The notes under the pieces: generated by a model
Seen by the model: the letters and a program-made list of their open reading frames with translations, nothing else
What the model was told of the DNA's origin: nothing
The model's database searches: none
DNA from: Fluviirhizobium alvei
GTDB taxonomy: Bacteria; Pseudomonadota; Alphaproteobacteria; Rhizobiales; Rhizobiaceae
Length of the DNA stretch: 64,000 nt
Reading direction: 5' to 3'
NCBI RefSeq assembly: GCF_030551875.1
Contig: NZ_JAUOZU010000007.1
Span: 186,001 to 250,000, forward strand
Position numbers and translations under genes: made by a program
Shown here: positions 1 to 64,000 of the stretch, one piece after another
Layout: every line of letters begins with the position of its first letter
Numbering within the stretch: position 1 is the stretch's first letter

Positions 1-339
1 CCAGATCTTCACTGACAGCGTCACCGGAAATTTCGTGTAGGTCTTGATGTAGCCGGCCGGCATCAGCCCGGAGGCAAAGATGATCGCTGCAAACAGCATC
101 AGCAGAAGTGTGATATGCGCGGTGAAAACCGGCGGCACATAGAGAATGTCGGTCTCCTGCCGCGCCTCGCCGAAGCCGTAGGCCAGCAGGGCAAGGAAAA
201 CGATCGAGAGAATGCCGTGGACAGCCTGAAACACGGTCTTTCCGAAGCGCGCGATCAGGTTTTCCCGCAATCCGGGCGCCAGGACCCGCATGAGGTGAAG
301 TCCGATGAAGAGGATAAGCCCCGCGACGAATAAAGCCAT
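1..339 (-). CDS. NnrU family membrane protein (3' part outside window)
   Basis: The minus-strand frame opens at an ATG (337-339) and runs off the left edge after 113 codons, so the C-terminal half is missing. It starts MALFVAGLILFIGLHLMR and has at least three hydrophobic segments (about residues 2-20, 38-58 and 72-92) separated by short polar loops. This matches the N-terminus of the NnrU family of integral membrane proteins, first noted beside nitrite and nitric-oxide reductase genes. The biochemical role of the family is not established. No denitrification gene is visible in this window, so the context neither supports nor contradicts that role. The family call rests on overall hydrophobic pattern and remembered sequence, not on a catalytic motif. 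Confidence 0.7.
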   Translation of the reverse strand, partial: MALFVAGLILFIGLHLMRVLAPGLRENLIARFGKTVFQAVHGILSIVFLALLAYGFGEARQETDILYVPPVFTAHITLLLMLFAAIIFASGLMPAGYIKTYTKFPVTLSVKIW

Positions 340-476
340 GTTTCTGCCTTCCGACCAATTGCCGGCGATTGATTGCACAATCCGGCGGCGCGGAGACCGA
401 AGCCTCGATCACGATCGACCGGATCCACGCTCTTATCTGCTAAAGGAAGGAAATTCCAGCCCCACGGCGGTTTGCG

Positions 477-3400
477 CTAACCATGCTCTCCGAAGAGCAG
501 GCCGTTGTGACGATCCTCGAGCCAGATGCGGATCTTTTCTTCCAGCCGCTCGGGGCTCAAGGGTTTGACGATCATGTCGTCCATGCCGGCTTCCAGACAC
601 ATATCGCGATCTCCGTTGCATATGGCCGCCGAGACGCCAATGATCGGTACGCGGTCGCCGCTGCCCTGTTCCAGGCCGCGGATCTGCCGGGAGGCTTCCA
701 GACCATCCATTTCAGGCATCAGCATATCCATGAAGATGATCAGGGGCCGGCCGTGCTTCCAGGCCTCGATCGCCTCAATGCCTGTTGAGGCGATGTGATA
801 TCGGATGCCGATCCCGTCGAGGATCTGGGCGAAAACGATCTTGTTGATTTCGTTGTCCTCGGCAACAAGCACGTCGAAGGCCCCCTCGACAGAGGCTGGT
901 GGCGGTTCGACATCGGCAATCGCGATCGAAGGCGAAGCTACTGCAGGCGCAGTCGTTGCAGGATTCGGTTCTTTGGTCGCGAATGTCCGTGCGACAGGCA
1001 AACCGGTCCGGTTGGTCCAGATGTTTTGACGCCGGCGGCTGCGAATGACATCGATCAGCGTTTCCCGGAGCACGGCGCTACGCACGGGTTTTGCGATATG
1101 CGCATCGATATCATGGACGGCAATGTAACCGTCCGGGGAGGAGGTTTCGCGCGATGAGAGAAGGATGATCGCAGTGCTATCGTTGGAACGATCCTGACGG
1201 ATCTGGCGGACAATTTCGGGACCGAAACCACCCGTCGCATCGATATCCAGGACGATGGCATCGACCGGAACCTGGTCGGCCTTTGCTGACGCCAATGTCG
1301 AAAGGCAAACAGAGGCATCCATTGCCGCAGCACAATCGAAACCCCAGCTCTGGATTTCGGACTGGAGATAGGTCCGGCTTACCGGGTTCTTTGCGAGCAG
1401 AAGAACGGACGACGATTCCACGATGGCTGGCAAATCAGCGACCCTGGGACGATCGGCGGTCACCGGAGCGGACAGGGTCAGCGTAAAAACGGAGCCTTGC
1501 CCCTCCTGGCTTCTGGCGGTCACGTTGCCACCCAGAAGATTGGCGAGACGCTGCGAGATCGCCAGTCCGAGACCGGCCCCTTCCTTGTGGCCAGCCGCAC
1601 CGCTCCGCGAGAACTTTTCGAAAATGCGCTCGATCTTCTCTGCTGGGATACCGATACCGGTGTCCTCGACATCGATTTCGAGCATCGCCTCGTTGTCGCC
1701 ACTGCTCCTGCTGCGCATGGTGGCGACGACATGGCCTCTTTCGGTATATTTGACGGCATTGCCGATCAGGTTCGAGAGGATCTGCCGAAAGCGCCCCGCA
1801 TCGCCGAGGATGACGGCCGGCAATTCGCCCTCGTGGCGCATGATCAATTCGATGCCCTTTTCGCTGGCTGCGGCGGCATGCAGGACTGCAACATCCTCAA
1901 GGGCAGCAAATGGGTCGAACGGAGCCGAACGGATCTGGACCTGCCCGGAATCGATACGCGAAAAATCGAGAATATCCTTGATGATCGTCAGAAGCGCATT
2001 GCCGGATTTCTGGATGATGTCGACATAGGCTTTCTGCCGCGCATCGAGACCCGATTTCGAGAGGATTTCCGCCATCCCCAGAATGCCGTTCATCGGGGTG
2101 CGGATTTCGATGCCCATATTGGCAAGAAACTCGGATTTGGCCCTATCGGCAGCCTCGGCCTTCGCCAGAAGATGCTTCAGTTCCGCTTCGCGTCGTACGA
2201 CCTCGGTATGGTCGTCACAAAGAATGACCATCTGGCCGTTGCTCAGCGGCCGCATGTCGAGCTGAACCCAACGCTCTGAATCGAGACGAAATTTATAGGA
2301 AACAGCGCGACGTTCATTGACCGCCGCTTCGAAGCGGCGGAACTGCTGCTCGATCTGCTGCTCATCCAGATCCGGGTTCTGGCGTGATGTTTCCATGAAG
2401 ACATCGACCCAGCGACCACCGGGCACCAGCAGTTGGTCCGGCACATTGATCACGTCGGCCAGGCAATGGTTGGCGAGGATGATCTGATCGCCTTCGAGCA
2501 CCATCAGCCCCTCGGGCATGGCATCCGTCGCGTTCCGAACGAGATTGTAGGCGCGTTCCGCAGCGAGATGCGCCTCACGCGCCTCAAGATCGCGCATCCG
2601 CATCTCGGTCAGGTCGACATAGGACAGGACATAGCTTCCGCTGGACAGTTTGATACCGGAATAAAGCGTCACGGTTCCGTCGTGGAAAACGACTTCTCTG
2701 GCATCGATCGGACCGCGGCGGATCTCCTCCAGACGGTCGCGGCAGTAGCTTTCCAAATCCGGATGGCTCTGCGGCGTATGGCCCGCCTTGAAGTTGTGGC
2801 GAAGCAGATCCTCGAATGGGCGACCGACCAGTTCGCCCTGCCAGCTATCGGCGGCGCCCCCCCAGATCCGAGTGCGATAGGCATCGTTGACCAGCTGGAT
2901 GTTGAGGTCAGAATCGAGAAGGATGAGGCCGACATTGATACCCGAGACGATATGCTCGAAGTCTCGCTGCAACGCCTCTGCCTTGGCATTGGCTTCATGC
3001 ATCTGCCGCTCATGCCGGCGCATCTCGGAGATATCCATGAAGGAGCCGACGACATAACGGGCACCTGTCTCGGTGACCAGGCGCGACACCTTGCCGATTG
3101 TATCGACAAGCTTTTGGTCGCCGGTCCGGATTTGCCGCTCGATTTCGAAGGCTTGCCCGTCATTTAGCAGCTTCTGGTTCGCATCCCATACCGCGAAACC
3201 GACCGACCCATAGGTGTCAAGTTCCGTTGTGCCGATGAGCGTATCGACCGGCAGGTTGAAAAAGTCCCCGAAGGCTGGATTGGCATAGAGCAGTCGATGG
3301 TCGGAATCACGAGCGTAGGAAGGGACAGGCAGATGATCCAGAAGCGTCCGGTATAGTGAAACATCCTCGATATGTTTCTCGAGCGCGAGTTCCCGGTTCT

Positions 3401-4253
3401 TCGCTTCGGTGACATCGATCCTGAGCCCGACCAGGCTGCCGTCATCCAGGCGGCGGTTGACACTGCGGATCCAGATGCCACTGGGCAATCTTAGAAATTC
3501 TTCGCTTTCGGTGCTGGAATAGGTCTTCAGCCGGGCCTCGATCCACTCTTCGCGGCTGCCAGTGTAGTTTGCGAGGGTTGCCGGATAGTGTTGCATGATA
3601 CGGTCGTAGGCAAGCTCGGCGATCTCCCGGATTTGCATACCGAGGTAGACCTGGCCGATGACATGGCCGTAATATTCTTCCAGCTTTTCATTATAGTAGG
3701 TCAGCCTTCCATCTGCGCTCCAGATGCAGATGCCGACATCAAAGGCTCGGATCAGTTGTTCAGCTTGATGAATGTCGATACCGCCGCCCGCCCCCTTGAT
3801 CTGCGGCTCTGGCTGTTCTTCGGCTACCGGAGGTTCCGGAGCGATATCAAGGACCGGTTCATCGCGTTTTTGATGGTCGGACAGACTCGACGAGACCGCC
3901 GAGAGATCGCCAAAGATGCAATAGAGATAGGTCTGGCCATCCGCGAGCGTGAAGCGCTCGAGCTCGACGCGGTAGCGCCCACGTCCATAGGGATCGGCAT
4001 AGTGACTGGATTGGTCCTCTCCGAAGACGATACAGGCGCGCTCGCGGTCATAAAGCCCCAGAAGGGATTCGATTTCCTCGTGATCGCTGCTCGACGTGCC
4101 GACGAAGTCCGAAATCGTTCCATTGAACAGGTCCGCAAAGGCCTGATTGACCGCAACATAGACGAGTTCGCTGTTCTTGATAAAGGCAGGCGTCGGCAGA
4201 CCGTTGATGCGGTCGCAGATTTTCTCGAGCAGCGGGTCCCTGTAATAGATCAC
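477..4253 (-). CDS. Hybrid PAS-domain sensor histidine kinase/response regulator lacking the phospho-acceptor His
   Basis: This 1258-residue cytoplasmic protein starts at GTG with GGGAG six bases upstream. In order I see PAS-like segments (about residues 9-117, 165-285, 300-410, 430-550, 575-690), a DHp helix (about 700-770), a HATPase_c domain (about 815-930) and two receiver domains (about 950-1070 and 1135-1250). The ATPase boxes are intact: N box LIGNAVKYT, G1 DTGIGIP, G2 GAGLGLAIS. The H-box that normally reads MSHEIRTPMNG reads MGIEIRTPMNG, so the conserved His is Ile715. The first receiver keeps an acceptor-like Asp (VLDID) but its N-terminal acidic pair is replaced by Ala-Lys (LLLAKNP). 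The second is canonical (VAEDNE, MDMLMPEMDG, KPL). No transmembrane segment is seen. It may act as a signal integrator or rely on another kinase; the loss is read directly from the codons. Confidence 0.9.
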   Translation of the reverse strand: MIYYRDPLLEKICDRINGLPTPAFIKNSELVYVAVNQAFADLFNGTISDFVGTSSSDHEEIESLLGLYDRERACIVFGEDQSSHYADPYGRGRYRVELERFTLADGQTYLYCIFGDLSAVSSSLSDHQKRDEPVLDIAPEPPVAEEQPEPQIKGAGGGIDIHQAEQLIRAFDVGICIWSADGRLTYYNEKLEEYYGHVIGQVYLGMQIREIAELAYDRIMQHYPATLANYTGSREEWIEARLKTYSSTESEEFLRLPSGIWIRSVNRRLDDGSLVGLRIDVTEAKNRELALEKHIEDVSLYRTLLDHLPVPSYARDSDHRLLYANPAFGDFFNLPVDTLIGTTELDTYGSVGFAVWDANQKLLNDGQAFEIERQIRTGDQKLVDTIGKVSRLVTETGARYVVGSFMDISEMRRHERQMHEANAKAEALQRDFEHIVSGINVGLILLDSDLNIQLVNDAYRTRIWGGAADSWQGELVGRPFEDLLRHNFKAGHTPQSHPDLESYCRDRLEEIRRGPIDAREVVFHDGTVTLYSGIKLSSGSYVLSYVDLTEMRMRDLEAREAHLAAERAYNLVRNATDAMPEGLMVLEGDQIILANHCLADVINVPDQLLVPGGRWVDVFMETSRQNPDLDEQQIEQQFRRFEAAVNERRAVSYKFRLDSERWVQLDMRPLSNGQMVILCDDHTEVVRREAELKHLLAKAEAADRAKSEFLANMGIEIRTPMNGILGMAEILSKSGLDARQKAYVDIIQKSGNALLTIIKDILDFSRIDSGQVQIRSAPFDPFAALEDVAVLHAAAASEKGIELIMRHEGELPAVILGDAGRFRQILSNLIGNAVKYTERGHVVATMRSRSSGDNEAMLEIDVEDTGIGIPAEKIERIFEKFSRSGAAGHKEGAGLGLAISQRLANLLGGNVTARSQEGQGSVFTLTLSAPVTADRPRVADLPAIVESSSVLLLAKNPVSRTYLQSEIQSWGFDCAAAMDASVCLSTLASAKADQVPVDAIVLDIDATGGFGPEIVRQIRQDRSNDSTAIILLSSRETSSPDGYIAVHDIDAHIAKPVRSAVLRETLIDVIRSRRRQNIWTNRTGLPVARTFATKEPNPATTAPAVASPSIAIADVEPPPASVEGAFDVLVAEDNEINKIVFAQILDGIGIRYHIASTGIEAIEAWKHGRPLIIFMDMLMPEMDGLEASRQIRGLEQGSGDRVPIIGVSAAICNGDRDMCLEAGMDDMIVKPLSPERLEEKIRIWLEDRHNGLLFGEHG

Positions 4254-4328
4254 TCACGTCTCCCTAGGCGTGTTTCTGCTCTAGCACTCGCGTCATAAAC
4301 AATCGGTTAACCATAACGAAATTTCGAC

Positions 4329-4353
4329 TGGGGAACGCCGGTCGGTTTCCCCA
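4329..4353. promoter_or_regulatory. Inverted repeat in the sensor kinase / mttB-like divergent intergenic region
   Basis: Arms TGGGGAA (4329-4335) and TTCCCCA (4347-4353) are perfect inverted repeats around an 11-base spacer. They lie in the 285-base gap between the divergent sensor kinase and methyltransferase genes. They could be an operator or a leader hairpin of the methyltransferase transcript. I recognise no corrinoid riboswitch or other named element in this gap. Confidence 0.3.
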
Positions 4354-4538
4354 CCGAAAACCGTCTCCGATTGTTTCTCCTATTGCTCCAACATTGCGCG
4401 GAGTTCGCGCCGCATTCGGGGCAGTCTCTTTGCTGCCTGCGCCAAGGAACGAAGAAATCGTGTCGTATTTGCCCGCTGTCAGGCGGCAGCAGTTCTGCGA
4501 TGATCCAACCATGCAAGCATGAATGCCGGGGAGCCAGG

Positions 4539-6113
4539 ATGACCGCAGAAAACAAGACAGTCTTGACCGAAACAGAAGTCGGAGAGCAGCGTCGTCGCAG
4601 GTCCGGACGCGGCGGGGATCGTACCCGTCGTATGAGCGGCCCGTCCTATCTCAACCTGATCAATGACCGTAAAAAGGTCGATCTCATTTCCGAGGACCAG
4701 CTTGAGGCAATCCACAATGCATCGCTGACCGTTCTTGAAGAAATCGGCATCGATGTGATCCTGCCCGAGGCGCGCGAGCGCATGAAGGCCGCCGGCGCCG
4801 ATGTTGAGGCGGGCACCGAGCGCGTGCGTTTCGACCGCGGCCTGATCATGGACATGATCTCGACCATCCCGTCGGAATTTACCCTGCATGCCCGCAACCC
4901 GGTCCGCAATGTCCGCATCGGCGGCAACAATCTCGTTTTCGCGCAGATCGCATCCGCTCCCTTCGTATCGGACATGGAAGGTGGTCGCCGCACCGGAAAC
5001 CAGGCGGATTTCCGCAATCTGGTCAAGCTCGCCCAATGCTACGATGTCGTGCATATGACCGGCGGCTATCCGGTGGAACCGGTCGATGTCCACGCATCGG
5101 TGCGCCATCTCGACTGCCTGTCGGATCTCGTCAAGCTCACCGACAAGGTGTTTCATGCCTATTCGCTCGGCAAGGAACGCAACCAGGATGCGCTCGAGAT
5201 TGCCCGGATCGGCCGCGGCATCAGCCGCGAGCAACTCGAAAGCGAACCGTCGCTCTTCACGATCATCAACTCCTCGTCGCCGCTCCGGCTCGATGCACCG
5301 ATGATGCAGGGCATCATCGAAATGTCGTCCGCCAACCAGGTGGTGGTGCTGACACCCTTCACTCTGGCAGGTGCGATGGCGCCAGTGACCGTCGCAGGCG
5401 CCCTCGTGATGCAGAATGCCGAAGCTCTTGCAGGGCTGGCCTTCACCCAGATGGTGAGGCGTGGTGCGCCGGCCGTCTATGGTGGCTTCACCTCCAACGT
5501 CGACATGAAGAGTGGCGCACCAGCCTTTGGAACGCCGGAATATATGAAGGCCGTGATCGCCGGCGGCCAGCTCGCGCGCCGTTACGGCATTCCCTACCGT
5601 ACCTCAAACACCAATGCGGCCAACACGATCGATGCTCAGGCTGCGTACGAATCGGTCTTCTCGCTCTGGGGCGTGATCGAAGGCGGAGGCAATCTGATCA
5701 TGCATTCGGCCGGATGGACCGAAGGCGGGCTGACCGCATCCTACGAGAAATTCATTCTCGATGTGGACCTTCTGCAGATGGTCGCAGAGTTCCTCAAGCC
5801 TCTGGACGTAAGCCCCGACACGCTTGCGCTCGACGCGATCCGGGATGTCGGACCGGGGGGCCATTTCTTCGGAACCCAGCACACGCTCGACCGCTATGAA
5901 ACGGCCTTCTATTCGCCGATCCTGTCGGATTGGCGCAACAATGAAACCTGGGTGGAAGCCGGCAAGCCGACGACGTTCGATCATGCCAACCGGGTCTGGA
6001 AGGAAAAGCTTGCCGCCTATGAACGCCCCGCCATCGATCCGGCGATCGAAGAAGAACTCGACGCCTTCGTTGCCCGCCGCAAGGCAGAAGGTGGCGTGCC
6101 GACCGATTTCTGA
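4539..6113 (+). CDS. MttB-family (trimethylamine methyltransferase family, COG5598) methyltransferase
   Basis: The 524-residue protein belongs to the MttB superfamily of corrinoid-dependent methyltransferases, which demethylate quaternary or tertiary amines such as trimethylamine or glycine betaine. The start chosen is ATG 4539 (MTAENKTVLTETEV), with GGGGAG (4528-4533) five bases upstream; an upstream in-frame extension has no such site. The reading frame has no internal stop, so this is a non-pyrrolysine member, which argues against true trimethylamine activity and for a betaine-type substrate. The first 40 residues are Arg-rich and precede the conserved TIM-barrel-like body (about 45-515). 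No corrinoid protein, reductive activator or transporter gene adjoins it. A strong terminator hairpin follows, so it appears monocistronic. The substrate is unknown. Confidence 0.85.
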   Translation: MTAENKTVLTETEVGEQRRRRSGRGGDRTRRMSGPSYLNLINDRKKVDLISEDQLEAIHNASLTVLEEIGIDVILPEARERMKAAGADVEAGTERVRFDRGLIMDMISTIPSEFTLHARNPVRNVRIGGNNLVFAQIASAPFVSDMEGGRRTGNQADFRNLVKLAQCYDVVHMTGGYPVEPVDVHASVRHLDCLSDLVKLTDKVFHAYSLGKERNQDALEIARIGRGISREQLESEPSLFTIINSSSPLRLDAPMMQGIIEMSSANQVVVLTPFTLAGAMAPVTVAGALVMQNAEALAGLAFTQMVRRGAPAVYGGFTSNVDMKSGAPAFGTPEYMKAVIAGGQLARRYGIPYRTSNTNAANTIDAQAAYESVFSLWGVIEGGGNLIMHSAGWTEGGLTASYEKFILDVDLLQMVAEFLKPLDVSPDTLALDAIRDVGPGGHFFGTQHTLDRYETAFYSPILSDWRNNETWVEAGKPTTFDHANRVWKEKLAAYERPAIDPAIEEELDAFVARRKAEGGVPTDF

Positions 6114-6129
6114 TCGAAGCACAGGCAAA

Positions 6130-6158
6130 GGCCCGGATGCGGGGAGCACATCCGGGCC
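6130..6158 (+). terminator. Hairpin terminator after mttB-like gene
   Basis: GGCCCGGATG (6130-6139) pairs perfectly with CATCCGGGCC (6149-6158) around a nine-base loop, 17 bases after the methyltransferase stop. A TCTTCG stretch follows instead of a clean T-tract. It lies between two convergent genes and may serve both. Confidence 0.65.
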
Positions 6159-6198
6159 TCTTCGCCGCGGCTTGTGCAAGGCCGCGACGCTACGGAAC

Positions 6199-6762
6199 TC
6201 AGGACCGGCGCTTGCGTCCGGTGAACATGGCGCGAACGAGATTTTCGCGATGTTCGAAACTGGCCAGAACGACACCTGCCACATGCAGGGCAATAAGGCC
6301 GATGGTCAGATAGACCAGGGTTTCATGCAGCTCTTCGACCCATTCGATGCCCCAATAGGCATCCGTGGTCATCATGTATCCGCTGGTCGCAATGCCTGCG
6401 ATCATCAGAAGCAGAGCCACCACCATGGCGCCCCCTGCCGGATTGTGACCGAGATACCGTTGCGCCCGCATCCGCACCGTATCGAAGAGGAAGCCGATAA
6501 CGGTGCCTGGGCTGAAGATGAAATCCGAAAAACGTGCATGCCGGGAACCGACCAGCCCCCAAAGCACCCGCAGCAGGATCAATGTGCCGATGGCATATCC
6601 GGAATAGATGTGCGCGGATTTCCATTCGTCACCCGTCAGGAACGAGAAGGCGAACAGGCCAACGAGCGACCAGTGAAAGATCCGGACAAACGGGTCCCAG
6701 ACCTTCACGGTCGGGGACGGGCTCTTGCCGTCCCCTGCGACCACATCAGCGTTGGCAACCAT
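6199..6762 (-). CDS. Cytochrome b561 family di-haem membrane protein
   Basis: This 187-residue integral membrane protein has four hydrophobic helices (about residues 28-44, 53-72, 108-130, 142-165). Candidate haem-ligand histidines sit in FHWSLVG, HIYSGYAIG, LHETLVYL and ALHVAGV. This is the layout of the prokaryotic b561 / Ni-Fe hydrogenase b-type subunit family, which passes electrons between the quinone pool and a partner. Its ATG overlaps the stop of the upstream PepSY gene by one base (TGATG), so the two are translationally coupled. Small PepSY proteins commonly pair with b561 proteins and two-component systems. The electron partner is unknown. Confidence 0.85.
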   Translation of the reverse strand: MVANADVVAGDGKSPSPTVKVWDPFVRIFHWSLVGLFAFSFLTGDEWKSAHIYSGYAIGTLILLRVLWGLVGSRHARFSDFIFSPGTVIGFLFDTVRMRAQRYLGHNPAGGAMVVALLLMIAGIATSGYMMTTDAYWGIEWVEELHETLVYLTIGLIALHVAGVVLASFEHRENLVRAMFTGRKRRS

Positions 6763-7037
6763 CAGTCGTCACCGTCCTGGCCGACGACTGCGCCGGTTTC
6801 CGGATTGAAGAGGCTCTCGACCTTGCTGCCCTTGGCATCGATCGCGTAAACCTCGTAGCAGCCGTCCTCGATCTTGATCTTGCGGACGTCATAACCCATG
6901 CCCTTGGCCTTTTCGCGGATCGCATCTTCCGTCATCCACTTGTCCTTCGGAACGTTGCCGCACTTGTCGGATTCGGCATGAGCGGTGGACGCGAGAGCTG
7001 CAAGTGCTACGGTGGCGGCGAGAACGATTGACTTCAT
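6762..7037 (-). CDS. Small secreted PepSY domain protein
   Basis: The product has 91 residues. Residues 1-21 are a signal peptide (MKSIVLAATVALAALASTAHA, cut after AHA), and the mature part carries a single PepSY fold: KWMTEDAIREKAKGMGY, then a strand-rich segment ending in NPETGAV. It is predicted to be periplasmic. AAGGAGATCCCG precedes the ATG, a clear Shine-Dalgarno. It is the first gene of a two-gene operon with the b561 protein and diverges from a second PepSY gene and a two-component system, so it is probably under the same regulator. Two Cys (CGNV and DGCYEV) could form a disulfide. Function is inferred only at the domain level. Confidence 0.85.
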   Translation of the reverse strand: MKSIVLAATVALAALASTAHAESDKCGNVPKDKWMTEDAIREKAKGMGYDVRKIKIEDGCYEVYAIDAKGSKVESLFNPETGAVVGQDGDD

Positions 7038-7106
7038 CGGGATCTCCTTGGATCAACGCGGCGGACTTGATTGCCCGAACCGTTGAATGCACCCTAGGCG
7101 GCCGAA

Positions 7107-7146
7107 CCTGACAGAGGGGTGACCCGTCCTGTCAGGCTTCGGTCAG
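7107..7146. promoter_or_regulatory. Candidate response-regulator operator between divergent PepSY genes
   Basis: A perfect inverted repeat, CCTGACAG (7107-7114) and CTGTCAGG (7129-7136), is followed by a second GTCAG. The two GTCAG copies (7131-7135 and 7142-7146) have an 11-base period, the spacing typical of direct repeats bound by OmpR/PhoP-family regulators. It lies in the only shared upstream region of this cluster. Assignment to the regulator encoded at 7648 is inference. Confidence 0.45.
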
Positions 7147-7169
7147 CTTCACGAACGTAAACATTGCCC

Positions 7170-7517
7170 ATGCAGAAGATACGGACCCGCCTTGCAGCAA
7201 TCCTGATCGCGTCCCTCGCGGGCGCGGCGATGCCGTTGCATGTGCGGGCAGATGGCGACGATCATCGACAATTCGATGATGGCGACATGGACTATGATGA
7301 CGTGCTCGAAGGCGTTCGCGCCGGTCGGCTTCTCTCGCTCGCAAGCATAAAACAGAAAGTGCTGGCCGCCTGGCCCGGCGAAATCGTCGATCTTTCGATC
7401 GACGGGGAGAAAGGAACAGTCATCTACGAGATCAAGATCCTAGCCGCCAACGGCAACCTGATCGAAGTGGAAGTCGACGCCCGCAGCGGCAAGGTCCTCG
7501 AGGTCGAGAACGACTAG
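7170..7517 (+). CDS. Secreted PepSY domain protein
   Basis: The product has about 115 residues. A signal peptide spans roughly 1-27 (MQKIRTRLAAILIASLAGAA, then cleavage near VRA-DG), followed by an acidic stretch (DGDDHRQFDDGDMDYDD) and one PepSY domain (about 45-113) ending in VDARSGKVLEVEND. The ATG at 7170 is used rather than TTG 7164 two codons earlier; neither has a strong ribosome site. It opens the plus-strand arm of the cluster, upstream of an OmpR-family regulator and its kinase. The usual idea for such sets is that PepSY proteins modulate or report an envelope signal; that is inference here. Confidence 0.8.
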   Translation: MQKIRTRLAAILIASLAGAAMPLHVRADGDDHRQFDDGDMDYDDVLEGVRAGRLLSLASIKQKVLAAWPGEIVDLSIDGEKGTVIYEIKILAANGNLIEVEVDARSGKVLEVEND

Positions 7518-7644
7518 GTCAAAACTCAATCAGGATTTGGAGCGTAGTATGCGGAAAAATCGTCCGGTTTTAGAAGCGGATCTGAAGATGGATCGATCAT
7601 TCATCGAGTATCTGCGACGCGCGAAACCTGATTGAGTCTTGACC
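7517..7644. repeat. 128-bp segment bounded by long imperfect inverted repeats
   Basis: Bases 7517-7538 and the reverse complement of 7623-7644 match at 19 of 22 positions (shared core ACTCAATCAGG). They enclose about 84 bases with no convincing gene. The left arm touches the stop codon of the PepSY gene and the right arm ends three bases before the ATG of the response regulator. It could be a MITE-like or palindromic intergenic element, or a long leader stem. No clear target-site duplication is visible. Confidence 0.5.
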
Positions 7645-7647
7645 CTG

Positions 7648-8316
7648 ATGCGCATTCTGCTGGCCGAAGATGATCCCATGATTGCCCGCGATGTCACCCG
7701 GCATCTCGAAGCTGCGGGTTTCAACGTCTATCATGCACCGGATGGCGAGGATGCCTGGTATGCCGGCGACAGTGAAGACTTTGCTGCCGTTGTGCTCGAC
7801 CTCGGGCTGCCGAAACTCGACGGGCTCGCCATTCTCAAGCGCTGGCGCGCTGCGGGCCGCAACATGCCGGTCATCGTTTTAACTGCACGCGGCAACTGGG
7901 AGGAACGGGTCGAAGGCATCGATGCCGGCGCCGACGATTATCTTGGCAAGCCGTTCCGGATGCAGGAGCTTCTGGCACGCCTGCGGGCAGTTCTGCGCCG
8001 CTATTCCGGCCAGGCAAGCCCGGTGATGAGCAGCGGTCCGGTTTCGGTGGACATGCGCCAGCAGACCGTCAGCATCGATGGCAAGCAGGTCGATGTCACC
8101 CCTCTCGAATATCGCTGTGTCGCCACCCTCATGCAGCACCGGACACGCGCCGTATCGCAGGCGGAACTGACCGAGCAACTCTACCACCAGGATTTCGAGC
8201 GCGAGAGCAATTCCGTCGAGGTTCTGATCGGGCGGTTGCGTCGAAAACTCGGCAAGGAGGCCATCCTGACAAGGCGTGGCTTCGGTTATCAGATAGCGCA
8301 GGACGATCCGGAATGA
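7648..8316 (+). CDS. OmpR/PhoP-family response regulator
   Basis: The DNA-binding response regulator has 222 residues. The receiver domain (1-115) has the acidic pair in LLAEDDP, acceptor Asp in VVLDLGLPKLDG, Thr in VLTARG and Lys in LGKPF. A winged-helix C-terminal domain (about 125-220) includes LEYRCVATLM and the recognition region SNSVEVLIGRLRRKLG. The ATG at 7648 is chosen over TTG 7639 because the protein then begins MRILLAEDDP, the usual family N-terminus. Its stop overlaps the kinase start (ATGA), so the pair is co-translated. It resembles PhoP regulators paired with PhoQ-like kinases. The likely target is the divergent PepSY/b561 operon, whose control region has 11-bp spaced GTCAG repeats. 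Confidence 0.93.
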   Translation: MRILLAEDDPMIARDVTRHLEAAGFNVYHAPDGEDAWYAGDSEDFAAVVLDLGLPKLDGLAILKRWRAAGRNMPVIVLTARGNWEERVEGIDAGADDYLGKPFRMQELLARLRAVLRRYSGQASPVMSSGPVSVDMRQQTVSIDGKQVDVTPLEYRCVATLMQHRTRAVSQAELTEQLYHQDFERESNSVEVLIGRLRRKLGKEAILTRRGFGYQIAQDDPE

Positions 8317-9665
8317 TGTCGATCCGGGTCCGTTTCGCGCTTATCTCTCTCGCCAGCGTCACGATCGCACTCGTCTTTGCCGCCTGGTTCCTGATCGCGC
8401 TGTTTGAAGAGAGCTACCGCCGTCGGATCGATGCCGAACTGAGCAGCCATATCAGCCGACTGGCGGGCGATCTGCGTTTCGATGCCACTGGCAAGCTGCT
8501 TGCACCGGCAAGCCCGGCCGACAACCGCTTCTTCCAGATCTATAGCGGCCTCTACTGGCAGGTCTTCGATGCCGACCAACGCACAGAACTCCGCTCGCCC
8601 TCCCTCTTCGACTATGCGCTGCCGTTGCCCAACGACGGCCATCCCGCCGGCACCATCCACCATTATCGACTGAATGGGCCGGAAGGCGCCGAAGTGATCG
8701 TGCTTGAGCGGGCGCTGCAGGTGGTGGCGCCCGGCGGCACGCGCCTGATCCGGATCGCGGTAGCCCTTGATGCCGCAGCGCTCGACAGTGCCAAACGCGA
8801 TTTTGCCGGTGATCTCCTGCCCTATATCACGGCCCTGGCCGCCTTTCTCGTCATCATGTCCCTGGTCCAGCTCAAGATCGGCCTCAAACCGCTCGACAAG
8901 GTGGCAGACGATCTGGAAAACGTCCGGCAGCGAAAGCTCAAGGCGCTTCCCGGCCCCTATCCGCGCGAATTGGCACCGCTGGTCGCAAGGCTCAACCAGC
9001 TTCTGGAGAGCCAGGCACAGGCGATCGAACGCGCACGCCAGCGCGCGAGCGACCTGGCGCATGGATTGAAGACCCCGCTGACCGTCATTTCCAACGATGC
9101 CTTGACCCTGCGCGAACGCGGCGAAACCGAAATCGCCGAGGAACTCGACATGCTGGCGGGCTCGATGCTCGCTCATATCGACCATGAACTGGCGCGCTCC
9201 CGCATTGCCAACACGCCCGACCAGCGGCGTTCCGATGTGCAGCCCGGAAAGATCGTCCGCGACCTGGTCAAGACGCTGAACCGGACCGAAGCCGGCGAAC
9301 GTCTCGACTGGTCGGTGGAACTAGATGCCGATCCGGAATTGCCGATCGATCCGAATGATCTGCGAGAAATGCTGGGCAATCTTTTCGAGAATGCCAGCAA
9401 ATGGGCGAGGAGCCGCATCCGGATCGCAACAGAAACATTGCCCGATCGCTGGACCATCCAGATTGCCGATGATGGTCCAGGAGTTCCGGACGACGACCTT
9501 GCACGCCTGACCGTGCGTGGTGTTCGCCTCGATCATCGAAAGCCCGGCAGCGGCCTCGGACTGTCGATCGTGCGTGAGATCATCGATGTCTATGGGCTTG
9601 ATCTCACACTTGAAAACCGGCCGGAAGGCGGCTTCGAGGCACGGGTTTCGGTGCCGCTTCGGTAA
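8313..9665 (+). CDS. PhoQ-like sensor histidine kinase
   Basis: This 450-residue inner-membrane kinase has two transmembrane segments (about 8-29 and 170-188) flanking a periplasmic sensor of about 140 residues. A HAMP-like linker (about 190-240), a DHp domain with the acceptor His in DLAHGLKTPL (about residue 250), and a HATPase_c domain follow (N box GNLFENASKWA, G1 DDGPGVP, G2 GSGLGLSIV). It overlaps the response regulator by four bases and forms a complete two-component pair with it. The sensor domain is not one I can match to a ligand; acidic patches are not obvious, so Mg/peptide sensing as in PhoQ should not be assumed. Confidence 0.92.
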   Translation: MMSIRVRFALISLASVTIALVFAAWFLIALFEESYRRRIDAELSSHISRLAGDLRFDATGKLLAPASPADNRFFQIYSGLYWQVFDADQRTELRSPSLFDYALPLPNDGHPAGTIHHYRLNGPEGAEVIVLERALQVVAPGGTRLIRIAVALDAAALDSAKRDFAGDLLPYITALAAFLVIMSLVQLKIGLKPLDKVADDLENVRQRKLKALPGPYPRELAPLVARLNQLLESQAQAIERARQRASDLAHGLKTPLTVISNDALTLRERGETEIAEELDMLAGSMLAHIDHELARSRIANTPDQRRSDVQPGKIVRDLVKTLNRTEAGERLDWSVELDADPELPIDPNDLREMLGNLFENASKWARSRIRIATETLPDRWTIQIADDGPGVPDDDLARLTVRGVRLDHRKPGSGLGLSIVREIIDVYGLDLTLENRPEGGFEARVSVPLR

Positions 9666-9974
9666 GCATGCGCTCAAATGAGCGGCAATCATCCTCCGCC
9701 TTTCCCCTTGACATTGTCGGGCGAATGAACGACATGAGCACCAGCTTTCCCCTCGAGGGCGCCGCGTGAGCTGCCCGCACGAGCCAAGGATTTCGTTTGA
9801 AGAGGCAAAGCACGGATCATTTATGACCGCCGACACGGCGGCCCAGTGCCGGAAAGCATATCCATAAACGAACAGCAAGTTCCCATTTCACGCGGGGTTC
9901 TTGGGCCAGACGAACCGGAAGGCAATGGTGCCTGTCCGGTAAGGTCGTTTGGCACCCCGAAAGGTAGTACCAAT
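9666..9974. other. Intergenic/leader region of the RNA helicase
   Basis: There are about 309 bases without a convincing gene if the helicase starts at TTG 9975. It holds a CTTGACA box near 9707-9713 that could be a -35 element and a short perfect hairpin, CCGCC-GACAC-GGCGG (9827-9841). A GTG at 9846 is in frame with the helicase and would add 43 residues without family resemblance. A long untranslated leader, as seen in cold-regulated helicases, is a possible explanation. Confidence 0.4.
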
Positions 9975-11747
9975 TTGTCCAGCTTTCAAACGCTCGGCCT
10001 CTCGCAATATCTCCTCGATACGCTCGCAGCCAATGGCTTCGAAACACCGACGCCGATCCAGGCGCAGGCAATTCCCCATCTCCTCGAAGGCCGCGATCTC
10101 ATTGGCCTCGCCCAGACCGGCACCGGCAAGACACTCGGTTTCGGCCTGCCGATCATTGCCCGCCTGATCAAGGAAGGCGTAAAGGCCGAACCCAAGGCCT
10201 GTCGTGCCCTCATTCTGGCGCCGACGCGCGAACTGGTGAACCAGATCGCCGAAAGCCTGAAAGTTTTCACCCGCAAATCACCGCTCAAGCAGACGGCTGT
10301 CGTCGGTGGCGCCTCGATCAACGTGCAGGCCAAGATCCTCGAAAAGGGCGTCGACATTCTCGTCGCTACCCCGGGCCGCCTGCTCGATCTCTGCGATCGC
10401 AAGGCACTCAATCTTTCGGCAACCCGCTATCTCGTGCTCGATGAAGCTGACCAGATGCTCGATCTCGGCTTCATCCACGATCTCAAGAAGATCGTGAAGA
10501 TGGTTCCGAAGCGTCGCCAGACGATGCTGTTTTCGGCCACCATGCCGGAAGCGATTGCCGATCTCTCTGTAAACTACCTGACCGATCCGGTGCAGGTCTC
10601 CGTGACCCCGCCGGGCAAGGCCGCCGACAGGATCGATCAGCAGGTCCATTTCGTGCTTGGCCGCGATCACAAGACCGCCCTGCTGAAGGACCTGCTCAAG
10701 GCCAACAAGGGCCTGTCGCTGATTTTCTGCAAGACCAAGCATGGTGCCGAAAAACTGTCGCGCCACCTGGATCACAGCGGCTTCTCTGTCGCCTCCATCC
10801 ATGGCAACAAGAGCCAGGGCCAGCGCGACCGGGCTCTGAAGGCCTTCCGCGAAAACGAGATCGCGACCCTTGTGGCGACGGACGTCGCTGCGCGCGGCAT
10901 CGACGTTCCAGGCGTCAGCCATGTCTACAACTACGATCTGCCCAACGTTCCCGACACCTATGTCCACCGCATCGGCCGTACCGCACGTGCCGGCCGCGAA
11001 GGCCAGGCGATTGCGCTGTGCGGTCCCGAGGATATCAAGCTTCTCTATGATATCGAGAAGCTGATGGGCATCGCCATCCCGGTCGCCAGCGGCGATCGTC
11101 ACGAATGGCAAGGCAAGAAAAAGGCGGCAAGCGGCGGCGAAGGTCATCGCGGTCGCCGTCCGGAAAGCCGTGGTCCGCGCGAGGAACGCGAGCAGGCCGG
11201 CCAGCGCGCCGAAGAGCGCAAGGCCAAGGCCGACGCCGAATTCGTGGTCGTGAAGGATCTGGCCGAAGATCCCGATTTCGCCGGTCGCCGCAAGGCACGC
11301 CGTCCGCGTCCGGATCGTCGCAGCTTCGCTGACCGTCAGGACCGTGCCCAGACAAATGAGCAGCGCCAGAAGCCGTTTGGCGGCGAAGGCGCGCCCCGCT
11401 CGGAGAACCGTGCGGAAGGCAGGAGTGACGCGCGCACCGAGGCCCGAGGCGACAATCGCAAGGACAACCGCCACCGTGGTCCACGGCCCGAAGGCCAGGA
11501 GCGCAAGCAAGCTGCAGTCGGCGACAAGGCTGCGTCCGGCGCCAATCGCCATCAGCCGGCCCGGCTCGCCGGTTTTGCCAACGACGACAATTTCGTCGGT
11601 AACGCCGAAGCCCGCAAACCCGCCCGTCCGCAGCAGCCGGGAGAGAAGCGCGGTGACAAGCGTACCGACCATCGCGGCGGCGGTCAGCAGCGTTATCGCC
11701 AGCGCAGTGGCAATGGCGGCGGCCGCAAGGCCGGCACCCAAGGGTGA
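9975..11747 (+). CDS. DEAD-box ATP-dependent RNA helicase (RhlE-like)
   Basis: The product has about 590 residues. The Q motif starts immediately (LSSFQTLGLSQYLL ... TPIQAQAIP), then motif I AQTGTGKT, Ia PTREL, II DEAD in LVLDEADQMLD, III SAT, and in the second RecA domain VATDVAARGIDVPGV and HRIGRTARAGREG. After about residue 380 there is a long basic low-complexity tail rich in Arg, Gly, Glu and Lys, probably an unstructured RNA-binding extension. The start is uncertain: TTG 9975 has GAAAGG ten bases upstream and begins at the family boundary, while GTG 9846 gives a longer form of 633 residues. Likely roles are ribosome assembly or mRNA turnover, especially in the cold. It is followed by a strong terminator. 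Confidence 0.88.
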   Translation: MSSFQTLGLSQYLLDTLAANGFETPTPIQAQAIPHLLEGRDLIGLAQTGTGKTLGFGLPIIARLIKEGVKAEPKACRALILAPTRELVNQIAESLKVFTRKSPLKQTAVVGGASINVQAKILEKGVDILVATPGRLLDLCDRKALNLSATRYLVLDEADQMLDLGFIHDLKKIVKMVPKRRQTMLFSATMPEAIADLSVNYLTDPVQVSVTPPGKAADRIDQQVHFVLGRDHKTALLKDLLKANKGLSLIFCKTKHGAEKLSRHLDHSGFSVASIHGNKSQGQRDRALKAFRENEIATLVATDVAARGIDVPGVSHVYNYDLPNVPDTYVHRIGRTARAGREGQAIALCGPEDIKLLYDIEKLMGIAIPVASGDRHEWQGKKKAASGGEGHRGRRPESRGPREEREQAGQRAEERKAKADAEFVVVKDLAEDPDFAGRRKARRPRPDRRSFADRQDRAQTNEQRQKPFGGEGAPRSENRAEGRSDARTEARGDNRKDNRHRGPRPEGQERKQAAVGDKAASGANRHQPARLAGFANDDNFVGNAEARKPARPQQPGEKRGDKRTDHRGGGQQRYRQRSGNGGGRKAGTQG

Positions 11748-11822
11748 GCCTTTGTAAAATAATGTAAATTTGCGGTGAGCGACGCTCTGTTGCTCTAATT
11801 TTGCCGCAGAGCGAGTGATTTT

Positions 11823-11850
11823 GGGCCCGGCCTCTCGCCGGGCCCTTTTT
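11823..11850 (+). terminator. Rho-independent terminator after RNA helicase
   Basis: GGGCCCGGC (11823-11831) pairs perfectly with GCCGGGCCC (11837-11845) around a five-base loop, followed by five T. It lies 75 bases after the helicase stop and directly upstream of the VOC gene. Confidence 0.85.
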
Positions 11851-11885
11851 GCGTCCTATATAAGCTCAAACTTGGAGACAATCGG

Positions 11886-12251
11886 ATGAACATCATCTCC
11901 CACGTGGAAATCGCGGTCACGGATCTGGAAAGAGCCGTCCGTTTCTATACAACCCTGTTTGATATCGAATTTTCCGACACCGTCCTGCTTCACGACAGTC
12001 GCATGGCCTTTTTTCCGTTCGACGAAACGCGCGAAGGCGCCAGCGGCGCGCTCTGCGAAGGACCGGCCTATGTCCCCACAGTTAATGGTGCCATTCTCTA
12101 CTTCGTCGTCAAGGATATCGATGCAACAATCGAAAAGGCGATCGCCCAGGGAAGCGAAATCCTTTTTCCCAAGACACTCGCGACCAACGGCATCTATGTC
12201 GCGGAAATCAGCGATTCCGAAGGCAACCGCATCGCCCTCCAGATGGCCTGA
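11886..12251 (+). CDS. VOC (glyoxalase/bleomycin-resistance superfamily) protein
   Basis: The 121-residue protein begins MNIISHVEIAVTDLERAVRFY, the typical first beta-alpha unit of vicinal-oxygen-chelate proteins. A second half-unit starts near ILYFVVKDIDATIEKA and ends AEISDSEGNRIALQMA. Candidate metal ligands are His6, one or two central Glu residues and the Glu in SDSEGNRI. These proteins dimerise and act as lyases, dioxygenases or binding proteins; the substrate cannot be told from sequence. It stands alone between the helicase terminator and the convergent mntH-like gene, with nine bases between stops. Confidence 0.85.
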   Translation: MNIISHVEIAVTDLERAVRFYTTLFDIEFSDTVLLHDSRMAFFPFDETREGASGALCEGPAYVPTVNGAILYFVVKDIDATIEKAIAQGSEILFPKTLATNGIYVAEISDSEGNRIALQMA

Positions 12252-12259
12252 TTGAGGCC

Positions 12260-13600
12260 CTAAAGAACTGAGAATACATCATAGAGCAGCTTCATGTTCA
12301 GCCCTGCGATGAAGATGGCGATCAAAAGAGATAGGACGACCAGCCAGCGGGGCGCCGCAAGCGCGCCCATCTTGGCGCGGTCGGCCGTGAACAACACCAG
12401 CGGAAAGACCGCGAAGGACAGTTGCAGGCTGAGAACAACCTGACTGAGAATGAGAAGCTTGCCCGTACCGCTTTCGCCATAGAAGATCGTCACGACAGCG
12501 GCCGGCACGATGGCGATACCGCGCGTGATCAGTCGCCGCATCCATGCGGGTAACCTGAACTGGATGAAACCCTCCATCACGATCTGGCCGGCCAGGGTTG
12601 CTGTCACGGTCGAGTTGATCCCACAGGCAAGCAGCGCGATGCCGAAGAGCGTCGGAGCGATCGCAGAACCGAGAAGCGGCGCCAGGAGCGTATGCGCATC
12701 GCCCAGTTCGGCGACATCCGTCCGACCATTGTGATGGAAGGCCGCAGCCGCCAGAATCAGGATCGAGGCATTGATCAAAAGCGCAAACATCAGCGCCACG
12801 GTCGAATCGATGGTCGCGAAGGTCAGCGCCTGCCGCTTTTCAGGGATCGTGTCGCCGAAATCGCGCGTCAGCACGATGCCCGAATGCAGGTAGAGATTAT
12901 GCGGCATCACGGTGGCGCCAAGAATGCCGAGCGCCAGAAAGAGCATGTCGCGATTATTCACGATCTCGACCGTCGGTGCAAAGCCGCGGATCACATCCCC
13001 CCACACAGGATCGGCCATGGCGATCTGGATCGCGAAACAGACGGCGATCACGGCGAGGAGCGCCACTACGAAACCTTCGATCCAGCGGAAGCCAAGCTTC
13101 TGCAGGTAAAGGATGAGGAAGACGTCGAGCGCCGTGATGATGACTCCGAGTTCGAGCGGAATACCGAAAATCAGGTTGAGGCCAATCGCAGTACCGATCA
13201 CTTCCGCAATATCGGTAGCAATGATCGCCAGTTCAGCCAGCAGCCACAGAATATAGGCGACCGGCTTCGGATAGGCATCGCGGCAGGCCTGCGCCAGATC
13301 CCGCCCCGAGGCGATCGCCAGCCGGGCGGAAAGCGATTGCAGGATGATGGCAATGATATTGGAGATCAGCGCCACGCTCAGCAGCATATAACCGAATTTC
13401 GAACCGCCCGCGAGCGAGGTGGCCCAGTTGCCGGGATCCATGTAACCGACCGCGACCATGTAGCCAGGACCGACGAACGACAACATGCGCTTGAGCCAGC
13501 TCGCATTGGGCGACACCTTGATCGAGCGGTGCACATCCGCAAGCGGCGCCTCGCCACGATCCACTCTCCATCCGTCGTTCGATTTGCTGCGCGCGTCCAT
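12260..13600 (-). CDS. mntH: Nramp-family divalent metal (Mn2+) transporter, MntH-type
   Basis: The 446-residue inner-membrane transporter has about eleven helices. The two metal-binding signatures are present: DPGNWATS in helix 1 and MPHNLYLHS in helix 6, the Asp-Pro-Gly-Asn and Met-Pro-His motifs that coordinate Mn2+ in Nramp transporters. It should import Mn2+ (possibly Fe2+) with protons. ATG 13598-13600 is used. A near-palindrome ending 18 bases upstream resembles the iron-control element bound by Irr, so metal-responsive repression or activation is likely. The gene is followed convergently by the VOC protein gene with no room for a terminator. Confidence 0.93.
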
Positions 13601-13617
13601 GATCGACTTTTCTGCTA

Positions 13618-13634
13618 TTGAGAATTATTCTTAA
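13618..13634 (-). promoter_or_regulatory. ICE/Mur-like operator upstream of mntH
   Basis: TTGAGAATTATTCTTAA is an almost perfect inverted repeat 18 bases before the mntH start. It matches the rhizobial iron control element TTTAGAA-N3-TTCTAAA at 12 of 14 defined positions. In Rhizobiales this element is bound by Irr; Mn-responsive Mur sites are also palindromic and AT-rich. Which regulator binds is inference. Confidence 0.55.
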
Positions 13635-13696
13635 TATAGACTCGCAATTCGGATTGGCAATTGCAAAATTCAGCAAATGCGGGACGTGCGAAGGCA

Positions 13697-13714
13697 CCCG
13701 CCCGAAAGGGCGGG
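13697..13714 (-). terminator. Strong hairpin downstream of the EamA-family gene
   Basis: CCCGCCC-GAAA-GGGCGGG forms a seven-pair GC stem 25 bases beyond the stop of the minus-strand EamA gene. There is no T-tract, so it may be an RNA 3'-end stabiliser rather than an intrinsic terminator. Confidence 0.4.
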
Positions 13715-13738
13715 AGGACGAGCGCCGATTAAAGATTT

Positions 13739-14626
13739 TCAGGTGGTTGCGTTCGTCTTGCGTCCGGCCAGCCACAGGCCGACGACGACGATAAGGGTCC
13801 CGATGATCATCATGGGCTGCAACGGTTCGCCGAGCAAGAGGAAGGATTCGACCGCGACCGTCGGCGGGATGAGATAGATCAGGGAGGCGGCGCGCGCGAC
13901 CTGACCTCGCCGCACCAGATAAAGCAGAAGCCCGACGGCCCCCATAGACAGGCCGAACACCGACCAGAGCAAAACACCCATCAGCGGCAGGCTGAAATCG
14001 AAATGCGGCTCCTCGACGATCAGCGCCAATACCGCCACGACCAGAAATGCTCCGAGATATTGAAAGGTGCCGATCGTGCGCAGATCGCCGACCTGGAGAT
14101 AACGTTTCTGGTAGAGTGTTCCGAGAACGGCGCCGACCATCGCGCCGACATTGATCAGGATCGGCAGCCCCTGGGCAGAGAAGGTTTCCGCCGTCACGCC
14201 CGCCATGCTGGGCGAAAGCGCAATCAGAATGCCGACGAGTCCCAGCACCAGGCCCGTGATCTGCACGAGCGAGAGGCGTTCCCGCACGAGCCACGGCGCA
14301 AGCGCTGCCGTCATCAGAGGCTGCAGAGCGGCGATGACGCCAGATACCGATGCTGGGACGCCATTGAAGATCGCCCACCAGACACCGCCGAGATAGACAC
14401 CATGCAGCAGCATGCCCGAGATCGTCGCATGCAGCATCGCTTTCGGTTCACGCGGCCAGCGCGCGCCCATGATCAGGCTCAAGCCGGCAAAGGCAAGCGC
14501 GGCGAGCGCGAAACGCACCACCAGAAAGATTTCCGCGGAAGCATGGCCGATACCATAGACGGGCGCGATCCAGCCCGTCGACCAGAGAAGCACGAACAAG
14601 GCCGGCGCAAGACGCTCAAGAGACAA
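13739..14626 (-). CDS. EamA/DMT-superfamily transporter
   Basis: The 295-residue protein has ten predicted membrane helices in two tandem EamA halves (about 5-140 and 155-290), the drug/metabolite transporter architecture. It starts at TTG with AAAGG seven bases upstream; no in-frame ATG precedes the first helix. Members export amino acids, metabolites or toxicants, and the substrate is not predictable here. It diverges from the DUF2177 gene of the stress cluster, but no ECF-type promoter faces this gene, so it may be only a neighbour. Confidence 0.85.
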   Translation of the reverse strand: MSLERLAPALFVLLWSTGWIAPVYGIGHASAEIFLVVRFALAALAFAGLSLIMGARWPREPKAMLHATISGMLLHGVYLGGVWWAIFNGVPASVSGVIAALQPLMTAALAPWLVRERLSLVQITGLVLGLVGILIALSPSMAGVTAETFSAQGLPILINVGAMVGAVLGTLYQKRYLQVGDLRTIGTFQYLGAFLVVAVLALIVEEPHFDFSLPLMGVLLWSVFGLSMGAVGLLLYLVRRGQVARAASLIYLIPPTVAVESFLLLGEPLQPMMIIGTLIVVVGLWLAGRKTNATT

Positions 14627-14713
14627 GGAAGGGCCTTTGCAATGAAAACGATGACCGGCGCAGCCCTATACCATTGGCTGACGAAGGTCAAAACACGTAA
14701 CCACCGCGCATTT

Positions 14714-14743
14714 TGAACCACCTCCAGCTTCGCTACGTATCAA
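14714..14743 (+). promoter_or_regulatory. ECF11-like promoter of the DUF2177 gene
   Basis: TGAACC (14714-14719), an 18-base spacer, then TATCAA (14738-14743). The R. sphaeroides RpoE consensus is close to TGATCC-N18-TAAGA. It differs by one base in the -35 box from the two other promoters of this cluster and lies 22 bases before the ATG. Confidence 0.6.
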
Positions 14744-14765
14744 GACAAACACCACGGAGGTTTCC

Positions 14766-15176
14766 ATGCGAAATGCAGTCATTGCCTATGTTTCTTCTCT
14801 AGCCAGTTTCCTCGTTCTCGACGCCATCTGGCTCGGCACCATGGCCTCCAGGGTCTATAAGCCTTTGATGGGTGACCTGGTGCTCGATCGCTTCCTGCTT
14901 TTGCCCGCAGTGCTTTTTTATCTGATCTATGGCGTCGGCCTGGTGGTGTTCGGGGTTCAGTCCGGTCTGACATCCGGCCGCCCGGTGATGGCACTTGTCT
15001 ATGGCGGCCTGTTCGGTCTCATCGCCTATGCGACCTACGATCTCACCAACCAGGCGACGCTGAAGAACTGGCCGGTAACGATTACTGTTCTCGACATGGC
15101 CTGGGGCATGATCGCAAGCGCCATTGCCGCCTATGTCGGCACGCTTGTGACACTCTGGTTCACGAACCGCGGATAG
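14766..15176 (+). CDS. DUF2177 family membrane protein
   Basis: The 136-residue protein has four hydrophobic helices (about 5-24, 38-60, 72-92, 104-130) and the family sequence DAIWLGTMASRVYKPLMG near the N-terminus and YDLTNQATLKNWP before the last helix. The function of DUF2177 is unknown, but it recurs in sigma-ChrR singlet-oxygen regulons. ACGGAGG precedes the ATG by six bases. A predicted ECF-type promoter sits directly upstream, which ties it to the sigma factor encoded at 16640-17221. It converges on the DUF1295 gene. Confidence 0.85.
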   Translation: MRNAVIAYVSSLASFLVLDAIWLGTMASRVYKPLMGDLVLDRFLLLPAVLFYLIYGVGLVVFGVQSGLTSGRPVMALVYGGLFGLIAYATYDLTNQATLKNWPVTITVLDMAWGMIASAIAAYVGTLVTLWFTNRG

Positions 15177-15197
15177 GCCCACATCTCTGCCGCTCTT

Positions 15198-15980
15198 CTA
15201 CCATTTCGGGAAGAAGGGCGGCACCCGCTCCATGTAGTCGCGATAGGCTTCGCCGCGGCTGGCCAGCATATGCTCTTCCAGCGGCGGAATACCGGAGACC
15301 TTCGTCAGGAGATGGTACATCATCGCGGGCGCGACGAAAGCAAGCAATCCCATCAATTCATCCAGCCGCCAGTCGACGCCCATCAAGGCAAGTCCGAACC
15401 AGAACAGAAACTCGAAGAAGTAATTCGGGTGACGGCTGCGCCCCCACCAGCCGATTTCACAAACTGGTGCTCGGTCCTTCTGACGCCGATAGGACGCAAG
15501 CTGTGCATCAGCGCGCGCTTCATTGACGAGTGCAAAGATAGCGACCCCGGCTCCGATCAGATCGAAAAGATCGGGAAACCCGGAGTCCCGATGAGCAACG
15601 ACATAGACAGCGAAAGCGAGAATGAGACCAGCAACGGCCTGGCTTTGCAGAAAGAGAAACATGCGGACCGAAGCCCGCTCCTGCCACTGGCGACGCAAGG
15701 CGGCATAACGGGGATCATCGCCCGCCGGTCCATTGCGCGAAAAGATGTGCCGGCCAAGCCGATAGGACCAGATCGAAGAAAGAATTGCCACGACCACCTG
15801 TCGCGGTTCCGGCAGCCAGCCCTCTCCGGGCCAGAGGGCCATGATGAGGCAGGCAATCCCGGTCGAAAGCGCCCAGCCGCCATCGATCTCACCGGAAACG
15901 CCGCTCTTTTCCGAGCGGCTCCACAGGATCGCCATGGCAAGGACCATCCACAGCGCGGCGATGATGATCGCCACGGTCAT
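15198..15980 (-). CDS. DUF1295 membrane protein (steroid 5-alpha-reductase/isoprenylcysteine methyltransferase-like fold)
   Basis: The 260-residue protein has six to seven hydrophobic segments. Its C-terminal part holds the family signature GRSRHPNYFFEFLFWFG followed by GIPPLEEHMLASRGEAYRDY, typical of DUF1295 and related membrane reductases/methyltransferases. The gene begins three bases after the ChrR stop, so sigma factor, anti-sigma and this gene form one operon. The product may act on membrane lipids under photo-oxidative stress; related proteins reduce or methylate hydrophobic substrates. The exact reaction is not known. Confidence 0.87.
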   Translation of the reverse strand: MTVAIIIAALWMVLAMAILWSRSEKSGVSGEIDGGWALSTGIACLIMALWPGEGWLPEPRQVVVAILSSIWSYRLGRHIFSRNGPAGDDPRYAALRRQWQERASVRMFLFLQSQAVAGLILAFAVYVVAHRDSGFPDLFDLIGAGVAIFALVNEARADAQLASYRRQKDRAPVCEIGWWGRSRHPNYFFEFLFWFGLALMGVDWRLDELMGLLAFVAPAMMYHLLTKVSGIPPLEEHMLASRGEAYRDYMERVPPFFPKW

Positions 15981-15983
15981 GGC

Positions 15984-16643
15984 TCAAAGCCCGATGAAAG
16001 GCTGGAAGAGCCGCGCGGCCCAGCCGTGCGGGCGCATCGGCCCCTCGATCGAGGCAAGACAGATGCATTCCCCATCTGTATCGACGATCGGCCGATGTTC
16101 GGTTTCACCATCCTCTTCGGCAAGATCCCCCACCGTGTAGCGGCCGCTTTCATCGCTGAAGGCCCCCTTGAGAATGAGCGTGAGTTCCTTGCCGGAATGC
16201 CCATGTTCCGGCATTCGCTGGCCAGCGGCAATCCGCAACAGAACCAGGTTGATTGTCGGGTCTTCCGGCATTTCGATCCGGGCAAAGCGCATGCCGGGGC
16301 CCATCCACCGCCAGTTTCCGATCTGCCGATGCCGCAGCGGTGTGGGAACATCCACCCCCATGGCCAGGCGCTGGTGATCGTAATGCGGAACACGCCGGGG
16401 CGTTGCAACGACCGGCTGGTTCAGGCGCGCAAGCGTCTTTTCGAACAGGTCGTCGCCAACCTGTGCCAGCGGCAACTCTTCCAGCAGCATCCCGCCGAGC
16501 GCCTCCATATGGGAATAGCGCGACCTTGCTTCGGCAGACATTTCCAGATGGCAATCCAGAACGAGCGCATGGGCGGCCGACAGACGTCCCGACGAATGAC
16601 GCAAAAGAACGTCGTCGCTCGCAATATGTTGGGTCATCGTCAT
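15984..16643 (-). CDS. ChrR-family anti-sigma factor with altered zinc site
   Basis: The 219-residue cytoplasmic anti-sigma factor has an N-terminal anti-sigma domain (1-85) and a C-terminal cupin (about 100-215). In R. sphaeroides ChrR the N-terminal zinc is held by His6, His31, Cys35 and Cys38. Here the matching positions read His6, His32, Ser36 and Ala39 (CHLEMSAEA), so both cysteines are gone. The cupin site looks intact (EHGHSGKELTL, with a later His in TEHRPIV). It overlaps the sigma gene by four bases (ATGA), as in classical rpoE-chrR pairs. It probably still binds the sigma factor, but release by zinc/thiol chemistry may differ. Confidence 0.88.
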   Translation of the reverse strand: MTMTQHIASDDVLLRHSSGRLSAAHALVLDCHLEMSAEARSRYSHMEALGGMLLEELPLAQVGDDLFEKTLARLNQPVVATPRRVPHYDHQRLAMGVDVPTPLRHRQIGNWRWMGPGMRFARIEMPEDPTINLVLLRIAAGQRMPEHGHSGKELTLILKGAFSDESGRYTVGDLAEEDGETEHRPIVDTDGECICLASIEGPMRPHGWAARLFQPFIGL

Positions 16644-17221
16644 TCGCGCTCTTCCATCAGCTGGCGCAAGCGCTGGAGCGCCAGCCGCATGCGCGATTTA
16701 ACCGTACCAAGGGGAATGCCGAGCGCCTTCGAGATCTCGGATTGCGGGTTGTCCGAATAGTAGGACAGCCGGATGACCGTCGCCTGATCGGGCGGCAGAC
16801 GTTCCAGTGCGGCCCGCACCTGCTGCTCGCTCTGCCGACTGATAAGCTCTCCCTCGGCGCTGGGCGCCGGATCGGACTCCTCGACCGGATCTTCATAGGC
16901 TGGCTGCAACGCCCTCGCCTCGCGCCGGCGCCGATCAATCCCGGCATTGCGCGCAATCGTGAAAATCCAGGTCGATACACCGGCTTTGGCAATGTCGAAG
17001 CTTGCGGCACGACGCCAGACATTGAGCATCGCTTCCTGAATCAGATCCTCGCATTCGCTGTCGGAAAAGCCCTGCCGCAACAGGAAGGACTTCAGACGAG
17101 GCGCATAGAATCGGAACAGGGCCGCGAAAGCCTGTCGGTCCTGATGGACGGCGACTAGCCCCAGCAGTTCAGCCAGATCACTGGCCGTCGGCATCCATGC
17201 GCGATCATCCGATCCACTCAT
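16640..17221 (-). CDS. ECF-family RNA polymerase sigma factor (RpoE/ECF11-like)
   Basis: The product has about 193 residues. Region 2 spans LFRFYAPRLKSFLLRQG to the DLIQEAMLNVWRR helix and the -10 recognition part WIFTIARNAGIDRRRR. Region 4 has VRAALERLPPDQATVIRLSYY and the helix-turn-helix SEISKALGIPLGTVKSRM. The start is set at ATG 17221, giving usual family length; ATG 17287 is a longer option. The frame is open to 17371, but that start lies upstream of the predicted promoter. It should be held inactive by the overlapping ChrR protein and, when freed, direct the promoters found here at 14714, 17293 and 17356, including its own. The likely signal is singlet oxygen or membrane oxidation, by family analogy. 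Confidence 0.9.
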   Translation of the reverse strand: MSGSDDRAWMPTASDLAELLGLVAVHQDRQAFAALFRFYAPRLKSFLLRQGFSDSECEDLIQEAMLNVWRRAASFDIAKAGVSTWIFTIARNAGIDRRRREARALQPAYEDPVEESDPAPSAEGELISRQSEQQVRAALERLPPDQATVIRLSYYSDNPQSEISKALGIPLGTVKSRMRLALQRLRQLMEERE

Positions 17222-17292
17222 GAAGAGCGTCCGGAGCGCGGGCCTGGGACCGATGTCCCTCGAGTCTTTTGACGTTTTCGCATTCATAGCCC

Positions 17293-17322
17293 CAATTACG
17301 CATGTGCTGTTTTGACGGATCA
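17293..17322 (-). promoter_or_regulatory. Autoregulatory ECF11-like promoter of the sigma-chrR operon
   Basis: On the minus strand TGATCC (17322-17317) is followed by exactly 18 bases and TAATTG (17298-17293). This fits the RpoE consensus TGATCC-N18-TAAGA well. The predicted transcription start falls at about 17287, on the A of an in-frame ATG. So either the message is leaderless or translation begins at ATG 17221. Confidence 0.7.
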
Positions 17323-17355
17323 CAGAAGACTGACAAAAAACTCTCCGGCGCCCGG

Positions 17356-17385
17356 TGATCCTCCCCCGCACGTGCTTCGTACATA
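17356..17385 (+). promoter_or_regulatory. Divergent ECF11-like promoter of the amine oxidase-DUF1365 operon
   Basis: TGATCC (17356-17361), an 18-base spacer and TACATA (17380-17385). It is arranged back to back with the sigma-factor promoter, 34 bases away. It shows that translation of the oxidase must start after about 17392. Confidence 0.68.
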
Positions 17386-17426
17386 ACCCAGAAAAAACAA
17401 ACGATCTATCGCGAAAGGAAGCTCAC

Positions 17427-18779
17427 TTGCTGCAGCGGATGACCGGAACGACACCACCACTCAAGATCGCGGTCATAGGCTCCGGCATATCCGGGCTGTC
17501 AGCCGCCTGGCTGCTTTCCAAAAAGCATGACGTCAGGCTCTATGAAACCGACAGCCGGCCGGGCGGGCATTCCAATACCGTTGTTGCCGAGACCGCAATG
17601 GGTCCGGTTCCCGTCGATACAGGCTTCATCGTCTTCAATGAAGTGACCTATCCGAACCTGACGGCGCTGTTCAAACATCTCGATGTGAAAACGGTCGATA
17701 CGGAGATGTCCTTCGCGGTGTCGCTCGACCACGGCAAGCTCGAATATTCCGGAACCGATCTTGCCGGCATCTTCGCGCAGAAAAGCAATCTGGTGAACCT
17801 GCGCTTCCTCAGCATGCTGCGCGACATCCTGCGCTTTTATCGCGAGGCCCCGGCCGACCTCGAGCTGATGGGGCTGGAAAGCCTTGATTCCTATCTCGAC
17901 CGCAAGGGTTACGGCCGCGCTTTCCGCGACGACCACCTCTACCCGATGGCGGCCGCGATCTGGTCGACGCCGGCCGGATCCGTCGGCGCCTATCCGGCCA
18001 AGAGCTTCGTCCGCTTCTGCGAAAATCACGGACTTCTTAAAGTTTCCGGTCGACCGATCTGGAAAACGGTCAAGGGTGGTAGCCGCAACTATGTCAACCG
18101 CATGCTGTCCGAAATCGGCGAACGTCCGAGGTTGAACTGCGGCGTTCACAAGATCGTTCGTCAGCCCCATGGCGTTTCGGTGATCGATGAGACCGGCCAA
18201 TCCGAAATATTCGACCATGTCGTTCTTGCCTGCCACGCCGACCAGGCCCTCGCCATGATTGCCCGCCCGACACCCTCCGAGCAGAGCATTCTCGGTGCCT
18301 TCCGCTACAGCGTCAACGAAGCCGTCCTGCACTCGGATCGCCGCCTGATGCCAAAGCGGAAAAGGGCCTGGTCGAGCTGGAACTATCTCGCCGACAGGTC
18401 GCGGGCGGATGCCTTGAGCGTCACCTACTGGATGAACCGCCTGCAGGGCATTGATCCCAACAATCCGCTTTTCCTGTCGCTCAATCCGCTGACCGATCCG
18501 GATCCCGCCCAGGTCCATTACCGTGTGACCTATGAGCATCCGATGTTTGATCACCATGCGATTTCGGCCCAGCAACGCCTATGGTCGCTGCAAGGCCACG
18601 GCGGAGTGTGGTTTGCCGGCGCCTATTTCGGCGCCGGGTTCCATGAAGACGGTCTTCAGGCCGGCCTCGCGGTCGCCGAGCAACTGGGTGACGTGCGCCG
18701 TCCATGGTCGGTCGCCAACGAATCCGGTAGAATCGTGCTCGGCGATCATGCCGATGCGGAGGCAATGGCAGCGGAATGA
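17427..18779 (+). CDS. FAD-dependent amine oxidase-type oxidoreductase (COG2907)
   Basis: The 450-residue flavoprotein has an N-terminal dinucleotide-binding motif, IAVIGSGISGLSAAWLL, followed by YETDSRPGGHSNTV, the FAD-binding signature of NAD(P)-binding amine oxidases. A second FAD-contact region near the C-terminus reads GVWFAGAYFGAGFHEDGLQ. The start is TTG 17427 with AAAGGAAG five bases upstream; ATG 17439 is a possible alternative. It overlaps the next gene by four bases. In related ChrR regulons this oxidoreductase, DUF1365 and a cyclopropane-fatty-acid-synthase-like methyltransferase act on membrane fatty acids after singlet-oxygen stress. The methyltransferase gene is absent from this cluster. 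Confidence 0.88.
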   Translation: MLQRMTGTTPPLKIAVIGSGISGLSAAWLLSKKHDVRLYETDSRPGGHSNTVVAETAMGPVPVDTGFIVFNEVTYPNLTALFKHLDVKTVDTEMSFAVSLDHGKLEYSGTDLAGIFAQKSNLVNLRFLSMLRDILRFYREAPADLELMGLESLDSYLDRKGYGRAFRDDHLYPMAAAIWSTPAGSVGAYPAKSFVRFCENHGLLKVSGRPIWKTVKGGSRNYVNRMLSEIGERPRLNCGVHKIVRQPHGVSVIDETGQSEIFDHVVLACHADQALAMIARPTPSEQSILGAFRYSVNEAVLHSDRRLMPKRKRAWSSWNYLADRSRADALSVTYWMNRLQGIDPNNPLFLSLNPLTDPDPAQVHYRVTYEHPMFDHHAISAQQRLWSLQGHGGVWFAGAYFGAGFHEDGLQAGLAVAEQLGDVRRPWSVANESGRIVLGDHADAEAMAAE

Positions 18780-19540
18780 GCAGACGCGAGGAAGGCCAGT
18801 CCGCAGTCTATTATGGTTCGGTGGCGCATCGCCGCCTGAAGCCGAAGCGGCATTTCCTGCGTTACAGCCTGTTCCAGCTGCTGATCGATCTCGATGAGCT
18901 CGAAACGCTTGATGGAAGACTGCGCCTTCTCTCGGTCGGCCGTTTCAACCTCTTCTCCATCCATGAGAAGGATTTCGGCCCCGACGGGCTGGGAACGCTG
19001 AAGGAGCGTCTGTTGGATTTGGCTGATCGCGAAGGGATCGCGCTTGGTCCAGATGCAACGATCCGGTCGATGACGATGCCGCGCCTTCTCGGCTATGCAT
19101 TCAATCCGCTGACCGTTCATTTCTGCTATGCGGCGGACAAGCGGCTCGCCGCCATCCTCTATGAAGTCCACAACACGTTCGGCGAACGCCACATCTATGC
19201 CCTGCCCGTCGATGCGTCCGCCGCTTTGCCGATCACCCAGACCTGCGCAAAAGCCTTCCACGTCTCGCCGTTCCTGCCGATGGATCTCGCCTACGATTTT
19301 ATCGTTCATCCACCGAAAGACGATTTCTCGATCGCCATCCGCGACCGTGATCGCGATGGGCTGGTGCTGACCGCCACCATGGCGATGAAACGGCGGCCAT
19401 TGACCGACCGGGAATTGCTGCGGCAGTTCATCGCATTTCCGCTGATGACGCTCAAGGTCATCGCCGGCATTCATTACGAGGCACTGCGTCTCTGGTTGAA
19501 GGGCCTCAAGATATTCCGTCATCCCGGTACCGCAAACTGA
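18776..19540 (+). CDS. DUF1365 family protein
   Basis: The 254-residue soluble protein opens with VYYGSVAHRRLKPKRHFLRY, the hallmark of DUF1365, and contains TMPRLLGYAFNPLTVHFCY and VSPFLPMDLAYDF. Its function is unknown. It is almost always encoded beside the FAD amine oxidase and often a fatty-acid methyltransferase, here sharing an ATGA overlap with the oxidase gene. It should be co-expressed from the ECF promoter at 17356. No membrane segment is clear. Confidence 0.88.
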   Translation: MSRREEGQSAVYYGSVAHRRLKPKRHFLRYSLFQLLIDLDELETLDGRLRLLSVGRFNLFSIHEKDFGPDGLGTLKERLLDLADREGIALGPDATIRSMTMPRLLGYAFNPLTVHFCYAADKRLAAILYEVHNTFGERHIYALPVDASAALPITQTCAKAFHVSPFLPMDLAYDFIVHPPKDDFSIAIRDRDRDGLVLTATMAMKRRPLTDRELLRQFIAFPLMTLKVIAGIHYEALRLWLKGLKIFRHPGTAN

Positions 19541-19625
19541 ATGCAATGACTATTTCTGCCGACAGTTTGCTCAATACGCCTATTTTTTGGACGAAATCTG
19601 TAGAGCACTGAACAATTCTGGGAGA

Positions 19626-19663
19626 GGCAATTGCGACTGTTGCCACCAGAAACGTCAATTGCC
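19626..19663. repeat. Inverted repeat upstream of the ATP-grasp operon
   Basis: Perfect eight-base arms GGCAATTG (19626-19633) and CAATTGCC (19656-19663) lie 22 bases apart. A further GCAATTG occurs near 19711. This cluster lies in the 238-base gap before the ATP-grasp gene and may be a regulator site; no known regulator is recognised. Confidence 0.35.
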
Positions 19664-19778
19664 CGTTCATTTGCCGGATTTTTTCATCGACGAAAATCCT
19701 AACCCGCAATTGTGCATGCTTCTTGCATTGATCCAAACATTGGGCTCAAATGCAGGCATAACATTGGGGAACGAACAC

Positions 19779-21188
19779 TTGGCATTCGATGAAATGATTG
19801 ACGCGGATGGCAATCCGCGAGGGCCATACAAGCAATATTTCGAGTGGTTTAAGGAGCAGAACCCGGCTTATCTGGAAGCCAAGGCCCGGGATGCAGAAAA
19901 CATTTTCCGCAAAACCGGTATCACCTTCGCAGTCTATGGCCATGAGGATGCGACCGAAAAGCTCATCCCGTTCGATCTCATCCCGCGCATCATCTCCGGT
20001 TCCGAATGGCGCAAGCTTGCCCAGGGCATCGAACAGCGCGTGCTGGCGCTCAACGCCTTCCTCGAGGACATCTATCACAAGCAGGAGATCATCCGCGCTG
20101 GTCGCATCCCGCGCGAACTGATCGAGAAGAACCTCGCCTTCCTGCCACAGATGATCGGCATGAAACCGCCCGGCGGCGTCTATACCCATATCATCGGCAC
20201 CGATATCGTCAGGACCGGTGAAGACCAGTTCTATGTGCTGGAAGACAATGCCCGTACCCCCTCCGGCGTCTCCTACATGCTCGAAGACCGCGAGACGATG
20301 ATGCAGATGTTCCCGGAGCTTTTCTACAAGGTCCGGGTACGACCGGTGGAGGATTATCCGTCGAAACTGCGCCAGAGCCTCGACCGGCTCGCCCCTCCAG
20401 GCTGCAAGGGCAAGCCGCGCGTTGTGGTGCTGACGCCGGGCATCTTCAATTCGGCCTACTATGAACATGCCTTTCTGGCCGACCAGATGGGCGCCGAACT
20501 GGTGGAAGGGTCGGATCTCAGGGTCATCAACGGCAAGGTCTGCATGCGCACCACGCAGGGCTACGAGCCCGTCGATGTGATCTACCGCCGCGTCGATGAC
20601 GATTTCCTCGACCCCCTCACCTTCCGGCCCGATTCCTGTCTCGGCGTCGCCGGCATCATGGATGTCTATCGCGCCGGCAACGTCACGATCGCAAACGCGC
20701 CCGGCACCGGGATCTCCGATGACAAGGCGATCTACTCCTACATGCCGGAAATCGTGGAATTCTATACCGGCCGCAAGGCCATGCTGGAGAATGTCCCGAC
20801 CTGGCGCTGCTCGGAGCCGGACAGTTTCAAATATGTGATGGAGCATCTGCCGGAACTGGTGGTCAAGGAAGTCCATGGTTCGGGCGGCTACGGCATGCTG
20901 GTGGGGCCCACTGCAAGCCGCAAGGAGATTGCCCTTTTCGCCGAAAAGCTGAAGGCCAAGCCGGCCAACTACATCGCCCAGCCGACGCTCTCGCTCTCCA
21001 CCGTGCCGATCATGGTCAAGAAGGGCATCGCTCCGCGCCATGTGGACCTGCGCCCCTATGTGCTGGTCTCCGACAAGGTTCATATCATCCCCGGCGGGTT
21101 GACCCGCGTCGCGCTCAAGAAAGGCTCGCTGGTTGTCAATTCCAGCCAGGGCGGCGGGACGAAGGATACCTGGGTTCTGGAGGACTGA
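19779..21188 (+). CDS. Circularly permuted ATP-grasp type 2 family protein
   Basis: The product has 469 residues. The start is TTG 19779 (LAFDEMIDADGNPRGPY), with GGGGA eight bases upstream and the family N-terminus just after it; an extension to 19587 is open but looks non-coding. Family landmarks are IPFDLIPRIISGSEW, VLEDNARTPSGVSYMLEDR, VVKEVHGSGGYGMLVG and the C-terminal SSQGGGTKDTWVL. Members are predicted to ligate an acid to an amine with ATP. It is the first gene of a three-gene operon with an alpha-E protein and a transglutaminase, a widespread set of unknown function thought to handle a peptide or amide product. Confidence 0.9.
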   Translation: MAFDEMIDADGNPRGPYKQYFEWFKEQNPAYLEAKARDAENIFRKTGITFAVYGHEDATEKLIPFDLIPRIISGSEWRKLAQGIEQRVLALNAFLEDIYHKQEIIRAGRIPRELIEKNLAFLPQMIGMKPPGGVYTHIIGTDIVRTGEDQFYVLEDNARTPSGVSYMLEDRETMMQMFPELFYKVRVRPVEDYPSKLRQSLDRLAPPGCKGKPRVVVLTPGIFNSAYYEHAFLADQMGAELVEGSDLRVINGKVCMRTTQGYEPVDVIYRRVDDDFLDPLTFRPDSCLGVAGIMDVYRAGNVTIANAPGTGISDDKAIYSYMPEIVEFYTGRKAMLENVPTWRCSEPDSFKYVMEHLPELVVKEVHGSGGYGMLVGPTASRKEIALFAEKLKAKPANYIAQPTLSLSTVPIMVKKGIAPRHVDLRPYVLVSDKVHIIPGGLTRVALKKGSLVVNSSQGGGTKDTWVLED

Positions 21189-21191
21189 TCG

Positions 21192-22136
21192 ATGATGCTA
21201 GGAAGAACCGCTCAAGGCCTGTTCTGGATGTCCCGCTACATCGAACGCGCCGAAAACACTGCTCGCCTGATCGATGCCGGCTTTCGTATGTCCCTGACCC
21301 GATCCGTCGCTTCCGACGAGGATTGGGACGGGGTATTGCAAAGTGCCGGCATGCGCGAACTCTATGCGCAGAAATCCGATCGGGTCACCGGCGCGGATGC
21401 GCTTGATTTTCTGCTGCGCGACAAATCGAACCCGTCGTCGATCATCAACTGCCTGGAATATGGCCGCAACAATGCCCGCATGGTGCGCACGGCGCTGACG
21501 CGCGAAACCTGGGAAGCCGTCAACGAAACCTGGCTGGAACTGCGCCAGGTTCTGTCGCGCAAGGTGACACAAGCGACCTTGCCCGATGTTATCGACGCGA
21601 TCAAACGGCGGGTCGCCCTGATGCGCGGCACCTTCTCCGGCACCCAGTTGCGCGACGAAATCTACAATTTCGCCATGCTGGGATCCTTCATCGAACGGGC
21701 AGACAATACGGCCCGCATCCTCGATGTGAAGTACTACGTGCTCTTGCCATCGCTCATGCATGTCGGCACTTCCATGGACAATTTCCAATGGCAGTCGATC
21801 CTGCGGTCCGTCTCGGCTTTGCGCTCCTATTCCTGGGTCTATGACTCCGAGTACAAGCCGGCCAATATCGCCCACTTCCTCATTCTCAACCGGCGCATGC
21901 CGCGGTCGCTCGCCTTCTGTTACGAGCAGCTCAGCGGCAACCTCGCCCATATCGCGCGCGATTATGGCTGCCAGGTGGATGCGCATGAGACGGCGGCGAG
22001 AACCCGCGACCGGCTGATGAACACATCGATCGATGCGGTCATGGAAAGCGGCCTGCATGAATTCATCGAGAATTTCATCATCGCCAACGACAAGCTCGCC
22101 CAGGAAATCTCCGACGGCTACCGGTTCTACAAGTGA
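21192..22136 (+). CDS. Alpha-E domain protein
   Basis: The 314-residue, mostly alpha-helical protein begins MLGRTAQGLFWMSRYIERAENTARLID, the alpha-E (DUF403) signature, with repeats such as GSFIERADNTARILD in the middle. It starts three bases after the ATP-grasp stop. Alpha-E proteins always accompany the circularly permuted ATP-grasp protein and a transglutaminase; a scaffold or partner enzyme role is suspected but unproven. No membrane segment is present. Confidence 0.9.
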   Translation: MMLGRTAQGLFWMSRYIERAENTARLIDAGFRMSLTRSVASDEDWDGVLQSAGMRELYAQKSDRVTGADALDFLLRDKSNPSSIINCLEYGRNNARMVRTALTRETWEAVNETWLELRQVLSRKVTQATLPDVIDAIKRRVALMRGTFSGTQLRDEIYNFAMLGSFIERADNTARILDVKYYVLLPSLMHVGTSMDNFQWQSILRSVSALRSYSWVYDSEYKPANIAHFLILNRRMPRSLAFCYEQLSGNLAHIARDYGCQVDAHETAARTRDRLMNTSIDAVMESGLHEFIENFIIANDKLAQEISDGYRFYK

Positions 22137-22145
22137 GTTGACAGC

Positions 22146-22940
22146 ATGCGTCTGAAAATCAGCCATATGACCGAGTATAGCTATGACGAGCCGGTGGAGT
22201 TTGCGCTGCAGCGCCTGCGACTGACGCCCAAGGACGGGCCCGGCCAAAAGGTGATCTCCTGGATGACCACCGTCTCAGGCGTGCAGAATGAAGCCCAGTA
22301 CGAAGATCATTTCGGCAATATCGTCGAACTTGTCAGCGTGATCGATGGCGCCGAGCGCATTTCAATCATGGCGATGGGAGAGGTGGAGACCGAAGAGCTC
22401 AACGGTGTATTCGGCGCTCATATCGGTCATGTGCCGCTTTGGCTTTTCAAGCGCGAGACCGCACTCACCAAACCCGGCAAGTTCATGCGCGAGCTCGGCA
22501 AACAAATCGATGCGGACGGCGATCTTGCCCGCATGCATCAGCTGATGGAGCTTGTTCACACCACCCTCGAATATCGCAAGAACGCCACCGATTCGAAGAC
22601 AACGGCCGAACAGGCGCTCGAACAGGGTGCCGGCGTCTGCCAAGATCATGCCCATGTCTTCATCGGCATCGCCCGCATGCTCGGGCTGCCGGCCCGTTAC
22701 GTGGCCGGTTACATGTTCGACACGTCCGACATGGCCGCCGCCTCGCATGCCTGGGCGGAGGCACATCTTCCGGGCCTCGGCTGGGTCGGGTTCGATCCTG
22801 CCAACAAGATCTGCCCCGACCAGCGCTATGTGCGGGTCGCGCACGGACTTGACGCGGAGGATACCGCACCGGTTTCCGGCATGCGCCTCGGCAACTCGCC
22901 CGAAATGATCTCGGTGACGGTCAGCGTCGAACAGCAATAA
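22146..22940 (+). CDS. Transglutaminase-like cysteine protease family protein
   Basis: The product has 264 residues. An N-terminal beta domain (MRLKISHMTEYSYDEPVEFALQ) typical of bacterial transglutaminase N regions precedes the catalytic core, with Cys in GAGVCQDHAHVF, His in ASHAWAEAHL and Asp in GWVGFDPANK, a complete triad. It is cytoplasmic as no signal peptide is seen. It lies nine bases after the alpha-E gene and closes the operon before a strong terminator. By analogy it may hydrolyse an amide or peptide made by the ATP-grasp partner. Confidence 0.9.
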   Translation: MRLKISHMTEYSYDEPVEFALQRLRLTPKDGPGQKVISWMTTVSGVQNEAQYEDHFGNIVELVSVIDGAERISIMAMGEVETEELNGVFGAHIGHVPLWLFKRETALTKPGKFMRELGKQIDADGDLARMHQLMELVHTTLEYRKNATDSKTTAEQALEQGAGVCQDHAHVFIGIARMLGLPARYVAGYMFDTSDMAAASHAWAEAHLPGLGWVGFDPANKICPDQRYVRVAHGLDAEDTAPVSGMRLGNSPEMISVTVSVEQQ

Positions 22941-22960
22941 TTCTATAGAAACCGCAATTG

Positions 22961-22995
22961 AAGCCGCGATGCAGACACCTGCATCGCGGCTTTTC
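22961..22995. terminator. Terminator between transglutaminase operon and malic enzyme gene
   Basis: AAGCCGCGATGCAG (22961-22974) pairs perfectly with CTGCATCGCGGCTT (22979-22992) around a four-base loop and is followed by further T. As the stem begins with AA and ends in TT it can serve both convergent transcripts. Confidence 0.85.
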
Positions 22996-22996
22996 G

Positions 22997-25306
22997 TTAT
23001 GCCTGTTCCGGATAGGACGCCTCGACCACCGCCAGCGCCGCCATGTTGACGACACCGCGCGAGGTGACCGACGGCGACAGGATATGCGCCGGAAGGGCAG
23101 CACCAAGAAGAATCGGACCGACATGCAGCGAATCCGTCATCGTCTTGACGACGCCGAGCGTGATGTTGGCCGCATCGATGTTGGGGAACACCAGCAGGTT
23201 GGCTTCGCCCGTGAGCGTCGAATTCGGCATCACGCGTTTGCGAAGCACTTCCGAAATCGCCGAATCACCGTGCATTTCACCATCGGCCTCGAGATCGGGC
23301 GCGAGCTCCTTCACCAGGCAGATCGCCTTGCGCATCTTTTCCGAACTGTCGGAATCGCGGCTGCCGAAGTTGGAATGCGAAACCAGCGCTGCCTTCGGCG
23401 TGATACCAAACCGGCGGATTTCCGCCGCCGCCATGATCGTCATCTCGGCGATTTCTTCAGCCGACGGATTGAAGGTCACATAGGTATCGGTGAAGAAGGT
23501 GGCACCGCGCTGCGAGATCAGCAGGCTGAGGGCAGAGAAATCCAGCACCCCGGGTTTCTTGCCGATGATCTGGCTGACATCGCGCAGATGGCGGGCGTAA
23601 CGGCCTTCGACACCGCAGATCAGTGCATCGGCATCGCCGCGCTTGACCGCGATCGCACCGATGACGGTGGCATTGGTGCGCACGATCGTGCGAGCGGCTT
23701 CCGGAATGACGCCCTTGCGGCCGACGAGATTGAAATAGTCGTCGACATAATCCTTGAAGCGCGGATCGTCCTGCGGGTTGACCAGTTCGAAATCGATTTC
23801 CGGCCGGATCTTGAGACCAAACCGCTGCAGCCGCGCCTCGATGATCGACGGGCGACCAATCAGGATCGGCTTGGCGATGTTTTCCTCGAGCAGAACCTGG
23901 GCGGCCCGCAGCACGCGCTCGTCCTCGCCCTCGGCGAAGATGACACGCTTCTTGCTGGCCAGTTTTGCCGCTGCGAAAACCGGCTTCATGATGAAGCCGG
24001 AGCGGAAGACGAAGCGGTTGAGCTGGTCGAGATAGGCGTCGTAATCGGCAATCGGCCGCTTGGCGACGCCGGTTTCCTCCGCCGCGCGGGCCACTGCCGG
24101 CGCAATGCGCAGGATGAGCCGCTGGTCGAACGGCGACGGGATGAGATAATCGGCCCCGAAAATCGGCGTATCGCCGCCGATCGCCTTGGCGGCGACCTCG
24201 TTGACTTCCTCGCGCGCAAGCGACGCGATCGCCTTCACAGCCGCCATCTTCATTTCTTCATTGATCGTGGTGGCACCACAATCAAGCGCACCGCGGAAGA
24301 TGTAGGGGAAGCAGAGAACGTTGTTGACCTGATTGGGGAAATCCGAACGCCCGGTGCAGATCATCGCATCAGGGCGCACGGCCCGCGCTTGATCCGGCAT
24401 GATTTCTGGCGTCGGGTTGGCGAGCGCCATGATGAGCGGCCGCTCCGCCATCTGCCCGAGCAGGTCGGGTTTCAGCACGCCCGCCGCAGAGAGACCGAGA
24501 AATACGTCGGCGCCGGGGATCGACTCGGCGAGCACACGCTTGTCGGTCTCCTGCGCATAGACAGATTTCCACGGATCCATCAGGACTTCGCGTCCCTTAT
24601 AGACCAGTCCCTCGATATCATGGACCCAGATATTTTCGCGCTTGGCGCCGAGATTGACGAGCAGATTGAGGCAGGCAAGTGCCGCTGCGCCCGCACCCGA
24701 AGCGACGATCTTGACGTTGGCGATATCCTTGCCGGCGAGGCTGAGACCGTTGAGGATGGCGGCCGCCACGATGATCGCCGTACCATGCTGGTCATCGTGA
24801 AAGACCGGGATCGCCATCTTCTCGCGCAGCCGGCGCTCGACTTCGAAACATTCCGGCGCCTTGATATCTTCGAGATTGATACCGCCGAAGGTCGGCTCGA
24901 GCGAGGAGATCACATCGACCATGCGATCGATTTCCGGCGCTTCGATTTCGATGTCGAACACATCGATACCGGCGAATTTTTTGAACAGGACGGCCTTGCC
25001 TTCCATGACCGGCTTGGACGCAAGCGGACCGATATTGCCGAGACCGAGAACCGCCGTGCCGTTGGAAATCACCGCGACCAGATTGGCGCGCGAGGTATAT
25101 TCGGCAGCGGCATCGGGATTGTCGCGAATGGCAAGACAGGGCGCGGCAACCCCGGGCGAATAGGCCAGCGCCAGGTCGCGCTGGTTGCCGAGCGGCTTGG
25201 TTGCCTGAATTTCAAGCTTGCCGGGGCGCGGATAGCGGTGAAAGAAAAGTGCCTGCTCATCGAGGTCGCCGCTCTTGGGCAGCGCCTTGCCCTTGTCTTC
25301 AGTCAT
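22997..25306 (-). CDS. Malic enzyme with C-terminal phosphotransacetylase-like domain (Dme/MaeB type)
   Basis: The 769-residue enzyme oxidatively decarboxylates malate to pyruvate. N-terminal malic domain (about 20-160): [13 protein letters not shown] and [20 protein letters not shown](P)-binding domain (about 165-420): [20 protein letters not shown] and [15 protein letters not shown]. The C-terminal 320 residues form a phosphate acetyltransferase-like domain ([20 protein letters not shown]) that lacks acetyltransferase activity in studied rhizobial enzymes and serves oligomerisation or control. It closely resembles Sinorhizobium DME, the NAD enzyme needed for symbiotic nitrogen fixation. The NADP enzyme TME has the same layout, so cofactor preference is not settled. 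AAGGATTCGAAC precedes the ATG. Confidence 0.93.
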
Positions 25307-25509
25307 GTTCGAATCCTTCTTGAATGACTGAAACGTTTAAATGATTTCTCGCTCAAATCCAGTTGCCAGGAGATATTCCGGGAGCGGCATCGACAATTCA
25401 CCGTTCGACATCGCTTCAGGGCATGACAATCGTCAATCTGCCCGGTCCGGCTTGTCGAAAGCGCTGGCGCATGCCATGGGACATTGTCTCAATCGATCAA
25501 AATCGAGCC

Positions 25510-25815
25510 ATGACCGAAAAGAAACGCACAACGCCCTTTTACCTGATCGACACATCAAGCGAATTCTATCGCCCGATCGGATTGCGCATCGGCATCTGTA
25601 TCGGCGCAGCTCTCTGGCTGGCGCTCGAGATCTACGGTCGCGATCCCTTCTGGCTGGTCATCTCCGGGGCAACCGCAGTCTATTGCGTTTTCACGCTGCT
25701 GATCGCCTACAAGCCGCCTGAGCCTCCACCTGCGCGCCCTGCCGATGAGCCAGAGGATAAGGCTGCAAGCGACGAAAAGCCGGATCAGGACATCACGCCC
25801 TCGAAAGAGCCCTGA
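25510..25815 (+). CDS. Small membrane protein of unknown function
   Basis: The product has about 101 residues: a polar N-terminus (MTEKKRTTPFYLIDTSSEFY), two hydrophobic helices (about 24-40 and 47-65), then a Pro/Glu/Asp/Lys-rich tail. I do not recognise a named family. The ATG at 25510 gives a compact protein; in-frame ATGs at 25423 and 25471 would add residues of no evident character, and no start has a strong ribosome site. Its end overlaps the convergent gene by 23 bases. Confidence 0.6.
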   Translation: MTEKKRTTPFYLIDTSSEFYRPIGLRIGICIGAALWLALEIYGRDPFWLVISGATAVYCVFTLLIAYKPPEPPPARPADEPEDKAASDEKPDQDITPSKEP

Positions 25816-26263
25816 GCGCCTTGTCGATCAACTGGTTGGCGATCATCATCCGGATGGTTGCTTCCTGCCGCCAGACGGCAGGCACCCGATCGGGATGATT
25901 GGCGCGGGCGAAATCCCGCCGCAACCGGCGCAGGGCAGCGATATCTGTCACGCTCGCCAGATCCAGTTCGGCCGCGATGTCCTCCGCTGTCAGCTTGAGC
26001 ATGCGCGACAGATCCATGAGGGTTTCCGGCTCAACCGGCGGCTCGGACCCAAGATCCTCCGCATCGATGTAATCATCATAGCCGAACTGCATTTCGACGG
26101 GATCGGTCTCAAGGACGGGATTCCAGCCGGCATGCACGAAACCCGAGTTGAAGCCACGCACCTGCGGCGATGACGGAGTCAATGCCTCGTCATCCTCGTC
26201 TTCGCTCTGATCCTCGGCCTTGTCGAGAAGCGTCTGAAACACGGTCTTGCCGAATACGGGCAT
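25793..26263 (-). CDS. Hypothetical protein with J-domain-like HPD motif
   Basis: The 156-residue protein starts at ATG 26261-26263, with AGGGAG six bases upstream; longer openings lack this. The first 75 residues are acidic and look disordered. The C-terminal 60 residues form helices around LRRLRRDFARANHPDRVP, resembling helix II-loop-helix III of a DnaJ domain including the HPD tripeptide, followed by MMIANQLIDKALRAL. The helix I and canonical tyrosine positions of a full J domain are not obvious. A co-chaperone role is therefore only a suggestion. It lies just after the gbpR-like gene on the same strand without overlap. Confidence 0.75.
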   Translation of the reverse strand: MPVFGKTVFQTLLDKAEDQSEDEDDEALTPSSPQVRGFNSGFVHAGWNPVLETDPVEMQFGYDDYIDAEDLGSEPPVEPETLMDLSRMLKLTAEDIAAELDLASVTDIAALRRLRRDFARANHPDRVPAVWRQEATIRMMIANQLIDKALRALSRA

Positions 26264-26300
26264 GGCATCTCCCTTCGCCCCCAGCAAAGCAGACCTGGAT

Positions 26301-27326
26301 TTAGCGAAGCTGGTCGCCCGTAAGTGAAAGGTTCTCCTCAAGGATCATGTCATAGAGCATCTTGGCGGACGGCGGCAGGTCACGCCCCTGCGCCGTGATG
26401 AGGCTGACCGGATCGAGCGCAATCTCGAAATCGGTCTCGAGGACGACGATTTCGCCAACGCGCGCCGAACGACTGGCGATGAACCGGGCGACATCCTCCG
26501 CGATCGGCGCGATCGTATCGGTTTCGGAAATCAGCGCCATGGTCAAAAGCACGGAAGAAGTGCTGACGACATTCTCTGGCAGGGGCACATCGTTTCGGAG
26601 GAACAGCTGTTCGACGGCGCGGCGCAGCAGCGATCCGCGCGGCTGGTAGACCCAGTCATATTCGGCGAGATCCGCTACACGCACCGGCGCGCGCGTGAGA
26701 AGAGGGTGACCGGCGCGCACGATCAGGCAGGCACGCTCGACACCCAGCATTTTCGCATTGAAGATTTTCGGATTGAGATCGTCCGGAATACGGCCAATGA
26801 CGAAATCGTAACGCGCGGCAAGCAGGTCGCGGGCCAGAACGTTGCTGGTTTCGACCTGGCAATGAACCTGGATCGCAGGGTAGAGACGCCGCACCTTACG
26901 GATCGCCGGCACAGCCAGACCGATCGCCGGCCCGGTGACCGAGCCGAGGCTGACCGAACCGCCGAACCCGGACTTCAATTCGGCAATCTCGCGATTTGCT
27001 TCGCGCACCTCCAGAAGAATGGATCGGGCGCGCCGGGCCATCGCCTCGCCGAAACGGGTCGGCTCCATGCCGCGCGCCGCTCTTTCGAACAGCGGCGCTT
27101 TCAGCATCGCCTCCACCTCGCTCAACAGGCGCGAAGCGGCCGGCTGGGAGATGTTCATCCTTTCGGCCGCCGTGCTTACCTGGCCTGTATCGGCCACCGC
27201 CGCAATCAACCGGAGATGGTTCAACTTGAGACCGGATTTGACGAGAGAATCGTTTACGCTTTCAGGCGGATGGCTGCTTGGGCGCAGTAGTTGGGGAAAA
27301 TTCGGGCCGCCCGATCTCTGGTCCAT
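26301..27326 (-). CDS. gbpR: LysR-family regulator, GbpR-type (galactose-binding protein regulator)
   Basis: The 341-residue LysR-type regulator has an N-terminal winged helix (about 35-95, LNHLRLIAAVADTGQVSTAA and ISQPAASRLLSEVEAML) and an effector domain (about 115-330). The start ATG 27324-27326 has AAAGGG seven bases upstream. It diverges from chvE exactly as gbpR does in Agrobacterium, where GbpR controls chvE in response to L-arabinose, D-galactose and D-fucose. The intergenic gap holds a palindrome that could be its site. The N-terminal 30 residues before the DNA-binding domain are longer than usual for LysR proteins. Confidence 0.85.
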   Translation of the reverse strand: MDQRSGGPNFPQLLRPSSHPPESVNDSLVKSGLKLNHLRLIAAVADTGQVSTAAERMNISQPAASRLLSEVEAMLKAPLFERAARGMEPTRFGEAMARRARSILLEVREANREIAELKSGFGGSVSLGSVTGPAIGLAVPAIRKVRRLYPAIQVHCQVETSNVLARDLLAARYDFVIGRIPDDLNPKIFNAKMLGVERACLIVRAGHPLLTRAPVRVADLAEYDWVYQPRGSLLRRAVEQLFLRNDVPLPENVVSTSSVLLTMALISETDTIAPIAEDVARFIASRSARVGEIVVLETDFEIALDPVSLITAQGRDLPPSAKMLYDMILEENLSLTGDQLR

Positions 27327-27362
27327 TCCAATACCCTTTGAAAAGTATGACTTTTTGGATAT

Positions 27363-27380
27363 TATACCAATTTCGGTATA
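27363..27380. promoter_or_regulatory. Candidate GbpR operator
   Basis: TATACC (27363-27368) and GGTATA (27375-27380) are perfect arms around a six-base centre, in an unusually AT-rich stretch 37 bases upstream of the gbpR start and about 200 upstream of chvE. It fits the T-N11-A pattern of LysR boxes. A TTGACA box at 27401-27406 lies nearby and could be a chvE -35 element. Confidence 0.45.
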
Positions 27381-27585
27381 TATAGCTACATCTATTCTAT
27401 TTGACAGTTATATGAGTTTGTAGGCAGTTTGCCGCTACGCATGGGAGGGATGCGGAGGATACGTGGCCATTTGCATCGATTTAAAGCACCGTTTAAGTGC
27501 GGATGTTGGCGACGACCTTGTTCCATCCTCGCGTTTCGGGATCAGGCGGTTTTGCCGTCTGAAGTTCACCTAGGGAGAGAACCAA

Positions 27586-28656
27586 ATGAAAATCATTACC
27601 TCGCTGCTTGCTGCAGCTGCCATGACCGTGGCGTCCTTCGTCGCCCCGGCCTTTGCCGAAGACAAGGGCATGGTGGGCATTTCCATGCCGACCAAGACCT
27701 CCACCCGCTGGATTTCTGACGGCGAGACCATGGAGAAGCTCTTCAAGGATGCCGGCTACACGCCTGACCTGCAGTTCGCAGACGATGACATCCCGAACCA
27801 GCTTTCGCAGATCGAGAACATGGTGACCAAGGGCGCCAAGGTGCTCGTGATCGCCGCTATCGACGGCACCACGCTCTCCGACATTCTCCAGAAGGCTCAC
27901 GATGCTGGCGTCAAGGTCATCGCCTATGACCGCCTGATCCGTGATTCCGGCAATGTCGACTACTACGCCACCTTCGACAACTTCCAGGTCGGCGTCCTGC
28001 AGGCCAACTCGCTCGTTCAGGGCCTGAAGGAAAAGTTCCCGGGCGTGAAGCCGTGGAACGTCGAACTCTTCGGCGGTTCGCCGGACGACAACAACGCCTT
28101 CTTCTTCTATGACGGCGCCATGAGCGTTCTGCAGCCGATGATCGACTCCGGCGACATCGTGATCAAGTCCGGCCAGATGGGCATGGACCAGGTCGGCACC
28201 CTGCGTTGGGATGGTGCTGTTGCCCAGGCCCGCATGGAAAACCTGCTCTCCTCCACCTACACCGATGCCAAGGTCAATGGCGTTCTCGCTCCCTATGACG
28301 GTCTGTCGATCGGCATCCTGTCGGCCCTCAAGGGCGTCGGCTACGGCTCGGGCGACATGACCATGCCGGTCGTCACCGGTCAGGACGCAGAACTGCCGTC
28401 GGTCAAGTCCATCCTTGCCAACGAACAGTACTCGACCGTCTTCAAGGACACCCGCGAACTGGCAAAGGTCGCCGTCAACATGGTCAACGCGATCATGACC
28501 GGCAAGGAGCCCGAGATCAACGACACCAAGACCTACAACAATGGTGTCAAGGTTGTTCCGTCCTACCTGCTGACCCCGGTTGCTGCCGACAAGTCCAACG
28601 TCAAGGACATCCTGGTCGGCGCCGGCTACTACACGGAAGACCAGATCAACAACTGA
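27586..28656 (+). CDS. chvE: Periplasmic sugar-binding protein ChvE
   Basis: The 356-residue product has a signal peptide at residues 1-24 (ending in PAFA before EDKG). The mature protein is a type I periplasmic sugar-binding protein: [62 protein letters not shown] and [12 protein letters not shown]. It is very similar along its length to Agrobacterium ChvE, which binds galactose, arabinose, glucose, fucose and xylose, feeds the GguAB transporter and signals to VirA for virulence and chemotaxis. No virulence genes are in this window. AGGGAGAGAACCAA precedes the ATG. A hairpin after the stop may keep binding-protein mRNA more abundant than transporter mRNA. Confidence 0.95.
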
Positions 28657-28675
28657 TCTCTCTTTCACCTTCAAA

Positions 28676-28700
28676 GGGGTCCGCGCCAGCCGCGGGCCCC
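28676..28700 (+). terminator. Hairpin between chvE and gguA (attenuator or mRNA 3'-stabiliser)
   Basis: GGGGTCCGCG (28676-28685) pairs with CGCGGGCCCC (28691-28700) over ten pairs including one G-U. There is no T-tract, so read-through to gguA is expected. Such hairpins after a binding-protein gene usually set its excess over the membrane components. Confidence 0.6.
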
Positions 28701-28765
28701 GATCACATCTGAGACGAAGCTCCCCGCCGACCTTTACCGGCGCCTGGTTTCTGGAATGCTTGCAT

Positions 28766-30301
28766 ATGGATAAGATCATTCTCGAGATGCGCGGCATCAC
28801 CAAGACATTCCCTGGCGTGAAAGCGCTGGACAATGTCAATCTGAAGGTACGCGAAGGCGAGATCCACGCGCTGGTCGGCGAAAACGGCGCCGGCAAATCG
28901 ACGCTGATGAAGGTCCTGAGCGGCGTCTATCCGGCCGGTACCTATGATGGCGATATCTATTTCGATGGCGTGGTGCGGCGCTTTTCCACCATCGCCGACA
29001 GCGAAGATCTCGGCATCATCATCATCCATCAGGAACTGGCGCTCGTGCCGCTCCTGTCGATCGCAGAAAACATTTTCCTCGGCAACGAGATCGCCAGGAA
29101 CGGCGTCATCGACTGGCCGCAGACATTCGCGCGCACCCAGGAGCTGCTGACGAAGGTCGGGCTCAAGGAGCCGGCCACAACGCTGATCACCGATATCGGC
29201 GTCGGCAAGCAGCAGCTGGTCGAAATTGCCAAGGCGCTGTCGAAAAAAGTCCGTCTGCTCATTCTCGACGAGCCGACAGCCTCGCTCAACGAAAAGGATT
29301 CCGATGCCCTCCTCAATCTCCTGATTGAGTTCCGCAAGCAGGGCATGACCTCGATCATTATCTCCCACAAGCTAAACGAGATCCGCAAGGTCGCCGACCA
29401 GATCACCATCCTGCGCGACGGCGGCACGGTCGAGACGCTCGACTGCCATACGACGGAAGTCTCCGAAGACCGCATCATCAAGGGCATGGTCGGGCGCGAC
29501 ATGGAAGACCGCTATCCGCCACGCGACGTGCCGATCGGCGACACGGTTCTCGAAGTCAACAACTGGAACGTCTTCCACCAGAACCATCGCGACCGCCAGT
29601 TCCTGCATGATGTGAACATTACCGTCCGCGCCGGCGAAGTCGTCGGCATCGCCGGCCTGATGGGTGCCGGCCGTACTGAAACGGCGATGAGCATCTTCGG
29701 CCGCTCCTGGGGCCACAAAATCACCGGCGAGGTGAAGGTTCGCGGCAAGACGGTCGATGTCAGCACCATTCCCAAGGCCATCGATGCCGGCCTCGCCTAT
29801 GTGACGGAAGACCGAAAGCATCTCGGCCTCGTGCTGATCAACTCGATCATGCACAACACCACGCTTTCCAATCTGGACGACGTATCGCGCTCGGGCGTCA
29901 TCGATGACCATGCCGAAATGCGGGTCTCGACCGATTTCCGCAAGCGGCTGCGCATCCGCTCCCATTCGATCTATCAGGAAACCGTCAATCTTTCCGGCGG
30001 CAACCAGCAGAAGGTCGTCTTGTCGAAATGGCTCTTCACCAACCCGGAAGTGCTCATTCTCGATGAACCGACGCGCGGCATCGATGTCGGCGCGAAATAT
30101 GAAATCTACAGCATTATCAACGAGCTTGCCGCCGACGGCAAAGGCATTCTGATGATCTCGTCGGAAATGCCCGAACTGCTCGGCACCTGTGATCGCATCT
30201 ACGTGATGAACGAGGGCCGCATCGTCGCCGAACTTTCGAAGGCAGAGGCAAGCCAGGAATCCATCATGCGCGCCATCATGCGCTCCGGGGAGAAGAAGTA
30301 A
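28766..30301 (+). CDS. gguA: Sugar ABC transporter ATP-binding protein GguA
   Basis: The 511-residue protein carries two ABC ATPase domains, as in all CUT2 sugar importers. First domain: Walker [13 protein letters not shown], signature region [16 protein letters not shown], Walker [10 protein letters not shown]. Second domain: the Walker A region is divergent ([13 protein letters not shown], usual in this family), signature [15 protein letters not shown], Walker [15 protein letters not shown] 28766 begins [18 protein letters not shown], the family N-terminus. The stop shares one base with the gguB start. It powers uptake of sugars delivered by ChvE. Confidence 0.94.
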
Positions 30302-31539
30302 TGGTCTCGGAAACCAGCAGCAACGCAAAGACCCAGCCTTCGGTGGGCGATTATTTCCGCAAGAACATCCGTGAGTACGGCCTGCTGATCGCACTCATCG
30401 TCATCATGCTGTTTTTCCAGGTCATCACCGGCGGGGTTCTCTTTCGCCCGGTCAACCTGACCAACCTCGTGCTGCAGAATTCCTTCATCGTCATCATGGC
30501 GCTCGGAATGCTGCTGATCATCGTGGCGGGCCATATCGACCTTTCCGTCGGTTCGATCGCGGCCCTCGTCGGCGGCCTGTCGGGCATCCTGATCATCAAG
30601 GGCGTTCCCTGGCTCGGCCTGCCGCCGCTTCCCGTGGTTATCGTGATCCCGCTGTGTCTGGTGCTTGGGGGCATCGCCGGCGCCGCACAGGGCTATTGGA
30701 CCGCCTACCAGAAGATCCCCGCCTTCATCGTCACGCTTGCCGGCATGCTGGTGTTTCGCGGCCTCACCTATCTGGTCCTGTCCAACCGCCCGGTTGGTCC
30801 CTTCCCGAAGGAATTCGGCCTGCTCTCGACCGGTTTCATCCCTGATTTCTTCTCCTTCCTGCAGGGCGATCCGGCAACGAGCCTGATCAAGAACTGGTTC
30901 GCCTTGATCGTGGTTGTCGCTCTCGTCGGCTGGATGATCTATGCCGGTTTCCGGAAGCGGAAACTCAACGATGCGCACGGCACCGAAAACGAGCCGGTCG
31001 TCTTCTTCGCACTGCAGATGGGTCTCACCAGCATCGTCGCCATCTTCATCGGCTTCCAGCTTTCGACCTACAAGGGCCTGCCGAACGTTCTCGTCCTGAT
31101 GGCGGTTCTGATTGCCTTCTACAGCTTCGTCACCAGCCGTTCGACCATCGGCCGCCGCATCTATGCAATGGGCGGCAACGAGAAGGCGGCCAAGCTTTCC
31201 GGCATCAATACCGAGCGACTGACATTCTATGCCTTCGCGAACATGGGTGTGTTGGCTGCGCTGGCCGGCATGATCATTGCCGCACGTCTGAACTCGGCGA
31301 CCCCGAAGGCGGGTGTCGGCATCGAACTTGACGTCATCGCCGCCTGCTTCATCGGTGGCGCCTCGGCCTCCGGCGGCGTCGGCAAGATCACCGGTGCTGT
31401 CATCGGCGCCTTTATCATGGGTGTGCTGAACAACGGCATGTCCATCATGGGTCTCAGCATCGACTACCAGCAGCTGGTCAAGGGCCTGGTGCTGCTCGCA
31501 GCAGTCTATTTCGACGTCTACAACAAGCGGAAGGGCTGA
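30301..31539 (+). CDS. gguB: Sugar ABC transporter permease GguB
   Basis: The 412-residue CUT2 permease has about ten membrane helices. A cytoplasmic N-terminus is followed by LIALIVIMLFFQVITGG, and the family core AGHIDLSVGSIAALVG and GGNEKAAKLSGINTERL. The helices near the C-terminus include FIGGASASGGVGKITGAVIG. Its ATG overlaps the gguA stop (TAATG). With ChvE and GguA it forms a complete importer for galactose/arabinose-type sugars. Confidence 0.94.
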   Translation: MVSETSSNAKTQPSVGDYFRKNIREYGLLIALIVIMLFFQVITGGVLFRPVNLTNLVLQNSFIVIMALGMLLIIVAGHIDLSVGSIAALVGGLSGILIIKGVPWLGLPPLPVVIVIPLCLVLGGIAGAAQGYWTAYQKIPAFIVTLAGMLVFRGLTYLVLSNRPVGPFPKEFGLLSTGFIPDFFSFLQGDPATSLIKNWFALIVVVALVGWMIYAGFRKRKLNDAHGTENEPVVFFALQMGLTSIVAIFIGFQLSTYKGLPNVLVLMAVLIAFYSFVTSRSTIGRRIYAMGGNEKAAKLSGINTERLTFYAFANMGVLAALAGMIIAARLNSATPKAGVGIELDVIAACFIGGASASGGVGKITGAVIGAFIMGVLNNGMSIMGLSIDYQQLVKGLVLLAAVYFDVYNKRKG

Positions 31540-31642
31540 GCGCTTACCTACGCGTTCAACCCCTCCCGAACGACCAGTTTGACCGTCGCGAAACCGATGG
31601 ATGCCCTGTTGCGTCCTCAAGCGACCGCAGAAAGGATAAGCA

Positions 31643-32638
31643 ATGCTCATTTCGCAGATCATCACTCCGGAAGGCACCACCATCGTTGCGGCGCGCGAAG
31701 TGGGTGGAAAGGCACGCGAAGTGCTGGGAACCACATCTGTTCGGGCGCTCGCACTCGAAGCGGCCCGCACCGGCCAGTCTCTCGTCTCGGTTATCGAAGC
31801 CCGTGGCTTCGGCATGGAAATCGACCTTGAAACCGTTCGCAACGAAGGCCGCTTCCTGCCACCCATCACCCATCCCGATCCGGCGCATCTGCACCTGACG
31901 GGCACGGGCCTGACGCATCTCGGCTCAGCGGCCACACGCGATTCCATGCACAAGAAGACAACGGAAGCGGCAGAAGAAACCCTGACCGATTCCATGAAGA
32001 TGTTCCGCATGGGGCTCGAGAATGGCAAGCCGGCACCGGGCGAAACCGGCGTGCAGCCGGAATGGTTCTACAAGGGCAACGGCACCCAGGCGATCGCCTC
32101 GGAGCAGCCGCTTATCTCCCCGTCATTCGCGCTCGATGGCGGCGAAGAGCCGGAAATGGCTGGCATCTACGTGATCGGTGACGATGGCGTACCCTACCGG
32201 GTCGGATTTGCCGTCTCCAACGAATTCTCCGATCACGTGACCGAGCGGATCAACTATCTCTATCTCGCCCATTCCAAGCTGCGGCAGGCAAGCTTCGGCC
32301 CCGAAATCCGCATCGGCGCGCCGCCGGAAGATATCCGCGGCACCTCGCGGATTCGCCGCGGCGATCAGGTGATCTTCGAAAAGCCGTTCCTGTCGGGCGA
32401 GGCCAACATGAGCCACACTTTCGCGAACCTCGAATATCACCATTTCAAATATGGCCTGTTCCGCCAGCCGGGCGATGTGCATGTCCATATGTTCGGCACC
32501 GCGACGCTGTCTTTTGCCGATGGCATCAAGCCGGAAGAAGGCGATGTCTTCGAAATCGAGGTGCCGGAATTCGGGCTTGCCCTGCGTAATCCGTTGAAAA
32601 TAGCAGCCAAAGAGGAAATAACCATCCGGTCTCTTTAA
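31643..32638 (+). CDS. gguC: GguC / AraD1 family protein (fumarylacetoacetase-like fold)
   Basis: The 331-residue cytoplasmic protein belongs to the fumarylacetoacetate hydrolase superfamily. Landmarks are HLHLTGTGLTHLGSA, PEWFYKGNGTQAI, GEEPEMAGIYVIGDDG and the acidic EPEMAG cluster likely to bind a divalent metal. It is the fourth gene of the Agrobacterium gbpR-chvE-gguABC arrangement. Homologues are called AraD1 and are thought to dehydrate 2-keto-3-deoxy-L-arabonate in oxidative arabinose breakdown. AAAGGATAAGCA precedes the ATG. The following aldehyde dehydrogenase and dehydratase complete that pathway. Confidence 0.88.
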   Translation: MLISQIITPEGTTIVAAREVGGKAREVLGTTSVRALALEAARTGQSLVSVIEARGFGMEIDLETVRNEGRFLPPITHPDPAHLHLTGTGLTHLGSAATRDSMHKKTTEAAEETLTDSMKMFRMGLENGKPAPGETGVQPEWFYKGNGTQAIASEQPLISPSFALDGGEEPEMAGIYVIGDDGVPYRVGFAVSNEFSDHVTERINYLYLAHSKLRQASFGPEIRIGAPPEDIRGTSRIRRGDQVIFEKPFLSGEANMSHTFANLEYHHFKYGLFRQPGDVHVHMFGTATLSFADGIKPEEGDVFEIEVPEFGLALRNPLKIAAKEEITIRSL

Positions 32639-32698
32639 ACGCGCCGGACCGAGTCCCCGCTCCGGTCGCTTTCCCCGCCTGAAATGGAGTTTACCGAC

Positions 32699-34132
32699 AT
32701 GGCACTGCACCAGAACCTTATCGCCGGCGAATGGGTCGGTGGCGACGCGATCGCCAACATCAATCCGTCCGACACCAACGATGTCGTGGGCGAGTATGCG
32801 CGCGGTTCGGCCCAGGACATGCAGGATGCGATTGCCGCTGCCAAAGCCGCCTTCCCGGCCTGGTCGCGGTCCGGCATCCTCGAGCGCCACGCGATCCTGA
32901 AGAAGACCGCCGACGAAATCTTGGCCCGCAAGGATGAACTGGGCGCCCTGCTTTCGCGCGAAGAAGGCAAGACGCTCGCCGAAGGTATCGGCGAGACGAT
33001 CCGCGCCGCCCAGATCTTCGATTTCTTTGCCGGCGAAGCACTGCGTCTGGCAGGCGAAACCCTTCCGTCGGTCCGCCCGGGCATCGGCATCGAAATCACC
33101 CGTGATCCGCTCGGCGTCATCGGCATCATCACGCCATGGAATTTCCCGATCGCCATCCCGGCCTGGAAGATCGCTCCTGCGCTCTGCTACGGCAACACGG
33201 TCGTCTTCAAGCCGGCCGAACTGGTTCCTGGCTGCGCCTGGGCCATCGTCGACATTCTCAACCGCGCCGGCCTGCCGAAGGGCGTCCTCAACCTCGTCAT
33301 GGGCAAGGGCTCGGTCGTCGGCCAGGTCATGCTCGACAGCCCGCTGCTTTCCGGCATCACCTTCACCGGCTCCACCGGCACCGGCAAGCGCGTCGCCCTT
33401 GCCTCCGTCGAGCATAACCGCAAGTACCAGCTCGAAATGGGCGGCAAGAACCCGATGGTGGTTCTCGATGATGCCGATCTCGCCAATGCTGTCGAGGCCT
33501 GTGTCAACGGCTCCTTCTTCTCGACCGGCCAGCGTTGCACGGCCTCCTCGCGCCTGATCGTCACCGAAGGCATCCACGACCGTTTCGTTGCCGCCGTCAC
33601 CGAACGCCTCAATGGCCTCGTGATCGACAATGCGCTGAAAGCCGGCACTCATATCGGTCCGGTGGTCGATGCCAGCCAGATGAAGCAGGACGAGGATTAT
33701 ATCGAGATCGGCCAGAAGGAAGGCGCGAAGCTGGTTTCCGGCGGTGAGCGTCTCAACCGCGAAACGCCCGGCTTCTATCTCAAGCCCGCGCTCTTCACCG
33801 AAGCGACCAACCAGATGCGCATCAGCCGCGAAGAGATCTTCGGACCGGTGGCTTCCGTCATTCGCGTCAAGGACTACGACGAAGCGCTGGCCACGGCCAA
33901 TGACACGACGTTCGGCCTGTCGGCCGGCATCTGCACCACCAGCCTCAAGCACGCGACCCATTTCAAGCGCAATGTCGAAGCCGGCATGGTGATGGTCAAT
34001 GTCGCGACCGCTGGTGTTGATTTCCACGTGCCTTTCGGCGGCCGCAAGGGTTCCTCCTTCGGTTCGCGCGAACAGGGCAAATATGCCGCCGAGTTCTACA
34101 CCTCGGTGAAAACATCCTACACCTTGGCCTGA
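32699..34132 (+). CDS. NAD(P)-dependent aldehyde dehydrogenase (2,5-dioxovalerate/alpha-ketoglutarate semialdehyde type)
   Basis: The 477-residue aldehyde dehydrogenase shows catalytic Cys in FFSTGQRCTASSR, general base Glu in LEMGGKNPMVV, and cofactor loop ITFTGSTGTGKRV. Its start is ATG 32699 (MALHQNLIAGEWVGG) with GGAG nine bases upstream; the ATG 15 bases earlier has no ribosome site. In this operon it most likely oxidises 2,5-dioxopentanoate to 2-oxoglutarate, the last step of non-phosphorylative L-arabinose oxidation. The substrate is inferred from neighbours. Confidence 0.9.
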   Translation: MALHQNLIAGEWVGGDAIANINPSDTNDVVGEYARGSAQDMQDAIAAAKAAFPAWSRSGILERHAILKKTADEILARKDELGALLSREEGKTLAEGIGETIRAAQIFDFFAGEALRLAGETLPSVRPGIGIEITRDPLGVIGIITPWNFPIAIPAWKIAPALCYGNTVVFKPAELVPGCAWAIVDILNRAGLPKGVLNLVMGKGSVVGQVMLDSPLLSGITFTGSTGTGKRVALASVEHNRKYQLEMGGKNPMVVLDDADLANAVEACVNGSFFSTGQRCTASSRLIVTEGIHDRFVAAVTERLNGLVIDNALKAGTHIGPVVDASQMKQDEDYIEIGQKEGAKLVSGGERLNRETPGFYLKPALFTEATNQMRISREEIFGPVASVIRVKDYDEALATANDTTFGLSAGICTTSLKHATHFKRNVEAGMVMVNVATAGVDFHVPFGGRKGSSFGSREQGKYAAEFYTSVKTSYTLA

Positions 34133-34164
34133 TAAGCGGGCCAAGCCTTCCAAGGAAGACGTCA

Positions 34165-35904
34165 ATGAGCAAGAAAGCGGAATGGCCGCGTCGGTTGAGA
34201 TCTCAGGAATGGTATGGCGGCACGAGCCGTGACGTCATCTATCATCGTGGCTGGTTGAAGAATCAGGGTTATCCCCACGACCTGTTCGACGGACGCCCGG
34301 TGATCGGTATCCTCAATACCTGGTCGGATATGACGCCGTGCAACGGCCATCTCCGCGAACTTGCCGAAAAGGTGAAGGCGGGCGTGTGGGAGGCCGGTGG
34401 CTTCCCGCTCGAAGTGCCGGTGTTTTCGGCCTCCGAAAACACCTTCCGCCCCACCGCGATGATGTACCGCAACCTGGCGGCACTCGCGGTCGAAGAAGCG
34501 ATCCGCGGCCAGCCGATGGATGGCTGCGTGTTGCTGGTCGGTTGCGACAAGACCACCCCGTCGCTTCTGATGGGCGCGGCCTCCTGCGACCTGCCTTCGA
34601 TCGTGGTGACCGGCGGTCCGATGCTCAACGGCTATTTCCGCGGCGAGCGCGTCGGTTCCGGCACCCATCTGTGGAAGTTCTCCGAGATGGTCAAGGCCGG
34701 TGAAATGACCCAGGCCGAATTCCTCGAAGCCGAAGCCTCGATGAGCCGTTCGTCAGGCACCTGCAATACGATGGGGACCGCCTCGACCATGGCTTCGATG
34801 GCCGAAGCGCTCGGCATGGCACTTTCGGGCAATGCCGCCATCCCCGGCGTCGATTCCCGCCGCAAGGCAATGGCGCAGATCACCGGCCGCCGCATCGTGC
34901 AGATGGTCAAGGACGATCTCAAGCCGTCCGACATCATGACGAAGAAGGCCTTCGAGAATGCCATCCGCACCAATGCGGCGATCGGTGGTTCGACCAATGC
35001 CGTGATCCATCTTCTCGCGATGGCCGGCCGCGTCGGTATCGACCTGACGCTCGACGACTGGGATCGCTGCGGCCGCGATGTGCCGACGATTGTCAATCTG
35101 ATGCCCTCGGGCAAATATCTCATGGAAGAGTTCTTCTATGCCGGCGGTCTGCCTGTCGTGCTCAAGCGCCTCGGCGAGGCGGGTCTCCTGCATAAGGATG
35201 CGATGACCGTATCGGGCGAAACGGTCTGGGACGAGGTCAAGGACGTCGTCAACTGGAACGAAGACGTGATCTTGCCGGCCGAAAAGGCGCTCACCCAGTC
35301 TGGTGGTATCGTCGTCCTGCGCGGCAACCTCGCCCCCAAGGGCGCGGTGCTTAAGCCGTCGGCTGCGACGCCGAGCCTGCTCGTCCATCGCGGTCGCGCC
35401 GTGGTGTTCGAGGATATCGACGACTACAAGGCCAAGATCAACGACGACAATCTCGATATCGACGAGACCTGCGTCATGGTCATGAAGAATTGCGGACCCA
35501 AGGGCTATCCCGGCATGGCAGAAGTCGGCAACATGGGCCTGCCGCCCAAGGTGCTGAAGAAAGGCATCACCGACATGGTGCGCATTTCTGACGCCCGCAT
35601 GTCCGGCACCGCCTACGGCACTGTCGTGCTGCACACCTCACCCGAAGCCGCTGTCGGTGGCCCGCTGGCTGTGGTGAAGAATGGCGACATGATCGAGCTC
35701 GATGTACCGAACCGGCGCCTGCATCTCGACATTTCCGACGAGGAACTGGCACGTCGTCTGGCCGAATGGAAGCCAAGCCACGAATTGCCGACGTCGGGAT
35801 ATGCCTGGCTGCACCAGCAGCATGTGCAGGGTGCCGATACCGGCGCCGACCTCGACTTCCTCAAGGGTTGTCGCGGCAGCGCTGTCGGCAAGGACAGCCA
35901 TTGA
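34165..35904 (+). CDS. IlvD/Edd family sugar-acid dehydratase (probable L-arabonate dehydratase)
   Basis: The 579-residue Fe-S dehydratase keeps the family's three cluster cysteines: Cys in NTWSDMTPCNGHL, LLVGCDKTTPSLLM and SSGTCNTMGTASTM. The Mg-binding region and the C-terminal half (NCGPKGYPGMAEVGNMG, ISDARMSGTAYGTVVLH) are also present, the latter carrying the catalytic Ser of GTAYG. The start MSKKAEWPRRLRSQEWYGG fits arabonate/xylonate dehydratases better than dihydroxy-acid dehydratase. It follows the aldehyde dehydrogenase by 32 bases and ends the operon at a strong terminator. Predicted reaction: L-arabonate (or a related sugar acid) to 2-keto-3-deoxy acid. Confidence 0.9.
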   Translation: MSKKAEWPRRLRSQEWYGGTSRDVIYHRGWLKNQGYPHDLFDGRPVIGILNTWSDMTPCNGHLRELAEKVKAGVWEAGGFPLEVPVFSASENTFRPTAMMYRNLAALAVEEAIRGQPMDGCVLLVGCDKTTPSLLMGAASCDLPSIVVTGGPMLNGYFRGERVGSGTHLWKFSEMVKAGEMTQAEFLEAEASMSRSSGTCNTMGTASTMASMAEALGMALSGNAAIPGVDSRRKAMAQITGRRIVQMVKDDLKPSDIMTKKAFENAIRTNAAIGGSTNAVIHLLAMAGRVGIDLTLDDWDRCGRDVPTIVNLMPSGKYLMEEFFYAGGLPVVLKRLGEAGLLHKDAMTVSGETVWDEVKDVVNWNEDVILPAEKALTQSGGIVVLRGNLAPKGAVLKPSAATPSLLVHRGRAVVFEDIDDYKAKINDDNLDIDETCVMVMKNCGPKGYPGMAEVGNMGLPPKVLKKGITDMVRISDARMSGTAYGTVVLHTSPEAAVGGPLAVVKNGDMIELDVPNRRLHLDISDEELARRLAEWKPSHELPTSGYAWLHQQHVQGADTGADLDFLKGCRGSAVGKDSH

Positions 35905-35954
35905 TCTTCGCCGATGCCCGTTCGCAGGCGTCCGGCTAGAATGAGTATGAAGTC

Positions 35955-35984
35955 AAGGGAGGCGCCGAAATGCGCCTCCCTTTT
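35955..35984 (+). terminator. Terminator of the chvE-ggu-dehydratase operon
   Basis: AAGGGAGGCGC (35955-35965) pairs perfectly with GCGCCTCCCTT (35972-35982) around six bases and continues into T residues, 50 bases after the dehydratase stop. Confidence 0.88.
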
Positions 35985-36029
35985 CTGCATCTTGCGTCCT
36001 GTGAAAGTTTTTTCATTCGGACCCTTGAT

Positions 36030-36188
36030 ATTTTTCGGATCTTAACCAAATATTAACCAATCTGTTGCTTAACTGTCATCATGAACGGTTAAACCGACAG
36101 CGTTCGGATTTTCCGGTGACCACGGATGTACTGGCACCGTCGAAGATCCGAGCTGCAAGGAGGGTCAGGCAAACGCCTGGCCTTTTTT
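36030..36188 (+). ncRNA. Candidate small RNA with its own terminator
   Basis: The 446-base gap between 35905 and 36350 has no convincing protein gene. Near 36027 a TTGATA box and an AT-rich stretch about 17 bases downstream could be a promoter. At 36163-36188 GGTCAGGC-AAAC-GCCTGGCC is followed by six T, a classical intrinsic terminator with no gene ending before it. A transcript of roughly 125 bases would carry an exposed purine tract, AAGGAGGG (36157-36164). It may be a trans-acting sRNA or a terminated leader of the feruloyl-CoA synthase operon. The 5' end is uncertain. Confidence 0.4.
36163..36188 (+). terminator. Orphan intrinsic terminator
   Basis: An eight-pair stem (one G-U) with AAAC loop (36163-36182) is followed by TTTTTT (36183-36188). 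It is 162 bases before the next start codon and does not follow any visible gene. Confidence 0.75.
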
Positions 36189-36305
36189 GTTTGTACTCCA
36201 TCTCCCCGCCCGAAAAGCCAATCGCTTCCAATGCCCGGCCGCATGGCAACACTGCCAAGGCTTGAAAATCGTACGCCGACATATTCGACGCGATGCCTCT
36301 TGATA

Positions 36306-36343
36306 TCCCAGATAATTGTTATATCATAAAACTAATTCTGGGA
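36306..36343 (+). promoter_or_regulatory. Inverted repeat covering the Shine-Dalgarno of the feruloyl-CoA synthase gene
   Basis: TCCCAGA (36306-36312) can pair with TCTGGGA (36337-36343); the second arm overlaps the GGGAGG ribosome site (36340-36345) that lies just before ATG 36351. The loop contains TTATATCATAA (36319-36329), a small palindrome. It could be a protein operator or an RNA hairpin that masks translation. Confidence 0.4.
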
Positions 36344-36350
36344 GGAAATC

Positions 36351-38216
36351 ATGCCACAAATCAATTTGCCGGGTCTGCGTCCTGTTCTGATGGGCGATAT
36401 GGGCGTTACCGTCCGCAAGGCCGAGGACGGCGTCCAGTATGTTCGATCCGTGGCCGAACTCACCGACGTTCCGCGCACCAACATCGACATGCTGCGTCAT
36501 TGGGCTGAAACCGAACCCGACCGGATCTTCATTGCCGACCGGTTGCCAAACGGCGAGTGGCGGCGTCTGACCTATGCCGAGACCTGGCGGATGACGCGTT
36601 CCGTCGCCGCCTGGATTCTCGGCCATAATCTCTCGGTCGATCATCCGGTCCTGATCCTGTCGGGCAACTCCGTCAATCACGCACTCGTGGCACTCGGTGC
36701 CATGGCAGCCGGCGTGCCCTACTCGGCCATTGCGCCGGCCTATTCCACCGTTACGCACGATTTTCAGAAGTTGCGCCATGTCGTCAGCCTGCTGACGCCC
36801 GGCATGATTTTCGCCGAGCATATCGAGCTTTTCGCCGAAGCCATCCGCGCCACCGTGCCGGAAGCGACACCCGTCTTCGGCACCGGCGACCTTTCGACCC
36901 TGCCGCGGGCACACAGTCTCGATGAAATCACGCAGACGCCTGCCGGCCCGGAAGTCGATCAATCGATCGCCGCCCTGACGCCCGATACGATCGCCAAATT
37001 CCTCTTCACATCGGGTTCGACGGGCCTGCCGAAGGCCGTCATCAACACGCAGAGAATGCTCTGCTGCAACCAGGTCATGATCCGGGAAGCCATGGCCTTC
37101 CTCAAGGAGGAGCCGCCGGTCCTATGCGACTGGCTGCCCTGGAACCATACGGCCGGCGGCAACCACAATTTCGGCATTGCCTTGTTCAATGGCGGCACGC
37201 TCTATATCGATGACGGCGCACCGACGCCTAAAGGCATCTTCAAGACGGTCCGCAACCTGCTCGATGTCCAGCCCACGCTCTATTTCAATGTGCCCAAGGG
37301 CTATGAAATGCTGGCGGAGCATCTCACCAGCAATGACGAACTGCGGACGAAATTCTTCAGCCGTCTCAACATCCTGCAATATGCCGGCGCTTCGCTCGCC
37401 AAGCATGTCTGGGACGCGCTGGAGGGGCTCGCCGAACAGACGATCGGCAAGAAGGTGATGATCATCACCGGTTACGGCTCGACCGAAACCGCTCCCTTTG
37501 CCGCGACCACCACCTGGCCGGTCGGACGTCCGGGCGAAATCGGCCTGCCGGCCACCGGGCTCGAAATGAAGTTGGTTCCGAATGCCGAAAAGCTCGAACT
37601 GCGCCTGCGCGGTCCCTCGATCACGCCAGGCTACTGGCGGCAGCCGGACAAGACGGCGGAATCCTTCGATGAGGAAGGCTTCTACAAGATCGGCGACGCA
37701 TTGAAATTCGTCGATCCGGACGATCCGTCTAAGGGGCTCCTGTTCGATGGCCGCGTCAGCGAGGATTTCAAGCTCGACACCGGCACCTGGGTGAATATGG
37801 CAGCTGTCCGCGCGGCCACCATCTCGGGCCTCGCGCCGCTCGTGCGCGATATGGTCCTGACCGGCCTCGACCGCCCGCATATCGGCGCGTTCCTCTATCT
37901 CGATGCCGACGCCTGCCGCAAGGTCGTGCCGGCCCTCGCCACCATCGAAGATGAAGTCGTCATCGCCAGAAATCCTGAGATCCGCGCCCGCATCCAGGCA
38001 GGTCTCAACGATCTGGCGCGCCGTTCCACCGGCTCGTCCACACTGTTAGCGCGAGCGATCATCATCGACCGGCTGCCCGATCCGGCCCGCAATGAGATCA
38101 CCGACAAGGGATCGATCAACCAGAAGGCCGTCATTGCCAACAATCCGGACCTGGTGGACGATCTCTACGACAAGACGATCAAAGCCCATGTGCTCGTGGC
38201 CGATCGCAAGGGCTGA
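36351..38216 (+). CDS. Feruloyl-CoA synthase-type acyl-CoA ligase
   Basis: The 621-residue ANL-superfamily enzyme activates an aromatic or hydroxycinnamic acid with ATP and CoA. Motifs are FLFTSGSTGLPKAVINT (phosphate loop), CDWLPWNHTAGGNHNFG, which is distinctive of feruloyl-CoA synthases, and GYGSTETAPFAATTTWPVGRPG. The C-terminal part is unusual for ANL enzymes but usual for this subgroup. It leads a three-gene operon with an SDR and a thioesterase, and has GGGAGG before the ATG. No enoyl-CoA hydratase/aldolase or vanillin dehydrogenase is adjacent, so conversion to vanillin is not implied. The true substrate is open. Confidence 0.85.
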   Translation: MPQINLPGLRPVLMGDMGVTVRKAEDGVQYVRSVAELTDVPRTNIDMLRHWAETEPDRIFIADRLPNGEWRRLTYAETWRMTRSVAAWILGHNLSVDHPVLILSGNSVNHALVALGAMAAGVPYSAIAPAYSTVTHDFQKLRHVVSLLTPGMIFAEHIELFAEAIRATVPEATPVFGTGDLSTLPRAHSLDEITQTPAGPEVDQSIAALTPDTIAKFLFTSGSTGLPKAVINTQRMLCCNQVMIREAMAFLKEEPPVLCDWLPWNHTAGGNHNFGIALFNGGTLYIDDGAPTPKGIFKTVRNLLDVQPTLYFNVPKGYEMLAEHLTSNDELRTKFFSRLNILQYAGASLAKHVWDALEGLAEQTIGKKVMIITGYGSTETAPFAATTTWPVGRPGEIGLPATGLEMKLVPNAEKLELRLRGPSITPGYWRQPDKTAESFDEEGFYKIGDALKFVDPDDPSKGLLFDGRVSEDFKLDTGTWVNMAAVRAATISGLAPLVRDMVLTGLDRPHIGAFLYLDADACRKVVPALATIEDEVVIARNPEIRARIQAGLNDLARRSTGSSTLLARAIIIDRLPDPARNEITDKGSINQKAVIANNPDLVDDLYDKTIKAHVLVADRKG

Positions 38217-38258
38217 AGAGCGATCGGCGCCGATTTACCGGCATCAGAGGAGGAACGG

Positions 38259-39020
38259 ATGAATATTGAAGGCAGGACGATTTATATCACCGGCGGCGCC
38301 TCGGGCCTCGGTGCCGGCGTGGCGCGGCATCTTGCAGCTCTCGGCGCCAAGGTCGGCATTCTCGATCTCAACCAGGATGCCGGTGAGGCGCTGGCTTCCG
38401 CACTTGGCGGCGCCTTTGCCCGTTGCGACGTGGCAAGCGAGGAGAGCGCAATCGCTGCACTCGACCAGTTGGCCGCAACCATCGGCGGACCAAATGCGCT
38501 CATCAACTGCGCCGGCATCGGTACCGCCGCCCGCATCGTCGGCAAGGATGGACCGATGCCGCTTTCGGCTTTCGACAAGGTCATCCGGGTCAATCTCATC
38601 GGTACCTTCAACATGATGCGTCTGGCCGCCGCTCGCATGCAGGCCAACGAACCGAACAGCGATGGCGAACGCGGCGTCATCATTTCCACCGCCTCGGTGG
38701 CCGCCTACGAAGGCCAGATCGGCCAGGCTGCCTATGCTGCCTCCAAGGGTGGCATCGTCGCCCTCACCCTGCCGGCAGCACGCGAATTTGCACGCATCGG
38801 CATCCGCGTTCTCACGATCGCCCCCGGCCTCTTCAAGACCCCGCTGATGGACGAACTGCCGGAAGAGATCCAGGAAAGCCTTGGCCGCTCGATTCCCTTC
38901 CCCTCGCGTCTCGGCCTGCCGGAGGATTTCGCACGCCTCGTCCAGTCGATGATCGAAAATCCCTACTTGAACGGCGAGACCGTGCGGCTTGACGGCGCAC
39001 TGCGCATGCAGCCAAAATAA
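38259..39020 (+). CDS. SDR-family NAD(P)-dependent dehydrogenase
   Basis: The 253-residue classical short-chain dehydrogenase has cofactor motif TGGASGLGAGVARHL, NCAG motif INCAGIG, catalytic Ser in STASVAAYEGQIGQ and the YxxxK pair in AAYAASKGGIVALTL. It resembles the 3-hydroxyacyl-CoA dehydrogenase type II (HSD10-like) group, which oxidises 3-hydroxyacyl-CoA esters. GGAGGAACGG precedes the ATG. Between an acyl-CoA ligase and a thioesterase it likely works on a CoA-bound intermediate of the same pathway. Confidence 0.9.
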   Translation: MNIEGRTIYITGGASGLGAGVARHLAALGAKVGILDLNQDAGEALASALGGAFARCDVASEESAIAALDQLAATIGGPNALINCAGIGTAARIVGKDGPMPLSAFDKVIRVNLIGTFNMMRLAAARMQANEPNSDGERGVIISTASVAAYEGQIGQAAYAASKGGIVALTLPAAREFARIGIRVLTIAPGLFKTPLMDELPEEIQESLGRSIPFPSRLGLPEDFARLVQSMIENPYLNGETVRLDGALRMQPK

Positions 39021-39024
39021 CCGG

Positions 39025-39465
39025 ATGATCGAAAACACCCGGACCGTCGAAATCGAGTGGGGAGATTGCGATGCCGCCGGCATCGTTTTCTATCCCCGCT
39101 ATTTCGCCATCTTCGATGCCTCAACGGCCTATCTTCTCGAAAAGGCCTTCGGCATGAAGAAAGCCGCCTGGACGAAGGCCTATGGCATTGTCGGCATACC
39201 GATGGTGGATACGGGGGCGAGCTTCAGCAATCCCTGCACCTATGGCGATGTCGTCTCAATCCATTCGAAAGTCAGCGAGCTCGGCCGATCAAGCTTCTCG
39301 ATCGAACACCGTATCCTGAAGGATGGCAAGGAAGCCATTCGCGGCCACGAAAAACGTGTCTGGACCGGGCGCTATCCGGACGATCCGGAGCGACTGATGG
39401 CCGTGCCCCTGCCAGATTCGGTGCGTGCAGCCCTGATGGTGGACGAAACTTCGACCGATCGTTAA
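39025..39465 (+). CDS. 4-hydroxybenzoyl-CoA thioesterase-like hotdog protein
   Basis: The 146-residue single-hotdog acyl-CoA thioesterase begins MIENTRTVEIEWGDCDAAG, where the Asp of GDCDAAGIVFYPRY matches the catalytic residue of the 4-hydroxybenzoyl-CoA thioesterase family. The start ATG 39025 lies four bases after the SDR stop, so translation is probably coupled. With the ligase and dehydrogenase upstream, a route from aromatic acyl-CoA to a free aromatic acid by side-chain shortening is plausible, but a thiolase and hydratase would have to come from elsewhere. Confidence 0.88.
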   Translation: MIENTRTVEIEWGDCDAAGIVFYPRYFAIFDASTAYLLEKAFGMKKAAWTKAYGIVGIPMVDTGASFSNPCTYGDVVSIHSKVSELGRSSFSIEHRILKDGKEAIRGHEKRVWTGRYPDDPERLMAVPLPDSVRAALMVDETSTDR

Positions 39466-39541
39466 AATGCAATCGATCGGTCTAAACCTAATTTAGTTTG
39501 CCGGTGGCATTGTCGTCCGATAACGCCGACGGAGATCGAAG

Positions 39542-39763
39542 ATGATTTTTGCAACCGCCATGATGCTGGGAGTGAGCGCCGCTCTTCTGCGCTCGGTGGT
39601 CTCCATCATTCTCGTCGCGTTCCTGCTGGTGGTTGCCTTCCTCATTGCCTACATCTTCACCGGCGCGAGTTTCATGAGCCTTGGCCTTGCCGTCGCTGGC
39701 TACAATGTCGGCCTTGTCATGGTCGCCGGTTACCACGTGCTCGCGTTCAAGCCGAACGCCTGA
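39542..39763 (+). CDS. Small two-helix membrane protein of unknown function
   Basis: The 73-residue protein is almost wholly hydrophobic, with helices at about 2-36 (possibly one long hairpin) and 42-68, and ends in LAFKPNA. GGAG lies eight bases before the ATG. No family is recognised. It stands alone between the thioesterase operon and the alpha-2-macroglobulin gene. The good ribosome site and consistent GC-rich codon use favour a real gene. Confidence 0.6.
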   Translation: MIFATAMMLGVSAALLRSVVSIILVAFLLVVAFLIAYIFTGASFMSLGLAVAGYNVGLVMVAGYHVLAFKPNA

Positions 39764-40067
39764 CCCCCATCCACAGAAAAGCAGGCGCTCTGCAACCGAA
39801 TAAAATCGGGAACCGGCGCGTCTCATCACACGGCAAGGACAATCTTTGGCGCCCTGCGTTTTCACGCTCGCCAGCGGATTTACTTGACCGTGCTTTTCTG
39901 CGGTATTTTGCTTTTTGCAAGTAACCGAAAAGCGCTGACATCGAATCATCTGAAGATATTGTTGACCACGTCCGCAATGACGTGGAAACATTGCTTGAGG
40001 ATCCTGGAGGGCTGCGGCGCAATCGCCGCGGAAACGACGTCCGGGCCACCATCGGGAGAAAGAGACC
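39764..40067. other. Intergenic region upstream of the alpha-2-macroglobulin gene
   Basis: There are 304 bases with no convincing gene. It includes an AT-rich stretch around 39880-39965 with TTGACC at 39884-39889, and a GGGAGAAAGAGACC ribosome site just before ATG 40068. I see no terminator or repeat. Confidence 0.4.
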
Positions 40068-43000
40068 ATGCGCGCACTCATCCGGTCATCCCTTGTGCTT
40101 CTCGCTCTTGCTGCACCTTTTGCCGCCACATCGCATGCGGCGGATGGAAAACGCACGATCGTAACCGTCAAGGATGCCGACTATTTCGGCTTCGACCTAA
40201 GAACCGTCCAGAACGTGACGCTGGACGAGTGCAAGGCCGCCTGCATCGACGACAACGCCTGCAAGGCCTTCACCTTCAACACCAAGGCCGGCTGGTGCTT
40301 CCTGAAATCCGACTTCAAGACGATGAACCCGTTCGCGGGCGCCGTCGCCGGCAAGGTCGTCGTCCAGGCCGCATCCGCTCCCGATATCGGCGCACCGCCG
40401 ACGCTCGCTTTCCTGACCGAGCAGCAGGAAGTGGATGCCACGACCTTCCGCCAGAATTTGGCCGTCTCGCTTGGCTACGAAACCCTCGGCATTGACGGCA
40501 TCAAGGCCGCCGCCAAGGAAGAGTTGAACCGGGGCGCCATCGATCGCGCCATCGCAGCCTATCAGTCAGGCCTGGTATCCTCTCCCGACAATCTCGATCT
40601 CTGGACCGGTCTCGTAGAGGCCGCCAACCGCGTCAGCGACAATTACACGATCAACAATCAGGGAATGTCTGCCGCCATCAACGCCTATCGGCTGACGCGC
40701 ACGGCTCCCGATCGCGCCCGCGTCCTGGCATTGATGGCCAAGTCGATGGAAAACAACCAGTATTACCGGGCCGGCATCAACGCCTACAAGGCCAGCCTCA
40801 AGCTGGTGGATAACGGCACGGTCCGCGCCGCCCTTGACGATCTTCGCCTTCGCCAGGGTTTCCGGGTGGTCGGCAATACGCTCGACAACGACAATTCCAA
40901 TCCGCGTGCCTGCGTGCAGTTCTCCGAACAGCTCGTCAAGGCCGGGGTCGATTACGCCTCCTACGTTCTGGTCGACGGGCAGGCCCCGAAAGCCATCGAA
41001 GCCAAGGAGGCCGAACTCTGCGTCGAGGGCCTCCAGCACGGCCAGCGCTACAAGATCTCGCTACGCGAAGGACTTCCGTCCGCCGTCGATGAACCGCTCA
41101 GCGCCCAGGTCGATCTGTCGATCTATGTCCGCGACCGCACCCCGAGCGTGCGCTTTACCGGCGACAGTTTCGTGCTGCCTTCGACTGCGCGTCGCGGTAT
41201 CCCGATCGTTTCGATCAATTCTTCGAGCGCAAAGCTGAAACTCTACCGGATCGGCGACCGCAACATCGCCTCGGTGCTCGCCAACTCGCAGTTCCTGACC
41301 CAGGTCGACGGCTATCGCGCCAGCCAGATCGAAGACGAACAGGGCCAGTTGGTCTGGCAGGGTTCGATCGATGTCGGCAACGAACTCAACAAGGAAGTCA
41401 TCACCTCCTTCCCGGTCGATGAGGCCCTGCCCGAGCGCAAGCCCGGCGTCTATGTGCTGACTGCGGTCTCCTCCGAGGAACAGGGCAACTACTGGGATTC
41501 CAAGGCTACGCAGTGGTTCGTGGTGTCCGATCTCGGCATTTCCACCTATGCCGGCACGGATGGGCTGAACGTCTTCGTCCGCTCACTCGCCACCGCAAAG
41601 CCGCTCGCCAATGTGACCCTGCAGCTTCTGGCCAAGAACAACGAAATCTTGGGCACCGCAACGACCGATGCCAACGGTCGCGCCACCTTCGATGCCGGCC
41701 TGATGCGCGGGACCGCCGCCATGACGCCAGCCGTCATCACGGCCGCCAATGCCGACAAGGACTATGTGTTCCTCGACATGACCCGCGCCGGCTTCGATCT
41801 CTCCGATCGCGGCGTGACGGGTCGTCCGGCACCGGGTGCCGTCGATGTCCTGACCTGGACCGAACGCGGCATCTATCGTCCCGGCGAAACGGTGCATGTC
41901 TCGGCCCTTGCCCGCGACATTGCCGGCCAGGCGATCGAGAAACTGCCGCTGACCTTCATCTTCTCGCGCCCGGATGGCGTGGAAGAACGCCGCATGGTGT
42001 CTGATGGCGGCAGCTTGGGCGGCCATACGCTCGACCTGCCGATCCAGTCGAACGCCATGCGCGGCACCTGGACCATGCGGGTCCATACCGACCCCAACCA
42101 GACGGCGATCGCCGAAAAGACCTTCATGGTCGACGACTTCGTGCCGGATCGCATCGAATTCGATCTCGCCACGACCTCCAAGGATATTGCAAGCACTGAA
42201 CCCGCCAAGGTGACCGTTGACGGACGCTTCCTCTATGGCGCCCCGGCGGCCGGCCTCGATATCGAAGGCGATGTGGTCGTCAAGCCAACCCGCACCCGCG
42301 AAAGCATTCCCGGCTATTTCTTCGGCCTTGCCGATGAGGAAGCCCAGGAAGAAACCCGTGCGGCCATTGCCGGCCTCGAACCGCTCGATGAGGAAGGCAA
42401 GGCTGCCTTCGATGTCGACCTTCCCGAATTGCCCTCGACCACCCAGCTCCTCGATGCCCGCATCGTGGTTCGCATGAGCGAGGCCGGTGGCCGGGCCGTC
42501 GAGCGCGAAATTGCACTGCCGGTTCGCCCTGAAGGTCCGATGATCGGCATCAAACCGGAATTCGCCGACGCCCTGCCGGAAAACTCGATCGCCAACTTCC
42601 ATGTTGCCGGTTTCGACAGCGGCGGCAGCCGCGTTGCGATGAAGGATCTGGTCTGGAAGCTCCTGAGCGTCGAACGTCAGTATCAATGGTATCGCGACGG
42701 TTCGTCCTGGCGTTATGAACCCATCACCACCACCAAGCAGGTGGCGACGGGCACGATCAGCCCGACCGCAGACGGCGCCAAGATTTCTGCACCGGTGACC
42801 TGGGGTCGGTACCGCCTCGAAGTGGAAACGATGGCGCCGGATGGCCCCACCACCAGCGTCGAATTCGATGCCGGCTGGTATGTCGAAGCCACCTCCACGG
42901 AAACGCCGGATGGGCTGGAAATCGCGCTCGACAAGCCGTCCTATCATGTCGGCGATACGATGCGCCTCAATATCTCGCCGCGTTTTGCCGGTGAGGCCCT

Positions 43001-45518
43001 GATCAATATCGGCACCGAAAGCGTGGTCAAGACGGTGACCGCCACCGTTCCTGCTGAAGGAACCGTGGTGGAAATCCCGGTCACCTCCGATTTCGGTTCA
43101 GGTGCCTATGTGACGGCAACGCTCTTCCGCCCGGGGGATGCCCAGGAAAGCCGCATGCCGATGCGGGCGATCGGCCTGAAATGGCTGAGCGTCGATCCGG
43201 GCGACCGCAAGCTGTCGCTGGCGATCACGGCCCCTGAAAAGACCCTGCCCCGCCAGCCGCTCGATATCTCGGTGAAGGTCGCCAATGCCAAGGCCGGCGA
43301 GGAAGCCTATGTCACGGTCGCGGCCGTCGATGTCGGCATTCTCAACCTGACCCGCTACGAGACGCCCAATCCGGAAGGCTGGTATTTCGGCCAGCGCCGG
43401 CTGGGTCTTGAAATCCGCGACCTCTACGGCCGCCTGATCGATGGCTCGCTGGGTGCGACCGGCAAGCTCCGGACCGGTGGTGACGGCGGCGAGGAGCCTC
43501 TGTCGGGCAACCCGCCGACCGAAAAGCTCGTTGCCTTCTTCTCCGGCCCGCTCAAGGTCGATGCCGATGGCAATGTCTCCGTGAGCTTCGATATTCCGCA
43601 GTTCAACGGCACGGCTCGCGTCATGGCGGTTGCCTGGTCGAAGGCCGGTATCGGTCATGCCGAAAAGGATGTGGTGATCCGCGATCCGATCGTCGTCACC
43701 GCCTCGCTGCCGCGCTTCCTCGCGCCGGAAGACAAGGCTGAAATGCGGCTCGACATTGCCAATACCGATGCACCGGCGGGCGATTATGCCCTCACCGTCA
43801 GCGCATCTGATCTGGTGAAAGTCGATGCGGAGAAAGCACCCAAGTCCATCCGTCTGGAAGCCGGCGCCAAGGCCGACGTGACGCTGCCGATCGTGGCCGG
43901 CGTTCCCGGAAGCGGCACGATTACCGTCACGCTGCGCGGCGCCGATGGCATGACGATCGACCAGTCGCTGGATGTGCTGGTGCGTCCGCAGACCATGCCG
44001 ATGACCGAGCGTCGTCTGGTGCGGCTGGAGCCGGGTCGCAGCCTGACCGTCGATGACCAGCTGCTTGCCGGTTCGATCATGCAGGGTGCCTCGATCAGCC
44101 TCAACCTGACCCGTTCGCCCGCCTTCGACATTCCGGCACTTCTGATGTCACTCGACCGCTACCCCTATGGTTGCGCCGAACAGACAACCAGCCGCGCCCT
44201 GCCGCTGCTCTATCTGAGCCAGCTTTCGAAGGATGCCGGCATGCCGGATGACGACAAGGTGCGCGAACGCGTGCAGGATGCGATCTATCGCGTCCTGTCC
44301 TACCAGTCGTCGGCGGGCAGCTTCGGCCTCTGGGGCCCAGGCTCGGGTGATCTCTGGCTCGATTCCTATGTCACCGACTTCCTCACCCGCGCCCGCGAAC
44401 AGAAATATCTGGTTCCGGAACAGGCGATGGTTTCGGCACTCGACAATCTCGAAAACGTGCTGGGCTACGACGACAATGTCGCCGTGCGTGGCAACGAGAT
44501 GGCCTATGCGCTCTATGTGCTGGCCCGCAACAAGCGCGCCGCGATCTCCGATCTGCGTTACTATGCCGACACGATGCTCGAACAGTTCCCCACCCAGCTT
44601 GCCAAGGCCCATATTGCCGCGGCCCTGGCGCTCTATGGCGATGTGGAACGGTCCGAGAAGATCTTTGCCGGTGCGGCGCAGATGTCGAGCATGCTCGTCA
44701 ATGTCAGCCTTGCACGCTCCGACTATGGTTCGGCCCTGCGTGACGATGCCGCGATCCTTGCGCTTGCTGCCGAAAGCCGGCCGCAACCGCCGATCATCGA
44801 CATGATGGCGCAACTGGTCGACAAGGAATGGCAGCGCCGCAGCTACCTCTCGACCCAGGAACAGACCTGGATGGTTCTGGCAGCGCGCGCGCTCAAGGAA
44901 CAGGACAAGTCGATCCGGGTCAGCGTCAATGGTGAACTGAAATCCGGCGGCTACCGTTCGACGGTGACGGGCGAGGATCTGCTCGTCAATCCGATCAGCG
45001 TTTCAAACGAGTCCGATCAGCCGGTCACGGCGGTTCTGACCACGGTTGCAGCGCCCAAGGAGCCGCTGACGGCGGGTGGCGACGGCTTTGAAATCAGCCG
45101 CGCCTACTACACGCTCGACGGCGAGGAAGCCAATGTCAGCGAAGCGGTGCAGAACGAACGCTATGTCGTCGTCCTCACGGTCAAGCAGACCAACGACTGG
45201 GCAACCCGTCTGATGGTCAACGACCTGCTGCCGGCCGGCTTCACCATCGACAATCCGGGTCTGGTCAACTCGGCCTCGCTCGGCAATTTCGACTGGCTGC
45301 CGGAAACCCAGGCCGCGCATCTCGAGTTCCGCTATGATCGCTTCACGGCGGCACTCGATTACGCGCCGGGCAACGGACGGGAATTCACGCTGGCCTACGT
45401 GGTCCGCGCGGTCAATCCCGGCACCTATGCCCATCCGGCCGCTACCGTCGAGGACATGTATCGTCCGGAACTCTCTGCCCGCACGGCCGCCGGTCGCATG
45501 CAGGTGGTGAAGAACTGA
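40068..45518 (+). CDS. Bacterial alpha-2-macroglobulin with N-terminal PAN/apple-like domain
   Basis: The 1816-residue envelope protein traps proteases, protecting the periplasm when peptidoglycan is breached. A signal peptide occupies 1-25 (SHA before ADGK). Residues about 28-90 look like a PAN/apple module, with Cys in LDECKAACIDDNACKAFTF and GWCFLKS. MG-type beta domains follow. The thioester motif is present as YPYGCAEQ with Cys1369 and Gln1372, followed by the helical thioester domain (about 1365-1620) and a C-terminal receptor-like domain (to 1816). pbpC follows four bases later, the classic bacterial alpha-2-macroglobulin/PBP1C pair for repair and defence. No lipobox is seen at the signal-peptide end, so it is probably soluble or membrane-held by other means. 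Confidence 0.93.
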   Translation: MRALIRSSLVLLALAAPFAATSHAADGKRTIVTVKDADYFGFDLRTVQNVTLDECKAACIDDNACKAFTFNTKAGWCFLKSDFKTMNPFAGAVAGKVVVQAASAPDIGAPPTLAFLTEQQEVDATTFRQNLAVSLGYETLGIDGIKAAAKEELNRGAIDRAIAAYQSGLVSSPDNLDLWTGLVEAANRVSDNYTINNQGMSAAINAYRLTRTAPDRARVLALMAKSMENNQYYRAGINAYKASLKLVDNGTVRAALDDLRLRQGFRVVGNTLDNDNSNPRACVQFSEQLVKAGVDYASYVLVDGQAPKAIEAKEAELCVEGLQHGQRYKISLREGLPSAVDEPLSAQVDLSIYVRDRTPSVRFTGDSFVLPSTARRGIPIVSINSSSAKLKLYRIGDRNIASVLANSQFLTQVDGYRASQIEDEQGQLVWQGSIDVGNELNKEVITSFPVDEALPERKPGVYVLTAVSSEEQGNYWDSKATQWFVVSDLGISTYAGTDGLNVFVRSLATAKPLANVTLQLLAKNNEILGTATTDANGRATFDAGLMRGTAAMTPAVITAANADKDYVFLDMTRAGFDLSDRGVTGRPAPGAVDVLTWTERGIYRPGETVHVSALARDIAGQAIEKLPLTFIFSRPDGVEERRMVSDGGSLGGHTLDLPIQSNAMRGTWTMRVHTDPNQTAIAEKTFMVDDFVPDRIEFDLATTSKDIASTEPAKVTVDGRFLYGAPAAGLDIEGDVVVKPTRTRESIPGYFFGLADEEAQEETRAAIAGLEPLDEEGKAAFDVDLPELPSTTQLLDARIVVRMSEAGGRAVEREIALPVRPEGPMIGIKPEFADALPENSIANFHVAGFDSGGSRVAMKDLVWKLLSVERQYQWYRDGSSWRYEPITTTKQVATGTISPTADGAKISAPVTWGRYRLEVETMAPDGPTTSVEFDAGWYVEATSTETPDGLEIALDKPSYHVGDTMRLNISPRFAGEALINIGTESVVKTVTATVPAEGTVVEIPVTSDFGSGAYVTATLFRPGDAQESRMPMRAIGLKWLSVDPGDRKLSLAITAPEKTLPRQPLDISVKVANAKAGEEAYVTVAAVDVGILNLTRYETPNPEGWYFGQRRLGLEIRDLYGRLIDGSLGATGKLRTGGDGGEEPLSGNPPTEKLVAFFSGPLKVDADGNVSVSFDIPQFNGTARVMAVAWSKAGIGHAEKDVVIRDPIVVTASLPRFLAPEDKAEMRLDIANTDAPAGDYALTVSASDLVKVDAEKAPKSIRLEAGAKADVTLPIVAGVPGSGTITVTLRGADGMTIDQSLDVLVRPQTMPMTERRLVRLEPGRSLTVDDQLLAGSIMQGASISLNLTRSPAFDIPALLMSLDRYPYGCAEQTTSRALPLLYLSQLSKDAGMPDDDKVRERVQDAIYRVLSYQSSAGSFGLWGPGSGDLWLDSYVTDFLTRAREQKYLVPEQAMVSALDNLENVLGYDDNVAVRGNEMAYALYVLARNKRAAISDLRYYADTMLEQFPTQLAKAHIAAALALYGDVERSEKIFAGAAQMSSMLVNVSLARSDYGSALRDDAAILALAAESRPQPPIIDMMAQLVDKEWQRRSYLSTQEQTWMVLAARALKEQDKSIRVSVNGELKSGGYRSTVTGEDLLVNPISVSNESDQPVTAVLTTVAAPKEPLTAGGDGFEISRAYYTLDGEEANVSEAVQNERYVVVLTVKQTNDWATRLMVNDLLPAGFTIDNPGLVNSASLGNFDWLPETQAAHLEFRYDRFTAALDYAPGNGREFTLAYVVRAVNPGTYAHPAATVEDMYRPELSARTAAGRMQVVKN

Positions 45519-45522
45519 GGCA

Positions 45523-47613
45523 ATGACACGGATGGCGCGGACACGGCTGTTTCTGATCTTCGCAGGCATGCAGGTGGCCTTTGCCGCCGGCATTACCTGG
45601 GGCATCGAGGCTGCCGACCGCGCCTTCCCGCCGCCGCTTGAAAAGGCGTCGGTCTATTCCAGGGAAGTGGTGGATGCCAACGGCCGCTTGCTACGGGCCT
45701 TCACCACGCCGGATGGCAAGTGGCGCCTGAAAGTCGATGGCGCGCTCGTCGACCCACAATATAAACGCATGCTGATTGCCTATGAGGACCGGCGCTTTGC
45801 CGAACACAGGGGCATCGATCTTCTGGCACTCGGTCGCGCAGCCTACCAGTTCACGACCAATCTCCGCATTCTTTCCGGCGGCTCGACCTTGTCGATGCAG
45901 GTGGCGCGACTGCTCGAACCGCGTCAGGACCGCTCGATTGGCTCCAAACTCCTGCAAATGGCACGGGCTGCCCAGATCGAACGGCGCCTGAGCAAGGACG
46001 AGATCCTCGATCTCTATCTCAACCTCGCCCCCTATGGCGGCAATCTCGAAGGCGTGCGTGCCGCAAGCCTCGCCTATTTCGGCAAGGAACCAACCAAGCT
46101 CACAGTCGCGCAATCGGCCCTGCTCGTCGCCCTGCCGCAATTGCCGGAACGCCGCCGCCCGGATCGTTATCACAAGGCGGCGACGGAAGCCCGCGCCCGC
46201 GTGCTCAATCGCATGGCCGTTTCCGCCGTGATCGGCGAAGGCGAGGTCGAGCGCGCCGGGCTGGTGGCGGTTCCGAACAAGCGCCTCGCGCTTCCATCCT
46301 ATGCCGCCCACCTGGCGCAGATGGCCGTGAGCCGCGACAAGCAGAAGCAGATCCATCCGACCACCCTGCGCCGCGATGTGCAGGCGGCGCTGGAAGCCGT
46401 GGCGTCGCAATCGGCGCGCAAGCTCGGCCCCAAGATTTCCGTCGCGATCGTGATGGCAGATGCCAGCACCGGCGAAATCATCGGCGCCACGGGATCGGCG
46501 GACTATTTCGATTCCAGCCGGGCCGGGTTCATCGACATGACGCGGTCGCTGCGCTCGCCGGGCTCGACGCTCAAGCCCTTCATCTACGGTCTTGGCTTCG
46601 AAGAGGGCATGATTGCGCAGCAGACGATCATCGAGGATCGTCCGGCGGATTTCTACGGCTATCGGCCGCGCAACTTCGATATGTCCTATCAGGGCGATGT
46701 CACCATTCGCCAGGCTTTGCAGATGAGCCTCAACGTTCCGGCGGTCAAACTGCTGGAATCGGTCGGACCGTCACGACTGATGGTGCGGTTCCGCCGCGCC
46801 GCGGTTAAACCCGTTCTGCCGGCGAACGAGACGCCGGGACTGGCCATCGCGCTCGGCGGTGTCGGCATCACGCTCAAGGATCTCGTGCAGCTCTATGCCG
46901 CCCTAGCCAATGGCGGCGCGCCGGTGAAGCTCGGCGACGGGGTGCATGAACAGCCCGAAGCCATTGCCGGCGAACCACTGCTCACACCGGCCGCCGCCTG
47001 GCAGGTCAACGATATCCTGTCCGGCATGCGCCCGCCACAGGGCGCCGTCGATCGCAACATCGCCTACAAGACGGGCACCTCCTACGGCTACCGCGATGCC
47101 TGGTCGGTGGGATACGACGGGCGCCATGTCATCGGCGTCTGGGTCGGCCGAGCCGACAATGCGGCCGTTCCCGGCATCAGCGGCTATCAGTCGGCAGCGC
47201 CGATCCTGTTCGAAGCCTTCGTCAAGTCGGGCGTCGCGATCGAATCGATGCCGGCGGCTCCCCCGGGAGCCCTGCGGCTCACGGAAGCCGAATTGCCGGC
47301 GAGCCTCAAGCGTTTTGCCATGACGCGCACGGGCCTCATATCCTTCAGTGCACGCGAACCGGCGCCACAGATCGTCTATCCGCCCGAGGGTGCCGAAGTG
47401 GAACTCGGGCTGAACAGCGGCGAGACATTGCCTCTCGCCCTGAAACTTCAAGGAGGCCGCCCGCCCTTCCGCTGGCTCGCCAATGGCAAGGCGATGCCGG
47501 ATGCGATCCGCAAGCGCAATTTTCAATGGATACCGGATGGCGCCGGCTATTCGACACTGACGGTCATCGATGCGATCGGCCGGGCGGCCACCGTCAAGGT
47601 CTATCTGAAATAG
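45523..47613 (+). CDS. pbpC: Penicillin-binding protein 1C
   Basis: The 696-residue bifunctional peptidoglycan synthase has an N-terminal membrane anchor (about 7-25). The glycosyltransferase 51 domain follows (about 50-220), with catalytic Glu in AYEDRRFAEHRGID and GGSTLSMQVARLL. The transpeptidase domain (about 285-560) shows Ser348-x-x-Lys351 in SPGSTLKPF, the SLN motif in QMSLNVPAV and KTGTSYG. The C-terminal PBP1C-specific beta domain (about 610-696) is also present. It is translated from the same message as the alpha-2-macroglobulin gene, four bases apart. PBP1C is non-essential and is thought to repair cell-wall damage. Confidence 0.94.
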   Translation: MTRMARTRLFLIFAGMQVAFAAGITWGIEAADRAFPPPLEKASVYSREVVDANGRLLRAFTTPDGKWRLKVDGALVDPQYKRMLIAYEDRRFAEHRGIDLLALGRAAYQFTTNLRILSGGSTLSMQVARLLEPRQDRSIGSKLLQMARAAQIERRLSKDEILDLYLNLAPYGGNLEGVRAASLAYFGKEPTKLTVAQSALLVALPQLPERRRPDRYHKAATEARARVLNRMAVSAVIGEGEVERAGLVAVPNKRLALPSYAAHLAQMAVSRDKQKQIHPTTLRRDVQAALEAVASQSARKLGPKISVAIVMADASTGEIIGATGSADYFDSSRAGFIDMTRSLRSPGSTLKPFIYGLGFEEGMIAQQTIIEDRPADFYGYRPRNFDMSYQGDVTIRQALQMSLNVPAVKLLESVGPSRLMVRFRRAAVKPVLPANETPGLAIALGGVGITLKDLVQLYAALANGGAPVKLGDGVHEQPEAIAGEPLLTPAAAWQVNDILSGMRPPQGAVDRNIAYKTGTSYGYRDAWSVGYDGRHVIGVWVGRADNAAVPGISGYQSAAPILFEAFVKSGVAIESMPAAPPGALRLTEAELPASLKRFAMTRTGLISFSAREPAPQIVYPPEGAEVELGLNSGETLPLALKLQGGRPPFRWLANGKAMPDAIRKRNFQWIPDGAGYSTLTVIDAIGRAATVKVYLK

Positions 47614-47634
47614 CGCTGCCTTGGCCAATTCTGC

Positions 47635-48360
47635 CTATTGAAGGCGATAGCCGAATTTCTCGATTTCCCAGGCATTCAGCCTTTCGACCATGGCGTTGAC
47701 TTCGGGATGGCTGGCGAAGATCTCAGCAGTCGTAACCGACCGGTCACGCGCAGCCCCCTTGGCGTTGATGCCGCTGAACGTCTCCCAGAGCCCGGACAGC
47801 GCCGGACGTTCCGCTTCGAGCGCCAGCATGTCCTCCTGGAAATGCTCGTAGCGCAAATAGCGGTCGATGACATCCTGACCGCCGACGCGATAGTTGGGGT
47901 AATTGATTTCGAGATATTTCTGATTGTTCTTGAAATAGGTCGTGAAGTCCTTGAGATCCGGCTTCTCGCTGCCCTTGTTGCGCCAGAAGAACAGAGACAC
48001 CGCCCGATCCCACGGATTTCTAACGAGAGAAATGCGCTGATAATCGCGCCAGACTTCGGCCGGCAGGCGCGATTTCGCCCGCGCGGCCGGAATGTGATTG
48101 TAGAATTTCAGCGGCAATTCGTAGCCGAACAATCTGGCCGGCCGTTGCGGATCATTGCTGAACCGCTTGAGGAACTCGAACTGGAAATTGCGAGGCCCCG
48201 CAAATCCATGTGAGCGGCGGATCGCCTCATCCTTGCGCGAGATCGGGGTTACGATGTCATCCGGCCGATTGACGAAGCGCGACAGTGCGATCTCGAACGA
48301 GGTGCCAGCGACCTTGCGCGGCTTGAGGAAGATGAACTTGTGCTCGTGGGACAGAATCAT
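47635..48360 (-). CDS. Sulfotransferase family 2-like protein
   Basis: The 241-residue cytoplasmic protein has a PAPS-binding 5'-phosphosulfate loop in FLKPRKVAGTSFEIAL and a 3'-phosphate motif in RISLVRNPWDRAVSLFFW, both typical of carbohydrate sulfotransferases. The chosen start (MILSHEHKFIFLKPRK) places the first strand at the N-terminus; a longer frame to 48420 adds 20 residues without likeness. The ribosome site is weak. It lies near sugar-nucleotide and glycosyltransferase genes, so it may sulfate a surface glycan, as an inference. It converges with pbpC, 21 bases between stops. Confidence 0.82.
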   Translation of the reverse strand: MILSHEHKFIFLKPRKVAGTSFEIALSRFVNRPDDIVTPISRKDEAIRRSHGFAGPRNFQFEFLKRFSNDPQRPARLFGYELPLKFYNHIPAARAKSRLPAEVWRDYQRISLVRNPWDRAVSLFFWRNKGSEKPDLKDFTTYFKNNQKYLEINYPNYRVGGQDVIDRYLRYEHFQEDMLALEAERPALSGLWETFSGINAKGAARDRSVTTAEIFASHPEVNAMVERLNAWEIEKFGYRLQ

Positions 48361-48469
48361 GGGCTCGGACTGCTGTGGCAAGGATCGTTTCGGCCGGCAA
48401 CCTATGCCAAGCGGCATCAAATAGGAAGGTGGCCCCGGCGATCAATTCGCTGCCACGTAACAGCCAATC

Positions 48470-49840
48470 TCACCCCGCCGCCTGGTGCTCTGGCGCGACG
48501 AGAAAATCCGCAAACCGGTCGGCGGGAACCGGTCGCCCGAACAGATAGCCCTGGAATTCGGTGCAGCCGAGTGCGAGTAGATGGTCGCGGTGCTGCACCG
48601 TCTCTACGCCTTCCGCCAGAACCGACAGATTGAGGTCCCGCCCCATCTGCACGATCCCTTTCACGATAACTGCACCCCGCGCCTCCGACAGCATGTCGCG
48701 CACGAAACTCTGGTCGATCTTCACCTGCGTGAAGGGCATGCGCTTGAGATATTGCAGCGAGGAATAGCCGGTTCCGAAATCGTCAAGCGCCAGTGTCAGC
48801 CCCAGGGCCTTGAGTTCGTTCATCTTGCCGATCACATCCTCGATATCATCCACGACCACGCTTTCCGTAAGTTCGAGTTTGATAAGGCGCGGGTCGACAC
48901 CATGGCGGGCGATGATGTCCCTTAATTCCGCGACGAAACCGGCATCAAGAAACTGCTGGGGACTGACATTGACCGACACGGTCAATGACCGCGTCCGTTC
49001 GTCCGACTGCCATTGGGCAAGCTGCAAACAGGCTGCCTCAAACACCCAGCGCCCGATTGCAGGCATCATGTTCAACTGCTCGGCAACCGAAATGAATTCG
49101 CCGGGAGGGACCATCCCGCGTGTGGGATGCTTCCACCGCAACAGGGCTTCGGCACCCTTGACCTGCCCTATCCGGTCAACCTGTGGCTGGTAGTAGAGTT
49201 CAAACTGACCACCCGTCAGCGCGGCGATCAGTTGGCGCCCCATGTCTGACCGCGCCGCAAATTCCGCCTGCATGATAAGGACGCTGATACACATGATGGC
49301 GATCGCCACGAAACTGTGCACCCATGAACCGAGCATGCGCACATGATCCGGCAAGGGCGTGGCATAGGATGTGCCGAAGGTGGTGCTGGAAAAGACGATG
49401 AAGGATGCAAGGTAGAACAGGACGACTGTGATCGTCATGCGAGGATGGCTGTCACGGAAGGTGACGTAAGCCAGAAAGGCCAGAGCAAGAAAATAGAGAT
49501 GCGTCACCCGTGGCGCTGCCGCAGACGGAATATCGAAATTCAGACAGATTTCGAAGAGAACGAGCGTCAAGGCTGCGTGGACGATGGTGGCCGCCGTGAT
49601 GAAGTTTCCGCTGCGGATCCGCCACCAGAGAACAAGCCCTGCCAGCATGTAGAAGAGGTTGAGAAGGACGAGCAAAGGCTCGCCCTCGAACGTCATCCAC
49701 ACAGCCCAAACTGCACCGAAAAGAACGAGCGCGATACTGGCAGCCTGATAGGCGAGCGATAAACGTTTCTCATGGGCCCGGTCATACAAGAACCGGGGCG
49801 CTTCCTTGCTTTTGAAAGTATTCGCCTTCGATTTCTTCAA
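48470..49840 (-). CDS. Membrane-bound EAL-domain c-di-GMP phosphodiesterase
   Basis: The product has about 456 residues. Five or six hydrophobic helices (about 25-200) form a MASE-like sensor, followed by an EAL domain (about 205-450). Catalytic motifs are complete: EALLRWKHP, LELTES, LALDDFGTGYSS, VKIDQSFV and LAEGVET. No GGDEF domain is present, so it should only degrade c-di-GMP. The start is unclear: TTG 49840 follows AGGAGG by four bases, while TTG 49858 gives six more residues. It sits beside surface-polysaccharide genes, where c-di-GMP often controls matrix and adhesins. Confidence 0.88.
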   Translation of the reverse strand: MKKSKANTFKSKEAPRFLYDRAHEKRLSLAYQAASIALVLFGAVWAVWMTFEGEPLLVLLNLFYMLAGLVLWWRIRSGNFITAATIVHAALTLVLFEICLNFDIPSAAAPRVTHLYFLALAFLAYVTFRDSHPRMTITVVLFYLASFIVFSSTTFGTSYATPLPDHVRMLGSWVHSFVAIAIMCISVLIMQAEFAARSDMGRQLIAALTGGQFELYYQPQVDRIGQVKGAEALLRWKHPTRGMVPPGEFISVAEQLNMMPAIGRWVFEAACLQLAQWQSDERTRSLTVSVNVSPQQFLDAGFVAELRDIIARHGVDPRLIKLELTESVVVDDIEDVIGKMNELKALGLTLALDDFGTGYSSLQYLKRMPFTQVKIDQSFVRDMLSEARGAVIVKGIVQMGRDLNLSVLAEGVETVQHRDHLLALGCTEFQGYLFGRPVPADRFADFLVAPEHQAAG

Positions 49841-49909
49841 CGTCCCTCCTGCAATCAAGCAGAAGTTAGGTTGAAGGAAAAACAGAATTCAATCAAGCTA
49901 ATAAATTAC

Positions 49910-49925
49910 ACCTGCATTTGCAGGT
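49910..49925 (-). terminator. Small hairpin downstream of glf
   Basis: ACCTGC and GCAGGT (49910-49915, 49920-49925) form a six-pair stem with ATTT loop, followed on the minus strand by a T-rich stretch. It lies 45 bases beyond the glf stop and could end that transcript. Confidence 0.4.
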
Positions 49926-49970
49926 TTGCGATCGCCCGGAAAACGGAAGATCAACGCCGCGAGGCGAAAC

Positions 49971-52443
<2,473 letters not shown>

Positions 52444-52472
52444 TCACCCCTCCTAGAATAGTTAACTTTAGG

Positions 52473-54518
52473 TCAGCCGGTCGGGCCGGACCAGAGACGC
52501 CTGTCGGCAGCGATGGGCGAATGCGCGTCCCATTCCGCAAGCCGGCTTCTGTAGATCGCGTGATACTCGTCGCGGTTCCAGAACTCGGTGCGATCCTTGA
52601 TGATTTCCGCCCCGATCTCGTAATAGATGTCGAGATTGGAAAGATCCGGAACGGGCGTCTCGCCGCGTTCGGCCTCGCCCTGCATCTGCCAGTAGATTTC
52701 CTCCAGACGACGCGCCAGACCCGGAATGTCGCGGAGAACGCTGGTCTCGCGTTTGTCCGCCAGGCTCTGCCGGATCCGGGCAAGACTGTCGCGATCACGC
52801 GCAAAACCGATTGCCTTGCGGACGAAATCCTCCGGGCCAGTGCAGATCAGTTCCGGCACGCCGGCGGCCAGCACGATGCTGCTGCAGAAGCGCGAAGCGA
52901 AACTGTTGCCGGGCACCGTCAGCACCGGAAGACCCATCGTCAGCGCGTCGCCTGCAGTCGAATGCGCACCATAGGGGAACGTGTCGAGGAACAGGTCGGC
53001 AAGCGCGATGCGGGCCAGATGGTGCGGATTTGGCGCCTTGGGGGCAAAAATCAGCCGCTCGGGAGCGACACCCAGCGCAGCAGCCGACTGACGCAGGCGC
53101 TGTTCGACATCGGCACCGCCCGCAAGCAGCCAGAGAACGCTTTGCGGCGTCGCTGCAAGAATGGCCATCCAGCGCGCAAAGCAGCTGGCATTGATCTTCT
53201 GCATGCCGTTGAAGCAGGCATAGACGAACACATTGTCCGGCAGGCCGGCTTCCGCGCGCGTCGGCTTCTGCGCAATCACCCTCTTGCGGTCAACCGGCTG
53301 GTTGCAGGCAATCCGGTAGAGCTTTTCCGAATAGTAGATCTCGTTTTCCGGCGGCACGATCTGGCCGTCGGCAATCATGTACTGATGGTGCGGGCTGCCC
53401 ATAGACCCCGGATAGCCACAGAAGTTCACGATGACCGGAGCCGGTCGGTAGGCGAAAATCTTCGTACGGGCATGCTTTGTATAGCCGTTGACGTCGATCA
53501 GAATGTCGACTGCATCGCCAGCGATCGTGAGAGCGGCAGCCGCATCGTCGAGATTGCTGATATCCCGCCAGCAATCGACGGCGGCACGGATACGGTCCTG
53601 CGTCGCATCATTGACGCGCGGTTCGCCGCAGTAATAGGCATAGATCTCGACCTTGGCCTTGTCATGCAGTTCGAAGACTTCGCTCAGGGCAAAACCGACG
53701 GCATGATCGCGCAGATCCGAGGACACATAGCCGACCCGCAACCGCTGTCCGGTTCCCGTCTTGAGCTTCGCAGCCGGTCGGGGATGGGCCGAAAGGTCCG
53801 GTCGTCCGACGAGCTGGCGGTTATAGCGGTAGGCCTTGGCGAGCTGGAACATCGGATCGTCGGCATAGCAGCCAAGCGTCAGCGGCGACATCGCATCGAT
53901 CAGCTGGCGGGCGCTGACATGATCTGAAGTCACGAGCGCGGGCCATTTGCACTGGCGCTGACGGATCGAGGTCCAATGCTGGCCGGCTTCCGGCTTGTCC
54001 GGCCGCAGTTCGATCGCCTGCCAGAGAATGTTCTCGGCCTCTTCGAGCAGATTGGCATTTTCAAGCACACGCCCCAGATGTTGCAACGTCATCAGACGAT
54101 GGCTCAACCGGTCCGGGGTGACATCAGCGGTCTGGTCGAGATACACGCGCCAGGCGGAAACGGCCTGATTGATCAGGCTGCAGTCTTCAAGCGCGCGACC
54201 GAGATTGATGTGGGCCTGACCGAACTTCGGTTCGGCCCTGAGGCAGGCGCGCAGCGCATGAATGGCGCCGGTCACATCACCAAGCTGCCTGAGGGTTACC
54301 GAATAGTTAAAGTAAACGACATGGACGAGCGGATTGGTTTCGTTGAAGGCAATCCAGGCCTTGTAGATTTCCGCGGCCTGCGCCCTGTGCCCGGCCGCGT
54401 TCAGGCTCTCGGCGACCTGGAACAATTCTCCCAGCGGTAGCGTCTGGTTGCGGGCGCGATCAATGATTCCGACCAGCGGTGAAACGGTCTCGGCAGCGGA
54501 TTGGGGTGATGTGGCCAT
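52473..54518 (-). CDS. TPR protein with SPINDLY/O-GlcNAc-transferase (GT41) type glycosyltransferase domain
   Basis: The 681-residue cytoplasmic protein has TPR-like helices at residues about 30-200 (AAGHRAQAAEIYKAWIAF, AHINLGRALEDCSLINQAVS). The catalytic part (about 255-640) resembles OGT/SPINDLY: RLRVGYVSSDLRDHAVGF, VDILIDVNGYTKHARTKIFAYRPAPV, then FCGYPGSMGSPHHQYMIAD, VFVYACFNGMQKINASCF, and LFLDTFPYGAHSTAGDALTMGLPVLT. Such enzymes add a sugar to Ser/Thr or related residues of proteins. A following gene on the same strand encodes another glycosyltransferase. It diverges from the giant Ser/Thr-rich repeat protein, which makes that protein a candidate acceptor (inference). Confidence 0.87.
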   Translation of the reverse strand: MATSPQSAAETVSPLVGIIDRARNQTLPLGELFQVAESLNAAGHRAQAAEIYKAWIAFNETNPLVHVVYFNYSVTLRQLGDVTGAIHALRACLRAEPKFGQAHINLGRALEDCSLINQAVSAWRVYLDQTADVTPDRLSHRLMTLQHLGRVLENANLLEEAENILWQAIELRPDKPEAGQHWTSIRQRQCKWPALVTSDHVSARQLIDAMSPLTLGCYADDPMFQLAKAYRYNRQLVGRPDLSAHPRPAAKLKTGTGQRLRVGYVSSDLRDHAVGFALSEVFELHDKAKVEIYAYYCGEPRVNDATQDRIRAAVDCWRDISNLDDAAAALTIAGDAVDILIDVNGYTKHARTKIFAYRPAPVIVNFCGYPGSMGSPHHQYMIADGQIVPPENEIYYSEKLYRIACNQPVDRKRVIAQKPTRAEAGLPDNVFVYACFNGMQKINASCFARWMAILAATPQSVLWLLAGGADVEQRLRQSAAALGVAPERLIFAPKAPNPHHLARIALADLFLDTFPYGAHSTAGDALTMGLPVLTVPGNSFASRFCSSIVLAAGVPELICTGPEDFVRKAIGFARDRDSLARIRQSLADKRETSVLRDIPGLARRLEEIYWQMQGEAERGETPVPDLSNLDIYYEIGAEIIKDRTEFWNRDEYHAIYRSRLAEWDAHSPIAADRRLWSGPTG

Positions 54519-55286
54519 TTATATTCCAGGGTCGAGCGGCGCTTGGCCGGCACTTCGGCAGATTGGGCGATGGCCACATGTAAAGCCGCTAGCTTGCTTT
54601 GGGCTTGCCAGAGCAAACAGCACCCGATCGGTGAACAGAACCGGTCGATCGCCGCACAAGTACTCCGGCGCCTATTCAATTACAGGCTCGGACAAGTTCG
54701 CGCGCCTATTGCTTTCTTCAATGAAAGCTTTGCGTCATCGCAATTGGAGGAAGGAAACAGTTCCCAAAGACGGTCAGACGTCTGAACCTTGGTGATTAAC
54801 AATTGTTGCAAAGATCAATCGCCGCAACATTTCGAAAATGCACCGATTGACTGTCCGTGGAGCGATACCAAACAAATCGTGGAAAGCCACTGCAAATCAG
54901 GGGTGGTGCTGTTAACTCAATATTAAAACGCACTGCCTAAACATTATGGCGAGATAGCTGTATCTGAAGGCTGCAGATGATTGCGCCTGATACGGTTTGG
55001 AATGCAAGGTCTCCCTCGCGAGACATGTTGACATACTGGTGTGGGAAGCAGGGTAACCCTGCATGCATGAGGCCACTCCCGCACCCAGGCTCTCGAGAGC
55101 CATGTCCCTCAGAACACTGCCACATCTGAAGACGCGTCCAGCGATAGAGACAGACGGTCTCGGACGGCAGCAAAACCCAAGTCAGTCATGGGCGACGTTT
55201 TGTCGTGGCCATGCGGCACCGGGTTATGGCTCCGGCAGTGCGAGAGGAAAGGCGATAGTAACCCGTTAACATCAAAGGCCGTGTCA
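54519..55286. other. Long intergenic control region between the OGT-like gene and the giant repeat gene
   Basis: These 768 bases hold no convincing gene; short frames inside lack ribosome sites and family likeness. AT-rich stretches around 54780-54960 differ from the flanking GC-rich coding DNA. Within it are TTGACA (55028-55033), a hairpin GCAGGG-TAA-CCCTGC (55048-55062) and the perfect palindrome GGCTCTCGAGAGCC (55088-55101). Its length suggests multiple regulatory inputs to the giant gene. Confidence 0.5.
55088..55101. promoter_or_regulatory. Perfect 14-bp palindrome upstream of the giant repeat gene
   Basis: GGCTCTCGAGAGCC is a fully symmetric site 186 bases before the giant gene's start codon, 26 bases after a small perfect hairpin (55048-55062). 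It could bind a dimeric regulator; none is recognised. Confidence 0.35.
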
Positions 55287-58200
55287 ATGACTTCGATCGT
55301 TTCCTCTCTGTCTGTGACGCAGATCAGATCACTCTCCACCACAATGATCGCCAACTTGACCACGGAAGATGTAGCGGCGCTGTCCACTACTCAGGTCAAG
55401 GCCCTGTCGGCGGCCCAGATTGCGGCCATCCAGACAGAAGATTTCGCGGTCATGTCGACCGACCAGATCGGCGCGATCGCATCCACTTCGATTTCCGGCT
55501 TGAGCCTCGATCAGCTCGCCGTTCTCGAAACCGCAAAGATGAGCAGCCTGGGCACCACCCAGATTGCGGCCATGTCCGCGACCCAGATCGGCGGACTGAG
55601 CACCGACCAGATTGATGTCCTCGACTCCCGCCAGATCAGCGTCCTGAGCTCGGCCCAGCTTGCAGCTCTCGCCAGCGATGATATCGCGACCTTCTCGAAC
55701 GACGAAATCGCCGCAATCAGCGCCAAGTCGCTCGCCGGCCTCTCGACCGGTTCGATCGCGGGCCTTTCGACGGATCAGGCCACGGCCCTCACCTCCACCC
55801 AGGTTGCAGCCCTTCGCGCGGCCCAGGTCGCAGCGCTTTCGACCGACCAGATCAGCGTACTCAGCTCGACCCAGATCGGTGCTCTCACTTCGGCACAGCT
55901 GACTGCCATAAGCACCACGAACATTGCTGCCCTTTCGACCGACCAGATCACGTCGCTCAGCTCGAAGGTGATGAGCGCTCTGACGACGGCACAGATCGCT
56001 GCTCTTTCCACCGATCAGGTTGCAGTCCTGAATTCCACCCAGATCGCAGCCCTGAGCGCCACTCAGATCGGCGCGCTTGCGACCGAAGATCTCGCCACCT
56101 TCAGCAACGATGAAGTGGCCGCCATCAACGTCAAGGCTCTGACGGGTCTCTCGAGCACGGCGCTCGGCGCACTGTCCACCGACCAGACTGCAGCCCTCAC
56201 CTCGGCACAGATCGTTGCCCTGAAGGCCACGCAGATTGCCGGCCTCTCCACCGATCAGGTCAGCGTGTTGAGCTCGACCCAGCTCGCAGCGCTGTCCTCT
56301 TCGCAGCTTGCAGCTTTCAGCACCACCAACATCGCTGCCCTTTCGACCGACCAGATCACATCGCTGAGCTCCAAGGCGATTGTTGCACTGTCTTCGGCCC
56401 AGATCAGCGCGCTGTCGACCGATCAGGTCGAAACCCTGTCTTCGACCCAGATCGCCGCCCTCAGCGCAACTCAGATTGCCGCCCTTGCTTCGGAAGATCT
56501 CAGCACCTTCTCTGATGCGGAAGTGGCCGCCATCAGCGTCAAGTCGCTCTCCGGCCTTTCGAGCACCACGCTGGCGACCCTCTCCACCAGCCAGACAGCA
56601 GCTCTGACCACCGCCCAGATCGCAGCCCTCAAGGCCACGCAGATCGCAGCCCTGTCGACCGACCAGATCGGCGTCCTCGGCTCGACCCAGATCGGCGCAC
56701 TCTCCTCGACCCAGATTGCGGCTCTCAGCACGGATACGGTCGCCGCCCTTTCGACCTCGCAGATCACCTATCTGAGCTCCAAGGTCATGGCTGGCCTGAC
56801 AACGGCCCAGATCACGGCGATGAGCACCGACCAGATCGAAATGCTCTCGAGCACCCAGATCGCGGCACTGAGCGCGTCCCAGATCGCGGCCCTTGCCTCT
56901 GAAGACATGGCCGCCTTCCTCGATACCGAAATCGCCGCAATCAACGTCAAGGCGCTCTCCAGCCTCTCGACCGACAGCATTGCCGCACTTTCGACCGACC
57001 AGACCGCAGCGCTGACCTCGACCCAGTTCGCAGCCCTGCGTGCCGCGCAGATCAATGCACTGTCGACCGACCAGCTCGCAGTCGTCTCCTCGACCCAGAT
57101 CGGCGCCTTGACCTCCGCACAGCTGAGCGCACTCAGCACGACCACCGTCGCTTCGCTGTCGACCGACCAGATCGCCGCCCTCAGCACCAAGGTGCTCGGC
57201 GCCCTCTCGAGCGCCCAGATCAACGCCCTGTCGACCGACCAGGCCGCGGCCCTGAGCTCGACGCAGGTCGCTGCACTCAGCGCAACCCAGATCGCAGCGC
57301 TGGCTACGGAGGATTTCGCCACCTTCTCGACTGAGGATGTCGCTGCCATCAGCGCCAAGTCGATCGCTTCGCTCTCGTCGGCCAACATTGCCGTCCTGTC
57401 GACCGATCAGGCTGCCGCACTGTCCAGCACCCAGATCGCTGCCATGAAGGCCACGCAGCTCGCGGCCCTCGGCACTGACCAGGTTGCAGTCCTGAGCTCG
57501 ACCCAGATCGGCGCTCTCACCTCCGCGCAGATCGCGGCTCTCAGCACAGATGCGATTGCCGCCCTGTCGACGGATCAGGTCACGGCTCTGAGCACCAAGG
57601 TGCTCGGCGCGCTGACGACCGCCCAGGTTGGCGCTCTCTCCACCGACCAAGTCGATGTTCTGAATTCGTCGCAGATCGCAGCTCTCGGCGCCACCCAGAT
57701 CGGTGCGCTTCAGACCGAAGATATCGCGACCTTCTCGAACAGCGAAATTGCTGCAATCAGCATCAAGACGCTCACGAGCCTCTCGACGGCCAACATCGCA
57801 GCCCTTTCGACCGATCAGGCCGCATCGCTGACGACGGCACAGGTCGCAGCGCTGAAGTCGACGCAGATTGCGGCCATGACCTCCGATCAGCTCGTGGTTC
57901 TGAACTCGACCCAGGTCGGCGCCCTGTCCTCCAGCCAGCTGGCAGCACTTTCGACGGACAACATCTCCAAGCTCACGACCGAGCAGGTCATGAACCTGAG
58001 CACCAAGGCGGTGGTCGCCCTGTCGACGGCGCAGATCAGCGCTATGACCACCGACCAGATCGACTCGCTTGGCTCGCTCCACATCGCAGCCCTGGGTGCG
58101 ACCCAGATCGGCGCGCTGCAGACCGAAGATCTCGTCGGCCTCCAGTCCTCCGATATCACCGCGATCAGCACCAAGGCGATCAGCGGCATGAGCACCGCAG

Positions 58201-61166
58201 CTGTCGCGGCCCTGTCGACCGACCAGGCGTCCGTCCTGACGACCGCTCAGCTGGTCGCCCTGAAGGCAACGCAGGTTGCAGCCCTCACCTCCGACCAGAT
58301 CGGCGTTCTGAGCTCCACCCAGGTGGGCGCTCTGACATCGTCGCAGCTGGCAGCCCTATCGACCTCGAGCATCGCAGCGCTCTCGACAGACCAGATCGCA
58401 TCGCTCGGAACCAAGGCCCTCGCCGGCCTGACATCCGCCCAGATCGATGCCCTGTCCTCTGATCAGGCACAGGCCCTGAGCGCAACCCAGGTTGCCGCCC
58501 TCAGCGCCACCCAGATCGCAGCCCTGTCGACCGAAGACATTGCAACCTTCTCGACCACCGAGATTGCTGCGATCAACGTCAAGGTCGTCGGCTCGCTGTC
58601 GACCTCAAGCATCGCCGCTCTCTCGACCGATCAGGCTGCAGCCCTCTCCAGCACCCAGATCGCGGCGCTGAAGGGTACGCAGGTTGCGGCACTGACCACC
58701 GATCAGATCGGTGTGCTGACCTCCACGCAGATTGGCGCCCTCTCTTCGAGCCAGTTCGCTTCGCTCTCCACCGACAGCATGGCGGCCCTCTCGACCGACC
58801 AGATCACGTCGCTCAGCACCAAAGTGATGGGCGCCCTGACATCTGGCCAGATCGCAGCCCTGAGCACGGCCCAGGCCGGCGCCCTGAGCTCCGCCCAGGT
58901 TGGCGCGATGACCGCCACCCAGATCGCGGCACTTGCCACCGATGACATTGCGACCTTCTCCACCGATGATGTCGCTGCCATCAACGTCAAGGCACTTGGC
59001 TCGCTCTCGACGGATGTGATTGCCGCACTCTCCACCGATCAGGCAGTCGCCCTCTCGACCACCCAGGTCGCAGCCTTGAAGTCGACCCAGATCGGCGCAA
59101 TGTCGACGGACCAGATCGCGGTTCTGAGCTCGACCCAGGTCGCGGTTCTCAGCTCCTCGCAGCTCTCGGCCCTTTCGACCGGCAGCATCGCGGCTCTGTC
59201 GACCGACCAGGTCTCGGTGCTGAACTCGAAGTCTCTGGCAGCCCTGACGACCGCCCAGATCGGCGCTCTGTCCACCGATCAGGTTGACGTCCTGTCCACC
59301 GCCCAGATCGGCGCCCTCAGCGCGACCCAGCTCGCAGCCCTGGCGACCGAGGATATGGCCGGCTTTGACGCCACCGACATCGCGGCGATCAACGATAAGG
59401 CTCTTGCCGGTCTTGCGACCGACAATATCGCAGTGCTCTCGACCACACAGGCCGCCGCACTGACGACCAGCCAGGTCGCCTCGCTCCGCGCTGCCCAGGT
59501 TGCTGCTCTCTCGACCGATCAGATCAGCGTCCTCAGCACCGGCCAGATCGCGGCCCTGAGCTCGGCACAGTTGTCTTCGATGAGCACGGATGGGATCTCT
59601 GCCCTGTCCAGCGATCAGGTCACGGCGCTTAGCTCCAAGGCTGTGGTGGCCCTGAGCTCCGCCCAGATCGCGGCCCTCAGCACCACACAGGCCGCGGCCC
59701 TGAGCACGACGCAGGTCAATGCCCTGAGTTCGACGCAGCTGGCAGCCTTCGCGACCGAAGACATCGCCACCTTCTCGACCGACGACATTGCAGCCCTGAA
59801 CGTGAAGGCCCTGCCGGGACTGTCCACCGACAGCCTCGCAGCCCTCTCGACCGACCAGGTGGTGGCGCTCTCCTCCACCCAGATCGCGACGCTCAAGGCA
59901 ACCCAGATCGCGGCTCTGTCCACCGATCAGGTCGCTGTCCTCAGCAGCACCCAGCTTGGCGCCCTCAGCTCCACGCAGCTTGCATCGCTGTCGACCGCCA
60001 ATATCGCGGCTCTGTCCACCGATCAGGTCTCGGCGCTCAGCACCAAGATCCTCGGCGGCCTGTCCACGGCTCAGATCGATGCCATGGGTTCTGATCTCAT
60101 CGCGGCCCTCAGCTCCAGTCAGGTTGGCGCTCTGACCGCAACGCAGCTCGGCGCCCTTCAGACCGATGACATCGCCCTCTTCGCCAACGAAGATGTCGCA
60201 GCCATCAGCATCACGGCGCTTTCGGGCCTGTCGACCAACAACATCGCAGCCCTGTCGACGGCACAGGCAGCGGCCCTGACCACGACACAGGTCGCGGCTC
60301 TGAAGTTCGCCCAGATCGGCGCCATGTCCTCCGATCAGGTCAGCGTTCTGAGCACCGATCAGGTCAAGGCGATCACCTCGACCCAGATCTGGGCCCTGTC
60401 GACCGACAGTGTCGCGGCAATGTCGACCGACCAGGTGGGTGCTCTCACCTCCAAGGCCGTGTCGATGCTGACGACAGCCCAGATCACCGCGATGAGCTCG
60501 ACGCAACTCGAGGCCCTGAGCTCCACCCAGGTGGCCGCTCTGACCTCCAGCCAGCTCGGCGCGCTCAGCACGGAAGACATCGCAGCCTTCGCTGACGAGG
60601 ATATCGCAGCGATCAGCCTGACGGCGCTCGGCGGTCTCTCCACCGATAGTGTCGCAGTCCTGTCGACCTCGCAGACTGCAGCACTCTCGACCGGCCAGAT
60701 CGTCGGCCTGAAGACCACCCAGATCGCGGCCCTGACCACCGATCAGGTCGGCATTCTGGCCTCGACGCAGATCGCAGCGCTGACCTCCTCGCAGATCGCA
60801 GCGCTGACGACCGAAAGCATCGCGGCCCTGACGACCGACCAGATCACCTCGTTGAGCTCGAAGTCGCTCTCGGCCATGACAACGGCCCAGATCGAAGCAA
60901 TGAGTTCGACACAGATCGAGGCCCTGTCTTCGACGCAGGTTGGTGGACTGAGCTCCGCAGCGATCGCAGCACTGGCATCGGAAGATCTCGCGACCTTCTC
61001 GACCGACGACATCGCAGCCATCAGCACCAGCGCTGTGGCGGGTCTGTCGACCGACGATATCGCAGGCCTCTCGAGCACCCAGCTGCAGGCGATCACCGCA
61101 GAGCAGATCCAGGCCATGGATAGCGACCAGGTCAACGCCGTCATCACCGCCTACCAGGCAATCTAA
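55287..61166 (+). CDS. Giant octapeptide-repeat protein (1959 residues), function unknown
   Basis: From residue 4 to 1955 the protein is 244 consecutive eight-residue units without one insertion or deletion; consensus near Q-[IV]-A-A-L-S-[ST]-[DT]. Units group into a 17-octad (136-residue) super-period that starts at units like DIATFSNDEIAAISAK and repeats 13 times from residue 132, with a 60-residue partial copy at the end (finishing VNAVITAYQAI). Ser/Thr are frequent in each unit; Cys is absent, Trp and Pro almost absent, and Lys or Arg occurs at fixed octads. No signal peptide or membrane segment is seen. The start ATG 55287 follows AAAGG by eight bases. It is likely a filamentous or solenoid surface/structural protein, but I recognise no functional domain. 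A terminator follows. Confidence 0.9.
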   Translation: MTSIVSSLSVTQIRSLSTTMIANLTTEDVAALSTTQVKALSAAQIAAIQTEDFAVMSTDQIGAIASTSISGLSLDQLAVLETAKMSSLGTTQIAAMSATQIGGLSTDQIDVLDSRQISVLSSAQLAALASDDIATFSNDEIAAISAKSLAGLSTGSIAGLSTDQATALTSTQVAALRAAQVAALSTDQISVLSSTQIGALTSAQLTAISTTNIAALSTDQITSLSSKVMSALTTAQIAALSTDQVAVLNSTQIAALSATQIGALATEDLATFSNDEVAAINVKALTGLSSTALGALSTDQTAALTSAQIVALKATQIAGLSTDQVSVLSSTQLAALSSSQLAAFSTTNIAALSTDQITSLSSKAIVALSSAQISALSTDQVETLSSTQIAALSATQIAALASEDLSTFSDAEVAAISVKSLSGLSSTTLATLSTSQTAALTTAQIAALKATQIAALSTDQIGVLGSTQIGALSSTQIAALSTDTVAALSTSQITYLSSKVMAGLTTAQITAMSTDQIEMLSSTQIAALSASQIAALASEDMAAFLDTEIAAINVKALSSLSTDSIAALSTDQTAALTSTQFAALRAAQINALSTDQLAVVSSTQIGALTSAQLSALSTTTVASLSTDQIAALSTKVLGALSSAQINALSTDQAAALSSTQVAALSATQIAALATEDFATFSTEDVAAISAKSIASLSSANIAVLSTDQAAALSSTQIAAMKATQLAALGTDQVAVLSSTQIGALTSAQIAALSTDAIAALSTDQVTALSTKVLGALTTAQVGALSTDQVDVLNSSQIAALGATQIGALQTEDIATFSNSEIAAISIKTLTSLSTANIAALSTDQAASLTTAQVAALKSTQIAAMTSDQLVVLNSTQVGALSSSQLAALSTDNISKLTTEQVMNLSTKAVVALSTAQISAMTTDQIDSLGSLHIAALGATQIGALQTEDLVGLQSSDITAISTKAISGMSTAAVAALSTDQASVLTTAQLVALKATQVAALTSDQIGVLSSTQVGALTSSQLAALSTSSIAALSTDQIASLGTKALAGLTSAQIDALSSDQAQALSATQVAALSATQIAALSTEDIATFSTTEIAAINVKVVGSLSTSSIAALSTDQAAALSSTQIAALKGTQVAALTTDQIGVLTSTQIGALSSSQFASLSTDSMAALSTDQITSLSTKVMGALTSGQIAALSTAQAGALSSAQVGAMTATQIAALATDDIATFSTDDVAAINVKALGSLSTDVIAALSTDQAVALSTTQVAALKSTQIGAMSTDQIAVLSSTQVAVLSSSQLSALSTGSIAALSTDQVSVLNSKSLAALTTAQIGALSTDQVDVLSTAQIGALSATQLAALATEDMAGFDATDIAAINDKALAGLATDNIAVLSTTQAAALTTSQVASLRAAQVAALSTDQISVLSTGQIAALSSAQLSSMSTDGISALSSDQVTALSSKAVVALSSAQIAALSTTQAAALSTTQVNALSSTQLAAFATEDIATFSTDDIAALNVKALPGLSTDSLAALSTDQVVALSSTQIATLKATQIAALSTDQVAVLSSTQLGALSSTQLASLSTANIAALSTDQVSALSTKILGGLSTAQIDAMGSDLIAALSSSQVGALTATQLGALQTDDIALFANEDVAAISITALSGLSTNNIAALSTAQAAALTTTQVAALKFAQIGAMSSDQVSVLSTDQVKAITSTQIWALSTDSVAAMSTDQVGALTSKAVSMLTTAQITAMSSTQLEALSSTQVAALTSSQLGALSTEDIAAFADEDIAAISLTALGGLSTDSVAVLSTSQTAALSTGQIVGLKTTQIAALTTDQVGILASTQIAALTSSQIAALTTESIAALTTDQITSLSSKSLSAMTTAQIEAMSSTQIEALSSTQVGGLSSAAIAALASEDLATFSTDDIAAISTSAVAGLSTDDIAGLSSTQLQAITAEQIQAMDSDQVNAVITAYQAI
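55680..60985 (+). repeat. Tandem 408-bp coding repeats (13 copies) of 24-bp sub-repeats
   Basis: At DNA level the giant gene contains 13 diverged in-frame copies of 408 bases (17 units of 24 bases), beginning at codon 132. Copies differ in many positions, so they are old and held in length by selection rather than being a fresh amplification. The regular short repeats are coding and not a CRISPR array. Confidence 0.85.
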
Positions 61167-61210
61167 GATCGAAAGGGCCGCTCCGGCGGCCCCTCACCTT
61201 AAGAAGACCG

Positions 61211-61241
61211 AAAGGCCCGGAGCGAAAACTCCGGGCCTTTT
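61211..61241 (+). terminator. Terminator of the giant repeat gene
   Basis: AAAGGCCCGGAG (61211-61222) pairs with CTCCGGGCCTTT (61229-61240) around six bases and continues into T-rich sequence. A first GC hairpin (GGGCCGC-TCCG-GCGGCCC, about 61175-61192) precedes it, making a tandem terminator. Confidence 0.85.
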
Positions 61242-61536
61242 GCTTTTGGACATGATGAGGTTGAGTGCCTATCAGGTTGAGGGAAAGTGTGAGGACTGCG
61301 CTATGCAGCCGGCGATCCGAAGAAGTGCCCGGAGCTGGCGAAGTCGCACCAACCTCGCGCATCGTGGCGGTGGATGAAGGGATCAGCGGGCGAGAAAGAG
61401 GTAAGAAGGCTGTTTGCCGCGAGGTGCTGGAGTTCTGTAAACCTAAAGAAGTGGAAAAAGAATGTCTGCGATGGGACGCAATTTGAAGTCGATGTATCAA
61501 TGAAGGTCCTATGTTTAGCCTCTATTGGAATCCAAG
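61242..61536. other. Compositional junction before the DUF4365-like gene
   Basis: About 295 bases without a supported gene. Base composition shifts from the GC-rich, codon-biased giant gene to AT-richer sequence. Short open frames here (for example 61265-61486) have no family likeness and may be decayed sequence. It is the probable left edge of an acquired segment reaching toward tRNA-Phe. Confidence 0.4.
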
Positions 61537-63336
61537 TTGCCCAAACGCTCCAGAACACATCAGCTCGAAGATAAATCGATCAATGAGTTTAAGAGGCTCC
61601 TTCCAGAACAGTGGGTATGCAGGGAAAAAGGTCGCGACTACGGTGTCGACTTAGAGGTTGAGATTTTTGGGGATGACGGTCAAGCAACCGGGTATTTCTT
61701 CAATGTTCAACTAAAGGCAACAGATGACGCAGGCAGATCCGACAAAGTTTCTATCAAAACAGATAGATTACACTATTTAGCGTCGCTGAACGTTCCTGCA
61801 TTAATCGCCAGATATTGCGATCCAATCGGTGCTTGGAAATGGATTTGGAACCAAGAGGCGCTGGCCCAGGTGATGCGGCCTGATACCCAAACCGTTACCC
61901 TCGCGTTATCAAACGATTGGACGCAAGAGACTCCTTCTAGAATTGAAAATCACCTCATTGCTATTAGAAGACTGCAATCTGCAAGACAAAATGAAGACAT
62001 ATTTATAGAGCTTCAAAATCACACGGGAAAGTTCAAGTACTATTCTGACAGCGAGAAGATACTTCGCAGAGTCTCATACGCACTCCCCTTCATCAATCTC
62101 AACAAACCAGGCCTAAACGACATCAAGTTAAGCATTCAGCTCTGGGATAAATTCATTCGAATCGAGTTGGCCGACGTAGGAAATCTGGATATCGGCATTA
62201 ATAATTATAGCCATGAAGAAATATCAGCCACAATTCTGTATGGGCTTCCTGCCGTTCTGCTTAGAATAAATCTTCATTCACACGCCAAGTCCGCTGCGAT
62301 TTTTTGCCTCAGAGAATATCTAACTTCCCCACAGAAAGAGTTAGCAACAGAAGCCTGCCGCGCGCTCGCGAGCGATCCCCTTGAGGCCACAAACCTAGCA
62401 ATCTTGAACAATATTCATCTAGAACAAGACTATAATTACAGCAACTTTGTGATCTCACTGCTGAATAACGGGAGGAATGACAAACGCTATTCACGAGCCC
62501 TAGAAAAGCTAAATCGGGAGGCCGCTAAAGCTGCAACGAGTCAGGGCCGAAATCCATCGGCCATATTTTATTCTCTAGGAAATAGTCAGGCATCTCTCGG
62601 ATTGTACGGTAAGGCAGTTCGCTCATTTAACCGCGCTCGTAAATTGGAGCCGAGTTACCTATCCAGATCTTATTTTTTGAGTGAGCTTGGAGGATCGTTG
62701 TTTTTCTCTAGAAAATATAGATGCTCCGTTACCGCATACCGAGCCGCATTGTCGCTAGAACAAACGGAAAAACTTCAGTTTTGCTTAGCAGATGCCCAAC
62801 TTTACGCGGGATCGTTTGAGGAGGCCGCTACTGCATTTGAGGACCTTGAAAAGGTTGTAGATGAAAATCTTGCCGCAGAAGTCAGATTAAAGGCTCAACT
62901 TTCAAAGTGGTTTCTCCACAATAGCATCCAAGCAAAGCCACATCAGGCTGAAAAACTCCATCACATAATGGTCCAAGCAATTGAGCGAGGAGCATTGATT
63001 GACGCCCATTTTGCGCTTCTAGCTCTTGCTCTTTTGACACCACAAAACCCCAAGCCTTGGGCAGCATTTCTCCAAATTTGCTTCCTTCTGTCAGACCGCA
63101 AGACGATGTTTGATGCCATGGTAACAGCACACGCGGAATGTGGGGCAGATGCCTACTCAATTTGCCGACAAAACCTTTTGGAAATGGGCGAACTCGCTGA
63201 AGCTACTCCCGAGATAGATGAAATTGACAGTCTATTCGCAGAGGCACGTAGAATTGATCAATCACAAGCACCCATACCTATCACATTTCGATTAATAGGC
63301 GAGAATGGGCCTGAAGTCGAATTTACGAAGAAATAA
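61537..63336 (+). CDS. DUF4365-domain (PD-(D/E)xK nuclease-like) protein with TPR region
   Basis: The product has about 599 residues. The N-terminal 150 residues match the DUF4365 pattern: PKRSRTHQLEDKSINEFKRL, then GRDYGVDLEVEIF and FFNVQLKAT. The Asp of GVDLE with QLK form a PD-(D/E)xK-like nuclease core with Gln in place of Glu. The C-terminal half (about 320-560) has TPR-like helices (AIFYSLGNSQASLGLYGKAV, AFEDLEKVVDENLAAEVRLK). The gene is clearly AT-richer than its neighbours with different codon use, a sign of transfer. Start TTG 61537 fits the family N-terminus; TTG 61525 is possible. Such fusions often belong to phage defence, but no partner gene is here, so function is inferred. Confidence 0.8.
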   Translation: MPKRSRTHQLEDKSINEFKRLLPEQWVCREKGRDYGVDLEVEIFGDDGQATGYFFNVQLKATDDAGRSDKVSIKTDRLHYLASLNVPALIARYCDPIGAWKWIWNQEALAQVMRPDTQTVTLALSNDWTQETPSRIENHLIAIRRLQSARQNEDIFIELQNHTGKFKYYSDSEKILRRVSYALPFINLNKPGLNDIKLSIQLWDKFIRIELADVGNLDIGINNYSHEEISATILYGLPAVLLRINLHSHAKSAAIFCLREYLTSPQKELATEACRALASDPLEATNLAILNNIHLEQDYNYSNFVISLLNNGRNDKRYSRALEKLNREAAKAATSQGRNPSAIFYSLGNSQASLGLYGKAVRSFNRARKLEPSYLSRSYFLSELGGSLFFSRKYRCSVTAYRAALSLEQTEKLQFCLADAQLYAGSFEEAATAFEDLEKVVDENLAAEVRLKAQLSKWFLHNSIQAKPHQAEKLHHIMVQAIERGALIDAHFALLALALLTPQNPKPWAAFLQICFLLSDRKTMFDAMVTAHAECGADAYSICRQNLLEMGELAEATPEIDEIDSLFAEARRIDQSQAPIPITFRLIGENGPEVEFTKK

Positions 63337-63449
63337 GCCCCAGGCACTCGAAGCGCGTGCGCCTAACATCCCCAATAGCACACAAACCTTTCTATTCTCG
63401 GATAGAAAGCGCGCAAATCTCTGTAAAGCTTCTATACACAGGAAATGAA

Positions 63450-63525
63450 TGGTGCCCAGGGGCGGAATCGAACCACCGACACGCGGATTTTCAATCCGCT
63501 GCTCTACCAACTGAGCTACCTGGGC
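63450..63525 (-). tRNA. tRNA-Phe (anticodon GAA)
   Basis: A 76-base cloverleaf on the minus strand includes an encoded CCA. The acceptor stem GCCCAGG pairs with CCTGGGC, the D arm is GCTCAGTTGGTAGAGC, the anticodon arm is CGGATTGAAAATCCG with GAA, and the T arm contains GGTTCGATTCC. Its 3' end faces the AT-rich DUF4365-like gene, a common layout for tRNA-targeted islands. Confidence 0.96.
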
Positions 63526-63669
63526 ATCCTGTTGCTCGGGGCTTTCACCCTCACCGGAACCTTGGTTCGCCCCGGAAGCGAGCGGGGTTATAACATCTTC
63601 GGAGAGACGTGCAACCCCCTTGGTCGCTTTTTTTATTCTTTTTCCAACTCTCTGAAAATAAAGGGAGTT

Positions 63670-63879
63670 TTAATCATCCCCACGCTCAGGACGCACCGAT
63701 TCAGACTCAGCCAGCGCTTCGTCGTCAGCCACGGGAATCGCGTATGATCCCTTCAGCCAGCGCGACAGGTCGAGATTGCGGCAACGCTCCGAACAGAAGG
63801 GATAGGACTCACGGGTCGATGGCCGCCCGCATTCCGGACAAGGCCTTGCCTTGCGCAACGGTTCGACAGTTGCGGTCAC
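63670..63879 (-). CDS. yacG: DNA gyrase inhibitor/zinc-binding protein YacG
   Basis: The 69-residue YacG protein has four zinc-binding cysteines in CPECGRPS and [15 protein letters not shown]; the latter helix is the family hallmark. In E. coli it binds GyrB and blocks gyrase. It begins at GTG overlapping the stop of the upstream maf-like gene (GTGA), so the two are co-translated. The acidic C-terminal tail ([18 protein letters not shown]) is longer than the core fold needs but normal in alphaproteobacteria. Confidence 0.92.
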
Positions 63880-64000
63880 GACGCACCGCCCTCTTTCCAG
63901 CTGTCATGGAAGCGGAAGCCTTCGCCAACGAGAAGCTGGATGCTTTCGTAGAGCGGCAGCCCGACTACGGCTGTGTAGGAGCCGACCAGTTTCTGAACGA
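63876..64000 (-). CDS. Maf-like nucleotide pyrophosphatase, C-terminal part (5' end outside window)
   Basis: The reverse strand reads into the window with [20 protein letters not shown] followed by LVGEGFRF and ending EGGAS. This is the C-terminus of the Maf/HAM1-like septum-inhibitor family ([13 protein letters not shown] is diagnostic), house-cleaning enzymes that hydrolyse non-canonical nucleotides. Only about 40 residues are inside the window. Its stop overlaps the GTG start of yacG. Confidence 0.85.

Follow-up and report, generated by a model that had tools for sequence, protein, structure and literature searches.

A giant octapeptide-repeat protein of Fluviirhizobium alvei and the conserved GT41 glycosyltransferase gene beside it

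The window analyzed here, 64 kb of Fluviirhizobium alvei DNA (64,000 nucleotides), contains a gene whose product consists almost entirely of one eight-residue motif, repeated from end to end. What does such a protein look like, what could it be for, and which of its neighbors belong with it? The features within the gene are listed below.

55287–61166, plus strand: giant octad-repeat protein, 1959 residues, 244 octads, PF20080; all-helical AlphaFold2 model for residues 1–275
55287–55328, plus strand: N-terminus of 14 residues conserved in relatives (M-T-S-I-like start and first octad)
55296–61007, plus strand: 14 super-repeat units of 408 bp (17 octads, 136 residues), supported by identity at lag 136; the first unit is less regular
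61008–61163, plus strand: C-terminal octads with an end motif like DQV.AVI.AYQ, found in several relatives when C-termini were compared by eye

The reading frame translates without an internal stop. A register-tracking script follows the octads from residue 4 through 244 full units and a four-residue tail with zero slips. Position 5 is Leu, Ile, Met, Phe, or Val in all 244 octads, and position 2 is Ile, Leu, Val, Met, or Phe in 228 (240 with Ala included). Ser or Thr occupies position 6 in 188 octads and position 7 in 198, with 232 of the 244 carrying one of them somewhere in positions 6 to 8, and Gln is found at position 1 in 153. Altogether, Ser and Thr account for 572 of the 1959 residues. 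Identity at lag 8 is 0.377. In 1000 residue shuffles it averages 0.120 (SD 0.007, maximum 0.145), which places the octad periodicity far above chance. The original prediction, made from the letters alone, had described 244 octads running without indels from residue 4, hydrophobic at positions 2 and 5, with Ser/Thr at 6–7 and frequent Gln at 1. The script and the residue counts uphold both statements, and its view that such uniform length reflects structural selection is judged right; the octad regularity is under long-term selection. Perfect register is common in the family and not universal, with zero slips in 33 of the 57 repeat reading frames tested (out of 66, after dropping those shorter than 700 residues or with unread residues), many of which are closely related.

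Above the octad lies a second periodicity. At lags 136 and 272, identity is 0.607 and 0.59; for all remaining lags divisible by 8, up to 296, it stays between 0.35 and 0.45. The 14 super-repeat units share on average 59% of their residues and 65% of their nucleotides, and at identical residues their codons agree in 54% of cases versus 49% expected from codon usage alone. Recent slippage or amplification was rejected on this near-expectation codon agreement; together with the protein identity, it indicates that the units are old. A longer reading frame could start at 55188. We place the start codon at 55287 because the N-terminus is conserved in relatives; an alignment of 16 sequences is nearly free of gaps over its first 275 residues. 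The C-terminal motif is a possible export or capping signal, judging from its sequence.

The repeat itself belongs to a catalogued family. Pfam PF20080 ("ALTTAQ repeat") matches at 1205.6 bits in 75 stretches along the protein (curated cut-off 26.4 bits). Its octad sequence is the same, and the Pfam model is a 38-residue window that is silent on function, super-repeat, and partner genes. In addition, PDB entry 9zem ("HeliScrew4," 120 residues) gives a gapless 108-residue sequence match (E 4.4e-17); its octads are richer in Pro, and its name suggests a helical screw. The original prediction knew of no characterized protein of this design and proposed a new repeat, to be abandoned on a profile match to a characterized one. 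The PF20080 and 9zem matches correct the first point, and as regards the repeat itself the second falls with the PF20080 match. The family is therefore known, and functionally undescribed as far as we found. No papers on ALTTAQ or HeliScrew were found in the literature searched, which excludes most subscription journals and bioRxiv, and a broader search yielded none on PF20080-type octad proteins among the matches listed. NCBIfam returns zero matches to the protein at E 0.01. The secondary Pfam matches (CAAP1, GspA_C39-like, Bflower_2, and others) are probably spurious repeat matches, since PF20080 scores far higher, and the calcium-binding nonapeptide (RTX) family is absent among the seven Pfam families found at E 0.01. 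A search of 50,697 phage records for a phage origin gave no match at E 1e-5. Caulobacter vibrioides, used as a control, matches PF20080. Far outside Proteobacteria, a hypothetical protein on a Spiroplasma endosymbiont plasmid (CP117533.1, 14056–14673) shows 31.6% identity over 73% of an octad-repeat query.

The AlphaFold2 model of residues 1–275, built on a 12-sequence alignment, has a pLDDT of 96.0 and a pTM of 0.87 and spans the N-terminal seventh of the protein. It consists of 34 helices of four to six residues, one per octad, with no strand, and nearly all of the helices begin directly past octad position 6. Capping-box pairs (Ser, Thr, Asn, or Asp at position 6 followed by Gln, Glu, or Asp at position 1) occur at 148 of the 243 octad junctions. 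Of the two structures originally put forward, helix capping by an S/T-x-x-Q pattern is borne out by these helix starts and junction pairs, and the 16-residue β-solenoid finds no strand to support it in the modeled segment. We accordingly rejected β-solenoid and ice-nucleation readings. The names "ICE nucleation protein" and "heme utilization," which some Cereibacter records bear, were probably transferred through low-complexity similarity. Foldseek identifies mesothelin (7ued_M, E 3.7e-05) as the best solved structure, with a TM-score of only 0.32 where about 0.5 or more was the criterion, which indicates no close match to an ARM/HEAT or mesothelin-type fold; 9zem is absent among the best 50 of 322 Foldseek matches. 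The fold is predicted with high confidence, and we have little doubt that the protein is a helical octad solenoid.

The octads also carry information on how such a solenoid might wind. The mean octad autocorrelation over 59 of the 66 repeat proteins peaks at lags 17, 34, 10, 27, 7, and 24, and its spectrum at 3.40 octads. In each of 30 proteins selected from the 66, one of the five strongest peaks falls at 3.38–3.42 octads, and in 13 this peak is the strongest; all of these periods are harmonics of the super-repeat, lags 7 and 10 generate the rest, periods of 8.5 and 2.43 are strong too, and many of the proteins are related. Relatives with other super-repeats give similar periods. For example, three (L017, L018, L020) have a strongest super-repeat of 24 octads and a period of 3.42, near 24/7, and one (L015) a super-repeat of 27 octads and a period of 3.38, near 27/8. 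The simplest reading of these sequence periods is that the superhelix makes one turn per roughly 3.4 octads (27 residues) and that the super-repeats are near-whole turns. The 244 octads would then describe some 72 turns, with each octad advancing the screw by about 106° (360 × 5/17). If super-repeat lengths are indeed held near whole turns, selection would act on which face of the rod bears which residues, and a common period of 3.4 octads would provide a simple sequence rule for rod pitch. Protein design, too, can profit from an eight-residue helical repeat that stays in register for some 2000 residues.

The neighborhood of the gene is the part that looks new, and the glycosyltransferase cassette in it, unmentioned in the original prediction, is what we consider most informative. 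The adjacent features are as follows.

54519–55286, no strand: intergenic region of 768 bp between divergent genes, from the gene coordinates
52473–54518, minus strand: TPR and GT41 protein, 681 residues, O-GlcNAc-transferase-like (Pfam Glyco_transf_41 and TPR; XcOGT)
51190–52443, minus strand: 417-residue protein with a Methyltransf_FA stretch and a KCDDD motif (Pfam; alignment)
49971–51161, minus strand: UDP-galactopyranose mutase, Glf (PF03275, E 2e-78, 263.2 bits, cut-off 26.3)
47635–48420, minus strand: sulfotransferase-family protein (PF03567, E 3.1e-05), doubtful as a member of the cassette

The GT41, 417-residue, and glf genes lie on the minus strand, divergent from the repeat gene, with intergenic gaps of 28–29 bp. 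The GT41 protein matches Glyco_transf_41 (E 7.8e-71, 239.4 bits, cut-off 25) and carries an N-terminal TPR region (TPR_14, 39.8 bits, cut-off 23.5). Its alignment with XcOGT (2jlb, E 1.8e-77) covers most of the protein, and it also matches entries for the 110-kDa OGT subunit. Glf makes UDP-galactofuranose, and the gene in the cassette is the only GLF match in the 5.2-Mb genome. For the 417-residue protein, Methyltransf_FA is the sole noteworthy Pfam match, the KCDDD motif is invariant, no PDB sequence matches at E 1, and the AlphaFold2 model is poor (pLDDT 49.8). From the acidic motif, judged by eye, and the position of the gene, we would guess at a second glycosyltransferase.

Beyond the cassette, an EAL-domain protein and the sulfotransferase-family protein are encoded 3′ of glf (47635–49858, minus strand). 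Searches of the other loci for the sulfotransferase gave no match at E 1e-8; two sulfotransferases are also encoded near a Cereibacter repeat gene. Farther along are an α-2-macroglobulin (1816 residues) and then penicillin-binding protein 1C (40068–47613, plus strand), a common pairing. Directly 3′ of the giant gene is one for a DUF4365 and TPR protein (61525–63336, plus strand), found among 32 loci searched only in pieces of the same genome (L002, L028).

An ortholog of the GT41 protein is present in 23 of 247 genomes of the family, our own included, at 60% identity and at least 950 bits. The next-best GT41 match scores 334.5 bits at 38%, and all non-orthologs stay at or below 335 bits, giving a clean split. 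With the same sample setting and size, PF20080 is found in all 23 of these genomes versus 17 of the 224 others (Fisher 6e-22, uncorrected for phylogeny). Its overall distribution is patchy (40 of 247), and of the 17 genomes that have it without a GT41 ortholog, 10 have at least 25 matches. A repeat reading frame lies within 1.9 kb of the GT41 gene in 22 of the 23, by our own reading 7 divergent, 12 co-directional, and 3 convergent, which shows that the neighbors have been kept together through rearrangement. Glf, too, is present in 22 of the 23 fetched regions; the 20 kb of G226 lack it. The exception to adjacency is G209 (L071, C17:22001–42000), which has GT41 and Glf, no repeat gene within 20 kb, and its repeats on another contig. 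Several genomes have extra repeat genes distant from any GT41. Tandem pairs of repeat genes occur in L014 and L065, and repeat genes flank the GT41–417-residue–Glf cassette on both sides in L063, L077, L078, and L079.

Glf follows the repeat in a separate sample of 41 relatives, where six genomes have Glf at 74% identity or more and all six have PF20080. Of the seven genomes with PF20080, the remaining one (G034) shows no Glf match at E 1e-60, and PF20080 is absent from a further genome (G036) with a 67% Glf; in G008, contig C174 bears Glf and a repeat fragment. Within the genus, a PF20080 match is missing from six of eight other genomes, so the locus is an accessory one.

The linkage extends well beyond the family. 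The family sampled is probably Rhizobiaceae, since relatives of the repeat that have names come from Rhizobium, Shinella, and their allies. Among 10 loci fetched from named genomes by similarity to the repeat, GT41 lies beside it in four (L009, L010, L013, L014), running into the locus end in L014. No GT41 is seen at the other six (L011, L012, L015, L016, L017, L018), in three of which (L015, L017, L018) the repeat reaches the locus end. The two genes adjoin in a gammaproteobacterial MAG (L013) and in a genome of the same order (L020, 48%). Plasmids carry them as well: 57 of 72,556 plasmid records match the repeat, and 10 of these regions were inspected. Six of them have GT41 directly beside the repeat (L030, L031, L032, L097, L100, L101). 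In two others, Pseudomonas asturiensis L098 and Niveispirillum L102, the latter with two GT41 genes, the distance is no more than about 4.3 kb, and the regions of Shinella (L029) and Thioclava (L099) have no GT41. Overall, Cereibacter, Rhodovastum, Niveispirillum, and Pseudomonas all have a GT41 gene about 4 kb or less from a repeat gene. Across orders and classes, gammaproteobacteria included, the enzymes are only about 35–52% identical, which makes the association an old one. We consider it highly likely that the repeat protein and the GT41 enzyme are functional partners.

Loci without GT41 reveal no stand-in. Fifteen such loci (13 plus two from Ideonella) show no obvious common replacement enzyme, and among 85 neighboring reading frames from the 13 (drawn from 204 listed across all 15), no family has more than three members at E 1e-6. 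Ten further reading frames (L013, L015, L016, L017) include GSCFA, radical SAM, group 1 glycosyltransferase, TOD1/MUCI70 glycosyltransferase-like, and FliD proteins; five have no family match.

The observations on repeat, family, and conserved linkage can be combined into the following model. The protein would be a long, stiff α-helical solenoid in which every octad contributes a single very short helix. Ser/Thr would cap the helix start and Gln, Glu, or Asp complete the capping box, with Ile/Val at position 2 and Leu at position 5 presumably pointing into the core. During or after synthesis, the dedicated cytoplasmic TPR–GT41 enzyme would place sugar on exposed Ser/Thr along the rod. We consider it likely that the repeat protein is the direct GT41 substrate, because the two genes have stayed linked while the loci were rearranged and the sequences diverged, and because Ser/Thr is so frequent at the helix caps. 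The single Glf of the genome lies at this locus, which points to galactofuranose on the product; Glf would supply the donor with which the glycan is probably extended, and the 417-residue protein is a candidate second transferase at the loci that have its gene. The glycosylated rod may then leave the cell without a classical signal peptide, most plausibly by type I secretion, to act as a surface or extracellular glycoprotein such as an adhesin, matrix, or coat. An extracellular location seems reasonably probable to us, and the model as a whole, an exported GT41-glycosylated helical rod, is our best explanation and one that we think slightly more likely than not.

Export is the weakest step. 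Type I secretion is suggested by the lack of an apparent signal peptide, on inspection by eye, and by exporter linkage in other genera. Genes for ABC exporters and HlyD-type proteins are found no farther than about 10 kb from the repeat gene in two strains of Cereibacter sphaeroides (2.4.1 and ATCC 17029), in Niveispirillum, and in Pseudomonas asturiensis, the last with a TolC gene nearby as well. In the 64-kb window itself, no type I exporter lies beside the repeat gene, and none of the eight long ABC matches in the genome (E ≤ 1e-55) is closer to it than about 150 kb. We thus regard type I secretion as a tentative proposal.

Its main rival is a flagellar route. The cassette might glycosylate flagellins, and the rod might leave the cell by flagellar export and serve as an accessory or coat protein. 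The precedent is FlmG of Caulobacter, described as a cytoplasmic O-glycosyltransferase of flagellins (PMC7591256). Flagellin genes are present in the regions fetched around the repeat–GT41–Glf cluster in L031, L068, L073, L074, and L076, and FlgE in L031, FliD in L013, and flagellar export genes in L100, indicating that the partner or export route could be a different one. However, the seven flagellar query proteins match at only seven of the loci searched and nowhere in the window, and three of the flagellin-linked loci (L073, L074, L076) come from one genus (g92), so that independent cases are few. The seven flagellin genes (PF00669) of F. alvei all lie on contigs other than that of the repeat gene, the Pfam scan finds no flagellin N- or C-terminal domain in the repeat protein, and type I exporters stand near the repeat gene in three other genera. 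We regard a flagellar association as unlikely.

Somewhat less probable still is a rod that stays inside the cell, with the repeat protein as a cytoplasmic scaffold and GT41 modifying the scaffold or other proteins for regulation, in the manner of eukaryotic O-GlcNAc transferase. TPR-type OGT enzymes work in the cytoplasm, and the absence of an apparent signal peptide fits as well. ARM/HEAT solenoids are described as mostly protein-binding scaffolds (PMC10035497). Against this stand the exporter linkage in three other genera and the patchy accessory distribution of the repeat in the family. Furthermore, the only Glf copy of the genome sits at the repeat locus, and the galactofuranose donor is known mainly from surface glycans. 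Least convincing is the proposal that the GT41–Glf cassette serves an unrelated surface polysaccharide and has the repeat gene as a neighbor through shared mobility of accessory islands: the patchy distribution, the plasmid copies, the 17 genomes with repeats and no GT41 ortholog, and the G209 cassette without an adjacent repeat would agree with it, but mobility alone would hardly maintain adjacency in 22 of 23 genomes across three orientations and linkage between partners whose GT41 members retain only about 35–52% identity.

Should the exported, glycosylated rod prove correct, its implications would reach beyond one genome. We suggest, with more reserve than for this locus, a widespread and undescribed class of proteobacterial surface glycoproteins: octad α-screw rods of about 1100–4000 residues, glycosylated in the cytoplasm by dedicated GT41 enzymes before export, with galactofuranose where Glf is present, and with super-repeats of 17, 24, and 27 octads held near whole turns (5, 7, and 8 at 3.4 octads per turn). 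A repeat family for which we found a Pfam name and nothing more would turn into a glycoprotein system whose enzyme is defined, with a gene for the sugar donor and with exporter candidates, and a laboratory strain like Cereibacter sphaeroides 2.4.1 would allow it to be tested. Bacterial O-GlcNAc-transferase-like enzymes would gain a large new class of substrates beside flagellin. The glycosylation system around the repeat gene is undescribed as far as our searches show; the one paper on galactofuranose and protein glycosylation among the matches listed concerns flagellin glycosylation in Geobacillus.

Further known systems offer comparisons. Mesothelin, whose structure was solved as 24 short helices wound into a right-handed solenoid (PMC10035497), resembles the octad protein as a short-helix, ARM/HEAT-like solenoid, and differs in being a human surface protein of mixed ARM and HEAT units. 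In the second case, HMW1C is a GT41-type enzyme. Its substrate is its own exported adhesin, HMW1 (PMC3012730), which uses two-partner secretion and is glycosylated on Asn, whereas Ser/Thr is proposed for the repeat protein, for which no two-partner component was found. FlmG-like cytoplasmic O-glycosylation is the mode of action that we propose; the FlmG substrate is flagellin, and here it would be a giant solenoid. Finally, XcOGT is a TPR-type bacterial GT41, and the protein encoded beside the repeat gene is likewise a GT41 with TPR.
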